A stretch of 44,452 bases of DNA from a virus: positions 1 through 44,452 of the IMG/VR virus record IMGVR_UViG_3300030382_004258; one strand, written 5' to 3'. Shown in pieces: positions 1 to 44,452 of the stretch; position 1 is the stretch's first letter; each line of letters begins with the position of its first letter. Made by a program: the position numbers and the translations under genes. The notes below the pieces were generated by a model that was not told the origin of the DNA, made no database searches, and saw only the letters and a program-made list of their open reading frames with translations.

Positions 1-35
1 TGGTTCGGTGTAATGACCGATAAAAAATCAGACAT
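1..35 (-). CDS. 5' end of probable major capsid protein (partial)
   Basis: A start codon (ATG, minus strand, 35-33) opens a frame that runs off the left edge; the visible start is MSDFLSVITPN. A good ribosome binding site (AAGGAG, six bases before the ATG) precedes it. It lies directly downstream of the scaffold gene, where the major capsid protein sits in portal-scaffold-capsid operons. The product call rests on gene order only; eleven residues are too few to identify a family. Confidence 0.5.
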   Translation of the reverse strand, partial: MSDFLSVITPN

Positions 36-68
36 ATCGAACTCCTTATTTTAAGCTCAGATAGATCT

Positions 69-82
69 GGCCAAGCGTGGCC
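69..82 (-). promoter_or_regulatory. short stem-loop between scaffold and capsid genes
   Basis: Perfect 5-bp inverted repeat (GGCCA / TGGCC) with a 4-nt loop, in the 62-nt gap between the scaffold stop and the next start. No T-run follows it on the minus strand, so it is unlikely to be a strong terminator. It may be an mRNA processing or stability hairpin ahead of the highly expressed capsid gene. Confidence 0.35.
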
Positions 83-97
83 TATTTATATTTAAAT

Positions 98-985
98 CTA
101 CCCGAACAGGTTGTCTAAATCACCATCCAAGCCTAAGATTCCATCAAACAACGCATTGTCTGGGGACTCTTCTTTGGCCTGGCTGTTTGCTCCACTAGCG
201 GATGTCGGTATATTCCTGACATTCTTCATCTGGCCCAACATGTCATTCTTTGCAGAGGTGACAACATTAGCATTTGCCTGATCACGATTCAAGAGATAGT
301 CAATGTCTTCAAGTGTAAGCACATGTTTTTGTGCTCTTTCTTTAAAGGTTTCAAACTGATCATCAGTCATACCTTTCTTTTCCCTGAAATCATTTTCCAT
401 CGCATTTCGTGCAACTTTCTGCTGCATTTGTGCAGCATTAGCTTTCTCATGCTCTACTATTTGTCCTACTCTACGCTGAACAACCTTGTCTACCTGAGCA
501 TTCAAGACCCTTGCTGAATCAGAGTCAGGATCTGTCGTTGCTTCATTCGCATCAAAGACAAAATCCTCATCCAATTTCAACTCTTCCTGCACACTCTTAG
601 GAGTATTACCTCCATTTACCAGATATTCACGAACATGTTCAACTAGTCCACTATCGTTTTTCATTGCTTCAAGAACAGGTACAAAAGGTTCTACCTCTTT
701 ATACTGATCTCTCAGCTTAACGGCTTCACGGCTACTATCTTTGTAGCGTTTCTTATATGGGTTACCGTCATCATCCCATCCCACGTTATTGGAGCCAACA
801 GCTTCTTGCTGGGTTACCGCTGGGGTGCCAGCTTCCTGTCGGGTTGCCTCAGTGTTATCTTCGGCTATCATGCCATTCACATTGTCTTCCATAGCTTCAA
901 AAAAGCTATCAGAGGAGCCAAAAACCTCATCCTGAGCTTCTTGCTCAGAGATTTCGACTTCTGGGTTGCCTACTGTTTCTTCCAT
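98..985 (-). CDS. putative head scaffold protein
   Basis: 295 residues, strongly acidic at the N-terminus, with a charged, helix-rich middle (about residues 75-240) and an acidic tail ending in repeated Asp/Leu/Phe. This composition and the place between the portal and the presumed capsid start fit scaffolding proteins of tailed phages, which guide procapsid assembly and then leave. No protease motif is visible, so it does not look like a scaffold-protease fusion. The call is by context and composition; sequence identity among scaffolds is usually low. Confidence 0.65.
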   Translation of the reverse strand: MEETVGNPEVEISEQEAQDEVFGSSDSFFEAMEDNVNGMIAEDNTEATRQEAGTPAVTQQEAVGSNNVGWDDDGNPYKKRYKDSSREAVKLRDQYKEVEPFVPVLEAMKNDSGLVEHVREYLVNGGNTPKSVQEELKLDEDFVFDANEATTDPDSDSARVLNAQVDKVVQRRVGQIVEHEKANAAQMQQKVARNAMENDFREKKGMTDDQFETFKERAQKHVLTLEDIDYLLNRDQANANVVTSAKNDMLGQMKNVRNIPTSASGANSQAKEESPDNALFDGILGLDGDLDNLFG

Positions 986-1011
986 TCTATTCTCCTATAC
1001 ATCAGTTAAGA

Positions 1012-3342
1012 TTATTCTTTCTTCTTACTATTCTGCAAATCTTTTCGTGCAAACTGTAATTCTCTAGCTAAATCCTTCTTTGCAGTACCTAACTCTCTAG
1101 ACATATCTTTCTTAGTAGATTCTGCCTGAGTACCCATTACATTCTGCAAGAGTTTCTGTTTTGCCTCTGTCGAGCGGTAAGAATCCTTTAGATCACCTTT
1201 AACTTCTTCCTTCTTTTTGGTAATTTCCATTTCAGCCTGCATAACCTTGCCTTTGATACCTGCCTGTACAAGTTGTCTCTCAAGAGTCTCAATTGTACCG
1301 TCTTTATCTTTCATAGCTTCCTGCAATTGTCCAAGCTGTCCCTGTAATTGAGCATATAAACTCTTTCTCTTTGCTATCTGCTCTTTATTTCTTACATCGG
1401 TTTCAGCAAGAACTGCAATATCATCTATGACACCAAACTGTAAAAGTTCCTTTAGTTCAGCAAGATATGCCCACCTATTTACTGGAAGTGTAGAACCAGC
1501 AACTATTCTTACATCAAACTTAGCAGCAGTATAATCCATAGATTTACCTATAGCCTGTCCCATGTCATTATAGATTGGAATATTAAGTTCCTGCTCACGC
1601 TGTTCCTGAATAGCTGATGGCTGTATGATCCTAAATCTTTTATTTGCACTATAGACAGATTGAGATATTTGCATAATTACTTTTCCTAATTGTCTTAATG
1701 CTGGTTCAATGGAATGTTTCATCCATTGCTTAATTCTTCTTGTTCCATATTCATCCAATGCAAGCATCCCCCTGAATGTCTCATGCTGTTGCTGAGTATC
1801 TCCCTGCATTGAAGAATATATACCTGCTAAATACTCCATATCTGCTTTTCCCTGCTGAACAACGGTAAAGAAAGCATTTGACAAAGGTGCTGGCATTACT
1901 GGAGTAGGAGGAGTAGATCCTGGCCTTACTGGTAATAATGCCCCTGGAGATGAAGAATACTTCTCCCATAACTCTGGATCTATAGAACCTTCTTCATATA
2001 ACCATCTTAATGAAGATCCTAAAGAAGCATTATGTACCATTATCTGATGTGATTTATTTATCTCCCTTTGTTTACCTACCAAAGGAGCAACTGCAGATAC
2101 TGGATACGGAGTACCAGTCCACTTATAATGAAATGGAACTACTGGATAATCAGTTATATTCTCTGGATATACAAGCTCATAAAGAAGTGTATCTCCTACA
2201 GTAATAGTTTGTTTAATTCTGGTACCATAAAACTGAACACTATCTACAACAGACTGCTGAAACTTCTCATCCTTAAGAAGGATATTATATTCTTTTTCAG
2301 ATATTACCCTGTTCTCAATTTTAGAAGCCTGAGCCTGAAGCATACTCATATATTCCTGCTCTGCAGACTGTAATTGCTGCTGCATCATATCCTGAGCTTT
2401 CTTTAATTCAAGTTCATACCTTTCGGGTATCATCTTCCCTGCTTGAACTGCTTCCTGCATTTGTTTCTGCTGTTCCATAAGACCAACTTCCATCTCAGCA
2501 GCCATTTCCTTCATTTTTACCTGAACTTGTTGCTGGATAGCTTGTAACTGTTCCTTATCAGGAGGTATCCTATAGAATACATTCACATAAGAAATCTTTA
2601 TCTTCTCATAAAGCTCAAACAATTCTAATGTAGGTTCATGTTCTCCAGCTGAATCAACTCCCATATCCTCTGCAGTAGAATCATCTTTAAGGAATAGCTT
2701 TTGTTCACTATCTGATATTGATCTTTCAGATACAGACATATCTCCTTCTAAAGAAGAAGATTTCATTATCTTGCGTTTATATTTAGGGAAAAGCTTTACT
2801 ATATGGCTTTTAGGAAGAACTTTTCTTATTAGAATAAAAGATGCATCCCTAAACATCATATCCCTAGACTTAGGATCTACATATAAATCAAATGGATCTG
2901 GCTGCTGGAGAACAACTTCTCCCATTCCATTGTCCATATCAGTATCAACAGTCACCATTATATAGCCCATCCCTTTACATATAGCATCATTTATTGCATT
3001 TGAATAAAGAGTGGCTCCGTCCGAAAGATGCCATATATAATCAGAAAGATCTGAAAATACTGCTGCTACATCTGCATCACTACCCTCAACTCCAATTGCC
3101 TGCCATCTGGGACTATTAGCAGTCGCATAGAAATTAAGCATCTCAACAACAGGAAGTATCCTATTGATTGTAAATGTAGGCATTCCCTGTTCCTGAAGAG
3201 ATGTCTTTTCACTACTGGATAACTGCTCATCATGAGCAAACTCATATCCTTTCTGGTTTACATACTGCCACTGATTACGTGTCCAGTTATTAGCCAGATT
3301 ATATAGTTCTCTTATTTGGTCTGCTTTTTTCTTCTTAGGCAT
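1012..3342 (-). CDS. portal protein, P22-like
   Basis: 776 residues. The N-terminal part has the pattern seen in P22-type portals: a Trp/Tyr-rich helix, a 'G-MPTFTINRILP' stretch (about 53-64), then 'SPRWQAIGVEGSDAD' and, near residue 150, 'PDPFDLYVDPKSRD'. It would form the dodecameric ring at one vertex through which DNA is packaged and ejected. A Gln/Met-rich helical insertion lies around 270-350, and the last ~110 residues are a charged coiled coil with alternating Lys/Glu, like the helical barrel of long portals. The start overlaps the stop of a small upstream frame (TAATG), so translation may be coupled. Reading right to left, it lies between TerL and the scaffold, the usual head-gene order. 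Confidence 0.88.
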   Translation of the reverse strand: MPKKKKADQIRELYNLANNWTRNQWQYVNQKGYEFAHDEQLSSSEKTSLQEQGMPTFTINRILPVVEMLNFYATANSPRWQAIGVEGSDADVAAVFSDLSDYIWHLSDGATLYSNAINDAICKGMGYIMVTVDTDMDNGMGEVVLQQPDPFDLYVDPKSRDMMFRDASFILIRKVLPKSHIVKLFPKYKRKIMKSSSLEGDMSVSERSISDSEQKLFLKDDSTAEDMGVDSAGEHEPTLELFELYEKIKISYVNVFYRIPPDKEQLQAIQQQVQVKMKEMAAEMEVGLMEQQKQMQEAVQAGKMIPERYELELKKAQDMMQQQLQSAEQEYMSMLQAQASKIENRVISEKEYNILLKDEKFQQSVVDSVQFYGTRIKQTITVGDTLLYELVYPENITDYPVVPFHYKWTGTPYPVSAVAPLVGKQREINKSHQIMVHNASLGSSLRWLYEEGSIDPELWEKYSSSPGALLPVRPGSTPPTPVMPAPLSNAFFTVVQQGKADMEYLAGIYSSMQGDTQQQHETFRGMLALDEYGTRRIKQWMKHSIEPALRQLGKVIMQISQSVYSANKRFRIIQPSAIQEQREQELNIPIYNDMGQAIGKSMDYTAAKFDVRIVAGSTLPVNRWAYLAELKELLQFGVIDDIAVLAETDVRNKEQIAKRKSLYAQLQGQLGQLQEAMKDKDGTIETLERQLVQAGIKGKVMQAEMEITKKKEEVKGDLKDSYRSTEAKQKLLQNVMGTQAESTKKDMSRELGTAKKDLARELQFARKDLQNSKKKE

Positions 3343-3491
3343 TATTTTTTAGCTTTCTTTCCTTTATGACTCTCCCTAACTGGGTGAGGCGTACCTTCGC
3401 ATGGTCATATATGGTATGAATCTGCAGGAGCCTTCTTAGGATTCCTGTCACGCTTATCATGACCAAAGATATCTTTTCTCTTCCCAGACAC
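3342..3491 (-). pseudogene. small gene before portal with an in-frame TGA
   Basis: A GTG start at 3491 with a good site (AGGAG, nine bases upstream) gives 28 residues beginning MSGKRKDIFGHDKRD and stopping at TGA (3407-3405). The same frame then stays open for 20 more codons (PCEGTPHPVRESHKGKKAKK) to a TAA that overlaps the portal ATG. Both ends fit the tight packing of neighbouring genes, which suggests the whole 49-codon frame was one gene. It is either broken by a nonsense mutation, read through, or really two short peptides. No known family recognised; very basic throughout. Confidence 0.5.
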
Positions 3492-3495
3492 TAAC

Positions 3496-3969
3496 TTATT
3501 CTCCTACTTTATAACCTTTTCTTTGACCAACTACCTTATAACCTCCAGTAGCTTTTACTTTTCCACCTTTTTTATATCCCAGCATTCCTCCCATATCACC
3601 TGTTCTCTGTTCATCACCCCATGTATGAATCCCACTTCCTTCATCAATTCCACCACCACTCTGTTCACCCATATCCCTGATGTACATTCCGCCACCCTCC
3701 ATTGTATTCCCACTGCTAGCACCGCCCATTGGACTCCCAGGTACACCAGCAGCCTTTATCGGTGGTTTTACCACTCCACCAAATTGATAGTTCTTTTTCT
3801 TTTTTGCCATTTTTTTCCCCTTACTTTTTTTACTTTTAGATACAATCTTTCCTGTTTTATTCATTTGATTAAGTTTATCATATCCTATTTTCTTAGCAGA
3901 CTTCTTCTTTATTACAAACTCACCTGGAGTTAGCATTGCTGGAACTGTATCTGTATTTTTCTTAGCCAT
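3496..3969 (-). CDS. Lys/Gly-rich small virion-type protein
   Basis: 157 residues. The N-terminus has a motif (VPAMLTPGEFVIKKKSAKKIG) that I know from phage tail-length and other virion-associated proteins; it is followed by a very basic linker and a Gly/Met-rich tail rich in KKGGKV. An internal ATG (MAKKKKNYQFGG, about residue 54) is preceded by a purine-rich AAGGGG, so a shorter product is possible. The function is unknown. It sits between packaging and portal genes and is probably a minor head or tail component. Confidence 0.6.
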   Translation of the reverse strand: MAKKNTDTVPAMLTPGEFVIKKKSAKKIGYDKLNQMNKTGKIVSKSKKSKGKKMAKKKKNYQFGGVVKPPIKAAGVPGSPMGGASSGNTMEGGGMYIRDMGEQSGGGIDEGSGIHTWGDEQRTGDMGGMLGYKKGGKVKATGGYKVVGQRKGYKVGE

Positions 3970-4111
3970 TTCTTTTAGTTATGGGAACACACTTGTTCCC
4001 TACTTTCTTCTTACCTGGAGGACAAGTATTGTACTTCTTTCTTGTATCTCCTGTTTTTAGTTTACTTGTATCCTCTACGGATAAATCTTGAGTAGTGATT
4101 ATATCTGCCAC
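3962..4111 (-). CDS. 49-aa cysteine-containing small protein
   Basis: GTG start overlapping the upstream stop (TAGTG) and a stop overlapping the next gene's start by eight bases, which is the packing of a real, translationally coupled gene. The product (MADIITTQDLSVEDTSKLKT...) ends in a 'CPPGKKKVGNKCV' module with two cysteines, a kind of short motif I have seen in other small phage proteins. No function can be assigned. I found no ATG alternative. Confidence 0.55.
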   Translation of the reverse strand: MADIITTQDLSVEDTSKLKTGDTRKKYNTCPPGKKKVGNKCVPITKRNG

Positions 4112-4593
4112 TACTTACCCATTTTATATTTATTATCTTGCTGAAGGAATCCATTCATGATCTTATCTTCAGTAGAATCTCTTCTTGACCTAGAAATTTC
4201 ATAATTATGTTTTATAGTACCCATCACTTCTTTTTCATCAAGCCAATCCCCTTTTCCACGTTCAACTTCATCACCAGATCGAAAAAAGGATGACCGACGT
4301 TCGAATGGAAGCTGATCACTAAGTCTATATCTAAACAGAGGTCTACCGAGCTTAGGCTCTTTCATAAATGAAGAACTTTGATTCCTTCTCAGACCATGTG
4401 ATTTATAAGCTCTCATCTCAAAATCAAAAAGTGATTTATCAAGATATTCTCTAGGTATATTATATTGTTCAGACAATTCATTTAGACGACTTTCATCCCT
4501 CTCTTGTGCTTCAACTTCTTTCTGCTTTAAATATCTTTCATAATCACCTAATTTACTTCCGTACTTACCACGTTCTGATTGTCCATTACTCAT
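4111..4593 (-). CDS. hypothetical protein between TerL and portal
   Basis: 160 residues, highly charged (many Arg, Glu, Lys, Ser), predicted mostly helical in the first half (a 'YERYLKQKEVEAQERDESR' stretch). No membrane segment, signal peptide or known motif. Good ribosome binding site (TAGGAG) seven bases before the ATG. It is part of the packaging operon, nine bases after TerL, so a role in packaging or head completion is possible but unproven. Confidence 0.65.
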   Translation of the reverse strand: MSNGQSERGKYGSKLGDYERYLKQKEVEAQERDESRLNELSEQYNIPREYLDKSLFDFEMRAYKSHGLRRNQSSSFMKEPKLGRPLFRYRLSDQLPFERRSSFFRSGDEVERGKGDWLDEKEVMGTIKHNYEISRSRRDSTEDKIMNGFLQQDNKYKMGK

Positions 4594-4602
4594 AATTTAC
4601 TC

Positions 4603-6159
4603 CTATGCTATTACCCAATCCCTTGCTTTAGGTTTCTTTTTATACCAATTACCTTCTTTGTCTTGCCCTGCAGCCATCGGAGGATTAGCGAATTTGACTG
4701 CATAGGCAAGAGCATCAATAGTATCATCGTGAGCCATCCTTGGCCCAAATGTTGTTATTTCTCTATGCAGATCATACTGAGTCTTCTTCAGATGTATCTG
4801 CCCTATTGAAAATCTTTGAGCTAATATCTCCTGTATCCTATCTCTCTTGCTCATCCTATTTCCTGGCTTTTCTGCCCTATATCCAACAGAGAAGTCATTT
4901 CTCCTTCTCATCTCAGAATTTAACGCTTGAAAGATAGGTTTACTCATAGAAGTATCTTCTACTGTAAATAAACTTGGTTTGAAACTTTTTGCATATTGGA
5001 ACATATAATCTACTATACCAAGCTTATGTTCTCCTGGTATTCCTAATACTGGTATAGACTGCTTTCGTATATAATCAAGTACATAAATATTATTATCTGG
5101 AGTTACTGCTACAGCAATCATAACTGAAAAGTCAGAATCCCTTCTGGCTGAATCTGTAGCGGGATCTACACCTACAAATACATTGCATGGCTGAAATCCC
5201 TGATTATTGGCATCTATGAAAGAAAGTCCAGTTTCTTCATCCAAACGGAATGATCCATCCCAGTATTTTATATGATCTCTGGTAAATATAGCATCTTCTG
5301 CACTCTGCACTTCCATCATGTATTCCTGATAGAACTTCTGTGGAGTACCTGAGTCCTGATAAAATTTCTTCTTTCTCTCCATTTCTTTCATTCCGAACCA
5401 ATCTGGCCATAGAGGTGTCCCATCATCCTGTAATGCTTTGTATGTTATAACCTTCCAACTGAATGGATCTCCCCTCATTTCTGCCTGCTGAAATCCAACA
5501 AGAATCTTCTGTATAAATGCATCATAATGCACTGGAGTTCCATTTATCCTTAATCTTCCTGTTTTAGGCTCAAGGGCTGGAAATACAACTGCTGTAACAA
5601 GGTTAGATATTTTAGAACGACTCTCAGGCGTGATAGTATTATTTTCATCCTCAAAATCATCTAATACAATGAGATCATATCTTTTATGTAATTTGGCCCC
5701 ACCCCTAATCCCAGAAAGATTCGACTTAGAGATAAGCTTGCACCCATTTGTGAGTTCAATATCATCTTCAGTCCACTTCCTACCTTTTAGATCTCCAAAG
5801 TAATATCTTACCTTATCGTTATATTCAATATGATACTTAACATAATCAAGATTAGGGACAGAAATCTTTGAACTTGCCGCCACCCAACCATAAAATAATG
5901 GCTCTTTAGTAAAGAGAAAATCATGAAGAATACTGCACTTAGTAAGAACAGTTTTCCCATGCCCTCTTGGTAAAATAACTGCCAACTGTCTAACGCTTGG
6001 ATCATCAACTGCATCTGCTACCTCATAATGAAAGAATGGAGTTTCACTTCTTAGAAAATCATCTGGAAGAAATAACTTGCCAAAGGCAATCAAGTCTTCA
6101 TATGCTAACCTGAGCTGTTCTTCAGCTTTACTTATATTCTGGGTGTTGATCTTCGCCAT
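4603..6159 (-). CDS. terL: terminase large subunit (packaging ATPase-nuclease)
   Basis: 518 residues, normal length for the family. The N-terminal ATPase has a Walker A variant LPRGHGKT (63-70) and Walker B DLIVLDDFEDE (162-172). The C-terminal RNase H-like nuclease shows its acidic residues in VFVGVDPATD (about 330), FTVEDTSMS (about 400) and HDDTIDALAYAVKFA near the end. It pumps DNA into the procapsid through the portal and cuts the concatemer. Its start overlaps the end of a 67-aa gene by 32 bases, and the small subunit gene is 2 kb upstream in the same operon. Confidence 0.95.
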   Translation of the reverse strand: MAKINTQNISKAEEQLRLAYEDLIAFGKLFLPDDFLRSETPFFHYEVADAVDDPSVRQLAVILPRGHGKTVLTKCSILHDFLFTKEPLFYGWVAASSKISVPNLDYVKYHIEYNDKVRYYFGDLKGRKWTEDDIELTNGCKLISKSNLSGIRGGAKLHKRYDLIVLDDFEDENNTITPESRSKISNLVTAVVFPALEPKTGRLRINGTPVHYDAFIQKILVGFQQAEMRGDPFSWKVITYKALQDDGTPLWPDWFGMKEMERKKKFYQDSGTPQKFYQEYMMEVQSAEDAIFTRDHIKYWDGSFRLDEETGLSFIDANNQGFQPCNVFVGVDPATDSARRDSDFSVMIAVAVTPDNNIYVLDYIRKQSIPVLGIPGEHKLGIVDYMFQYAKSFKPSLFTVEDTSMSKPIFQALNSEMRRRNDFSVGYRAEKPGNRMSKRDRIQEILAQRFSIGQIHLKKTQYDLHREITTFGPRMAHDDTIDALAYAVKFANPPMAAGQDKEGNWYKKKPKARDWVIA

Positions 6160-6331
6160 ATTTCTTCTTTAAGAACTTAGTAAACTTCTTTTCATCCTTG
6201 TTCAGATTAATATAATCCCTTAAACTGCCACTTAATACCTGTAATCCAGTAAATAAGTAGTCAATACGTTCATTAACTCCCTTTATTTCACGGATAATAT
6301 CGTGTTTACTTACAATTTTACCGTTTTTCAC
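6128..6331 (-). CDS. 67-aa hypothetical protein overlapping TerL
   Basis: A short charged protein (MKNGKIVSKHDIIREIKGV...) predicted as a helix pair. Its end overlaps the TerL start by 32 bases in another frame. No known domain. The overlap suggests coupled expression with TerL. I see no strong ribosome binding site in front of it, so the start is uncertain. Confidence 0.5.
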   Translation of the reverse strand: MKNGKIVSKHDIIREIKGVNERIDYLFTGLQVLSGSLRDYINLNKDEKKFTKFLKKKYGEDQHPEYK

Positions 6332-6398
6332 GCTTGAATATGCAACTTATGACTTATATATACAAATAAAAACACATTTACTGTTAATATCCACCTAA

Positions 6399-7472
6399 TT
6401 AAAATATACTTTTCTCATTCTGGAAGGTATCCATAAGAATATCTTCTTGAGAAACTCCTGTTGCTAACTTACTCCTAGTAATATAACGCTCAAGGTCCTG
6501 TAATCCCCCTTCTTCTCCCCATATATTTCTATACATAGCTGGATTGGTTCCAAATCTCTTTAAAGCTTCAGCCTTCCTTACTTTCCAATATTCTTCTGGA
6601 TCAGTAAAAGATTGTATTGATGGCCTGCCCAATGCATCTATTACCACCTGTTTTTTAGCTGGAGCCGACACTGGAAGATAATCAAACCTATCAACAAATG
6701 GAACCTTTGAAGGATTTGGCACTACCTCACCTCTGACTGGCTGATCCAATCTCAAAAGATATTCAGCCCCCATTGCTGGAGTATATTCAATGCCTGCTCT
6801 TTCTAAATTCCTTTTCAAAACATCTAAAGCAACTTTATCAGCTTCTAGTTCCTCTGGTCTATGTTCCCAGCGAATATCTTTATTCTGTCCTCTATGTTCT
6901 TCGGTAGCATGTGCTCTTTCATGTTGATATAAACGCTGTTCTGATATACTTCGTTCTGGAGAAATACCAAAACTGGAAGATGGCATTACAATATAATCTT
7001 GTTCCTTTACATTCGATCCAGGATCTCCTGCAATGCTACCATGAAATGCACGAGCATCTCTAAATTTCTTAACATCGTCCACATAAAAAACTGGTGTTCC
7101 TTCAGGTGTTTTATCTAATCTAGTGACTCCATAATAATCTCTTAATCGCTGTAGAGCTCTTTCTTGATATTCCTTTTTATCTACAGGTACTCTCTTCCTA
7201 GTATACGTATATTCAGGTTGATGACCTGGCTTTATTATAGGCTCTTCATTCATTACATGTCTTGTTTCTGTTTCAGGTATATGATCACCTAGAACATTAG
7301 ATACGTAGCGTTCAAAATTCCATCTATTCGATAACTGCTCTTCCTTACGTTCCTTCTCTTTAGCAGATCCTATTTGGATACCTTTAAGCTGAGCTCTTTG
7401 ATGTAATTTATCTATAGCTCCCATTGTAAGATCGAATATTTTATTTCTAGGTGCCATCCTTTTAAAATACAC
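6399..7472 (-). CDS. putative zinc metalloprotease (HExxH) in packaging operon
   Basis: 357 residues. An HExxH zinc site is clear: HERAH at 184-188, followed about 20 residues later by EELEADKVAL (207-216), whose Glu-x-x-Ala-Asp pattern supplies the third ligand as in gluzincins. Around it are charged helices; the N- and C-terminal parts match nothing I know. The start is probably GTG at 7472, which overlaps the upstream stop by 11 bases; an ATG five codons later has its AAAAGG too close. It lies between TerS and TerL, so head maturation or host-protein cleavage are both open. Confidence 0.65.
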   Translation of the reverse strand: MYFKRMAPRNKIFDLTMGAIDKLHQRAQLKGIQIGSAKEKERKEEQLSNRWNFERYVSNVLGDHIPETETRHVMNEEPIIKPGHQPEYTYTRKRVPVDKKEYQERALQRLRDYYGVTRLDKTPEGTPVFYVDDVKKFRDARAFHGSIAGDPGSNVKEQDYIVMPSSSFGISPERSISEQRLYQHERAHATEEHRGQNKDIRWEHRPEELEADKVALDVLKRNLERAGIEYTPAMGAEYLLRLDQPVRGEVVPNPSKVPFVDRFDYLPVSAPAKKQVVIDALGRPSIQSFTDPEEYWKVRKAEALKRFGTNPAMYRNIWGEEGGLQDLERYITRSKLATGVSQEDILMDTFQNEKSIF

Positions 7473-8229
7473 CCACCCTTTCTATCATAGAATCTATAAG
7501 CATATCCTCTGTCTTTGTACTATGAATATATGAGGCCTTAATAGGAACTGGAACCCCTTTCAATTGTTTAGTTGCCGATATCCAACCCTTAGAACTAGTA
7601 CTTTCTCCGTCCATTCTTTCACTTCTGTCCGCAGTATATTCAGGAAAAACAGTTTCAATAAGCTTTGCAACAGAAGGTGGTACTGATCGTGCTGCTGAAC
7701 CTGCAGAGTAATCTCTGCCCCCTATTCCCTCATGTACATCAAAATCCTCTGCTATTTGATATTCATATTTATCTTTACCAACCTTCCTTCTCCTTAATGT
7801 TGTTTCATATCCAAGAATATTGTAAAGAGCACCATATCCAAACTCGTCTATTTCACCAACGTTTATTTGTTTCCACTCCCATCCCTGATCTCCATGATAT
7901 TTAGGATTTGTAGATGGTGTCCATACATTAGTCCTCCTAGTATCTATTCCTTCACGGACTATATTAGTCTTCATAGGTTCATCAGCTTTTTTTATAAGTG
8001 CCTTCCATTCTTTATCACTAACATCTAATTCTAAAGGTTCACCACTCCCACCTAAAAAGTGAGCCATAAATACAGCTGGTTGAGATAACTCATCCCCTGT
8101 AAGTTGAGATAGTAATCCAGACTTATGCAATTTGTTTACTATACCAGGAAGCATTTTCTGCCTAGCCTCTAACGGCAAGTACTTGGTAGTACCTGCTAAT
8201 TTAATCAACCAGTCTGGTATATTACTCAC
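7462..8229 (-). CDS. hypothetical protein, packaging operon
   Basis: 255 residues with a GTG start that overlaps the TerS stop by eight bases. Soluble, mixed composition, with a Trp/Gly-rich centre (about 100-130). The last residues, EDMLIDSMIERVGVF, resemble the tail of the next protein (QEDILMDTFQNEKSIF), a shared 'ED-hhhD' ending that may be a docking or sorting peptide. No family recognised. Confidence 0.6.
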   Translation of the reverse strand: MSNIPDWLIKLAGTTKYLPLEARQKMLPGIVNKLHKSGLLSQLTGDELSQPAVFMAHFLGGSGEPLELDVSDKEWKALIKKADEPMKTNIVREGIDTRRTNVWTPSTNPKYHGDQGWEWKQINVGEIDEFGYGALYNILGYETTLRRRKVGKDKYEYQIAEDFDVHEGIGGRDYSAGSAARSVPPSVAKLIETVFPEYTADRSERMDGESTSSKGWISATKQLKGVPVPIKASYIHSTKTEDMLIDSMIERVGVF

Positions 8230-8947
8230 TTGCTATTTCCTTGGGTCTTTCTACTTCTTCTAACTCTTTATCACTAAAACCTTTAAACTGTATGCCAGTC
8301 AATTGTGTAACCCTGGCTGCAGACTTATCCTCAAGATCCAGTATATCTGATAACTTGAATAAAGCTTTCAACTTGGTATCATCCTTCTCAGATGCATCTG
8401 CAACTGTCTTTATACCTTCCAGGACAGACTCCTGGGTAATACCAAGTTCTTTTAGTATAGGCTCTAATTCTTTCTTCATAGCTTTCCTTATTCTAGTATG
8501 CTTGATAAGTTCAGAACTCTTAAAATTGGCATAATGCGGATCCTTAGTAGGAAATGCCTTTAAATAGGCTTCTACAGGTTGTACTCCAGCTACTATATAC
8601 TGCACAAACAAAACCTCATGCTTGTTTAAGTTCTCTCTAATTGGAGTTCTAGTATTCTGACCACTGATAGTGTATATATTCTTTCTTCTAGATGAATCCA
8701 CCTTTCCTGATGTCAGGTAGGTACCAGTGCAAGTGCCTATATATTTGATAATACGGTTCTTACCCTTGGGCTTCTTCATTTCACCAGATCTCAAGACCTC
8801 CATATAGCATCCATCATGAGCTTCTATCCATTCACCTACACTTGAACCTTCTATATCACTGGTAATTCTCTTAGCTATATCAGGAGGAAGTTCAGAGTAT
8901 TCATCATATACAGTGTGAGGTAAGCCTTTAACTTTGTAATGTCTCAT
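8222..8947 (-). CDS. terminase small subunit-like protein
   Basis: 241 residues. The C-terminal half has the layout of small terminases: 'LNKHEVLFVQYIVAGVQPVEAYLKAFP' as a helix-turn-helix, then 'SSELIKHTRIRKAMKKELEPILKELGITQESVLEGIKTVAD' and an oligomerisation helix. The family recognises phage DNA and regulates TerL. The N-terminal ~100 residues are extra compared with minimal TerS proteins and contain Cys, Lys and Gly residues but no clear motif. First large gene of the leftward operon, which agrees with a packaging start. Confidence 0.75.
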   Translation of the reverse strand: MRHYKVKGLPHTVYDEYSELPPDIAKRITSDIEGSSVGEWIEAHDGCYMEVLRSGEMKKPKGKNRIIKYIGTCTGTYLTSGKVDSSRRKNIYTISGQNTRTPIRENLNKHEVLFVQYIVAGVQPVEAYLKAFPTKDPHYANFKSSELIKHTRIRKAMKKELEPILKELGITQESVLEGIKTVADASEKDDTKLKALFKLSDILDLEDKSAARVTQLTGIQFKGFSDKELEEVERPKEIASE

Positions 8948-8965
8948 ATAAGCGCCAGCGGCTAT

Positions 8966-9151
8966 TTAAGTTAGTGCTATATCCGTAGTTCCCATCTGCA
9001 TTTCATAAAACAGGTCCATATCTTCAATCAAATCCTTCATCTCAGCTCCGTCAATATTATAGTAAACACCTTCTTCCTCTATCTCTTCTTCAATCTCATA
9101 GATCTCATCATTCTTACTGCTATACCTGATTCTTAACGTGTATGTTTTCAT
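8966..9151 (-). CDS. 61-aa acidic protein, first leftward gene
   Basis: Short protein with an acidic core (EIYEIEEEIEEEGVYYNIDGAEMKDLIEDMD). It is the first frame after the divergent control region. The ATG has no Shine-Dalgarno sequence; instead an AT-rich TAGATTATATAC lies directly in front, so the transcript may be leaderless or the call wrong. No family recognised. Confidence 0.5.
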   Translation of the reverse strand: MKTYTLRIRYSSKNDEIYEIEEEIEEEGVYYNIDGAEMKDLIEDMDLFYEMQMGTTDIALT

Positions 9152-9331
9152 GTATATAATCTATTAACAAGAATGGTTTAAGTGAAAGTTATTTCCAAAA
9201 GTATGTACTTTTCCCTGGAGAGGCAATAGCCAATTTAAGGTTTCATACCTTGCATTTCTTCAGAGCCAGTTCCATTTATAGTCTTAAACTAAGCTCTACC
9301 CATACTCTGCTTTATAGCAAGGCTAGTTTCG

Positions 9332-9361
9332 ACAATATCGGAGAAAACTCAAAGAGGTCAA
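9332..9361 (-). promoter_or_regulatory. candidate leftward sigma70-type promoter
   Basis: On the minus strand TTGACC (9361-9356) is followed after 18 bases by TATTGT (9337-9332), a fair match to host -35/-10 boxes, pointing at the packaging operon about 180 bases downstream. AT-rich DNA gives such matches by chance. Confidence 0.3.
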
Positions 9362-9484
9362 TATACCTGTCAATTCAGGAACTCCTCTACAATCCGACTT
9401 CTGACCCCTTAGGTAGAACTAATGCTAGGGTACCTACTGGGTGATTATTACTATAAAATAATAACATTGTCATGAGGAATATAG

Positions 9485-9490
9485 TATAAT
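9485..9490 (+). promoter_or_regulatory. candidate -10 box for the early operon
   Basis: A perfect TATAAT lies 165 bases before the first rightward gene, but no good -35 box is found 16-18 bases upstream. It may be a weak host promoter or chance; a phage-encoded polymerase may use another signal. Confidence 0.25.
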
Positions 9491-9556
9491 TATTAGAAAT
9501 AACCAAAGGTTTTGAAAATTGTGTGATTTTAGTGTGTGGCCTTATCACAGTACCGT

Positions 9557-9577
9557 ACCCCTTATAAAGGGGTTTTA
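9557..9577 (+). terminator. 7-bp hairpin with 3-nt loop and T-run in early leader
   Basis: ACCCCTT / AAGGGGT form a perfect 7-bp stem with loop ATA, followed by TTTT and, 10 bases later, TTTTT. On the plus strand this is a good intrinsic terminator or attenuator 78 bases before the first early gene. A hairpin of this shape (short stem, 3-nt loop) is also what N4 virion RNA polymerase uses as a promoter, so the role is open. Confidence 0.6.
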
Positions 9578-9654
9578 GCTATCGCTTTTTCGTTATTTTT
9601 CATTTGTGTTTTTTTGATTTATTGTCTCATTTATTAATTTAGGAGGTCATAATT

Positions 9655-9936
9655 ATGGATGAACTAAGAAAGATTATCAAGGCTGCAGCTTCCTTCTTAG
9701 GGCTGCAGAAGTTACGTGACATAAAGCCTGAAGATTTTGAACTCATGGTTGAGTGTGCTTTGATCGATGTACCTGCTCATGAAGCTTGTACAATGAGGCG
9801 GAAGATGTCTCGTATTGCTGATACTTTGTCTCAACAGAGTGTTAGAACAGCTGCTTCTAATTGGGCTAACGTAGCGTGGAATCTTAATCCTGACACTGGT
9901 TTCAACCAGCGTGTAGGCCGAAGCTATAATCGGTAG
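9655..9936 (+). CDS. 93-aa hypothetical protein, first early gene
   Basis: Starts at ATG with the strongest ribosome binding site in the window (AGGAGGT, seven bases upstream), so it is probably highly expressed soon after infection. Predicted helical, slightly basic, no membrane segment; two Cys (MVECALIDVPAHEACTMRRK). It is followed within 25 bases by a terminator, so it may be a single-gene transcript. Early position suggests host takeover or regulation, but no family is recognised. Confidence 0.75.
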   Translation: MDELRKIIKAAASFLGLQKLRDIKPEDFELMVECALIDVPAHEACTMRRKMSRIADTLSQQSVRTAASNWANVAWNLNPDTGFNQRVGRSYNR

Positions 9937-9958
9937 GATTTTGTAAGGGTAAGCAAGC

Positions 9959-10009
9959 ACAGGGAACTAAGTGGGGTGATAGCCGTTGTTCCCTGTTATC
10001 CCTTTTTAT
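9959..10009 (+). terminator. intrinsic terminator after first early gene
   Basis: ACAGGGAAC (9959-9967) pairs perfectly with GTTCCCTGT (9988-9996); the 20-nt loop is followed by TATCCCTTTTTATA. The stem is 9 bp and the T-run starts 6 bases after it, a usable Rho-independent terminator that would separate the first gene from the RNA region downstream. Confidence 0.7.
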
Positions 10010-10590
10010 ATATATTGTTACCATGTCTGTATACTATAGATATAGGTACTAACTTATACCAAACTATCACAAGATTGAGGTACCTGTAAATCTCAGAAGA
10101 TATAGATGCCTGAGTAGCCTCAAAGTGACCAATTAGCTCACCTTCAGGGTTGAGGGATTGAAATATCCCAAAATATCCACGGTGGTCACGTTAAGCATTT
10201 AGAGTAACCACAGTTATTCTTTATGTGAACTAAGAGTAATGTTATTTAATAGTCCTGTGAGACTGTTAGATAAGCAGTGCAACACTGTACTCTGATGTGA
10301 TGATGGGAGAAACACGATGATGTTTGCTCCTGCAAATGTACGAACGCATAATGCATGGCTGTATTCCTACAGCAACAGGACATGTAGAATATGTTAGTAG
10401 GTACTGTGCCCATCATTACTGACGTTTCATCCTTTACAAGAGATTACCTTGATGTGGTGTAGAGGCTTTAAACTAACAATCTCATATTACAATAGGGAAC
10501 GAGAGTTCGCTGTGTATGCTTACCCACAGATGGGAGAGCTGTGGTAATATCAATGATAGAATTATGGCTCTTCCAAAGTTTAAATAAACA
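10010..10590 (+). ncRNA. candidate large structured RNA A (~580 nt)
   Basis: A gene-free stretch full of local and long-range pairings on the plus strand. Examples: CCTCAA 10118-10123 with TTGAGG 10150-10155; GGGAT/ATCCC 10154-10169; GTGGT/ACCAC 10182-10211; CAGTG-CAA-CACTG 10275-10287; a 10-bp helix 10298-10307 with 10409-10418 enclosing TTTGC-TCCT-GCAAA (10323-10336) and GCTGTA-TTCC-TACAGC (10358-10373); GAGATT/AATCTC 10440-10483; GAAC-GAGA-GTTC (10497-10508, a GNRA loop); CCACAG/CTGTGG 10524-10544. GNRA loops read correctly only on the plus strand. In a genome this dense, 580 unused bases with such order suggest a functional RNA, similar in size to ROOL-class phage RNAs. I cannot match it to a family by eye. 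Confidence 0.6.
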
Positions 10591-10605
10591 TGAAGGGAGT
10601 ATAGT

Positions 10606-10917
10606 ATGACAAATACTAAATCCAAAGATGGTTCAGTCACCATACCAAAAGGCTTAAGGCTAGCTTTCTTTACTCAATGTAATGAACTGATGGCAATGAT
10701 CGCAAAGATGTCAGCTAATCTTTCCCATGTTGGAGAAATAAATACAAAGACTGAAGACATAATAAGAAAGAATACTCTTGATTTTATGGTTACTGTTTGT
10801 GTAATGCTTGATATGGATGGAGATGAAATGGTTGAGAGTGTTAAAGATTGTAGTGCTGTTAGTTCTGCAGAGAAAGAAGTGCTTAGTCAAATGATGAAAC
10901 CACCAACATCTAATTAA
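10606..10917 (+). CDS. 103-aa hypothetical protein between the RNA regions
   Basis: ATG preceded by AAGGGAG. The protein begins MTNTKSKDGSVTIPKGLRL and is predicted all-helical with many Met residues (MAMIAKMSANLSHVG). No membrane segment or motif. It is one of only two genes inside a 2.1-kb stretch otherwise non-coding, so it may act with the flanking RNAs, for instance as an RNA-binding partner; this is inference from position. Confidence 0.65.
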   Translation: MTNTKSKDGSVTIPKGLRLAFFTQCNELMAMIAKMSANLSHVGEINTKTEDIIRKNTLDFMVTVCVMLDMDGDEMVESVKDCSAVSSAEKEVLSQMMKPPTSN

Positions 10918-10928
10918 AGGATAAGATT

Positions 10929-11096
10929 ATGAATAAAGTTATCCAAGTAACAAAATGGCTTCCTCCATCTGATTTATTATGGTGTAATGGGGAAGCCAAG
11001 AGAATAAGTAAATCAACAGGAGATAAATGTAAAATTGTTTTGGAAACCAAAGATAAGAATAGTAGAATAGCTATTAACAGATTTATTAATAGTTAA
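10929..11096 (+). CDS. 55-aa protein, paralogue of the 19.9-kb small protein
   Basis: Starts at ATG with AAAGGA eight bases upstream, 11 bases after the previous stop. The product begins MNKVIQVTKWLPPSD and contains 'GEAKRISKSTGDKCKIV..KDKNSRIAI'. The 64-aa protein at 19944 has the same frame of conserved positions (MQITKWLSPD, RRTGRKCII, GGRIAV), so the two are likely paralogues of about 50 residues. Function unknown; small, basic, beta-rich, possibly nucleic-acid binding. Confidence 0.65.
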   Translation: MNKVIQVTKWLPPSDLLWCNGEAKRISKSTGDKCKIVLETKDKNSRIAINRFINS

Positions 11097-11099
11097 GTT

Positions 11100-11870
11100 A
11101 AATGAATATGGGTCGCATATGATCCTTGAGATAAACCGAGTAATCGGGATAAAGTTGAAAAGGTCATTAAGTGGGCCTCAGTAAGCGACATGTTTTCGGA
11201 TGTGTTTGTGTATGCAATCAGGGTATGTGTTATGCTAATGCCAAATCCCTCTGGGTGGTAGGAGTATGATATCTTTGCTTGGGGTAAGTAAGGTGAGATG
11301 GAAACATCAATAAGAGAACCTGAAGGTTATGACATAAGGACTTTGATGAGTCTGGTTGTTGTTTCTCAGTTAGTATATGTTGTCTTACCTGTGAAGGAAG
11401 ATGATAGTTATGAAACCATGTAAGCTCACCATCTAGAGACCATATGAAGTTCTTATGGTATTGACTATTGAAAGATAGTTAACCATCCAACTCGAAGCGG
11501 AACTTCAACCTCCCCTGCTTTAACATCTGATTAGTCATAACTTAAACAATGATTACATTAAAGATAAAAGCTTAAGCCTTTGAGCGTGTGGGAGCATAAT
11601 ACTCTTTACCCTTGTAATAATAGGGTGCATGTAGGCCGCAAGCCTATGTGTTCGTGCCGAAAAGCCAGGTTCGGTTCATAACTGATTAGTAGGGGGATAC
11701 CTCTAAACTGAGCTAAGTAGAAGCGTAGATAACCTATTCGATAGCAGTGATGGGGCATACCCATTGAGTTTGATGACATACTTGTGGCAACATAAGTGGA
11801 CAAAAGAGATAAGAAATAAGTCTCTCAAAGTGTCATCGTTATAACTGTAATCTCAGGTTATTAATTTTTA
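11100..11870 (+). ncRNA. candidate large structured RNA B (~770 nt)
   Basis: No gene fits this stretch, but hairpins with GNRA-type loops recur on the plus strand: CCGA-GTAA-TCGG (11137-11148), GATG-GAAA-CATC (11297-11308), ACTTGTG-GCAA-CATAAGT (11780-11797). Others are AACC-TGAA-GGTT (11317-11328), ACCATA/TATGGT (11439-11459), ACTAT/ATAGT (11464-11479), GAAG/CTTC (11494-11506), a 9-bp helix 11628-11636/11642-11650, CCGAA/TTCGG (11657-11674), a 6-bp hairpin 11690-11705 and ATGGG/CCCAT (11750-11764). A clear three-way junction lies at 11772-11837: GATGACA/TGTCATC closes two arms. Size and loop richness are like GOLLD-class ornate RNAs of phages; homology is untested. Confidence 0.62.
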
Positions 11871-11885
11871 TATACAAATTTCTGT

Positions 11886-12050
11886 GGGGATAGAAGGTTA
11901 GCAGCTAAAGTGGACAACCTCAGACACCATTACCTGGAAAACTGCCGTTATTCCTATCGCTAAGATAGATAGGGTAGTATAGGTATCATACCGTAGGGAC
12001 TATGTTTACAATACGTAGACTAGAGCTATTCGGATGACGATTCTATCCCT
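11886..12050 (+). ncRNA. 165-nt multibranch RNA C closed by a 10-bp stem
   Basis: GGGGATAGAA (11886-11895) pairs with TTCTATCCCT (12041-12050) over ten bases. Inside are GGTT/AACC (11896-11919), CTATC-GCTAA-GATAG (11954-11968) and GGTA/TACC (11982-11992). It lies 29 bases before the next small gene and may be a separate RNA, the last domain of RNA B, or a leader that controls the operon downstream. No known riboswitch core was recognised. Confidence 0.55.
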
Positions 12051-12078
12051 TATATTTAAACTCTTGAAAGGAGTAATC

Positions 12079-12168
12079 ATGAATAATAGACAATACTACA
12101 ATGCTGCTAAACATAGATTTTTAATGTTACGGCTAATCAGTGCTTATTGGAAAGGGAGTAATAAATGA
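12079..12168 (+). CDS. 29-aa small protein
   Basis: ATG with GAAAGGAG seven bases upstream; the product starts MNNRQYYNAAKHRFLMLRLI and ends in a TGA that overlaps the next start (ATGA). The good binding site and stop-start overlap make it a likely real micro-gene. Basic and aromatic; function unknown. Confidence 0.5.
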   Translation: MNNRQYYNAAKHRFLMLRLISAYWKGSNK

Positions 12169-12395
12169 TACTTAAAAATAGTAGCTATGCTGTAAAAAGT
12201 ATACTGTTAAATAATCCAATACCATTTAATTCAGAATATCGTAAAGAAGATGGTAGTCTTAAAAAGGGTGCACAACGCAAATGGTGTAAGAGGATGGTAA
12301 GAAGAGAAGGTGCAAAGATAGTGAAAATGAGAGCTATTAGAGAGAAACTCAGATTAATAAAAGAAAGAAGGGAACAAAATGTTAAAACTAAATAA
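12165..12395 (+). CDS. 76-aa very basic protein
   Basis: Overlaps the previous gene by four bases (ATGA) and the following one by 17. The C-terminal half is a Lys/Arg-rich helix (WCKRMVRREGAKIVKMRA), which suggests nucleic-acid or ribosome binding. Binding site AAAGGGAG. No family recognised. Confidence 0.6.
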   Translation: MILKNSSYAVKSILLNNPIPFNSEYRKEDGSLKKGAQRKWCKRMVRREGAKIVKMRAIREKLRLIKERREQNVKTK

Positions 12396-12513
12396 TGTTC
12401 AATTAGCAGAGATCTATAGTCAACTATATGGTGAAGGTAAGATTCGAGTTGGTAGTAGGAATTATCAAAGAATGATGAATCTTAAAAAAGGTATTAGAAA
12501 GAAGATTAAATAA
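12379..12513 (+). CDS. 44-aa basic protein
   Basis: ATG with AAGGGA five bases upstream, overlapping the end of the preceding gene in another frame. Product MLKLNNVQLAEIYSQLYGEG..., ending in a Lys/Arg cluster. The helix pattern could be a tiny DNA-binding unit, but nothing is recognised. Confidence 0.55.
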   Translation: MLKLNNVQLAEIYSQLYGEGKIRVGSRNYQRMMNLKKGIRKKIK

Positions 12514-12527
12514 GGAAAGGGAGAAAA

Positions 12528-12728
12528 ATGGCAGATAAAAAAGCTGAAAAGAAGATGAAGGAAGAAACAATTTTAATAAGTGAGAATCCTTATAAAGGTA
12601 CTCAAATGGTAGTTGTCCAGAGAACTATTGCTGGAAAGACTAATCGTGTTGGTAATCCTTATAAGACATCTTACACAGAACATCGTAAAGTACCAAAAAG
12701 AAGGGTAAAAGGAGAACAAGATGAATAG
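12528..12728 (+). CDS. 66-aa basic hypothetical protein
   Basis: ATG with GGAAAGGGAG in front. Lys-rich N-terminus, then two similar short motifs: ISENPYKGTQMVV and VGNPYKTSYTEHR (both NPYK), an internal duplication of about 30 residues. Ends overlapping the next gene by eight bases. Function unknown. Confidence 0.6.
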   Translation: MADKKAEKKMKEETILISENPYKGTQMVVVQRTIAGKTNRVGNPYKTSYTEHRKVPKRRVKGEQDE

Positions 12729-12966
12729 TGTATATGATACAATAAATTATATCGATTATGGTTTAATGGGTATAATAATAATATTATCATTAGGATTGCT
12801 ATGTATATATCGAGACTTAGTAGATGCAAGGTATAACAAAGAACACTGGAAGATTATTGCTCTTAAGGCAGAAGAATTACGAAAGGTACTTGATAATGCA
12901 GAAGCTGAGATGGAAAAGAGAGTTGATGCAATGTTTGAAAGAATCAAGAAAAAGAATGCGGAGTAG
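12721..12966 (+). CDS. 81-aa single-span membrane protein with coiled coil
   Basis: One hydrophobic segment (LMGIIIILSLGLLCIYRD, about residues 15-32) followed by a charged coiled coil (about 40-81). The layout is of a small inner-membrane protein with its helical tail probably in the cytoplasm, as in superinfection-exclusion or spanin-like proteins, though no lipobox is visible. Its last codon and stop lie in the 5' strand of a predicted pseudoknot. Confidence 0.65.
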   Translation: MNSVYDTINYIDYGLMGIIIILSLGLLCIYRDLVDARYNKEHWKIIALKAEELRKVLDNAEAEMEKRVDAMFERIKKKNAE

Positions 12967-13041
12967 GTAATGTTTAGTCAGCACCTATTCGTGAATCCTA
13001 CTCCCTTCATCTAGCTACATACCAGGATGAATGGGTGCTGA
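12960..13041 (+). promoter_or_regulatory. predicted H-type mRNA pseudoknot at a gene end
   Basis: GGAGTAGG (12960-12967) pairs with CCTACTCC (12997-13004). TCAGCACCTATTC (12978-12990), in its loop, pairs with GAATGGGTGCTGA (13029-13041) over 13 bases with one G-U. The helices cross, giving a pseudoknot. It covers the stop codon of the 81-aa gene and fills the gap before the next gene. It may protect mRNA from decay or control the next start. Confidence 0.6.
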
Positions 13042-13091
13042 TGTAATTAACATGGCTTCAATCTATAATTTTAGAAAGAAAGGAAATAATA

Positions 13092-13355
13092 ATGAGTGAA
13101 TATATAGTATTAGAACAAGAAATGAAAGACATGGCAGATACTATAATAAAATACTTACCAAGAATAACAGTATGTCTTGAAGAAATAGCTAAAGATAGAA
13201 ATGCAAAGAAAATACTTTATACAGAAATAAGAGATACCAAAATGTCTTATGTGCTTACTGAAGATGTAGCAAAGATAGGTAAGAGGTTAACAGAAGCTGC
13301 AGATAAATTAGACATATCAAAATGTATTGCATTAACAAAGGAGGAAAAATGTTAG
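13092..13355 (+). CDS. 87-aa helical hypothetical protein
   Basis: ATG with AGAAAGGAAA upstream. Entirely helical by eye, acidic at the start (MSEYIVLEQEMKDMADTII), with no motif. It overlaps the next gene by seven bases. Unknown function. Confidence 0.6.
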   Translation: MSEYIVLEQEMKDMADTIIKYLPRITVCLEEIAKDRNAKKILYTEIRDTKMSYVLTEDVAKIGKRLTEAADKLDISKCIALTKEEKC

Positions 13356-13534
13356 TAAGTAATTGTTGTGGGGCAAGATTCTATGAACCAGACTATCCAG
13401 ATAATGATATTTGTACTGACTGTGGAGAACACGCAGGGGCAGAAGAAGAAGATGAAGACGAATTTGATGATGAAAGCACATGGAAAGAACAGGAAGAACA
13501 TTTAAACTATAAAGAAAGAAGGCCAGAAAAATGA
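13349..13534 (+). CDS. 61-aa zinc-ribbon-like acidic protein
   Basis: The ATG at 13349 is chosen because AAAGGAGG stands seven bases upstream; a longer frame from 13322 has no such site. The N-terminus has Cys pairs NCCGARF and DICTDCGEHAG, a CC...CxxC zinc knuckle, followed by a run of Glu/Asp. Tiny proteins of this kind are common in phage early regions; their partners are mostly unknown. Confidence 0.65.
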   Translation: MLVSNCCGARFYEPDYPDNDICTDCGEHAGAEEEDEDEFDDESTWKEQEEHLNYKERRPEK

Positions 13535-13743
13535 ATGAAGAAGAAAATAAGATAGCACAAGCAATACTTATAATAGCAGATGCAATAGATGGACATTCTA
13601 AGAGTATTGATGGTTTAGCAAAACAAATACAATGGTGTTTTAGAACTGATTTTGACGAGAATGTTGCAGATACATTAGGTAAAATAAATAATCAATTTGT
13701 AAAGTTTAATAGAGCTAAAGAAAGAAAGGCAAAAGATGGATAA
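13531..13743 (+). CDS. 70-aa hypothetical protein
   Basis: Overlaps the previous gene by four bases (ATGA). Helical, with 'AIDGHSKSIDGLAKQIQWCF' in the centre. Binding site AGAAGG inside the previous gene. No family recognised. Confidence 0.55.
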   Translation: MNEEENKIAQAILIIADAIDGHSKSIDGLAKQIQWCFRTDFDENVADTLGKINNQFVKFNRAKERKAKDG

Positions 13744-13909
13744 AGAAGTAGCATTACTGCAAGATGAAATAGATAAGCTTGAATTAACTAATTGTGAAGC
13801 ACAGCACAAAATAGAAGATCTAGAACACAAGATCCTTGAGATGAAAAAAGATGAATATGACATGGTTAGTGCAATAGGTACGGTGAAGGACTTATTGAGA
13901 GGATACTAA
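13736..13909 (+). CDS. 57-aa coiled-coil protein
   Basis: ATG inside the end of the previous gene (AAGGCAAAAGATGG), giving MDKEVALLQDEIDKLELTN..., a clean heptad pattern to about residue 45. Likely a small oligomerising protein. A further 10-codon frame (13910-13942) follows directly, but is too short to call a gene. Confidence 0.5.
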   Translation: MDKEVALLQDEIDKLELTNCEAQHKIEDLEHKILEMKKDEYDMVSAIGTVKDLLRGY

Positions 13910-13920
13910 ATGAAACCTGG

Positions 13921-13948
13921 TATACCTCATGGTACTACGTGAGGTGTA
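13921..13948 (+). promoter_or_regulatory. intergenic stem-loop
   Basis: TATACCTCA pairs with TGAGGTGTA over nine bases (one G-U) with a 10-nt loop, 24 bases before the ParB-like gene. No T-run follows, so it is more likely a processing or stability element than a terminator. Confidence 0.45.
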
Positions 13949-13972
13949 CTAATAAACAAAAAGGAGTAACAA

Positions 13973-14611
13973 ATGAACCTAGTAACAATGAAGGTTAAAG
14001 ATGTAAAACCTAATAAAGATAACCCACCAGTGAGAACAGATAGAAATAATAAGTTTAAAAAGCTTTTAACATCTGTCTCTAAGTATGGTTTGATTAGTCC
14101 CATAGTAGTCTCAAGTAATAATGTACTCATTAATGGCAATAGAAGACTTGCTGTACATAAAGACTTAGGAAAGAAAACAATCAAAGCTATTAGACATAAC
14201 TCAGAATCACATTTACGTTTTGATGAGTATTTTGTTGAGAGTAATGTTGTAGAAGTAATTTCTGGATCTCAATGGGCATGGAGATATCTTAAAGGTGCAT
14301 CAGTTCCAAGTAAATTAAGAAGTATATTTTCATTCTTAAAGACAGTTGGTGGTGAAGCATGTTTAAAACGCATGGTAGAGCTAAAGAAATCACCAGTGTC
14401 TTTTGCAATTGGTGTAAGTATGTTCAGGAATTATACTGGAAATATGAGCAATACGATGGCAAAGAAAGTAATTTATTGGATGCTCTATGTTGATTCAGCA
14501 TATAGATTAAAATCTCTTATAGGTGAATATGTTCCTATGCAGATATTAGTAAATGCTATCAAAGAAAAGAAGCAAATCGTCCATACTGGCAAAGGTTGGA
14601 CACTTAAATAA
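13973..14611 (+). CDS. ParB/sulfiredoxin-fold protein
   Basis: 212 residues. The first ~75 show the ParB N-terminal domain: 'V..VKPNKDNPPVRTD' then 'LLTSVSKYGLISPIVVSSNN' and 'VLINGNRRLAVHKDLG', the GNRR motif being the nucleotide-binding signature. The C-terminal 130 residues are helical and unlike chromosome-partition ParB. Phage members act in DNA binding or as nucleases or regulators; which applies here is unknown. Good binding site AAAGGAG nine bases upstream; no ParA partner is present in the window. Confidence 0.75.
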   Translation: MNLVTMKVKDVKPNKDNPPVRTDRNNKFKKLLTSVSKYGLISPIVVSSNNVLINGNRRLAVHKDLGKKTIKAIRHNSESHLRFDEYFVESNVVEVISGSQWAWRYLKGASVPSKLRSIFSFLKTVGGEACLKRMVELKKSPVSFAIGVSMFRNYTGNMSNTMAKKVIYWMLYVDSAYRLKSLIGEYVPMQILVNAIKEKKQIVHTGKGWTLK

Positions 14612-14623
14612 AAAGGAGAAAAC

Positions 14624-15085
14624 ATGAGAAAATACCAACAAGGTGATGTTCTATTTATCAAACAAGATGATGTCAATACTAATAAAGGATGGAATGTTAC
14701 TACAGAAAAGAAGTATGGTTCTAATGAAACGGTAAATTGTATGAAAGCTGGAGATCTAATGAATGGATATCATTCTACAGAACATGAAACTGCTTATGTT
14801 AATGGAAAAGCTAAAGGTAAGAAATTAACAGTTGCTCATGGTGAAGTTACAGGACATTCTCATTCATTTTATATGGATAAGAATCCTCCAGGTGTAGAAA
14901 TAACTGCATTTGGAAGAACACGAACACGAGTAGGTGAAGTACCTAGATTCATAGATGTTCAAGGTTCTGCTACTGTCAATCATGAAGAACATAATGCTCT
15001 TACAATGCCTACTGGTTTGTATGAAGTAAAGATAGTAAAGGAGTTTGATCATATAGCTGGTATATCTAGAAATGTGATGGATTAA
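14624..15085 (+). CDS. conserved HGEVTGHxH protein
   Basis: 153 residues. Conserved landmarks are QGDVLFIKQD near the start, VAHGEVTGHSH (about 74-84), NHEEHNAL (about 119-126) and a C-terminal 'GLYEVKIVKEFD'. The several His residues suggest metal binding in a beta-rich, cupin-like fold. I know similar proteins from phages and bacterial gene clusters, often beside DUF6745-type proteins, as here (the stop overlaps the next start, TAATG). Biochemical role unknown. Confidence 0.6.
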   Translation: MRKYQQGDVLFIKQDDVNTNKGWNVTTEKKYGSNETVNCMKAGDLMNGYHSTEHETAYVNGKAKGKKLTVAHGEVTGHSHSFYMDKNPPGVEITAFGRTRTRVGEVPRFIDVQGSATVNHEEHNALTMPTGLYEVKIVKEFDHIAGISRNVMD

Positions 15086-16062
15086 TGGCTATCTATCAAG
15101 CAGTTGAAGAAGGAGTGGGAAGAAAGCAAAAGCTTTTTGATCTTCTTAAAGAAGGTAAAATAGGTGATCTCCAGACCTTCTATCCAGGATATGGATACAG
15201 ATTTAATGCATTTGCATTTATAAAAGTAAGTAATAAGACTTTAAATGTATATGCATATGATAGATCCTGGTATGAACGTGATCATCATACAGTATCAATA
15301 GCAAAAGTTACAAAAGATGGCTTACATATGAATGCTTATCGTGGAAGATGGAGAAATCAAGGTCATCATATTGGTGATTATGCATATTGGTTTAGAGGTT
15401 TCTTGAATCTTGGAATGATAAGTAATGTCAGTTTAAGACATCTTAGGTTATATACTTTAATGAATTGTAATGGAGAAGAAGTTGCAACTTACTTTCCTTT
15501 AAAGATTGACTGGGCTGGTAACTTGATAGGTAGAATTCCTAAAGAGGCTATAAAGAAAGCTGCTGATGCTCATACTGAAGATAGAAGAATCATAAATAAC
15601 AGTGCTAGATCTAATTACCAGAATACAAGAGTAGTTCGTTTGATGAAATTAGCTAAATCCACAGATAACTGGGATAAGTTAAAGACTTCAGACATATTCT
15701 GTTTAACTAATGTAGCCAAGAGAACAGAACTCATTGAACATTTTGGTATGGATAAGATTCTTGGAACCTTAAATCATGAAGTTGTGAATAAAGATGAAAT
15801 TGATGGAAGAAAGTATGAACTTCTAAGGTTTGCAATGCCAGATACAAGAAGAATGCAAGGTCAGACTGATAGGACTATTCCAATTACAAGACCAGTAACA
15901 TATTTGAAGATGATTAATCCTTCTACAGGTGAAAGTTGTGTTGAAGGAGTTCCAAACAATAAAATTGAATGGAAAACAGAAATCAATATGAATACTGTTA
16001 GAGATGCTCTTGCTTGGAGAGATGGTGATGATACATACAATGTACCAGTTACGTTGACTTAA
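15085..16062 (+). CDS. DUF6745-like protein, partner of HGEVTGHxH protein
   Basis: 325 residues. The C-terminal third has 'KILGTLNHEVVNKDEIDGRKYELLRF', then 'TYLKMINPSTGESCVEGVPN' and 'VRDALAWRDGDDTYNVPVT', the order of the end of DUF6745 proteins as I recall them (R/K-Y-ELL, PSTG, VP, A-AW). The N-terminal part is Tyr/Trp-rich and has no motif I can name. Coupled to the preceding gene by a stop-start overlap. Function unknown; a search would settle the family. Confidence 0.5.
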   Translation: MAIYQAVEEGVGRKQKLFDLLKEGKIGDLQTFYPGYGYRFNAFAFIKVSNKTLNVYAYDRSWYERDHHTVSIAKVTKDGLHMNAYRGRWRNQGHHIGDYAYWFRGFLNLGMISNVSLRHLRLYTLMNCNGEEVATYFPLKIDWAGNLIGRIPKEAIKKAADAHTEDRRIINNSARSNYQNTRVVRLMKLAKSTDNWDKLKTSDIFCLTNVAKRTELIEHFGMDKILGTLNHEVVNKDEIDGRKYELLRFAMPDTRRMQGQTDRTIPITRPVTYLKMINPSTGESCVEGVPNNKIEWKTEINMNTVRDALAWRDGDDTYNVPVTLT

Positions 16063-16069
16063 ATGAAGG

Positions 16070-16102
16070 GAGGGAGTAGGTAGAAAGTTTGCTTACTCCC
16101 TC
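16070..16102 (+). promoter_or_regulatory. 11-bp intergenic stem-loop
   Basis: GAGGGAGTAGG (16070-16080) pairs with CTTACTCCCTC (16092-16102), with one G-U; loop 11 nt. It begins eight bases after the DUF6745-like stop. The GGAGTAGGTA core (16073-16082) is the same as in the pseudoknot at 12960. There is no clear T-run, so processing or mRNA protection is more likely than termination. Confidence 0.5.
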
Positions 16103-16152
16103 AATAATCCTTGTTTAAGATAACGTTATTGTGTATATTCCAAGACTAAATA

Positions 16153-16320
16153 ATGGATGAAGACAGGATTTGCAGCCAAGTAATACAAATATACCTTAAA
16201 TTATATTTAAAGTATAAAAAGGTTGGTGTTGGTAATAAAACTCCTGAAGGACATTTAGTCACAAAAGAAGCAATACAGAAGTTCTCCAAAAGACTTCAAA
16301 AGTACTTAGCTTTACAATAA
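16153..16320 (+). CDS. 55-aa basic protein (uncertain)
   Basis: An ATG frame giving MDEDRICSQVIQIYLKLYLK... with a helical, Lys-rich C-terminus. There is no clear ribosome binding site before it, which lowers confidence. It occupies the 322-base gap between the DUF6745-like gene and the Sak4-like gene. Confidence 0.4.
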   Translation: MDEDRICSQVIQIYLKLYLKYKKVGVGNKTPEGHLVTKEAIQKFSKRLQKYLALQ

Positions 16321-16384
16321 AATAACCCAGATAAATAGCTCTCTATGGGCTATCTATCTCTAAAAATAGAAAAAAGGAGCAAAA

Positions 16385-17146
16385 ATGAACAAGATTCTCA
16401 TGTTCGATACGGAAGCAGGATCACATACATTGGGAGGTGAACTTGATATAAAAAAGATGTTCAACTGTCCAGTATTAAAACCTTCTACATTTGATGCTTT
16501 TGGTAAAACTATCCAAGAGTTATTTGAATTAAAAGAAGTAGTTGTTAAAAAAGATATTACTGATACATTAACTATAGATGAAGTTCAGCATCATACTGTA
16601 CCAAAGAATGGTACAAATATAGATACAGTAATCATTGATTCATTCTCAGAGTTAGCTAAGAAATATCAAAGATCTTTAACAGATAAGAATGGAATGATGC
16701 AGATGCAATCTTGGGGTAAGTTAAAGAATACATTAGATAAAACTCTTGAATTTCTTACCAAGATGCCTGGAATGCTAGTAGTGACATGTCATAGTAAGGT
16801 TGAACAATTAGAAGATGGCAGAACTAGGATTAAACCATATATAGATGGTAGTACCAAAGATGATATGAGTAAATGGTTTGATTTTGTATTCTATACATAT
16901 ACTAAGAAGAATGGTGCTAAACAGGATTATATGTGGAGAACTGGACATACTGAAGTATATGAACATGCTAAAGATAGAACTGAATTACTTCCATCTGACA
17001 TGAAACAAGATTTTCAGCCAGTAATTCAAGCTGCTAGAGATAAAGGATTCAATAATGTAAGAATTCTAATCATTGGTAGCCCAGGTACTGGAAAAACAAA
17101 GAGTTTATCAACATTAATAAATAAAGGAGAAGAAAATGGCAATTAA
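16385..17146 (+). CDS. circularly permuted Sak4-type RecA-like ATPase
   Basis: 253 residues. In Sak4/AAA_24 recombinases the order is Walker A, then 'hhhDTE', Walker B and an 'AKDR' segment. Here the protein starts at the second strand (KILMFDTEAGS, 3-13), continues through Walker B DTVIIDSFSE (80-89), 'LVVTCH' (131-136) and AKDRTELLPSD (195-205), and ends with Walker A GSPGTGKT (231-238) only 15 residues from the stop. All motifs are present once, in rotated order, with a binding site AAAGGAG. Expected role: single-strand annealing or recombination with the next protein, an SSB-like one, whose start overlaps by 11 bases. Confidence 0.78.
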   Translation: MNKILMFDTEAGSHTLGGELDIKKMFNCPVLKPSTFDAFGKTIQELFELKEVVVKKDITDTLTIDEVQHHTVPKNGTNIDTVIIDSFSELAKKYQRSLTDKNGMMQMQSWGKLKNTLDKTLEFLTKMPGMLVVTCHSKVEQLEDGRTRIKPYIDGSTKDDMSKWFDFVFYTYTKKNGAKQDYMWRTGHTEVYEHAKDRTELLPSDMKQDFQPVIQAARDKGFNNVRILIIGSPGTGKTKSLSTLINKGEENGN

Positions 17147-17681
17147 AACAGTAACTGGTGGTGTAGGTGGTGCTGATTTTACACCTGGATGGAAAGAACT
17201 AACAATTAAGAATGCTAAATATGGTACGTATAATACTAATAAGTATATTGATATCTGGTTTGAAGATTATCCAGAAAACTTAAACTGTCGTGCATATGAA
17301 GCTATCAACAAACAGACTAAAGAAGAATTTCGTATTGCTAATTGGTTCAAGTTTGCTAATGCTGGTATTCAAGAAGTCATAGATAATGGTTCTAAAAAGC
17401 CAGTAATTACATATGATGATGACCCAGGTAATTTAATAGGAGCTAAGATCAATGTATTCTTTTACAAAGAAAAAGGTAAAGATAGTGATCGTGAGTATTC
17501 TCGTATATGGCGTGAACCTGCTCCAACTGTAATGGAAACAGATCAAATGGTATATACTGAAGGAGATTGTATTTATTGGATGAATAGAGCTGAAAGAAGC
17601 TATCTTAACTATAAAAGCGTTAAGAATGGTGCATCAAGTTCAATGCCAACAGATAAAGCTTCAAACGAAGTACCTTTCTAG
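17136..17681 (+). CDS. SSB-like single-strand DNA-binding protein
   Basis: 181 residues, beta-rich, beginning MAIKTVTGGVGGADFTPGW and ending ASNEVPF, a tip like the acidic -PF peptide with which SSB proteins recruit partners. Phage Sak4 genes are commonly beside an SSB gene, and this one overlaps the Sak4-like gene by 11 bases. The DUF669 family is an alternative. No zinc site is visible. It would coat single-stranded DNA during replication and annealing. Confidence 0.62.
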   Translation: MAIKTVTGGVGGADFTPGWKELTIKNAKYGTYNTNKYIDIWFEDYPENLNCRAYEAINKQTKEEFRIANWFKFANAGIQEVIDNGSKKPVITYDDDPGNLIGAKINVFFYKEKGKDSDREYSRIWREPAPTVMETDQMVYTEGDCIYWMNRAERSYLNYKSVKNGASSSMPTDKASNEVPF

Positions 17682-17690
17682 GTTAACACT

Positions 17691-17750
17691 GAAAGGCTGG
17701 CAATCGGTATATTAGCCAACCCTAATTACCCACAGCTTTGTCAGCCTTTC
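17691..17750 (+). promoter_or_regulatory. 9-bp intergenic stem-loop
   Basis: GAAAGGCTG (17691-17699) pairs perfectly with CAGCCTTTC (17742-17750), closing a 42-nt loop with its own small pairings. It fills the gap after the SSB-like gene and ends 17 bases before the next start. Confidence 0.5.
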
Positions 17751-17767
17751 TCCTACTTGGAGATATT

Positions 17768-17968
17768 ATGATATATGATTACATAGAAAAGTTTGCAATA
17801 GCACAATCTATTTTAGGAGTAGATAAAACTATTGAAGTAAAAAATAGAGTTATAGGTAAAATGCCTTTAGCAAAGGCTGAAATACATGAACTTGATAAGA
17901 TAGTACGTATATTAAGAAAACAGTATTTAAACTCAAAGTTTTTTAAAGGTGAAAAAAAAGGGAGATAA
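17768..17968 (+). CDS. 66-aa hypothetical protein
   Basis: The ATG at 17768 (MIYDYIEKFAIAQSILGVDK) has TTGGAG seven bases upstream and is preferred to an earlier in-frame ATG at 17738, which lies inside the stem-loop. Helical, Lys-rich. Located between SSB-like and winged-helix-like genes; no family recognised. Confidence 0.6.
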   Translation: MIYDYIEKFAIAQSILGVDKTIEVKNRVIGKMPLAKAEIHELDKIVRILRKQYLNSKFFKGEKKGR

Positions 17969-17971
17969 TAA

Positions 17972-18226
17972 ATGAAAAGACCAACAGTAAGAAAACACAT
18001 TGAAAGTATGATTAAATGGTATTGGGACAATAGAAAAGTAAGTTTCCGTACTAGACATATACAAGGTCTCTCTGAAAGAGGAGAACAACTATTTGGAAGA
18101 AGGTTAGGTTCTCCATCTACATATGATAGAGTGTTCAGAGAAATGAAGGCTGATAACTTAATCAATGTGAGAGAAAAGAAGACTAATACCGATTCTATAT
18201 GGCATTTGGAGGGACATAAGTTATGA
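17972..18226 (+). CDS. 84-aa winged-helix-like protein
   Basis: Pattern of a small winged helix: three helices (IESMIKWYWDN, RTRHIQGLSERGEQ, SPSTYDRVFREMKADNLI) followed by a short hairpin (NVREKKTNTDSIWHL). The 'STYDRVFREMKADNLI' part looks like a recognition helix. Phage relatives often sit beside primase genes. Ends in an ATGA overlap with the primase gene. Probably binds DNA; target unknown. Confidence 0.6.
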   Translation: MKRPTVRKHIESMIKWYWDNRKVSFRTRHIQGLSERGEQLFGRRLGSPSTYDRVFREMKADNLINVREKKTNTDSIWHLEGHKL

Positions 18227-19947
18227 TATATAAAGAGTTTGCATTTTCACTAACAAACCGTCATCACTTCTTTCCTCCAAGTAAAACCTCATCCTTCTAT
18301 AACATAGCTTCAGATACATTCATGTCCTTATGGGATTATGATGAAGATGTAGTTGAATATGTGAGAGAGAAGAAGAGTCTTTCTGGTTATAGAGGCGTAT
18401 TGTATATGCCAGATGAGTTTATACTGGATGTTGATGGAGCTAACTTACAGCATGCTAAAGATCTAACTTTAGGATTGTTGCAATTGTTAGATGTACCAAC
18501 TCAAGTATACTTCTCAGGAGAAAAAGGATTTCATGTACATATATCCAGTTCTGCTTTTAAGTGGAAACCATGTCATGATCTCAATTTAAGAGTAAAGCAT
18601 GTATTAAAGAATAAAGGTGTATATGAATATGCAGATCCTCTGGTAATAGATAGAGTAAGATTAATCAGAATTCCTAATACATTAAAGATACATTCTGGAT
18701 ATTGGAAAGTTCCAATTAAAGAAAGTGAACTAAGAGATATAGATGAGCAATGGTTAGACTTAAATGCTTCAAAGCCAAGAGATAAGTTTGACTTTAAAGA
18801 GATAGAAACTGATGCTGTGTTTGATGTATCAGTATCTTTACCAAAAGCCAAGTTTGTATCTCAGAGTAGGAATGCTACATCTAATGAATATGTATGTATT
18901 CAAAGGATAATGGAGACTGTACCTCAAGGATTCAGGCATAAAGCTGCACTAACCTTAGGATCTCATTTAAGAATAAGATTTCCTGAAGATTCTGTAAGAA
19001 TATTTATGGAACATTGGAGAACTAAGATATCATCAGATGAACATCCATTTACTGAAGCTGAGATGGATCAAATACTACAATCAGTATATAATGCTAATAA
19101 TGGAGAAGGATATAACTTTGGATGTCATTCAGAAGTAAAGGATAGACTTTGTTCTTCAGAGTGTAAGCTCTATAAATCAAAGAAAGCCATAGGTAACTAT
19201 GATGTTAGTGATTTAGAACAAGAGTTAATAAGATTCTATACTAAAAATGATGAACCATTAGATATAGGTAAGATATATCAACAAAGCTTTCCTATATATC
19301 CAGGTGAAACATTATTACTGACTGCTCCTCCAGAATCTATGAAATCAATGCTTATATTCAATTGGCTGTTAGCTTTTGAAAAGAAAGCATACTTCATGGA
19401 GTTTGAAATGTCAAGAAAGCAAGTCATTGAAAGAATATCAATGATACATAATGGATGGAACAGAGAATATCTACAGTCTCATTATAAAGCTGGAAAGAAT
19501 GGACTTCCAAGTTTAAATCATATTAAGTTTGATTTTGAGCCATGTTTTCCATGGGAGATTCAAAAGAAGCTTGATGTATTGAACTTTAAACCTGAAGTCA
19601 TATTCATAGATCATTGTGGATTAATGAAATCCAGGTTTAGAGATGAGATATCTAAAGATAAGGATATATCTGAAGGTATAATGAATCTTTCTAAAGATCT
19701 TAATTGTATTGTAATTGGTATATGGGAGTTATCTAAAGATGCATTCAGAAATGGAATAGATGTAGCAAGTCCTTCTGGATCATTTAGAGTTTCCTATAAT
19801 GCTAATAAGATACTTGCATTAAGACCTATTAGAGATGGTAGTGGTTCAATAGAACATCTTGAACTTAGTACATTGAAGAATAGAGAACAGGAAAGATTAA
19901 ACTGTAGATTGGATATAGATCCAAAGAAGAATGGGAGAATCTTATGA
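18223..19947 (+). CDS. PrimPol-type primase-helicase fusion
   Basis: 574 residues. The N-terminal archaeo-eukaryotic primase has its three motifs: FILDVDG (66-72, D69 and D71), SGEKGFHVHI (98-107) and VIDRVRLIRIPNTLK (141-155). A Cys cluster (GCHSEVKDRLCSSECKLY, about 315) may bind zinc. The C-terminal RecA-like helicase has Walker B VIFIDHCG and a late 'ELSTLKNREQ', but Walker A reads TAPPESMKSML, lacking the usual glycines. It would unwind and prime the phage DNA, leaving synthesis to a host polymerase as none is encoded here. It follows the winged-helix-like gene with a 4-base overlap. Confidence 0.85.
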   Translation: MIYKEFAFSLTNRHHFFPPSKTSSFYNIASDTFMSLWDYDEDVVEYVREKKSLSGYRGVLYMPDEFILDVDGANLQHAKDLTLGLLQLLDVPTQVYFSGEKGFHVHISSSAFKWKPCHDLNLRVKHVLKNKGVYEYADPLVIDRVRLIRIPNTLKIHSGYWKVPIKESELRDIDEQWLDLNASKPRDKFDFKEIETDAVFDVSVSLPKAKFVSQSRNATSNEYVCIQRIMETVPQGFRHKAALTLGSHLRIRFPEDSVRIFMEHWRTKISSDEHPFTEAEMDQILQSVYNANNGEGYNFGCHSEVKDRLCSSECKLYKSKKAIGNYDVSDLEQELIRFYTKNDEPLDIGKIYQQSFPIYPGETLLLTAPPESMKSMLIFNWLLAFEKKAYFMEFEMSRKQVIERISMIHNGWNREYLQSHYKAGKNGLPSLNHIKFDFEPCFPWEIQKKLDVLNFKPEVIFIDHCGLMKSRFRDEISKDKDISEGIMNLSKDLNCIVIGIWELSKDAFRNGIDVASPSGSFRVSYNANKILALRPIRDGSGSIEHLELSTLKNREQERLNCRLDIDPKKNGRIL

Positions 19948-20138
19948 TGCAAATAACTAAATGGCTTTCTCCAGATCAAACGCCATATGGAGAAAAAAGA
20001 ACACTAAGACAATGGTGTGAACAAGAATGCAGAGATATAGAAAGAAGAACTGGTAGAAAATGTATCATTAGAGAAGAAGCTGGTGGACGTATAGCTGTAT
20101 TTAAACTTAGAGAAAAGAAAGGAAAAAGAAATGAATGA
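19944..20138 (+). CDS. 64-aa basic protein, paralogue of the 10.9-kb protein
   Basis: Starts at ATGATG overlapping the primase stop. MMQITKWLSPDQTPYGEKRT... shares spaced positions with the 55-aa protein at 10929 (TKWL, P, TG-KCII/V, RIAV/I). The C-terminus is Lys/Arg-rich. Next to primase and DUF932 genes, so probably a nucleic-acid-binding helper; unproven. Confidence 0.6.
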   Translation: MMQITKWLSPDQTPYGEKRTLRQWCEQECRDIERRTGRKCIIREEAGGRIAVFKLREKKGKRNE

Positions 20139-20895
20139 TTTAACTCTTCACTGTGGTGCACAGAAAGTACTTCTCAGTGATCTTAGTAAGGTTCCATTAC
20201 CAGAAGAAACCAGAACATATAAACCAGTTTCTCATTTTGATTTAGTTGCAAACACAACTAGCATGGGAGATATGTTCCTTCAAAACCAAGGATATGAATT
20301 AGAAAGTCAGAATTATGCCCTTGGTAGAAAAGGAAAACATATGTTCTTTAATCTTAACTATAAGAAGCTTACAACTACTGGTCAAGACACTACTGGCCTA
20401 ACCATAGGCGGAAGAAATAGTTATGATAAGAGTACTACAATAGGAATAGCTGTAGGAATGCGTGTATTTATCTGTGATAATCTTGCATTCTCAGGTGATC
20501 AAGTTACATATCTCAGAAAGCATACTGGGAATGTATATGATGACTTAGAAGTTATTCTAATGCGTACTATGAAGAATGCTGATACTGAATTCAAAAGGAT
20601 GGAATATGAATCTAAAGGTATGAAGAATATAAGCCTAACAGATAATGAAGCTTATAGGAAATTAGGAGTACTCTTTGGCAATGATATTCTCACTCCAAGA
20701 CAACTTCCTGTTGTAAAAAAAGAATGGAAAAAGCCTCAACATGAAGCATTTAAAGAGAGAAACATGTGGTCTTTCTACAATGCATGTACTGAAGCTTTGA
20801 AATCTTCTCCTCCTAAAGATATTCTAACACGTCATACTAAACTACATAAGATGTTGTGTGGAAGAGGTGGAACAGGATTAGTAGCATCAGCTTAG
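20131..20895 (+). CDS. DUF932-like protein
   Basis: 254 residues with the landmarks of the DUF932 family of phages and plasmids: 'GGRNSYDKSTTIGIAVGMRVFICDNLAFSGD' (about 93-122), then a His/Thr 'RKHTGNVYDD' and a helical C-terminus. The family is usually found near recombination and replication genes, as here; its biochemical role is not established. Overlaps the previous gene by eight bases; followed by a stem-loop. Confidence 0.72.
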   Translation: MNDLTLHCGAQKVLLSDLSKVPLPEETRTYKPVSHFDLVANTTSMGDMFLQNQGYELESQNYALGRKGKHMFFNLNYKKLTTTGQDTTGLTIGGRNSYDKSTTIGIAVGMRVFICDNLAFSGDQVTYLRKHTGNVYDDLEVILMRTMKNADTEFKRMEYESKGMKNISLTDNEAYRKLGVLFGNDILTPRQLPVVKKEWKKPQHEAFKERNMWSFYNACTEALKSSPPKDILTRHTKLHKMLCGRGGTGLVASA

Positions 20896-20902
20896 AACTT
20901 TA

Positions 20903-20930
20903 TAGAGGGGTGGAATTATCTGCCCCTCTA
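20903..20930 (+). promoter_or_regulatory. 8-bp intergenic stem-loop
   Basis: TAGAGGGG pairs perfectly with CCCCTCTA, loop 12 nt, eight bases after the DUF932-like stop and 11 bases before the next start. A GC-rich stem without a T-run; may stabilise upstream mRNA. Confidence 0.55.
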
Positions 20931-20941
20931 ATTAAGGAGAA

Positions 20942-21142
20942 ATGATGGTAGTAGTTACAGTAAAATTAACAGAAGAAGAAATTGATGCAATTCTTATATA
21001 CATTTCTAAAGGTGCTACATCTGATAGATCTAAACAATTAAAGAAGGATTTCCAGGGGATTAAAGACTGGATAGATGAAGCAAAAGAAAGAAGAATTGCT
21101 GAAATGAAAGGAGAACCAAATGATAGAGATAATAAAAGTTGA
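20942..21142 (+). CDS. 66-aa hypothetical protein
   Basis: ATGATG with AAGGAG six bases upstream; MMVVVTVKLTEEEIDAILIYI..., helical, with a charged second half. Its end overlaps the next micro-gene. No family recognised. Confidence 0.6.
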   Translation: MMVVVTVKLTEEEIDAILIYISKGATSDRSKQLKKDFQGIKDWIDEAKERRIAEMKGEPNDRDNKS

Positions 21143-21227
21143 ATTATTTATAATAATGCAGATAGCTGTAGGGTTGATTATATATACTCTATGGAAAGCG
21201 AGAAAACAAAATGATACAAACAAGTAA
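21120..21227 (+). CDS. 35-aa single-span membrane peptide
   Basis: Starts inside the end of the previous gene with AAAGGAG seven bases upstream. One hydrophobic helix (LFIIMQIAVGLIIYTLW, about residues 9-25) with a basic C-terminus, giving a type N-out/C-in small membrane peptide by the positive-inside rule. Overlaps the next start by 17 bases. Could affect the host membrane. Confidence 0.55.
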   Translation: MIEIIKVELFIIMQIAVGLIIYTLWKARKQNDTNK

Positions 21228-21411
21228 ATTAAAGAAAGCATTTCATGATGAAGGATTGCAATTACCAATCTCAACAATTAATATTCTTGATGATAAAATA
21301 AAACGTATTGTCAGCAGATGGATTAAGAATACTAAAGATGGTAATGTAAAGAGATTAACTCCAGAATTAGTATGGGTTGCATATGGTTCAAAAATACCAA
21401 ATTGCAGCTAG
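21211..21411 (+). CDS. possible histone-fold small protein
   Basis: 66 residues. The order of helices and loops resembles a single histone fold: a short helix (TSKLKKAFHDEG), a loop with 'LQLP', a long central helix (ISTINILDDKIKRIVSRWIKN), then a basic loop 'DGNVKRLTPEL' like the 'RKTV-PEDV' at the end of archaeal histones. It has a basic surface and would dimerise on DNA. The resemblance is by eye only; other small helical folds are possible. It lies 430 bases before a SET-domain gene. Confidence 0.45.
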   Translation: MIQTSKLKKAFHDEGLQLPISTINILDDKIKRIVSRWIKNTKDGNVKRLTPELVWVAYGSKIPNCS

Positions 21412-21425
21412 AAAGGAAGTAATAT

Positions 21426-21698
21426 ATGATATTAGAAATAGGGAATTGGGTGAAAGTCAAAGATGATGATGAATACTATGAAATATTATCAATCGATAAT
21501 GAAGCAGCTCAATTCATGTTAAGTGACATAACAGGTCATAAGTATGCAGCTTTTAAAAGAGAAATAGAAAGAGTTGTTACTAATGAAGAACTATATGGAT
21601 ATAAAAAGGAGAAATCAAATGGTAAACAAAAAAGTACAAAAAAGTGGAAAGAAGGATGGAGAGAAAGAATCAACTTCAAAAAAGACAAAGGAAACTAA
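21426..21698 (+). CDS. 90-aa protein with Lys-rich tail
   Basis: ATG with AAAGGAAG eight bases upstream. The N-terminal 55 residues look like a small beta barrel (ILEIGNWVKVKDDDEYYEIL), and the last 35 are Lys-rich. The end overlaps another gene by 80 bases in a different frame. SH3-like or nucleic-acid binding is possible; no family recognised. Confidence 0.6.
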   Translation: MILEIGNWVKVKDDDEYYEILSIDNEAAQFMLSDITGHKYAAFKREIERVVTNEELYGYKKEKSNGKQKSTKKWKEGWRERINFKKDKGN

Positions 21699-21843
21699 AT
21701 CAATGGATCTATTTGAAGTAATGGATGAAATCTTAAAGATTAAAGATCAGATAATATCTGTTAAAGAAGATATGATTAACATATCTGATAGTCTAAGAAA
21801 TAGATTGGAAAAACTAGAAACCAGGATAGGTATGCCAAGATGA
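21619..21843 (+). CDS. 74-aa Lys-rich/coiled-coil protein, overlapping
   Basis: The ATG at 21619 has AAAAGGAG seven bases upstream and is the likely start; it lies inside the previous gene in another frame. A Lys/Ser/Thr-rich head (first 28 residues) precedes an amphipathic coiled coil from MDLFEVMDEILKIKDQI on. A second ATG at 21703 could give only the coiled coil. Ends overlapping the SET gene start (ATGA). A Lys-rich tail beside a lysine methyltransferase gene is notable. Confidence 0.55.
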   Translation: MVNKKVQKSGKKDGEKESTSKKTKETKSMDLFEVMDEILKIKDQIISVKEDMINISDSLRNRLEKLETRIGMPR

Positions 21844-22139
21844 AGTCATATAGACCATTACCAGACTATCTTACAATTAAAGAATCAGAGATAGATGGTC
21901 TTGGTCTATTTGCCACTGAATGTATAAATCCAGGCATGGATATAGGAGTAACACATATACATAGATGGGAAGATATTGTACGAACTCCACTTGGTGGTTT
22001 TATTAATCATTCTAAAGAACCTAACTGTGTACTTGTTAGGAAAGATAAAAGTTCAGAATCAAGATTAATGACAATTAAACCAATCTTAAAAGGAAAAGAA
22101 TTAACACTTAAATATGAAATGTACGAGGTAAAAAAATGA
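21840..22139 (+). CDS. SET-domain protein-lysine methyltransferase
   Basis: 99 residues, a minimal SET domain. Motifs: IDGLGLFATECINPG (18-32) as the AdoMet-binding GxG strand, GGFINHSKEPNC (52-63) as the NHxxxPN motif, and GKELTLKYEMY (85-95) as the GEELxxxY end with the catalytic Tyr. Pre-SET and post-SET zinc parts are absent, as in other bacterial and phage SET proteins. It would transfer methyl groups from AdoMet to lysines of a phage or host protein. Overlaps both neighbours by four bases, so it is coupled to the Lys-rich protein upstream. Confidence 0.85.
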   Translation: MKSYRPLPDYLTIKESEIDGLGLFATECINPGMDIGVTHIHRWEDIVRTPLGGFINHSKEPNCVLVRKDKSSESRLMTIKPILKGKELTLKYEMYEVKK

Positions 22140-22390
22140 TACACATAGAAATGAAAGATGACTACACTCAAACTACATATTATTATGGTTCTGCAAATGG
22201 TAAAGATTTTACAGTTGTATGCTATTATGATAGTAATGCTGATTATTGGGAGATTAAAGAGATTACATGGACTAATGAAGACTTAAGTACATTACCTTTA
22301 AGTAAAACAGAAGATAAGATTAGAGATTTTGTAAATAAATGGTTATTCGATAAACCAAAGGAAGAAGAGGAAGCAAATGGGACTGTTTAA
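22136..22390 (+). CDS. 84-aa acidic hypothetical protein
   Basis: Overlaps the SET gene by four bases. Beta-rich N-terminus (IEMKDDYTQTTYYYGSANG) with many Tyr, acidic C-terminus (KPKEEEEANGTV). May be a partner of the SET protein through coupled translation; no family recognised. Confidence 0.6.
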   Translation: MIHIEMKDDYTQTTYYYGSANGKDFTVVCYYDSNADYWEIKEITWTNEDLSTLPLSKTEDKIRDFVNKWLFDKPKEEEEANGTV

Positions 22391-22592
22391 AGATATAACA
22401 ATAGATAATGACAAGTTTGATACTATAGTCAATGATCTAGACAATCACACAGAAACAGATGAAGAATTCTGTAAGGTATTTACAGAAAGAGTATTCAATA
22501 CATTCGGATGTAAATATACTAACAAAGGTGTGGTTGAAGAGTATGAAGATAGGTATGTTGATAATAAGATTAACATACTCAAAGGTAAATAA
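22377..22592 (+). CDS. 71-aa acidic hypothetical protein
   Basis: ATG within the end of the previous gene, with GAAGAAGAGGAAG upstream. Helical, acidic, with one Cys pair (residues near FCKVF and FGCKY). No motif. Followed by a structured element. Confidence 0.6.
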   Translation: MGLFKDITIDNDKFDTIVNDLDNHTETDEEFCKVFTERVFNTFGCKYTNKGVVEEYEDRYVDNKINILKGK

Positions 22593-22596
22593 GTTT

Positions 22597-22662
22597 TAGG
22601 GGATAGAATAATAAGATGAATCGTAAGTGAAATCTTATTGTTTGGTTGGCACCGATCCCCTA
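22597..22662 (+). promoter_or_regulatory. nested two-stem RNA element
   Basis: TAGGGGAT (22597-22604) pairs with ATCCCCTA (22655-22662), enclosing AATAAGAT (22610-22617) paired with ATCTTATT (22632-22639). Both stems are 8 bp and perfect. It starts five bases after a stop codon. With the following 60 bases it fills the non-coding part of the gap. Confidence 0.55.
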
Positions 22663-22727
22663 TATATTATGAACAAATACACCGATGAATCTAAACCTTG
22701 GACACGTATCGTGAGGGGAAGATAAAA

Positions 22728-22859
22728 ATGCTGACTAGTGTCTATAAACAACACACGGTTAAGAAAGCATTCAATGTAACTGCAGTTATAGAATGTAATC
22801 TAGGGGCTAACATTTGTTCATTTAACATAGAAAGGAATAACAATGGCATCACCAAGTAA
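22728..22859 (+). CDS. 43-aa small protein (uncertain)
   Basis: ATG with GAGGGGAAG nine bases upstream; product MLTSVYKQHTVKKAFNVTAV..., overlapping the start of the resolvase-like gene by 17 bases. Two Cys; no motif. Accepted because of the binding site and overlap. Confidence 0.4.
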   Translation: MLTSVYKQHTVKKAFNVTAVIECNLGANICSFNIERNNNGITK

Positions 22860-23166
22860 AGCAAAAGGAAATAGATTTGAAAGATTAGTGGTAAATACGG
22901 CTTCTAAGGCAGGTTTACCATCTAAGCGGGCATATGCATCCAATGGGATGTCTTTAGGGCTTGCAGAGGACGTAGACTGCCTTGTAGGTGGTTATAAGGT
23001 TCAATGCAAAACCAGGGCAAGGATAGCTAAATGGATTAAAGTTCCTGAATCCTGCGATGTTACTGCAGTAAAGGAAGATAGAGGAGATACATATATAGTA
23101 ATACGTTATGAAGACTGGTTAGAACTTATTAATCTTATAGATAGAATCAATAAAAAAGGAGGATAA
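22843..23166 (+). CDS. Hjc-like Holliday junction resolvase (PD-(D/E)xK)
   Basis: 107 residues with the small archaeal-type resolvase pattern: KGNRFERLVVNTASKAG (8-24, Glu13 catalytic), RAYASNGMSLGLAEDVDCLVGG (29-50, the D-V-D acids) and YKVQCKTRAR (51-60, Q/E-x-K). It would cut branched recombination or replication intermediates before packaging. Binding site AAAGGAA nine bases upstream. Last recognisable enzyme of the early operon. Confidence 0.75.
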   Translation: MASPSKAKGNRFERLVVNTASKAGLPSKRAYASNGMSLGLAEDVDCLVGGYKVQCKTRARIAKWIKVPESCDVTAVKEDRGDTYIVIRYEDWLELINLIDRINKKGG

Positions 23167-23169
23167 ATA

Positions 23170-23391
23170 ATGAAGATACCTGATCATGTTAATAATATAA
23201 ATTATGGTCTAGGAAATTATTTTCTTGGAGCCTGGATAGGAAAATCTAAAATAGAAAACGAATATCAAAGATATATGAAACTAAATTTTTACCCATTTAT
23301 CTTTATGTTCATAATTGACAATGTATCATCATGTCTTAGAATGCACATATTTAATTACATTAAAGTATCTTTAGCTATTGAAATAGAATAG
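23170..23391 (+). CDS. 73-aa hypothetical protein, last early gene
   Basis: ATG with AAAGGAGG eight bases upstream, so real despite no family match. Aromatic-rich with a hydrophobic segment (FYPFIFMFIIDNV) that could touch the membrane. Its stop is one base from the stop of the convergent late operon. Confidence 0.55.
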   Translation: MKIPDHVNNINYGLGNYFLGAWIGKSKIENEYQRYMKLNFYPFIFMFIIDNVSSCLRMHIFNYIKVSLAIEIE

Positions 23392-23392
23392 C

Positions 23393-26041
23393 TTATTCAA
23401 AGTGACGGAAAGAGGAAAGTATTTCTGCAGTGGTATATTTAGATTTCTTTGGTTTTTTCTGTAATCCTATGGCCTTCCTAGATGTCTTTATCCAGTCACT
23501 TGGGTAAAGAGCAAGCCAATGTCTAAGTAGATCCACTCCTCTTCCGTCACGTAATGCAGGATAAATCTTATGCTTAAATCTACCATACTCTGTACTGTAT
23601 TGATAGTCAGTATATCTTCTACTATCTTCAGTATCTTGAGTATAGTCTACATTACCTAATAACCTTCGCTTTAAAGGAGTGTCAAGTTTTATTAGTCCAC
23701 TTGTAATGCTCCAGTATTTTAGATGTCCTACACTAGGACCTGTAACTTCTGATAACAATCCGAATGTTGCCTTTTCTTTACTTCCTTCTTCAGTAAGATC
23801 TTTCTCAATCCTGTATAATCTATTTATAGTTTCATTTTCAAGCATGTTATTTAAATCAACATTTAATAATATAGATCCAAGTTGTATCATGCCAAATAAG
23901 CCTGCATATCGCATCATATACTGCATTTCTGGGGAATCCCAAGCTCTAGCCTTTATAGATTGCCCTGCTCCCTTTAACTCCCTTATATGAGTTTCTAAAA
24001 GACTCATAGGGTAATGCATTAAATGAAATGCTACTTCCTGTATAAGTCCTTTCACAGGACGTTTTACAATAGCTGTTTCTCCAACTTCATCAACAATAAG
24101 ACCATCTCCACGAACATACTTACTTTTAGCAAATGCAGCATATTCATATGCCCATCCATTTACTGATTTTAATGCAAAGTTTTTAGCAAATCTTTCTCTT
24201 TCTCCTCTAGATAGGGCACTTGTATCTTTTAATTCCATATATTTATTGATAAATGAAGTTCGATGCATAAAATTTCTTTGACCATTTTCTGTCCATCTAT
24301 GAAATGTTAGTAATCCACCAAGAGTTTTATTTCCAGCCTTTTCTATCATATCTCTTACTCTGGTATCTTTATAATAATATTCTTGTTCTCTTTCTCTGAA
24401 TACTAAATCACTCCTACTATATTTATCCCTGCCAACAAGACCTTCCATTAAAATAGCACTCTCTTTTGGTGTAAATAAAAAGCCTGCTTCCGTTGCTACC
24501 CTATCATAAATAGCCTTAATTTCAGGATCCTGGTAACCTCTTTTTGCAGCCAAGATTGCTCTTGGTCCTACTTTAGATGCATAGTGCAGCACACTGGCAG
24601 CATTCTTTATACCTCCTGTAACATTTAAGCCCATAGTTCTTGCTGTTTGCAAACCATTGATTGTTCGTACCCAACTATTTACCCATTCAGGTCTTTCAGT
24701 AACACCTTCTGGATTGGCAACTGAATATTCTTCAATTATAAAACTTCTCAATCCTTTTAGGAATGCAGTCTCTCTATTTGGAATGCTCTTCATTGCCTCA
24801 AGATATGATCTTTGTATATGGAGATTCTTATTAAACTGTACTGCATCTCTAGAATATTTCTCTAATATCACATAAGGATCTTGATCCCAGAGAAGATTCA
24901 AGTGACTACTGCCTGCCTTTACATTTTCTGGCATTTGGCCTACTTTACTCAAAAGCTGGTCAGAGATTGTATTTAATTTTTCTAAATGGTTAAGAACATC
25001 AGCTCCAGTCTTGCCTGGAAGAATCTTTTCAAGACTTGTTCTGATATCATGCATTGTTTCAAGTGTTATCTTAGGATAATAATCTCCCCTCGCTATTCCT
25101 TCCCTAATTCTTTCCTTTGCTGCTTGTATTCTGTCTACAATAGGCTGTCTCTGATCAGAAAATCTAGCATATTTCAAATCAATAACCCTTATTAATTGAT
25201 CTAATGCTGACATATTAACCTTACCTAAATCATCCAGCATTACATGTGATCTCTTAACAGCATTAACTATATGAGGATTATACTTAATGGTTTTCTTTAC
25301 AAATGTATCTGGATCAGTATATTCATATCCTTTACTCTCTGCAATATCTAATTCGGAATCAAGATAAATTCCTTTATCATTCTTTAATTTCTTACTACGA
25401 AGTTTTACAAGTTGACGATATTCATTCAACAATTTACCATTATCAGATCTAAAGAATTTTTCAACATCAGCATGAGTTATGACTTCAAGATTCTCATCCC
25501 TTGCATCAAAAATCCTATCTCTCAATTTTCTAAAATCTTTATAACTTTTATTACCAAATATCCTACTTCCCTTGCCTTCACCTATATGAGCCTTTAAAAT
25601 TATATCTTTAATATCCTGTAGAGATGATTCTACGAAAGATATCTTATTTCTCTCATAATTTTTAGCAGATTCTAAAGCTGATAAAAACTTATTAGAAGAT
25701 GGATCTAATCTTGCAAGACCTCTGGGTACTGTAAAAATACCAGCTATATTTCTAAACTTTCCACCAAGATCTTTATTAAACCCATCAATTCCTACCTTTA
25801 ACCTTCTTAGCTGCCTATCAGTAAAATTCTGTTCTTTTACCCAGGGAAAATCTAAAGTATCTCTTGCAAAACCTTCTAAGCCCTCTTCTGCCATCTTCAT
25901 ATCAAAAAATCCACCTTTTTTTGAATACCGATTTTGAATATTCTTCTTAGATACCCAATAATCAAGTACTCCTAACATTCTCCTGGTATTCTTTTCAATA
26001 TCTACAGAAGCTGACTGAACCTCATTACATCCTACTGACAT
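23393..26041 (-). CDS. large internal/ejection virion protein (882 aa)
   Basis: 882 residues, mainly helical, basic. A stretch around 470-520 ('LQTARTMGLNVTGGIKNAASVLHYASKVGPRAILAAKRG') resembles the membrane-interacting repeats of large polyvalent and ejected phage proteins (LPD38-like); a hydrophobic piece 'YAGLFGMIQLGSILLNV' lies near 715. It is the last gene of the late operon, after the 2970-aa protein, like the internal core proteins of podoviruses. Good binding site AGGAG. It may be injected with the DNA. Confidence 0.55.
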   Translation of the reverse strand: MSVGCNEVQSASVDIEKNTRRMLGVLDYWVSKKNIQNRYSKKGGFFDMKMAEEGLEGFARDTLDFPWVKEQNFTDRQLRRLKVGIDGFNKDLGGKFRNIAGIFTVPRGLARLDPSSNKFLSALESAKNYERNKISFVESSLQDIKDIILKAHIGEGKGSRIFGNKSYKDFRKLRDRIFDARDENLEVITHADVEKFFRSDNGKLLNEYRQLVKLRSKKLKNDKGIYLDSELDIAESKGYEYTDPDTFVKKTIKYNPHIVNAVKRSHVMLDDLGKVNMSALDQLIRVIDLKYARFSDQRQPIVDRIQAAKERIREGIARGDYYPKITLETMHDIRTSLEKILPGKTGADVLNHLEKLNTISDQLLSKVGQMPENVKAGSSHLNLLWDQDPYVILEKYSRDAVQFNKNLHIQRSYLEAMKSIPNRETAFLKGLRSFIIEEYSVANPEGVTERPEWVNSWVRTINGLQTARTMGLNVTGGIKNAASVLHYASKVGPRAILAAKRGYQDPEIKAIYDRVATEAGFLFTPKESAILMEGLVGRDKYSRSDLVFREREQEYYYKDTRVRDMIEKAGNKTLGGLLTFHRWTENGQRNFMHRTSFINKYMELKDTSALSRGERERFAKNFALKSVNGWAYEYAAFAKSKYVRGDGLIVDEVGETAIVKRPVKGLIQEVAFHLMHYPMSLLETHIRELKGAGQSIKARAWDSPEMQYMMRYAGLFGMIQLGSILLNVDLNNMLENETINRLYRIEKDLTEEGSKEKATFGLLSEVTGPSVGHLKYWSITSGLIKLDTPLKRRLLGNVDYTQDTEDSRRYTDYQYSTEYGRFKHKIYPALRDGRGVDLLRHWLALYPSDWIKTSRKAIGLQKKPKKSKYTTAEILSSFRHFE

Positions 26042-26151
26042 TATTACTCCTAAAAGGTTTTAAAATTTGATACGTAGGGTAGGGCACCTTTTTAAAACAA
26101 GTTTGAAAATTTAGTATATATGAGATAACTTTTTCGTTAACTTTCATTATA

Positions 26152-29100
26152 CTAACCACAGCGACCATCCTTGATAAGCTCATATTTACCATCTGGTTCC
26201 ATTGTTCGTCTATAATTATAATGAATGCTTGACTTACCTGTATGATCAAATCTTCTTATCATTTTTCCTCTCCCAAGGAAGAAACGCTGTCTATATTTAC
26301 TAAGAGTTGGACTATGATACCAATCATTCATCAATATATCTGAAGTAGAATCTATAAGTTTATCCCAATCAGTAGGACCTTCTTTTCTCATTCTATTATA
26401 ATCCTGAGTTCTATTTTCAACATGACTTGTCCTACCATCATATATATTATTCATATCTCTTACTGTACTACGCATTAATATATCTGCATCGTGATTAAAC
26501 CTAGCTGCATTAGTACCACTAACTTTATGAGGTCTACCAAGCCAATTATATACTGACTCTATAAGATGTGTGTTCGCTTTATAGTAAGGCATTTCTAAAG
26601 GACCATCCTTATAGTATACATTTCTTTGTATCTGAGGTTGTATTACATAATCAACAAGATCTGCAAAGTTTTCTGAGTTCCCATGCTTAGAAAAGAATCT
26701 ATCTATTGCTCTCTCCGTAAAGATATTATTCCTATAATATATTTCATTCTTGTGTACAAGATCTTCTTTTACAGCTTCTCTTGTCAAACTATAATTATTA
26801 CTTACAGCCCTTCTGAGATTAGTTACATCCTGTATAAAATCATTAAGCTCAACAGTTCTAGTGTTCTCATTATAAAAATACTCTGCATTCAAAGAACCTA
26901 CCCTTGTAACCTTTGCAAGTGCTCTGTTCCACTTAGCTTCTCCATCATTTATTGATACAAACTTTGCAGGTCTTTTGTCTATAATATAAGTACTTCCCTT
27001 TAGAAGTCTAGTCCTTTGTTTCATGTTAACAGTACCTACATATTCAAGAGTCCCCATGTATCGTTGTATACCACTTTTAGACTTCAAGTCATCCTTACTA
27101 ACTTGACCAGCTACCCTATAAAGATTTCCATTTAAATTCAGAGCTCTATAATCCCATACTGAATTATCTTCAGACTTTGGTATGAATTTCATTACCAAAT
27201 CTGAATCTTTTCTAAGAATAAGATCTTTAGCCAACTGTCTATCCAGTACATTTACAACCTGATTTGTTGTCGCAATCTTATCTTCAATCTTCTCTATCTT
27301 ATTTGCATCAGGAAAGCTTTCATTATTTAAATGCCTTAAAGCAGAAACAGCTTTTTCATGCTGACTATTAGCTAAGAATCTTAATATCCCACCCTGGTTT
27401 GCATTGAAAACACTCTTCCCTGACTTATTAACCTCCATGAAAGCCATATCTTTCTCTATAACTAAATCATATTCAGCATCAGTAATGTCACCATAAGACA
27501 TCATGGTTTCAACTTTTCCTTTAAGATTTTCATAGTGCTTAAACATTGTAGCGTTCTTTTTACCTGATTGATACTTTGCATCACTTGTATAGAATACAGG
27601 ATTTTTAACGACCTGATCTAATACATAACCACTCATGCTGCTTTCAATACCAAGAGTATTTTCAGCAGTAAATCTTTGAGTTGCTTGAGAAGTAGGTATA
27701 AAACCCTTTTTTAAGCTACTCTCTACATCCTTTATAGAAAGAGTTCCTTTTCCAACATCTCTATAGAAAAATCTTATAACATCAGTAATCATATCATCAG
27801 CACGAGAACCCTCACCTCTTTTTCTTATAGTTCTAGCTTCACCAATAAGTGACTTAATTAAAAACTTATCAGGATTCTTAAAAAATGATATAATCTCATC
27901 TCTATTATCTCTAAGCTCTTCTGTTGTTGGACGTCTTTTATTACCTACCTCATATACATCGTTATCTATTCTTCTTGCTTTGCTAAGAGTTCTATGCATG
28001 ATATCAAACATCCGTCTTTCCATTGAAGTCAATCCAAATGTAGCTGTCTTGTTTTGTCCTCTAAGAAATCCTCCTCCTGGATGATGTGCACTAGGCTTAT
28101 CCATATTTGACGGACGTAATCCATATATAAAATAACTTGCAAGCCTATCAAGAGTATTTAATTCAGTTGTCCTCTGCCATATATCTGCAGAAGCTTGAAA
28201 CATTTCACCACTTCTCTGAAAAATACCCAATGCATCGTCAGTACTCTTCAGAAGGTCATAATTCTTCTTGTTAAAATCTTCCTTTACAAAAGACTTTCCA
28301 TCTAATTGTATTCCTGAATTTAAAAGATAACTTAAGGTTCCTTTCCTTGATATTACACCAGCTAAATATTTTTTCTTTTGTACAACATTGTAAGCTACCC
28401 TATCAAAGCCTACATCTCCTACCTCTGTTCCAGCAACACCAGTTTCTCCAAATCCAAACATATCCATCTGATCATGTGTGCCTTTTTCAAGTGGCTTATA
28501 ATCTAATATATCCCCCATGTCATCAGTATAATCTTTAAGCATTCTCATTGGCATCTTCATATATTTGTATGCATGATCACCATCATGATCTCTTTGTAAA
28601 GTCACACGTAAATCAAATGTATTGATATGTGTAATTCCAGCCATATCTGGATTTAATATTCTTTCAACACGCATTAAAGGTTGATCCTTTAACATCTTTG
28701 GTATTGCATTCATACTCATGCCCAACTGAATATCATATTTAGCAGCAGCCTGTCTAAATTTTTTCTGTAATGCAAAATCTACTTTCTTTGAATATCTCTT
28801 TTGTCTTGGAAAAGTATCTCCTGAAAGAAGATGAATCAAATCACCATAAGTCATATCTCTAGCCACACCTGCTTGATCTTTAAGATGGTTTAAAACAGCT
28901 TCCATTCCTTTAACTGTCTTAGGATTTACTCGATACTTTCCAGTTTTTGAATCTAATTCCCCAATCCATTCATCAGGGTTAAGACCTTCAACCTGACCTA
29001 CCTTTGCTTTAATAATTGAATTCTGCATTTCAAGGAATGAGCTATGCATTTGAAGCTTACCTTCTTTATTAAAAACAAAAAATAAATCCAGTCCTGTCTC

Positions 29101-32100
29101 TGGATCTCTAGCTATAAATGGAATATCAGCAATGGTTCCAATTTCCTGCCTGGATAATTTATCAGACATTGTAGCTCCTCCATATTGATATACACTTCTA
29201 GCCTGCCACCTCATTGGCTGATCAGGTAAAGGCTGACCATGACTACCTGCAGGATCAAGATTTATAAAGTTAGCATAGGAAGGATTCCTTAGAGTATTTT
29301 CAAAGTCAGGAGCAATTATACTTTCTTCTCCATGAGGAGTAGGTCTTTTGCTAAGAATATCATAAAACTCTGACTGCAGCAACCTCATCAATGGTCTTTG
29401 TACTAAAATATTCCCTTCTCTTGCTCCAAACCTGATAAGTTTTTCAGTTAAAGTATAACTGTCTGTAGTTAATGCTTGTCCTGCTTCCTCCTGCCTTATC
29501 TGGTATAAAGCTTTTAATAGATTACCTCTAGCAAAATCTTTTTGACTATTAACATTACCCATTTTCTCAATAAGCTTATCAATCTTATAAAGTTGTCTAG
29601 CATGCTTTAAATGTGTAGTATTTTGAAAGTCAAACATAGAAGATGAATAATTAACCCCAGGATCTGAGTGTGTAGTGAATGATATGCCCATACTTTTATA
29701 AGGAATATTAATTAAGTTAGACTTATTCATCCCAATTGTTGGATCTGCAAGCCTGGATTCCCAACCCTTCGCTAAGGGCATACGTGTATCCAGCGTAAAA
29801 GGAGTTACTTTCCCTAGATTTAAAGTCTTTGCAACAGTCTTACCTACCAATAAGTCAATTCCCAGCCCATCTAAAACTTTAGATACCTCTGGATGGAATA
29901 CAGTAAAACCTTTACCGAGCACATCATTATCCATTATTATAGTTTTCATTCCATTCCAGTCACCTCCACCCTTCAAATTCTTCCATGAATCATGTGTACC
30001 TGTACTGGCAATCTTATTACCATCTAAAAAGAAAGATTCAAGACTGGTATATTTTCCTTTATCAATACTTGTAATAAAATTTGCTAATATCTTTCTCCCA
30101 CTTGAACCTGGAGCAAGAACTGTAGACGCATTCTCTCTCTCTAATTTAACAATACTTCTATTTCTAAAAACATGATCATTTGATGTATCTATCTCATCAT
30201 TAATAACACCAAGTGTATACCCATCTCTCAATGCTTTTCTAGCACTATTTCTAATGGAAATACCTGGGCCATTCTCAGCCTGCCATTCCAATGCTTGTCT
30301 TGTAACTTGGGTTGTTGTTCCTCCGTCAGTTAAGAAGCCTCTCTTGAAGCTATTAAACTCCATCTTGCCCCTATCAATATCCATTCTATTCATCATCTCA
30401 TCAAACATAGGGCCCATTGTTCTATTAAAATGAACAAATAACATCTTTAATCTTAATGCACTGTTTGAACTTTCTTGATTTAATAAATGCTTAAAACCTT
30501 TCACTAATGCATCTTGTCTTTTAGTATTCCCAACAAGTTTGCTATCATACTGAGCAAACTTTTCAGCATATACTGTACTAAAATCATCATGAAGCAAGTC
30601 AATATTCTCTTTTGTCTTTGGAAAAATAATACGCATCCTCGGACTTAATCTCATATACACTTTAGTACTTTCTTTAGCACCAGTTTCGTCAGCAATAATT
30701 CGTTGTAAATCTTCAATCTTAAGCTTAAAGCTTGATGATCTCATCTCCTCATAAGCGTCTTTCATAACTCTCATATCGACAGGTATAGCATTATCAATAA
30801 GATTCTGCATTACTATCCAGTTACCCTTAACATCCCTTGAGTCATCAATGTTAAGAGTTTTATTCCTGAGCTTCATTGTTCCGTCTAGAATAATAAACTG
30901 ATATTTCTTACCTGGATTGTTAGAAGTAACTCCCTCTCTATCTAAAGTCCTGGTTGATAAAGAATACCTTGTAGGCTTTTCATCAAATTTTGCTACATCA
31001 TGATCTAATGTAAATACCTCCCTATTTACTCTTCCAAATATTGCCTGTACTAATGGTAAAAGTTCTTTAGTTTTAAACTCATCCATTGCTTCACTTCTTT
31101 TTATTGAATCTTTATGCTCTGCTCTAATATCTGCATATACTGTCCTGTCAAGTAAATCTCTAAAAAATGTAATACGATTTATTCTATGAGGATTAATAGT
31201 ATTATCGTAAGCATCAGAAACATCTAAAATAAATTGATTATCTATTTCATTAGGATTATCTTTGCTTCGTACGGAAGAATACTTCAATAGTATTTCCTGA
31301 AAACTTATAGGTCTTTCATGCTTCAGCTTTTCAGACTGCATTTTCTCTAATATATCTACAGAAAGATCGTCATAAGTACCCTTATGAGTATTGAGTCTTC
31401 CCATTTGTTTTACAACAGCATCTATTGCATCCTTTGCATCTCTCCAATTACCAGACTCATTAAAAGTATTCACTAGCTCTTCTAAAGAAACTTCCTTAGA
31501 AAGCTTATTTCCTAGAAGAACACGAAACTTTTTGCTTATTGAATTAAGCATTCTCTCCCCATCTATTGGAGCTACATTTGGATCTGCATTTATGAGCTGA
31601 TTATGTATCTTAACAAGTAAACCATCCAGCAATGTCTTTGCTCCAAAATCTACATTCATCTCTTCTTGAAGCATTTGATCCCAAGAATATACTATCTCTC
31701 CATACCTATCTAGACTTTCCTGTCTTGCTTTAAGATCCATTCCCCTCAGATCTCCAATCCCCTGCTTCAAGGTTTCTACTAGACCTCCCAATTCCTCAGC
31801 TTTCTCTGGACTAAGCTTATTCTCTGCCATCAATGTCTTATATATAGTATCAGCTTCTACTAAAGCTAAATCTAACTTCTCTTCATCAACTGTTTTTCTA
31901 GAACTTTCCACTTCACTCTTAATTGATTTAGCCAAATCAGTTAAAGTACGTATGTTAGTTACCAGCATTCCATCTTTCCCAAGTCCTGATAATGTACTCC
32001 CAATATTATCTACAAAATCTTTTACCTTACTATTGGTAACTTCCTTCGCAATTCCAATCCACTCTGTAAGATCAACATCTCTTGGCCTTTCAGATATATC

Positions 32101-35064
32101 ACGTCCAACCATTTCTGGTGTAAAAAGATTTTTAACTTCAAGCACAGCTTTCTTTACAGCTTCAGCAGTCTCTACTCCTTCAGGAGTTCCATTAAAAGCT
32201 TCTTCAATTGCTTTTTCATCTGGAAATTGAATTCTATGTACACCATCAAGTTTGGTTTTTATGAGTCCAGCCTCTCTAGCTCTTTCAAAAGCAGTAAAGG
32301 CCAGCTTATTTCCACCACTAAATAACCTAGCTGTAAATGATTCTAAACCTTTCCCATACATATCCAGCTGCCAGTCACGAGGAAGTCTTTTCCATAGCTC
32401 TGTTACTTCTTTTGCAATTTCCTGCACATTCTTAGATTCTATGTCTCTCTTTGTAACAGCAGATTTATTACCACCAATATTTTTAATTAGGTCATAGACT
32501 GGCTGTATGGCTTCCAAAGCCTCTGCATCTTTACCAATAATGTCACCTTCAGTCTTACCAGCAATTTCATTTGCAAATATACTATCATGAAGTCTGCCAT
32601 TCACACCAAAGATATTTATAATGCCGTCTCTTATAGTTTTATTTGATTGCTTGTCTGTTGGAGTGTTAGTAACAATCTTATATAAATCATCTTTTGCTTC
32701 AATACCACCAATGATCTTTAAACCTCTAAGAAATATATTATCTCCAAAACTCATAATAGTATTATGACCAACATGCTTACTATTGAGATTAATCAGATGA
32801 CCTTCAAGTCTTTCCCCAAGAGTATTATCCCAATCTTTTAAAGTCATTCCTCTTTTTCTTGCTACCTCACCTATATCTACTGGATCATCTATGACATCAA
32901 TGCGTAACTCAGCAGACCAATCATAAATTATTTTCTGAATCTCAAGAAGATGAGGTAAGCTCACCTCATCAGGACCATTTATTTTTTTAATGAATGCTCT
33001 TGGTTTTTGTCCTGGCTGACCACGCTCAACAGCAAAAGGAATCCCATGAGAAGATGCAATATCTTCAAGTATAGTATAATAGTCTTCTGAAATCTCAGCT
33101 CTTGCTTCTTGAGTTATTGCTACCTGAAGCTCATTAGGATTTATTTGATCTATAGATTTATTACCAATCTTAAGAGTACCAAGACTACTTTTTAACATAT
33201 CAAGAGCTTTAGGATTCATTTCCTCTATACGAATTGGATTAAAACTTATATCCTGAGATTTCTTAAGTGTATTATAAAGACCAAGCAAATGCTCAACTTT
33301 TTTATACTTATCAGGACTAATAGTTTCTCCATTATTTCTCCACTGAACCGTATCACCAATAAAAACTCCATCAAAAAGTTTCATTATATCTTCAGATACA
33401 GGAGTATGCCCATAGACAACTCCACGATTACTTATAAGCTCTTGTTCTTTTAATATATTAAGTGTATTTGAAAGCTTTGAATGGTCTACCTGAAGACCTT
33501 TTAATGCTGCTTCCATTCTCCCATACTCATTGGATATATAACCTCTCTTACCTGCATGATCCCAGGCACCCCTTCCTTTTGTCATTAAAGCACCCATGAA
33601 AAAATGAGCAGATAGTTCTTGAGGAGATAACTGCTGAAAGTCTCCATTATATATAGACTGAGCATTCATAAAAAGTATACCTGTGCCCATACGTGGAAGT
33701 GATTGTACAAGATCTGAAAAGTAATTCTTCCTGAATCTACCAGTAAGCTCTTTAGAAACTGCAAGTCTCATCTTATTCAACAAGCCAACTGCATGCTCAG
33801 GGGGCATATATCCTTCAGTTCCAGCTTTTGTCTTAATACTACTTAATATCCCTGCTGATCCATGATAATTTCTTCCTCCAACTGTCCAGAATCTATTTCC
33901 AAGCTTATTAAAATTTTCCATATTTATATTAGGACCACGCATATTGAACTCCAAAAGACTTTTAACCAGCTTTTCTCCACCTTCCATCTCTGCCATCTTT
34001 TTATAGTTAAGCTTTTGATATCTTGAAAAATAATATTTAATACCACGACTTAATGATTCTTTTCCACCCAATCCTATACCTCTTATAAGTGGAAATCCTA
34101 GTGCCATTACAGCTGTACGACCAGCTATATCTCCATACTGCATAGAAGTCCCATGCTGCATAGACTTAATCTTTTCTGTGCCAAGAGCATGCAATCCCAT
34201 ATATAAATAATCATTAGCTGCCATTCCTAAATACTTAGATACTCTCCCTGGATCTCCTCTTCCTATAAATCTTGAAACCCACTCTCCTGCATCATTAACA
34301 TATCTTCCTTTCTTTAACTCTCCAACAAACTCCTTAGACAGAACTCTACTTCGTTGTTCAAAATTTGCTATCTTAGAATCTTTTAGTATCTTCCCTATTA
34401 TATTCTGACTTTGTGCCCTTAAGTGAAATTCTGAATTCCTAGCAACCATCTCATCTGCATTAAGGTCACGCAGTCTGGATATTGAATATTTATCCTTTAA
34501 CTCACGAGGTAATTGTTTTTTAAACTGAGAGTTAAGCTTCTTTACTATTGCTGTTGGAAGAGCTCCTGAGTTTTCAAGGTTATTTGCTATTGCAGTAGCA
34601 ACCCTACCATCTTTCTCAATTAGATTTTTTGCTGCCTGTCTTATATATCTATTACCACCTAAAGCTTTGGTAGCAATACGACCACCCCTTCCAAGCAAGG
34701 CAAATGGCCCTACGAAAGGAGCAAATAAGGAAAGACCCTCACCAGTAACCCAGCCAGCCTTCTCCCAATCATTCATATCATCCCACAGCTTTTCTTCTGG
34801 CTGTTTAGTAACTTCTCTTACAGCTTCAAAACCACTAGCTCCCCACGTTAATCCACTAACACCACCCCAAAGCAAGTTACCAAAGAAATCAAGAGCTGCA
34901 TTATCACTGGCAACCTCTTGAGCTACGCCAGTTCTTGCTAAAGGTGTTAATGCTCCACCAAAATAATCTACTTCTATATCTTGTGGTTTTTTACTAGAGC
35001 GATCTCTTTCCAGTTGAAGCTGGTAATCTTCTAATGTTGGTATATGTTCAGAAGTATGAGGCAT
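26152..35064 (-). CDS. giant virion protein with DxDGD motif, putative RNA polymerase
   Basis: 2970 residues. The N-terminal ~200 residues have hydrophobic Gly-rich stretches (LLWGGVSGLTWGASGFEA; GLSLFAPFVGPFALLG) typical of ejected inner-core proteins. Residues about 2135-2170 read RILNPDMAGITHINTFD... then QRDHDGDHAYKYMKMP, matching the beta' double-psi barrel pattern (R-P, G-I, D-x-D-G-D, V/M-x-P); D2159, D2161 and D2163 would hold the catalytic Mg. About 440 residues upstream, near 1717, 'LGKGFTVFHPEVSKVLDGLG' followed by 'LLVGKTVAKTLN' could be the Lys-bearing beta-like barrel. Family comparison: crAss-like phage gp66 is a virion polymerase of this kind. Large late gene, so it would be packaged for early transcription. 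A virion protein is near certain; polymerase activity is inference. Confidence 0.6.
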   Translation of the reverse strand: MPHTSEHIPTLEDYQLQLERDRSSKKPQDIEVDYFGGALTPLARTGVAQEVASDNAALDFFGNLLWGGVSGLTWGASGFEAVREVTKQPEEKLWDDMNDWEKAGWVTGEGLSLFAPFVGPFALLGRGGRIATKALGGNRYIRQAAKNLIEKDGRVATAIANNLENSGALPTAIVKKLNSQFKKQLPRELKDKYSISRLRDLNADEMVARNSEFHLRAQSQNIIGKILKDSKIANFEQRSRVLSKEFVGELKKGRYVNDAGEWVSRFIGRGDPGRVSKYLGMAANDYLYMGLHALGTEKIKSMQHGTSMQYGDIAGRTAVMALGFPLIRGIGLGGKESLSRGIKYYFSRYQKLNYKKMAEMEGGEKLVKSLLEFNMRGPNINMENFNKLGNRFWTVGGRNYHGSAGILSSIKTKAGTEGYMPPEHAVGLLNKMRLAVSKELTGRFRKNYFSDLVQSLPRMGTGILFMNAQSIYNGDFQQLSPQELSAHFFMGALMTKGRGAWDHAGKRGYISNEYGRMEAALKGLQVDHSKLSNTLNILKEQELISNRGVVYGHTPVSEDIMKLFDGVFIGDTVQWRNNGETISPDKYKKVEHLLGLYNTLKKSQDISFNPIRIEEMNPKALDMLKSSLGTLKIGNKSIDQINPNELQVAITQEARAEISEDYYTILEDIASSHGIPFAVERGQPGQKPRAFIKKINGPDEVSLPHLLEIQKIIYDWSAELRIDVIDDPVDIGEVARKRGMTLKDWDNTLGERLEGHLINLNSKHVGHNTIMSFGDNIFLRGLKIIGGIEAKDDLYKIVTNTPTDKQSNKTIRDGIINIFGVNGRLHDSIFANEIAGKTEGDIIGKDAEALEAIQPVYDLIKNIGGNKSAVTKRDIESKNVQEIAKEVTELWKRLPRDWQLDMYGKGLESFTARLFSGGNKLAFTAFERAREAGLIKTKLDGVHRIQFPDEKAIEEAFNGTPEGVETAEAVKKAVLEVKNLFTPEMVGRDISERPRDVDLTEWIGIAKEVTNSKVKDFVDNIGSTLSGLGKDGMLVTNIRTLTDLAKSIKSEVESSRKTVDEEKLDLALVEADTIYKTLMAENKLSPEKAEELGGLVETLKQGIGDLRGMDLKARQESLDRYGEIVYSWDQMLQEEMNVDFGAKTLLDGLLVKIHNQLINADPNVAPIDGERMLNSISKKFRVLLGNKLSKEVSLEELVNTFNESGNWRDAKDAIDAVVKQMGRLNTHKGTYDDLSVDILEKMQSEKLKHERPISFQEILLKYSSVRSKDNPNEIDNQFILDVSDAYDNTINPHRINRITFFRDLLDRTVYADIRAEHKDSIKRSEAMDEFKTKELLPLVQAIFGRVNREVFTLDHDVAKFDEKPTRYSLSTRTLDREGVTSNNPGKKYQFIILDGTMKLRNKTLNIDDSRDVKGNWIVMQNLIDNAIPVDMRVMKDAYEEMRSSSFKLKIEDLQRIIADETGAKESTKVYMRLSPRMRIIFPKTKENIDLLHDDFSTVYAEKFAQYDSKLVGNTKRQDALVKGFKHLLNQESSNSALRLKMLFVHFNRTMGPMFDEMMNRMDIDRGKMEFNSFKRGFLTDGGTTTQVTRQALEWQAENGPGISIRNSARKALRDGYTLGVINDEIDTSNDHVFRNRSIVKLERENASTVLAPGSSGRKILANFITSIDKGKYTSLESFFLDGNKIASTGTHDSWKNLKGGGDWNGMKTIIMDNDVLGKGFTVFHPEVSKVLDGLGIDLLVGKTVAKTLNLGKVTPFTLDTRMPLAKGWESRLADPTIGMNKSNLINIPYKSMGISFTTHSDPGVNYSSSMFDFQNTTHLKHARQLYKIDKLIEKMGNVNSQKDFARGNLLKALYQIRQEEAGQALTTDSYTLTEKLIRFGAREGNILVQRPLMRLLQSEFYDILSKRPTPHGEESIIAPDFENTLRNPSYANFINLDPAGSHGQPLPDQPMRWQARSVYQYGGATMSDKLSRQEIGTIADIPFIARDPETGLDLFFVFNKEGKLQMHSSFLEMQNSIIKAKVGQVEGLNPDEWIGELDSKTGKYRVNPKTVKGMEAVLNHLKDQAGVARDMTYGDLIHLLSGDTFPRQKRYSKKVDFALQKKFRQAAAKYDIQLGMSMNAIPKMLKDQPLMRVERILNPDMAGITHINTFDLRVTLQRDHDGDHAYKYMKMPMRMLKDYTDDMGDILDYKPLEKGTHDQMDMFGFGETGVAGTEVGDVGFDRVAYNVVQKKKYLAGVISRKGTLSYLLNSGIQLDGKSFVKEDFNKKNYDLLKSTDDALGIFQRSGEMFQASADIWQRTTELNTLDRLASYFIYGLRPSNMDKPSAHHPGGGFLRGQNKTATFGLTSMERRMFDIMHRTLSKARRIDNDVYEVGNKRRPTTEELRDNRDEIISFFKNPDKFLIKSLIGEARTIRKRGEGSRADDMITDVIRFFYRDVGKGTLSIKDVESSLKKGFIPTSQATQRFTAENTLGIESSMSGYVLDQVVKNPVFYTSDAKYQSGKKNATMFKHYENLKGKVETMMSYGDITDAEYDLVIEKDMAFMEVNKSGKSVFNANQGGILRFLANSQHEKAVSALRHLNNESFPDANKIEKIEDKIATTNQVVNVLDRQLAKDLILRKDSDLVMKFIPKSEDNSVWDYRALNLNGNLYRVAGQVSKDDLKSKSGIQRYMGTLEYVGTVNMKQRTRLLKGSTYIIDKRPAKFVSINDGEAKWNRALAKVTRVGSLNAEYFYNENTRTVELNDFIQDVTNLRRAVSNNYSLTREAVKEDLVHKNEIYYRNNIFTERAIDRFFSKHGNSENFADLVDYVIQPQIQRNVYYKDGPLEMPYYKANTHLIESVYNWLGRPHKVSGTNAARFNHDADILMRSTVRDMNNIYDGRTSHVENRTQDYNRMRKEGPTDWDKLIDSTSDILMNDWYHSPTLSKYRQRFFLGRGKMIRRFDHTGKSSIHYNYRRTMEPDGKYELIKDGRCG

Positions 35065-35067
35065 CTA

Positions 35068-36285
35068 TTATTCTTTAGGTAATCGTTGTTGCATAAAATA
35101 ATCTCTTCTATCTTCTTCAATAAAGTTATCTATTAACTGATCTTCCTCTGATGCAACAGGATCATCTTCAAATATCATATCCATTATTCCAGGTATATAT
35201 TGTGATGCATTATAGAGGTCTAAACCAGCAGAAACAAGTGCAATACCACCAGCTACTGATGACATCCACTCTGGAAAAACTAAACCTGCAGTACCAGCAG
35301 TTAATTTAAGAGCCAAACCTGGCATACGATTACCTAAAAACTTTCCAAGCTTTAAAGCAACATTGGGATTTTTTAATAGTCGTGCATTTATTTGTGCCCA
35401 TGTCTTTGTACCTTTTTCACCAATATGCTTTGATAATGACTCAACAAGTTCTTTCTCTACCACTTGTGATGCTTTAGTAGATGCTAATACAGCCTTTTTC
35501 TCTAATGCACTTGGTACAATTGTCTTAACAGGCTTAAGCTGAGGATGCTTTCTTAATTTGCCTGTAGTAGTCCCCTTCTTAAATCCAGGCGTTTTCTCCA
35601 TTACTTGTTTTACTACTGTTTTTCCTTTATATGCACCTGGAGCTCCAGCATCTATCACTGTCTTATAAGCAGCAACACCAGCTTCCTCAACAAGCTTAGG
35701 AAGAACATGATGTGCCATCCCTGTTTTGACATGCTTTGTTATAAGATTAGTTAGAGCAGGAAGTCCCTTATAAGTACCCCAAGCTGCTCCCCCTCCAGCT
35801 ATACCAGTACCAATATCTATATATTTCTTTTCAAGCCCGCCCCTACCTTCTCCACCTGGGATAGACTCAAGAAATTTTCTTCCTAAGATTGAACCAGCAT
35901 CAGCTGCATGTGTTGCCAGCATAAATGCTAATGACTTTGAGCCTGAAAGTCTTGTAGCCTTATGTCCAAAAGCTTTAAATGATTCTGGCATACCAGGCAT
36001 TTTTTTAGCTAGTCCTAATAATTCTCCAGCACCTATTGCTATTGCTGGAATCAAATAATCTGATGTTTCTTCTCTAGGTTCTACTCTCCCCTCATCACCA
36101 GTACCTGTATCAGCTACTGTTGTATCTCCTGTACTGCCAAAAGGATCAAGCCCAAAAGATTTTCTATAAGATTCTAATCCACCACCAAGACTTGTATCAA
36201 CCCCTGTTGTGTCTCCACTAATACGATTTAATGAATCCAATTGTTTGGTTGTATCATCTATAAACCAATTATCTTTCCATCCCAT
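35068..36285 (-). CDS. internal virion protein with hydrophobic segments (405 aa)
   Basis: 405 residues; hydrophobic Gly/Ala-rich segments at about 68-85, 150-170 and 325-360 (LTAGTAGLVFPEWMSSVAGGIALVSAGL), separated by basic stretches. The N-terminal 65 residues are Asp/Gly/Thr-rich and probably disordered. The stop is three bases before the start of the 2970-aa protein, so they are made together. It likely helps form the ejection channel; no named family is recognised. Confidence 0.55.
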   Translation of the reverse strand: MGWKDNWFIDDTTKQLDSLNRISGDTTGVDTSLGGGLESYRKSFGLDPFGSTGDTTVADTGTGDEGRVEPREETSDYLIPAIAIGAGELLGLAKKMPGMPESFKAFGHKATRLSGSKSLAFMLATHAADAGSILGRKFLESIPGGEGRGGLEKKYIDIGTGIAGGGAAWGTYKGLPALTNLITKHVKTGMAHHVLPKLVEEAGVAAYKTVIDAGAPGAYKGKTVVKQVMEKTPGFKKGTTTGKLRKHPQLKPVKTIVPSALEKKAVLASTKASQVVEKELVESLSKHIGEKGTKTWAQINARLLKNPNVALKLGKFLGNRMPGLALKLTAGTAGLVFPEWMSSVAGGIALVSAGLDLYNASQYIPGIMDMIFEDDPVASEEDQLIDNFIEEDRRDYFMQQRLPKE

Positions 36286-36299
36286 TATTGACTCCTATT

Positions 36300-36740
36300 T
36301 TATATTTCTTCTAGTGACCAATGCCACCATTCTGTTTCATGCGGAACTAACCCTATGCTTCTTAAAACTTCTGCAACTTCAGGTTTTTTCATTTCAAGAG
36401 TTTGTGCTAAATCAAAAGCATATCCTATAGTATGAAATGATCTATCTGGATCTGCTACCTTAGGACCTTTCTCTCCACCAGCTAACCATTTCTGATATGA
36501 TTCTTTTTTAACTCCATAATCTACGAGTGTATCAGCAACCTGAAGATCTATTCCCATATCTTTCAATATACTTTTTGCCTCTATAAACTTTTCTGCCATT
36601 GGTTCTGCTAATCTAATCCTTGCTTTTCCTTCTGCTAATACACTTGTATAGCCAGTGTCTGCAGTAACATCAACTATACTATAACCACTTTCAGTTAACC
36701 TACTACGAATACCTATTACGTCTTTTTTACTTTTTTTTTT
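36300..36740 (-). CDS. M15-type peptidase domain, likely fused by -1 slippage
   Basis: The only ATG (36599) gives 99 residues with a zinc peptidase M15 site: RSFHTIGYAFDLAQ (His56, Asp63) and ETEWWHWSLEE (His93). The frame is open without any ATG, GTG or TTG upstream to 36740 and already encodes peptidase-like sequence (VIGIRSRLTESGYSIVDVTADTG...). No ribosome binding site stands before the ATG. The extension starts exactly in the 12-A run at the end of the 463-aa gene in the -1 frame, so this is probably the C-terminal part of a ~600-aa fusion, a virion-borne peptidoglycan peptidase. A separate 99-aa gene is the alternative. Confidence 0.6.
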   Translation of the reverse strand, partial: KKKSKKDVIGIRSRLTESGYSIVDVTADTGYTSVLAEGKARIRLAEPMAEKFIEAKSILKDMGIDLQVADTLVDYGVKKESYQKWLAGGEKGPKVADPDRSFHTIGYAFDLAQTLEMKKPEVAEVLRSIGLVPHETEWWHWSLEEI

Positions 36741-38107
36741 TTAATATTCATATGTAATGAATCATAAACTCCTTTAACATTACTATTTATTTGGGAATCA
36801 TCTAAGTCTGGATTTCTCTCTATATAAAGACTTTTTATAAGTTTTTGTCTTTCCTTATCTCCAAAAAATTCATCTAAATTTTTCTCAGTAATCTCACCTG
36901 GATATTTAGACATGTAACTTCCTTTAATTGCTAGTTCTAAAGAAAGTTTTGATTCTCCATGTGATGCACCCCTAGGAGTTATGTCCCCTGCCTCATCATA
37001 CTCAGGAAAAATAAATTGATCAGGTTTTGATACATCAAAATTTAAATTGTCTAACAAGTACTGTCTGAATCTTGCCCTAGCTTCTGGTAGACTTTTCATT
37101 TTGTCGGAATTATATATTCCTTCCATCTTACTTGTAAACCTGAGTAAACCTAAAGCGTCAACACCTGTGCCCTCAATATAACTGCTAAATAGAGTATAAG
37201 TATCAGCAATTTCTGTATAAAAAGGCTCTATATCAGTTTTTTCAGTTATTTTTCCTCTTTCGGGAGAAAGAATACTTCCTAAAGTATGTGTTCCATCAGG
37301 AGTTGGAAATAAATTAACAACTGTCTTCTTAAATGCTTCTTTTTTTATATCTCTATTTTCAAGCTGTGTATAAAGAGCTTTCATATTTGTCATAAAATCA
37401 CTTTGTGCTAGAGTATTTTGTATGCGAGTTACTTGAGTATTAAAATCTATCTTTTCATATCCTGCTGCCTGAGCTTTAGACTTTGCATGAAGAAGATTCA
37501 TCGCTTCTATTACACCTGGAGAAGTAAACTCAGGTTGTTGAGTCTGCCATTTACTTATTAATTCGATTGCTGTCTCTAATCCTTTGGCATCTTCTTTGCC
37601 AATAAGCTGAGGAGCTATAGCCTCTGGTGTAAAATCTGGACCATCCCATACCCCTGGAGTTCCCTCTTCCTTACTTAATGCAGGAATAAAACTTTTAACT
37701 CTATTAATAAAATTAACCTTATCCATCGCTTCAGAAGTTTTTTCTGCATAGAAATCAGTTTCAGCCTCTTTGTCAAATATGCTATTCCTATACATACCAG
37801 CTATATCTTTGGCAACTTTTCTAACTGGTCCAGTATAGTTTACATTTGTACCAGATTTTCCTTTTCCTACAAGATTTCCAAGCATATCTTTTGCCTCTCG
37901 ATAATCCTTCTTTTCTTGTCTCAGATCATAAGAAGCAGATCTCAATTCATCCGAAAGCAGAGCTAATGCATAAGTTTCTTTCTTTTCTTTTCTGTCCAGT
38001 TCTTTATCATACATTCTAGATAGTAAATCTATTACCTCTACAACTGGATCTCTAGGAATAGTACCAAAAGATGCTTTAAAAGCACTGCTTAATGTTGCTG
38101 CTGCCAT
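36716..38107 (-). CDS. 463-aa virion protein with poly-Lys end
   Basis: 463 residues, soluble, helical, acidic-basic mixed, beginning MAAATLSSAFKASFGTIPRD. The first half has a long charged helix ('DELRSASYDLRQEKKDYREAKD'). It ends KKKKVKKT, coded by 12 consecutive A residues. Starts two bases after the stop of the 279-aa gene, so it belongs to the internal virion set. The tail may be swapped by slippage for an M15 peptidase domain. No family recognised. Confidence 0.6.
   Translation of the reverse strand: MAAATLSSAFKASFGTIPRDPVVEVIDLLSRMYDKELDRKEKKETYALALLSDELRSASYDLRQEKKDYREAKDMLGNLVGKGKSGTNVNYTGPVRKVAKDIAGMYRNSIFDKEAETDFYAEKTSEAMDKVNFINRVKSFIPALSKEEGTPGVWDGPDFTPEAIAPQLIGKEDAKGLETAIELISKWQTQQPEFTSPGVIEAMNLLHAKSKAQAAGYEKIDFNTQVTRIQNTLAQSDFMTNMKALYTQLENRDIKKEAFKKTVVNLFPTPDGTHTLGSILSPERGKITEKTDIEPFYTEIADTYTLFSSYIEGTGVDALGLLRFTSKMEGIYNSDKMKSLPEARARFRQYLLDNLNFDVSKPDQFIFPEYDEAGDITPRGASHGESKLSLELAIKGSYMSKYPGEITEKNLDEFFGDKERQKLIKSLYIERNPDLDDSQINSNVKGVYDSLHMNIKKKKVKKT
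36723..36742 (-). promoter_or_regulatory. poly-A slippery site (12 A + GT + 6 A)
   Basis: On the mRNA a run of 12 A is followed by GT and 6 A, in zero frame four Lys codons, GTA, AAA, AAG, ACG, TAA. One extra A from polymerase slippage, or a -1 ribosomal shift, enters the open frame of the M15 peptidase. It could also be a homopolymer sequencing error. Confidence 0.55.
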
Positions 38108-38109
38108 AG

Positions 38110-38949
38110 CTATTTTTCTTTTTCTACTTTCTGTAGTATGGTATCAAACAGACTTCTCTGTGCTCTCTCCCATTCCTGCTCTGTTCCATATATATCTTGT
38201 CTTAAGCCTCTTGCAATACCTGCCTGTTGTTGACCTAATTTTTGTTGACCTAATGCCCATTTCTGTTCATAGCCCATTTGACCAGTGGCTAATCTTTGAA
38301 ATAAACCCATCTCTCCTTTTTTTAGAGCCTGCTGATATGCTGTTTCACCACCTGTTATAGCCTGCTCATAACCTAACTGCCCACCTGACATAGCCTGTTC
38401 ATATGATGATCTACCTGCTTGCATACCTCTACCATACTGTTGTCTAATATCCCTTAAAGCACCAAGCCCCATTTCTGTTGCCTGTCCAGATTGGGCCATT
38501 CCACCTCTACCAATAGCTGACATAGCTCTTCCTCCTTGAAGTAATCCTGATCTTGCTCCAGCACCAAGTTCACCTCTTTTTAATCCCCAAGTTTCTCCTA
38601 GTTGTCCACGTTTTTGCTGCCAAGTTTCTCCTAGTTGTTGTTGTTTCTCTTCCCAAGTCTTTTCTAATTGTCCTAGCTGTAATTTAGAAGCTTCTTTAAG
38701 CTGTCCTTTTTGTAATCCCCAAGTTGCTCCCAATTGTTCTCCTGCCAAATCCCAAGTTGATTGCAAATCTGCAGTTTCTGCCTTAGCACCTGCTTTAAGC
38801 TCCTCTCTCTCCCAACCTTGATAGGGATCGAACATTGTTTTGACTTCCTGCCAATCTTTCCATGAACCACCAGCTGTCTCGTAGTCCTTCCAAAAACCAA
38901 GACTATCAACAGTTAAAGGCTTACCAGTTGCTATTGAGCTATATGCCAC
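38110..38949 (-). CDS. repeat-containing internal virion protein (279 aa)
   Basis: 279 residues, Gln/Gly/Leu-rich. About residues 65-130 carry degenerate 11-13-residue repeats of the form 'QLGETWxxKRGQL' (QLGATWGLQKGQ, QLGETWQQKRGQ, QLGETWGLKRGEL). A second set (about 185-225) is 'YEQAMSGGQLG / YEQAITGGETA / YQQALKKGEMG'. Such helical repeats suggest a fibrous or pore-lining virion component that can be ejected. Overlaps the preceding small gene by 19 bases. Confidence 0.55.
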   Translation of the reverse strand: MAYSSIATGKPLTVDSLGFWKDYETAGGSWKDWQEVKTMFDPYQGWEREELKAGAKAETADLQSTWDLAGEQLGATWGLQKGQLKEASKLQLGQLEKTWEEKQQQLGETWQQKRGQLGETWGLKRGELGAGARSGLLQGGRAMSAIGRGGMAQSGQATEMGLGALRDIRQQYGRGMQAGRSSYEQAMSGGQLGYEQAITGGETAYQQALKKGEMGLFQRLATGQMGYEQKWALGQQKLGQQQAGIARGLRQDIYGTEQEWERAQRSLFDTILQKVEKEK

Positions 38950-39188
38950 AGGTCCTCCACTTTTTTTTTACCATGTTCTTGTGCAGGTCCAGGACCTAAA
39001 TATTCTAAATCTTCAGGCAATATACCATATACAGCTGTATGACCAATACCCCTGAGAACATTCCACCATTCTGATAGCTTGCTTGCACATGCAATCTCTC
39101 CAGAATACTCATAGCCCTCATTATGTATCTCTACATACTTCTTAAGGGAATCATCCCATTCAAATACTGCTTTAGTAGTAATATGCAT
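38931..39188 (-). CDS. 85-aa hypothetical virion-region protein
   Basis: 85 residues, starting MHITTKAVFEWDDSLKKYVEI, with Trp and Cys residues in the middle; typical of small structural phage proteins that begin 'MxxxTxxxFEW'. An A9 run lies near its end. It overlaps the next gene by 19 bases. No family assigned. Confidence 0.55.
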   Translation of the reverse strand: MHITTKAVFEWDDSLKKYVEIHNEGYEYSGEIACASKLSEWWNVLRGIGHTAVYGILPEDLEYLGPGPAQEHGKKKVEDLWHIAQ

Positions 39189-39189
39189 A

Positions 39190-39837
39190 CTATTTAAGTA
39201 TTCCTTCTAAAAAGTCAGGATCTATAGATTCTTTAGCTGTGTTAGATGTTGTTGGTTGATTCTCAAATACTAACTCACCCAAAGTTTTTTCTGACTCAGC
39301 TGAAGCAAATAAACCTGGATCCCAATTCCACGGATCAAACTCTTCTACCCCTCCCCAGCCTTTAGTAAATTTTCCACCACCACCTACATAAGCTTGTAAA
39401 CCTACTTTTCCTATGTCTGCAAAATCTTTTTGATAATCCTCTCTATCCATAGTCTCAAGTCCACGCTGTTCTGCAAGTGCCCTACTTCTTCCTGACTGCT
39501 TATGCCATTTACCAAATTCACCTTTACCTGTAGTCATACCTACATCTTCTGTTCTTTGACCTTCTTTCTGCCAAGGTTTCCAACCTCCACTTTCCCACTC
39601 TCTACCTTTACCCCCAATAAGCTTACCTAATGCATAGCCGCCTACCAAACCCAGAGGACCAAGGGCTAACGAACCAAGCAAACCTAAGCCACCACTCCAC
39701 CAGGATTTTCTCGTTGCCTCTACCTGTCTTGCCCTTATTGCTGCAGCATACTCATCTTCTAATCTTTGTTGTTCTGCAACTTTTTCTTGTTGATAATCAG
39801 CGAGAAATCTTGATCTTCCTGCACCATAAACTGCCAT
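39190..39837 (-). CDS. 215-aa protein with one hydrophobic Gly-rich segment
   Basis: A basic helical start (about residues 1-45), one strong hydrophobic stretch (SGGLGLLGSLALGPLGLVGGYALGKLIGG, split here as residues 48-77), then a Trp/Gly/Lys-rich soluble part. This layout is common in internal head proteins that insert into the host membrane during ejection. It is followed closely by the 85-aa gene. Confidence 0.55.
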   Translation of the reverse strand: MAVYGAGRSRFLADYQQEKVAEQQRLEDEYAAAIRARQVEATRKSWWSGGLGLLGSLALGPLGLVGGYALGKLIGGKGREWESGGWKPWQKEGQRTEDVGMTTGKGEFGKWHKQSGRSRALAEQRGLETMDREDYQKDFADIGKVGLQAYVGGGGKFTKGWGGVEEFDPWNWDPGLFASAESEKTLGELVFENQPTTSNTAKESIDPDFLEGILK

Positions 39838-39912
39838 GATATTACCTCTTTTTATTCATTCTAAGTTAAAAACTTTATTCCTAAAAACATAAAGCTTTTA
39901 TGTTTACTGTAA

Positions 39913-40095
39913 CTAAACACGATCTAATACTTTCTTATATAATATATCTTTATACCTCACATACTCCACTACACCCTCTGTAGTTGACCTCAGTATTGGA
40001 ATTCCTTCTTTCAATTCGCCAATAAGAGGAGCACCACTTTTAACTTGCAATCTCTCTTGTTTCTTATGTAAAGCTATTCTTTCTTGTCTAGTCAT
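39913..40095 (-). CDS. 60-aa hypothetical protein
   Basis: Basic helix at the start (MTRQERIALHKKQERLQVKSG), then a beta-like 'EGIPILRSTTEGVVEYVRYKDILYKK'. Its ATG lies two bases after the stop of the nozzle-like gene. Found in a structural region; may be a head-tail or tail accessory. Confidence 0.55.
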   Translation of the reverse strand: MTRQERIALHKKQERLQVKSGAPLIGELKEGIPILRSTTEGVVEYVRYKDILYKKVLDRV

Positions 40096-40096
40096 A

Positions 40097-42484
40097 TTAT
40101 TTCACTGGCTTTAATCTATATACTATTGATATATCATTAATTTCAAAATTAGCTGGTGTAGTTCCATCACTAAAAAATCTTAATCTTAATGAATAACAGT
40201 TAGATACACTCAATGTTATCTCAGTTGTTACCCAATCAGTTACAGCAGATGTCACTGGCAATTCAGAACCAGCCTCAGTATATGTATCCTGATCTCCATC
40301 AACAGCATAAGACGTTTGAATATTACTGGCAGAACCTCTATGTGTAACATAAATCTTATATATCTTTTTCCTTTGTCCAGGTTGACCAAAATCTATATCT
40401 TTTGTTTTAATATCAACAGCAGACGATGTATCACTTGCATCATCCCATTTTAACATAGTACCAGATGTATGAGCATATACTAAATCACCATTCCAATCTG
40501 TAATAAAATTTGTTTTAGCTTGATCTGTAATAGTAGCATCAGCTCCCTTAACCCATGACTGAGTTACCATATCATATAAAAAAGTAGCACCACCTCCATT
40601 TGTAGTAATATCATCTACAACAAGTAACTGTCTTTTCTTTGGTAAATATCCAATCATAGGTTCATAAGTAGTAAATGTTGCCCATTCACTTTCCTTTATT
40701 ATCTGTCTTCCTTGCTTCTCAAGTAAATTAAGTACTTGCTTTCCATCATATAAATAGCATCCAAACTTATTTACCCACGCAATACCAAAATCAGTCTTAC
40801 ATGTAGCAGCTGGATGAGAAACTCCTTTATGCATAAAAGTATCTTCTAAAAATTCTATCTCTTGTGATATATTAATCAAATGCATCTTATTTTTCTTGAA
40901 CTGAAGTATCCTATCTGCATATTCCTCAAGCTTAACAATACTGTCTCCATCTCTAACACTGGCTTCAATAATTCTTTTTAATGGAAATACATCAAACTTA
41001 TTAACAACAGACTTTATCATGGCATCTCCCATTGACACAGTAATATCATCTACATTCTTAGTCTGTACATTCCCTATATATACCATCCTATTAGCAACAA
41101 CAGCAGTCTTAAACTTAGCAGAGATAGAATTCTCTTTCTGTGATATTCCACTCATAATTTCAAATATATTAATTGTATCAGGAGTAGTAATTTCATGCTT
41201 TACCTGAACATATGGACCATCTAGAGCACCCGAAAGAGCAGGTGCAGCCATATCTTCCCATCTATCTCCAGTCACATCAGTAGAATCATCAAAATCATCC
41301 CATAATCCATCCCAATCTTCCCAACCAAATGTTGGTATTTCAACTGCAGTCCATGCATCATAATCATCAAACAAGCCAATACGACTACCATCTCTCATAT
41401 TAATGTCAATAAGAAGATTCCAATAATTATTTGTATCAGCTTCTCTATAGTATATTCTTGCTCCTGTTAGTCTTTCATTATAAGGAGATGTAGCCCAAAT
41501 ATGAAAAGTAGGAAGCTTATTCGTATCAGTAATTATAAGATTACCAGTCAAAGTAAAAGGAAGAGATTCCTGATTTCCATCATAAATAAATGTAGATGCT
41601 AAATCATAAGTAGCATTATCCCAATCTGAATCTCCAGTTCCATACTCAATGAAAACATTAAAACCATCACCTGCTGGTGGAAATATTAAATAAGGATCTT
41701 CAGTATCCCACCCAGTAACTGCTTCAGTATCTATTGAATTATCATTATTATGATCTGTTACAGCAACGGCAACTGCCTCAGCAAGATTAAGAACCAGATG
41801 ATCAACTATAACATCACTTGTATTTGCAAAATTCCCACTAGATGTCAAAAGTGTTGTAGGATCGCTTTCTTCTGAAGATGTTCCAGCAAGGACATCACTC
41901 ATACCACCAACTATTCCTTCTGTAGGAGAAGCTATTTCCTGATCTTTACTAAACCACCCATCATATGTATCTACATAGGGTGATCCTATATTAAAATGAA
42001 GCCTATCAATATATCCATACCACTTATTTGTATTACTAAAAGTTCCATCACTTACTCTTAATGCTCCATCTACAACATAAAAAGCAGGCTTCATACCTGA
42101 AGCTGTGCCTAAATCAATTCTTGAAGCAGCACTCCATTCTCCTGAGCCATCACCAGTCTTTGCATATATATGAACATCAGCTCCACCATCAGTATCAGCT
42201 AAAGCTAAATAATCATCTCCAGTTTCAGCCTCAGAGCTACCAGCATCTTCCCCACCCACTCTATCATGGCTAAACTGGAATAAGCCATATCCAGGATTAA
42301 TAACAACAGTTGGATTACTAGTAGCATCATGAGCAGTAGTACCACCCATAGTCCTGATCTTACCTACCTCATCCACCATTATATCAGTAGCAGCAGACAG
42401 TTCATTAGGTGCTATATCTCTAGGATCTGAATTACTACTCAAACCTCCATGAAACATGTCAATCTTTAGAATCTCTTTAGGCAT
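40097..42484 (-). CDS. tail nozzle-like beta-propeller protein (795 aa)
   Basis: 795 residues, acidic, rich in Asp, Thr and aromatic residues, beta-rich. The start 'FHGGLSSNSDPRDIAPNELSAATDIMVDEVGKIRTMGG' (in parts) is the opening of podovirus tail nozzle and hub proteins (P22 gp10 or T7 gp12 type). The centre has propeller-like strands (YADRILQFKKNKMHLINI; FGIAWVNKFGCYLYDGK). The C-terminus is a jelly-roll-like domain. It would form the tail tube end through which DNA leaves. Confidence on the virion role is good; the exact family is not checked. Confidence 0.6.
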   Translation of the reverse strand: MPKEILKIDMFHGGLSSNSDPRDIAPNELSAATDIMVDEVGKIRTMGGTTAHDATSNPTVVINPGYGLFQFSHDRVGGEDAGSSEAETGDDYLALADTDGGADVHIYAKTGDGSGEWSAASRIDLGTASGMKPAFYVVDGALRVSDGTFSNTNKWYGYIDRLHFNIGSPYVDTYDGWFSKDQEIASPTEGIVGGMSDVLAGTSSEESDPTTLLTSSGNFANTSDVIVDHLVLNLAEAVAVAVTDHNNDNSIDTEAVTGWDTEDPYLIFPPAGDGFNVFIEYGTGDSDWDNATYDLASTFIYDGNQESLPFTLTGNLIITDTNKLPTFHIWATSPYNERLTGARIYYREADTNNYWNLLIDINMRDGSRIGLFDDYDAWTAVEIPTFGWEDWDGLWDDFDDSTDVTGDRWEDMAAPALSGALDGPYVQVKHEITTPDTINIFEIMSGISQKENSISAKFKTAVVANRMVYIGNVQTKNVDDITVSMGDAMIKSVVNKFDVFPLKRIIEASVRDGDSIVKLEEYADRILQFKKNKMHLINISQEIEFLEDTFMHKGVSHPAATCKTDFGIAWVNKFGCYLYDGKQVLNLLEKQGRQIIKESEWATFTTYEPMIGYLPKKRQLLVVDDITTNGGGATFLYDMVTQSWVKGADATITDQAKTNFITDWNGDLVYAHTSGTMLKWDDASDTSSAVDIKTKDIDFGQPGQRKKIYKIYVTHRGSASNIQTSYAVDGDQDTYTEAGSELPVTSAVTDWVTTEITLSVSNCYSLRLRFFSDGTTPANFEINDISIVYRLKPVK

Positions 42485-42545
42485 AAACTACTGTTACCCA
42501 ATTTAAAGTTGTTGTTACTACCCATTCATAATTAACTGTAGCCAT
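42477..42545 (-). CDS. 22-aa micro-protein (uncertain)
   Basis: ATG frame encoding MATVNYEWVVTTTLNWVTVVYA in two-residue alternating polar/hydrophobic order, with the stop inside the start of the next gene. The purine-rich AGTAGGG lies almost against the ATG, so the start is doubtful. It is the only frame in this small gap. Confidence 0.3.
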   Translation of the reverse strand: MATVNYEWVVTTTLNWVTVVYA

Positions 42546-42553
42546 CCCTACTA

Positions 42554-43435
42554 TTAATTTGTCCATGAATTAATCTCCTTTTCTTTAAATTCCATTGTTA
42601 CCCATCCAGTCCTGATCATAGGAAAGAATGAATATCTTGCATAATCTGCATATCTCAAGAAACTTCCTCCTCTACAATACCATCTTCTATGTAAAGTTTC
42701 TTCCTTGTCTTTAACCTTAATTGAATCAATAGGTTTTGCATAAAGTTGGTGGTTATGTCCAAGAAAGAATACATCACCTTCAGAATAGACCGCTGCCATC
42801 TTATCAAGTTCCAAGTCTCCATTCTTAGCTCCGCTCTTTCCATGTCCTGATACAAGTGTCCATTCCTTCTTATTAACAATTATCTTTGTATATCCAGGAA
42901 GTCTGTAATACGGAACTGACAAGCTTTCAGCCATAACTTTCGACACGTCAAATCCAAGAATGTTAGCTGAACGTATATAATCATGGTTTCCTCCACGAAT
43001 AAATAACAATTTATCAGCAATCTTTTCAATCCTTTTAATAAAGCTGAGATGCTGTTCATCAGGCTCCATCTCCTGACCTCTCTGGCTAATCTTATAGTGT
43101 GGTGGTATAAGTTCAATATTGTCTCCATTTAGAAACCACCTTGCATCTGGATCTGAATCGACTTCATCAATAAGATCATTAAACTTCCTTGTATGATGTT
43201 CATTTGCTCCATGATGTATATCAGTTGCTCCATGTAATTTAAAAGGCTTCTTTGATTTGTAATATAAAACCTTGCCTGGCTCTATTGACTTTGGTACTCC
43301 ATTTTCTTCCTGTATCGGATAAGAAGAATATTTTGAACAAGCATTGCATACTATCTCTTGAATCCTTTTGCCATTCATCCTGATCTTGATGCCATCTTTC
43401 CGAACACTTCCTGATCTGCAGTACGGACATATCAT
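42554..43435 (-). CDS. metallophosphoesterase with N-terminal zinc ribbon
   Basis: 293 residues. The first 40 have CPYC...CNAC, a zinc ribbon. The rest has the calcineurin-like phosphoesterase motifs in order: TDIHHG, NGDNIE, GGNHD, SGHG and GHNHQ, giving the two-metal active site. Phosphodiesterase or phosphatase activity on nucleic acids or nucleotides is expected. It lies between the nozzle and lysis genes, an unusual place for a nuclease, so it may act at DNA ejection or late. All motif residues are intact. Confidence 0.8.
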   Translation of the reverse strand: MICPYCRSGSVRKDGIKIRMNGKRIQEIVCNACSKYSSYPIQEENGVPKSIEPGKVLYYKSKKPFKLHGATDIHHGANEHHTRKFNDLIDEVDSDPDARWFLNGDNIELIPPHYKISQRGQEMEPDEQHLSFIKRIEKIADKLLFIRGGNHDYIRSANILGFDVSKVMAESLSVPYYRLPGYTKIIVNKKEWTLVSGHGKSGAKNGDLELDKMAAVYSEGDVFFLGHNHQLYAKPIDSIKVKDKEETLHRRWYCRGGSFLRYADYARYSFFPMIRTGWVTMEFKEKEINSWTN

Positions 43436-43447
43436 ATATTCTCCTGA

Positions 43448-43840
43448 CTATACCCTTAACTCAAAATGGGGAAAGTCATCAAACTTATTATCATCTACTT
43501 CAAAATTCTGATTCCAATCTCCTCCCCATCTTAACTCTATTCCCATCTGGTTTGCTACTCCAAGTACGAATCCAGCAAACAGATGAAACCTTTCCCTGTC
43601 ATTCCAATCAATAGGATAAGGAACAACATCGCAAGCCATAGAGGGATATTTATTATGACGCCCAGCGGGATACTTAACCTTACTCTTACCTTCGTCATAA
43701 AACTTGTTTTGCTTAATCTGGTCCCTATGACCTTCAAGTACAGAACAATCCACCGTCTTGATAACTTCATTGAATACCTTTACAAGTCTTTCATCACAAG
43801 TCTCAAGTGCATTCTTAGACCTCTTTCCGAACCTAGGCAT
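43448..43840 (-). CDS. endolysin, M15 L-Ala-D-Glu/D-Ala-D-Ala-type peptidase
   Basis: 130 residues, the size of compact phage M15C endolysins. Zinc site: GRHNKYPSMACDVVPYP (61-77; His62, Asp71) and DFPHFEL (122-128; His125), with RWGGDWN in between, as in T5-type peptidases. It cuts the peptide bridge of peptidoglycan at lysis. No signal peptide, so it needs the holin. Overlaps the upstream small gene by one base and is followed by the metallophosphoesterase gene. Confidence 0.85.
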   Translation of the reverse strand: MPRFGKRSKNALETCDERLVKVFNEVIKTVDCSVLEGHRDQIKQNKFYDEGKSKVKYPAGRHNKYPSMACDVVPYPIDWNDRERFHLFAGFVLGVANQMGIELRWGGDWNQNFEVDDNKFDDFPHFELRV

Positions 43841-44136
43841 TAGTTATCTGATCTCAATCCACGCAGAAACTCCTGTAAAGTATGCGAAACTACATTATCC
43901 AATAAATCCACGAACCAAGGCTCAATGTACTTATTCCAAAACTGTTTCGTAAACTTCCATTTTGACATGCCCAAGGTCATTGCTACACCTGCTGAATACC
44001 CTAGAAGCCCTGTTTTTGCCTTTATTTTGCTATTAGGAATGCGTTTCAGTGCCCAAGCGACACCAAGTCCCGCTACACCCCCGATTGTCCATTGTATGGC
44101 TGTTACCCCTAACTTTGCAGCTGCCCATTCTAACAT
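43840..44136 (-). CDS. 98-aa hydrophobic protein, possible holin partner
   Basis: The ATG at 44136 has AGGAG eight bases upstream and overlaps the previous stop (TAATG), so this start is preferred to a longer frame from 44208. A hydrophobic segment (TAIQWTIGGVAGLGVAWAL, about 12-30) and a weaker one around 55-65 (LLGYSAGVAMTLGM) suggest two membrane spans. Placed between a XhlA-like protein and the endolysin, so holin is a good guess. Confidence 0.55.
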   Translation of the reverse strand: MLEWAAAKLGVTAIQWTIGGVAGLGVAWALKRIPNSKIKAKTGLLGYSAGVAMTLGMSKWKFTKQFWNKYIEPWFVDLLDNVVSHTLQEFLRGLRSDN

Positions 44137-44336
44137 TATAATACTCCTATTGCTACGGTTATCATTATTAACAATATTGCCATACCACCAGTCATCCAGT
44201 TTTTCCAACCTTCAAGACTGGTAGTACGGCTATTAATCTTGCTGAGTTCTATCTCACTTCTCTCTACTATAGTCTCAATCCTTACTATTCTACTCTTTAA
44301 ATCTTCTCTATATGCAACTACTTCTTTATTATTCAT
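44136..44336 (-). CDS. XhlA-like holin-associated protein
   Basis: 66 residues: a heptad-rich coiled coil (about 5-42, 'SRIVRIETIVERSEIELSKIN') followed by a C-terminal membrane helix (WMTGGMAILLIMITVAIGVL). This is the design of XhlA-type proteins that act with holins. Start overlaps the previous stop (ATGA); followed at once by the hydrophobic 98-aa gene. Confidence 0.65.
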   Translation of the reverse strand: MNNKEVVAYREDLKSRIVRIETIVERSEIELSKINSRTTSLEGWKNWMTGGMAILLIMITVAIGVL

Positions 44337-44452
44337 TCCTTGTACCCATTCAATATTCTTCCTTCCATCCTTATCATTATTCTTTCAAGTCTTTCAATTC
44401 TTTCACCAAACCTGCCAAGAGACTTCCCTTTTGATTCTTCTTCTTTTTCACT
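44333..44452 (-). CDS. C-terminal end of a coiled-coil protein (partial)
   Basis: A frame open to the right edge gives 39 residues ending RILNGYKE, rich in Arg/Glu heptads (GERIERLERIMIRMEGR), with the TGA overlapping the next start. The gene begins beyond the window. Function unknown; resembles other small lysis or tail coiled-coil proteins. Confidence 0.5.
   Translation of the reverse strand, partial: SEKEEESKGKSLGRFGERIERLERIMIRMEGRILNGYKE

Follow-up and report, generated by a model that had tools for sequence, protein, structure and literature searches.

A giant late protein of an uncultured marine phage group is probably a packaged two-barrel RNA polymerase

Results

The giant gene and its genomic context

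We conclude, with a probability of about 85%, that the 2970-aa protein encoded on the minus strand of the window (i.e., the whole stretch of DNA analyzed, a linear contig of viral DNA, 44,452 bases long) is a packaged two-barrel RNA polymerase. The two-barrel polymerase reading of its core is well supported, and we infer packaging in the virion from the late-gene position, the homology to a virion polymerase and the depletion of cysteine. In the proposed mechanism, residues approx. 1500–2400 would make up a DNA-dependent RNA polymerase of the single-chain two-barrel type, a distant relative of gp66 of Cellulophaga phage phi14:2. The active site would be composed of a Lys barrel (K1707, K1718, K1746) and an Asp barrel (D2159, D2161, D2163). 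The protein would be made late, packed in the capsid and passed through portal and tail in a partly unfolded state, ahead of or together with the DNA; after refolding in the host, it would transcribe the early genes on the opposite (plus) strand.

The open reading frame from which the initial annotation started is real and located on the minus strand, as are the main late genes of the window:

26152..35064, minus strand: giant protein gene, 2970 aa (ORF list; full-length relatives)
4603..6159, minus strand: terminase large subunit (PHROG 38, E-value 3e-74)
1012..3342, minus strand: portal protein (PHROG 156, E-value 7e-57)
23393..26041, minus strand: next late gene, encoding 882 aa, product presumably ejected together with the giant protein (position immediately behind the giant gene, conserved in relatives)

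Weak tblastn matches of the portal include records annotated as P22-like portal. Overall, the minus strand carries TerS, TerL and the portal as well as putative tail genes, the giant and the 882-aa gene; primase-helicase, ParB-like and Sak4-like genes are found on the plus strand. The relative G004 carries TerS, TerL, portal, a putative scaffold, tail, giant and 882-aa genes on one strand. A second RNA polymerase was not recognized among the window proteins scanned, which included part of the small ORFs. An early-promoter candidate, TATATTTAAA, was dropped, as its frequency equals that expected by chance.

Compared to G004 (scaffold at 8482–9366, next shared gene at 20322), approx. 11 kb comprising head genes and the major capsid region fall outside the window ends (1–98 and 44336–44452), and the full genome is therefore probably approx. 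55 kb long. A GOLLD RNA (RF02032, 181 bits, E-value 1.8e-50) is located at 11445–11859 on the plus strand, with the late genes on one side and the early genes on the other, within an ORF-poor stretch (approx. 9940–12060). The part preceding it (approx. 9940–10600) looks non-coding and may contain another structured RNA. Further, a metallophosphoesterase-like protein is encoded among the late genes at 42554–43435 on the minus strand (PHROG 7339, DNA repair exonuclease, E-value 1.5e-20), adjoined by an endolysin gene (43448–43840).

Predicted structure of the giant protein

The giant protein consists of a helical N-terminal part, a two-barrel RNA polymerase core and a C-terminal extension. The following segments were delimited:

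31765..34887, minus strand: N-terminal part, residues 60–1100 (AlphaFold; almost all alpha-helical)
27865..30462, minus strand: RNA polymerase core as modeled, residues 1535–2400 (AlphaFold, Foldseek)
29650..30018, minus strand: candidate upstream barrel (DPBB-B like), residues approx. 1683–1805, with K1707, K1718 and K1746 (model strands, invariant lysines; limits approximate)
28561..28812, minus strand: candidate catalytic barrel (DPBB-A like), residues approx. 2085–2168 (model strands and helix, Foldseek; limits approximate)
28576..28590, minus strand: catalytic DHDGD with D2159, D2161 and D2163 (motif search, relatives, profile alignment)
28315..28404, minus strand: helix of 30 residues, 2221–2250, immediately following the catalytic barrel (model helix 687–716)

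The core was modeled with AlphaFold from an alignment of 35 sequences (pLDDT 80.6, pTM 0.83) and compared to 350,542 PDB chains using Foldseek. The best match was 6vr4, the virion RNA polymerase of the crAss-like phage phi14:2 (E-value 4e-6, probability 1.00), followed by RDR2 (E-value 3.6e-4) and QDE-1 (E-value 1.7e-3). All of the best 50 PDB matches are two-barrel RNA polymerases, and the T7-like single-subunit polymerase fold is absent among them. The reading as a two-barrel polymerase, put forward earlier from the sequence, is thus borne out by the fold search on residues 1535–2400, with the psi-barrel topology itself having the status of a candidate. When superposed globally on 6vr4, the model fits poorly (TM 0.27, rmsd 22 Å); as modeled, the match is one of local structure and order (or a flexible one), not of overall shape. 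In BFVD, the best viral match was A0A516L9L2 (E-value 6e-23, TM 0.64), and many of the matches ranking below it are crAss-like proteins; judging from the models, A0A516L9L2 and similar BFVD proteins probably belong to the same family as the giant protein.

The three lysines K1707, K1718 and K1746 (model positions 173, 184, and 212) are placed on strands of the upstream beta-rich domain, and DHDGD (model positions 625–629) in a loop that follows a helix and leads directly into a strand. Lys barrel and Asp barrel hence follow each other in the model as they do in gp66 and QDE-1. The helix 2221–2250 is a candidate bridge helix in this model; the invariant residues Q2290 and D2294 lie beyond it.

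The AlphaFold model of residues 60–1100 (pLDDT 73, pTM 0.48) had no match in PDB at E ≤ 0.001, i.e., no known fold was found for the N-terminal part. The most hydrophobic stretch is located here (residues approx. 106–124), and the predicted helical structure would suit an ejection domain. A non-virion enzyme on its own would not be expected to have such a part. This bears on the question of whether the protein is a genuine two-barrel RNA polymerase which is not packaged, but produced in the cell for late transcription and enlarged by fusion to other domains. Phages do possess non-virion two-barrel RNA polymerases, e.g., gp64 of Thermus phage P23-45 (PMC10770324). Nevertheless, the gene is positioned near the end of a structural block that also contains terminase and portal, and the depletion of interior cysteines, combined with a terminal cysteine pair (see below), resembles known ejected proteins. 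We consider a non-packaged enzyme unlikely.

Conservation of the putative catalytic residues

Relatives of the giant protein were sought in those IMG/VR records that stand behind terminase matches (at least 600 terminase relatives), and were found with identities from 50% down to approx. 25%. Taken together, related giant proteins from marine viral contigs, at 14–55% identity, keep the Asp triad and three lysines, the latter located 410–450 residues upstream of the triad. One apparent natural split of the giant gene (locus L096) was rejected, since the break is an assembly gap of N.

DHDGD is found at residues 2159–2163 within ERILNPDMAGITHINTFDLRVTLQRDHDGDHAYKYMKMPMRM, just as described before, and its three aspartates are presumed Mg2+ ligands. 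From the amino acid composition, chance alone predicts 0.09 D-x-DGD motifs for 2970 aa, and the motif by itself proves little. It could be a coincidence in an unrelated domain, and family libraries yielded no matches. However, the motif is lifted above chance by its retention in relatives that were found without it, by D-x-D-x-D in distant branches and by the predicted fold match. All six motif-independent relatives in the first alignment keep D-x-D-x-D (five as DxDGD, one as DFDTD). The distant branches, which were reached only via their terminases, carry QDADFDLDK or GDYDVD, and the profile alignment places the QDADFDLDK branch in register with DHDGD. Conservation across the phage group and the fold search both contradict a coincidence, which is most improbable.

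A conserved-motif scan gave 48 loci, in which invariance of the motif is by construction, as the pattern QRD[NHF]D[GT]D[HK] was used. The core alignment contains 35 sequences (pairwise identity 14–97%, median 25%, 12 clusters at 40%), most of which had been found with the QRDxDxD pattern, and motif invariance is partly by construction here, too. The lysines, the cysteines and the motif-independent relatives are free of this bias. Of 866 core positions, 22 are invariant in the 35 sequences, including K1707, K1718, K1746, N2148, D2151, Q2157, R2158, D2159, D2161, D2163, Q2290, and D2294; the three lysines are thus present in 35/35. Lysines preceding aspartates is the barrel order of single-chain two-barrel RNA polymerases, in which the Lys-bearing barrel comes before the Asp-bearing one (PMC10770324).

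The core profile detected two distant branches missed by the protein search (E-values 2e-20 and 5e-13; reversed-profile controls 0.34–0.86). Sequence searches in Pfam, PHROGs and PDB, using the protein as well as its alignment, returned no RNA polymerase match; divergence is so strong that family libraries fail to see the polymerase. Likewise, tblastn against cultured phages gave no match for the giant protein, the two distant branches or the 882-aa protein. No giant-protein homolog was found in GTDB genome contigs, and no hint of the host was obtained from there.

A two-barrel fold could also have lost or changed its activity, and the protein might then be RNA-templated or primase-like, or serve structurally in ejection with its barrel as a relic. 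RDR2 and QDE-1 act on RNA, QDE-1 also on DNA, and it is these enzymes which come next after 6vr4 in the fold search. On the other hand, the best fold match is a DNA-dependent virion enzyme, and the invariance of three aspartates and three lysines across very divergent members would argue for catalysis. An altered activity is very unlikely in our view.

Terminal cysteines in the marine group

Besides the catalytic residues, a pair of cysteines was found at the junction of the giant protein and the next gene product:

26158..26160, minus strand: Cys2969, sole cysteine of the giant protein, one residue from the C-terminus (sequence and relatives)
26027..26029, minus strand: Cys5, sole cysteine of the 882-aa protein, MSVGCN... 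(sequence and relatives)

At a background of 0.69%, approx. 21 cysteines are expected in 2970 aa, compared to the one observed. Exactly one cysteine, situated within the last four residues, is present in 34/34 complete giant proteins, and the giant proteins of the distant branches have a single cysteine 1–5 residues from the end. The product of the next gene (approx. 870–1050 aa) contains exactly one cysteine at residues 3–10 in every readable marine locus, including the eight distant ones. L137 and L139 count as fitting only with an overlapping GTG start of the downstream gene; they were rejected as exceptions, since this start, which overlaps the end of the giant gene, gives MACN and MGCN, respectively. 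As a control, other ORFs of 300–2500 aa from the same loci were inspected, and 1/50 fitted, which turned out to be a fragment of a giant gene. Facing terminal cysteines are shown by the marine and Crassvirales loci L094–L160, L164, and L184–L190.

The cysteine pair is not explained by an overlap of the genes: the gap between the giant gene and the next gene is mostly 3–250 nt, and in crAss001 the gene of gp47, which keeps its C-terminal cysteine, is located on the strand opposite to gp50. The 882-aa family matched crAss gp49 with an E-value of 0.016 (reversed control 0.68), which is no more than suggestive of homology.

Terminal cysteines in Crassvirales and other virion polymerases

In Crassvirales, the cysteine pair was detected at 14/14 unfused junctions in 10 genomes. 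The phi14:2 chain runs from gp78 (cysteine as last residue) via gp66, alias gp77 (Cys3 and a penultimate cysteine), to gp76 (Cys3); gp66 has two cysteines, both terminal. In crAss001, gp47 (Cys 2339 of 2341) is followed by gp50 (Cys5 and Cys2404 of 2412) and gp49 (Cys5). Both junctions carry the pair also in Dulem virus 41 and DAC15, and the junction from the RNA polymerase to the next protein in cr128_1 and cr85_1. In fused proteins (Fpv1 275, Carjivirus gp44, jaberico 630, cr1_1 430), the pair exists only at the remaining junction. At the chain ends, the first proteins lack an N-terminal and the last proteins a C-terminal cysteine. Depletion is less strict in this group, as several crAss-like RNA polymerases have 1–3 interior cysteines. 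No cysteine at all is found in N4 gp50 (3500 aa) and P23-45 gp96 (5002 aa).

Five crAss001 proteins, gp45, gp46, gp47, gp49, and gp50, have been demonstrated to be cargo of the virion, with MS verification for gp47, gp49, and gp50, and partial unfolding on ejection has been proposed for the cargo proteins (PMC10172136). The same study reports other disulfides in the crAss001 virion, and cysteine is not mentioned in its main text (PMC10172136). Neither the terminal-cysteine rule nor a bond between terminal cysteines was found to be reported in the literature searched, which lacked most subscription journals.

Discussion

A possible disulfide chain of ejected proteins

We propose, at even odds, that the ejected giant proteins of Crassvirales and of the marine group are joined end to end by disulfides between C-terminal and N-terminal cysteines, and threaded in order through the tail. 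Cys2969 of the giant protein would bond to Cys5 of the 882-aa product, and both would be ejected as one chain. Within the particle, the disulfides would hold the ejected proteins in an ordered covalent chain, which would be released by disulfide cleavage in the reducing cytoplasm of the host; cysteine-free interiors would avert wrong bonds during unfolding. Such a chain may be the post-translational counterpart of the gene fusions in other members.

It is a real possibility that the terminal cysteines form no covalent tether, but serve in metal binding, carry another modification or act as assembly marks, and that ejected proteins merely avoid interior cysteines. N4 gp50 and P23-45 gp96 fit this explanation, as they have the interior depletion alone, with zero cysteines, and so do the reducing host cytoplasm and the missing report of a bond in the literature searched. 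However, cysteines are found solely at the ends facing a neighbor, and are absent from chain ends and fused junctions. Further, the C-terminal cysteine of crAss001 gp47 is kept despite the opposite strand, for which gene overlap is no explanation, and other disulfides are present in the crAss001 virion (PMC10172136).

If joined in this way, the chain of proteins offers a testable answer to how large proteins can exit the capsid in a defined order although the tail is narrow. The cysteine rule also provides a simple signature by which ejected proteins, and the order they take, could be recognized in uncultured phages. With the giant protein read as a polymerase, a widespread marine phage group joins the lineages with their own two-barrel RNA polymerase, and such divergent enzymes bear on the evolution of cellular transcription.

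Comparison with known polymerases

N4 gp50 has a T7-like single-subunit polymerase fold, not a two-barrel one; its likeness to the giant protein is that of a 3500-aa packaged polymerase without cysteine. QDE-1 and RDR2 share the single-chain two-barrel fold with the window protein, but are cellular enzymes of eukaryotes and have no ejection domains.

Among PDB chains, the closest resemblance in fold is to phi14:2 gp66, which has Crassvirales homologs such as crAss001 gp50. Common to these proteins and the giant protein are a two-barrel core in one giant late protein, the Lys barrel before the Asp barrel, D-x-D-x-D, and a C-terminal cysteine facing the N-terminal cysteine of the next protein. 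In contrast, a direct sequence match between the gp66 family and the window protein is without significance, and tblastn against cultured phages gave no gp66-like match for the giant protein. Single-sequence hhalign to gp66, gp96 and gp64 was uninformative. The profile of the window family hit the crAss RNA polymerases exactly on DxDxD with an E-value of 0.056, which is not significant alone; one distant branch reached 3e-4, over the upstream part and not DxDxD (reversed-profile controls again 0.34–0.86). Common descent with the crAss RNA polymerases is likely, judging from these profiles. The crAss profile was made without cr113_1 (L171) and cr114_1 (L177): when translated with the standard code, their annotated RNA polymerase genes look interrupted, which fits a reassigned stop codon. 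Where the marine group has a single long protein, two are often found in crAss-like phages, and the window phage belongs to another group, as seen from its 44 kb contig and a terminase which is only approx. 26% identical to its matches in cultured phages.

P23-45 gp96 is likewise a giant late protein with a D-x-DGD two-barrel RNA polymerase and no interior cysteine. It differs in that the polymerase is N-terminal in a tail tape measure protein, and in having no terminal cysteine; the sequence profiles show no relation (E-value 0.45, off the motif). As a packaged two-barrel RNA polymerase outside the crAss-like phages, gp96 was already known (PMC10770324). The initial annotation had suggested that a polymerase packaged here would extend the strategy of crAss-like phages to another lineage. 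Another lineage is indeed concerned; the first beyond the crAss-like phages it is not, as P23-45 gp96 came earlier (PMC10770324). Among packaged two-barrel polymerases, of which crAss-like phages and P23-45 provide the known examples, the giant enzyme thus represents a new lineage that has diverged strongly.
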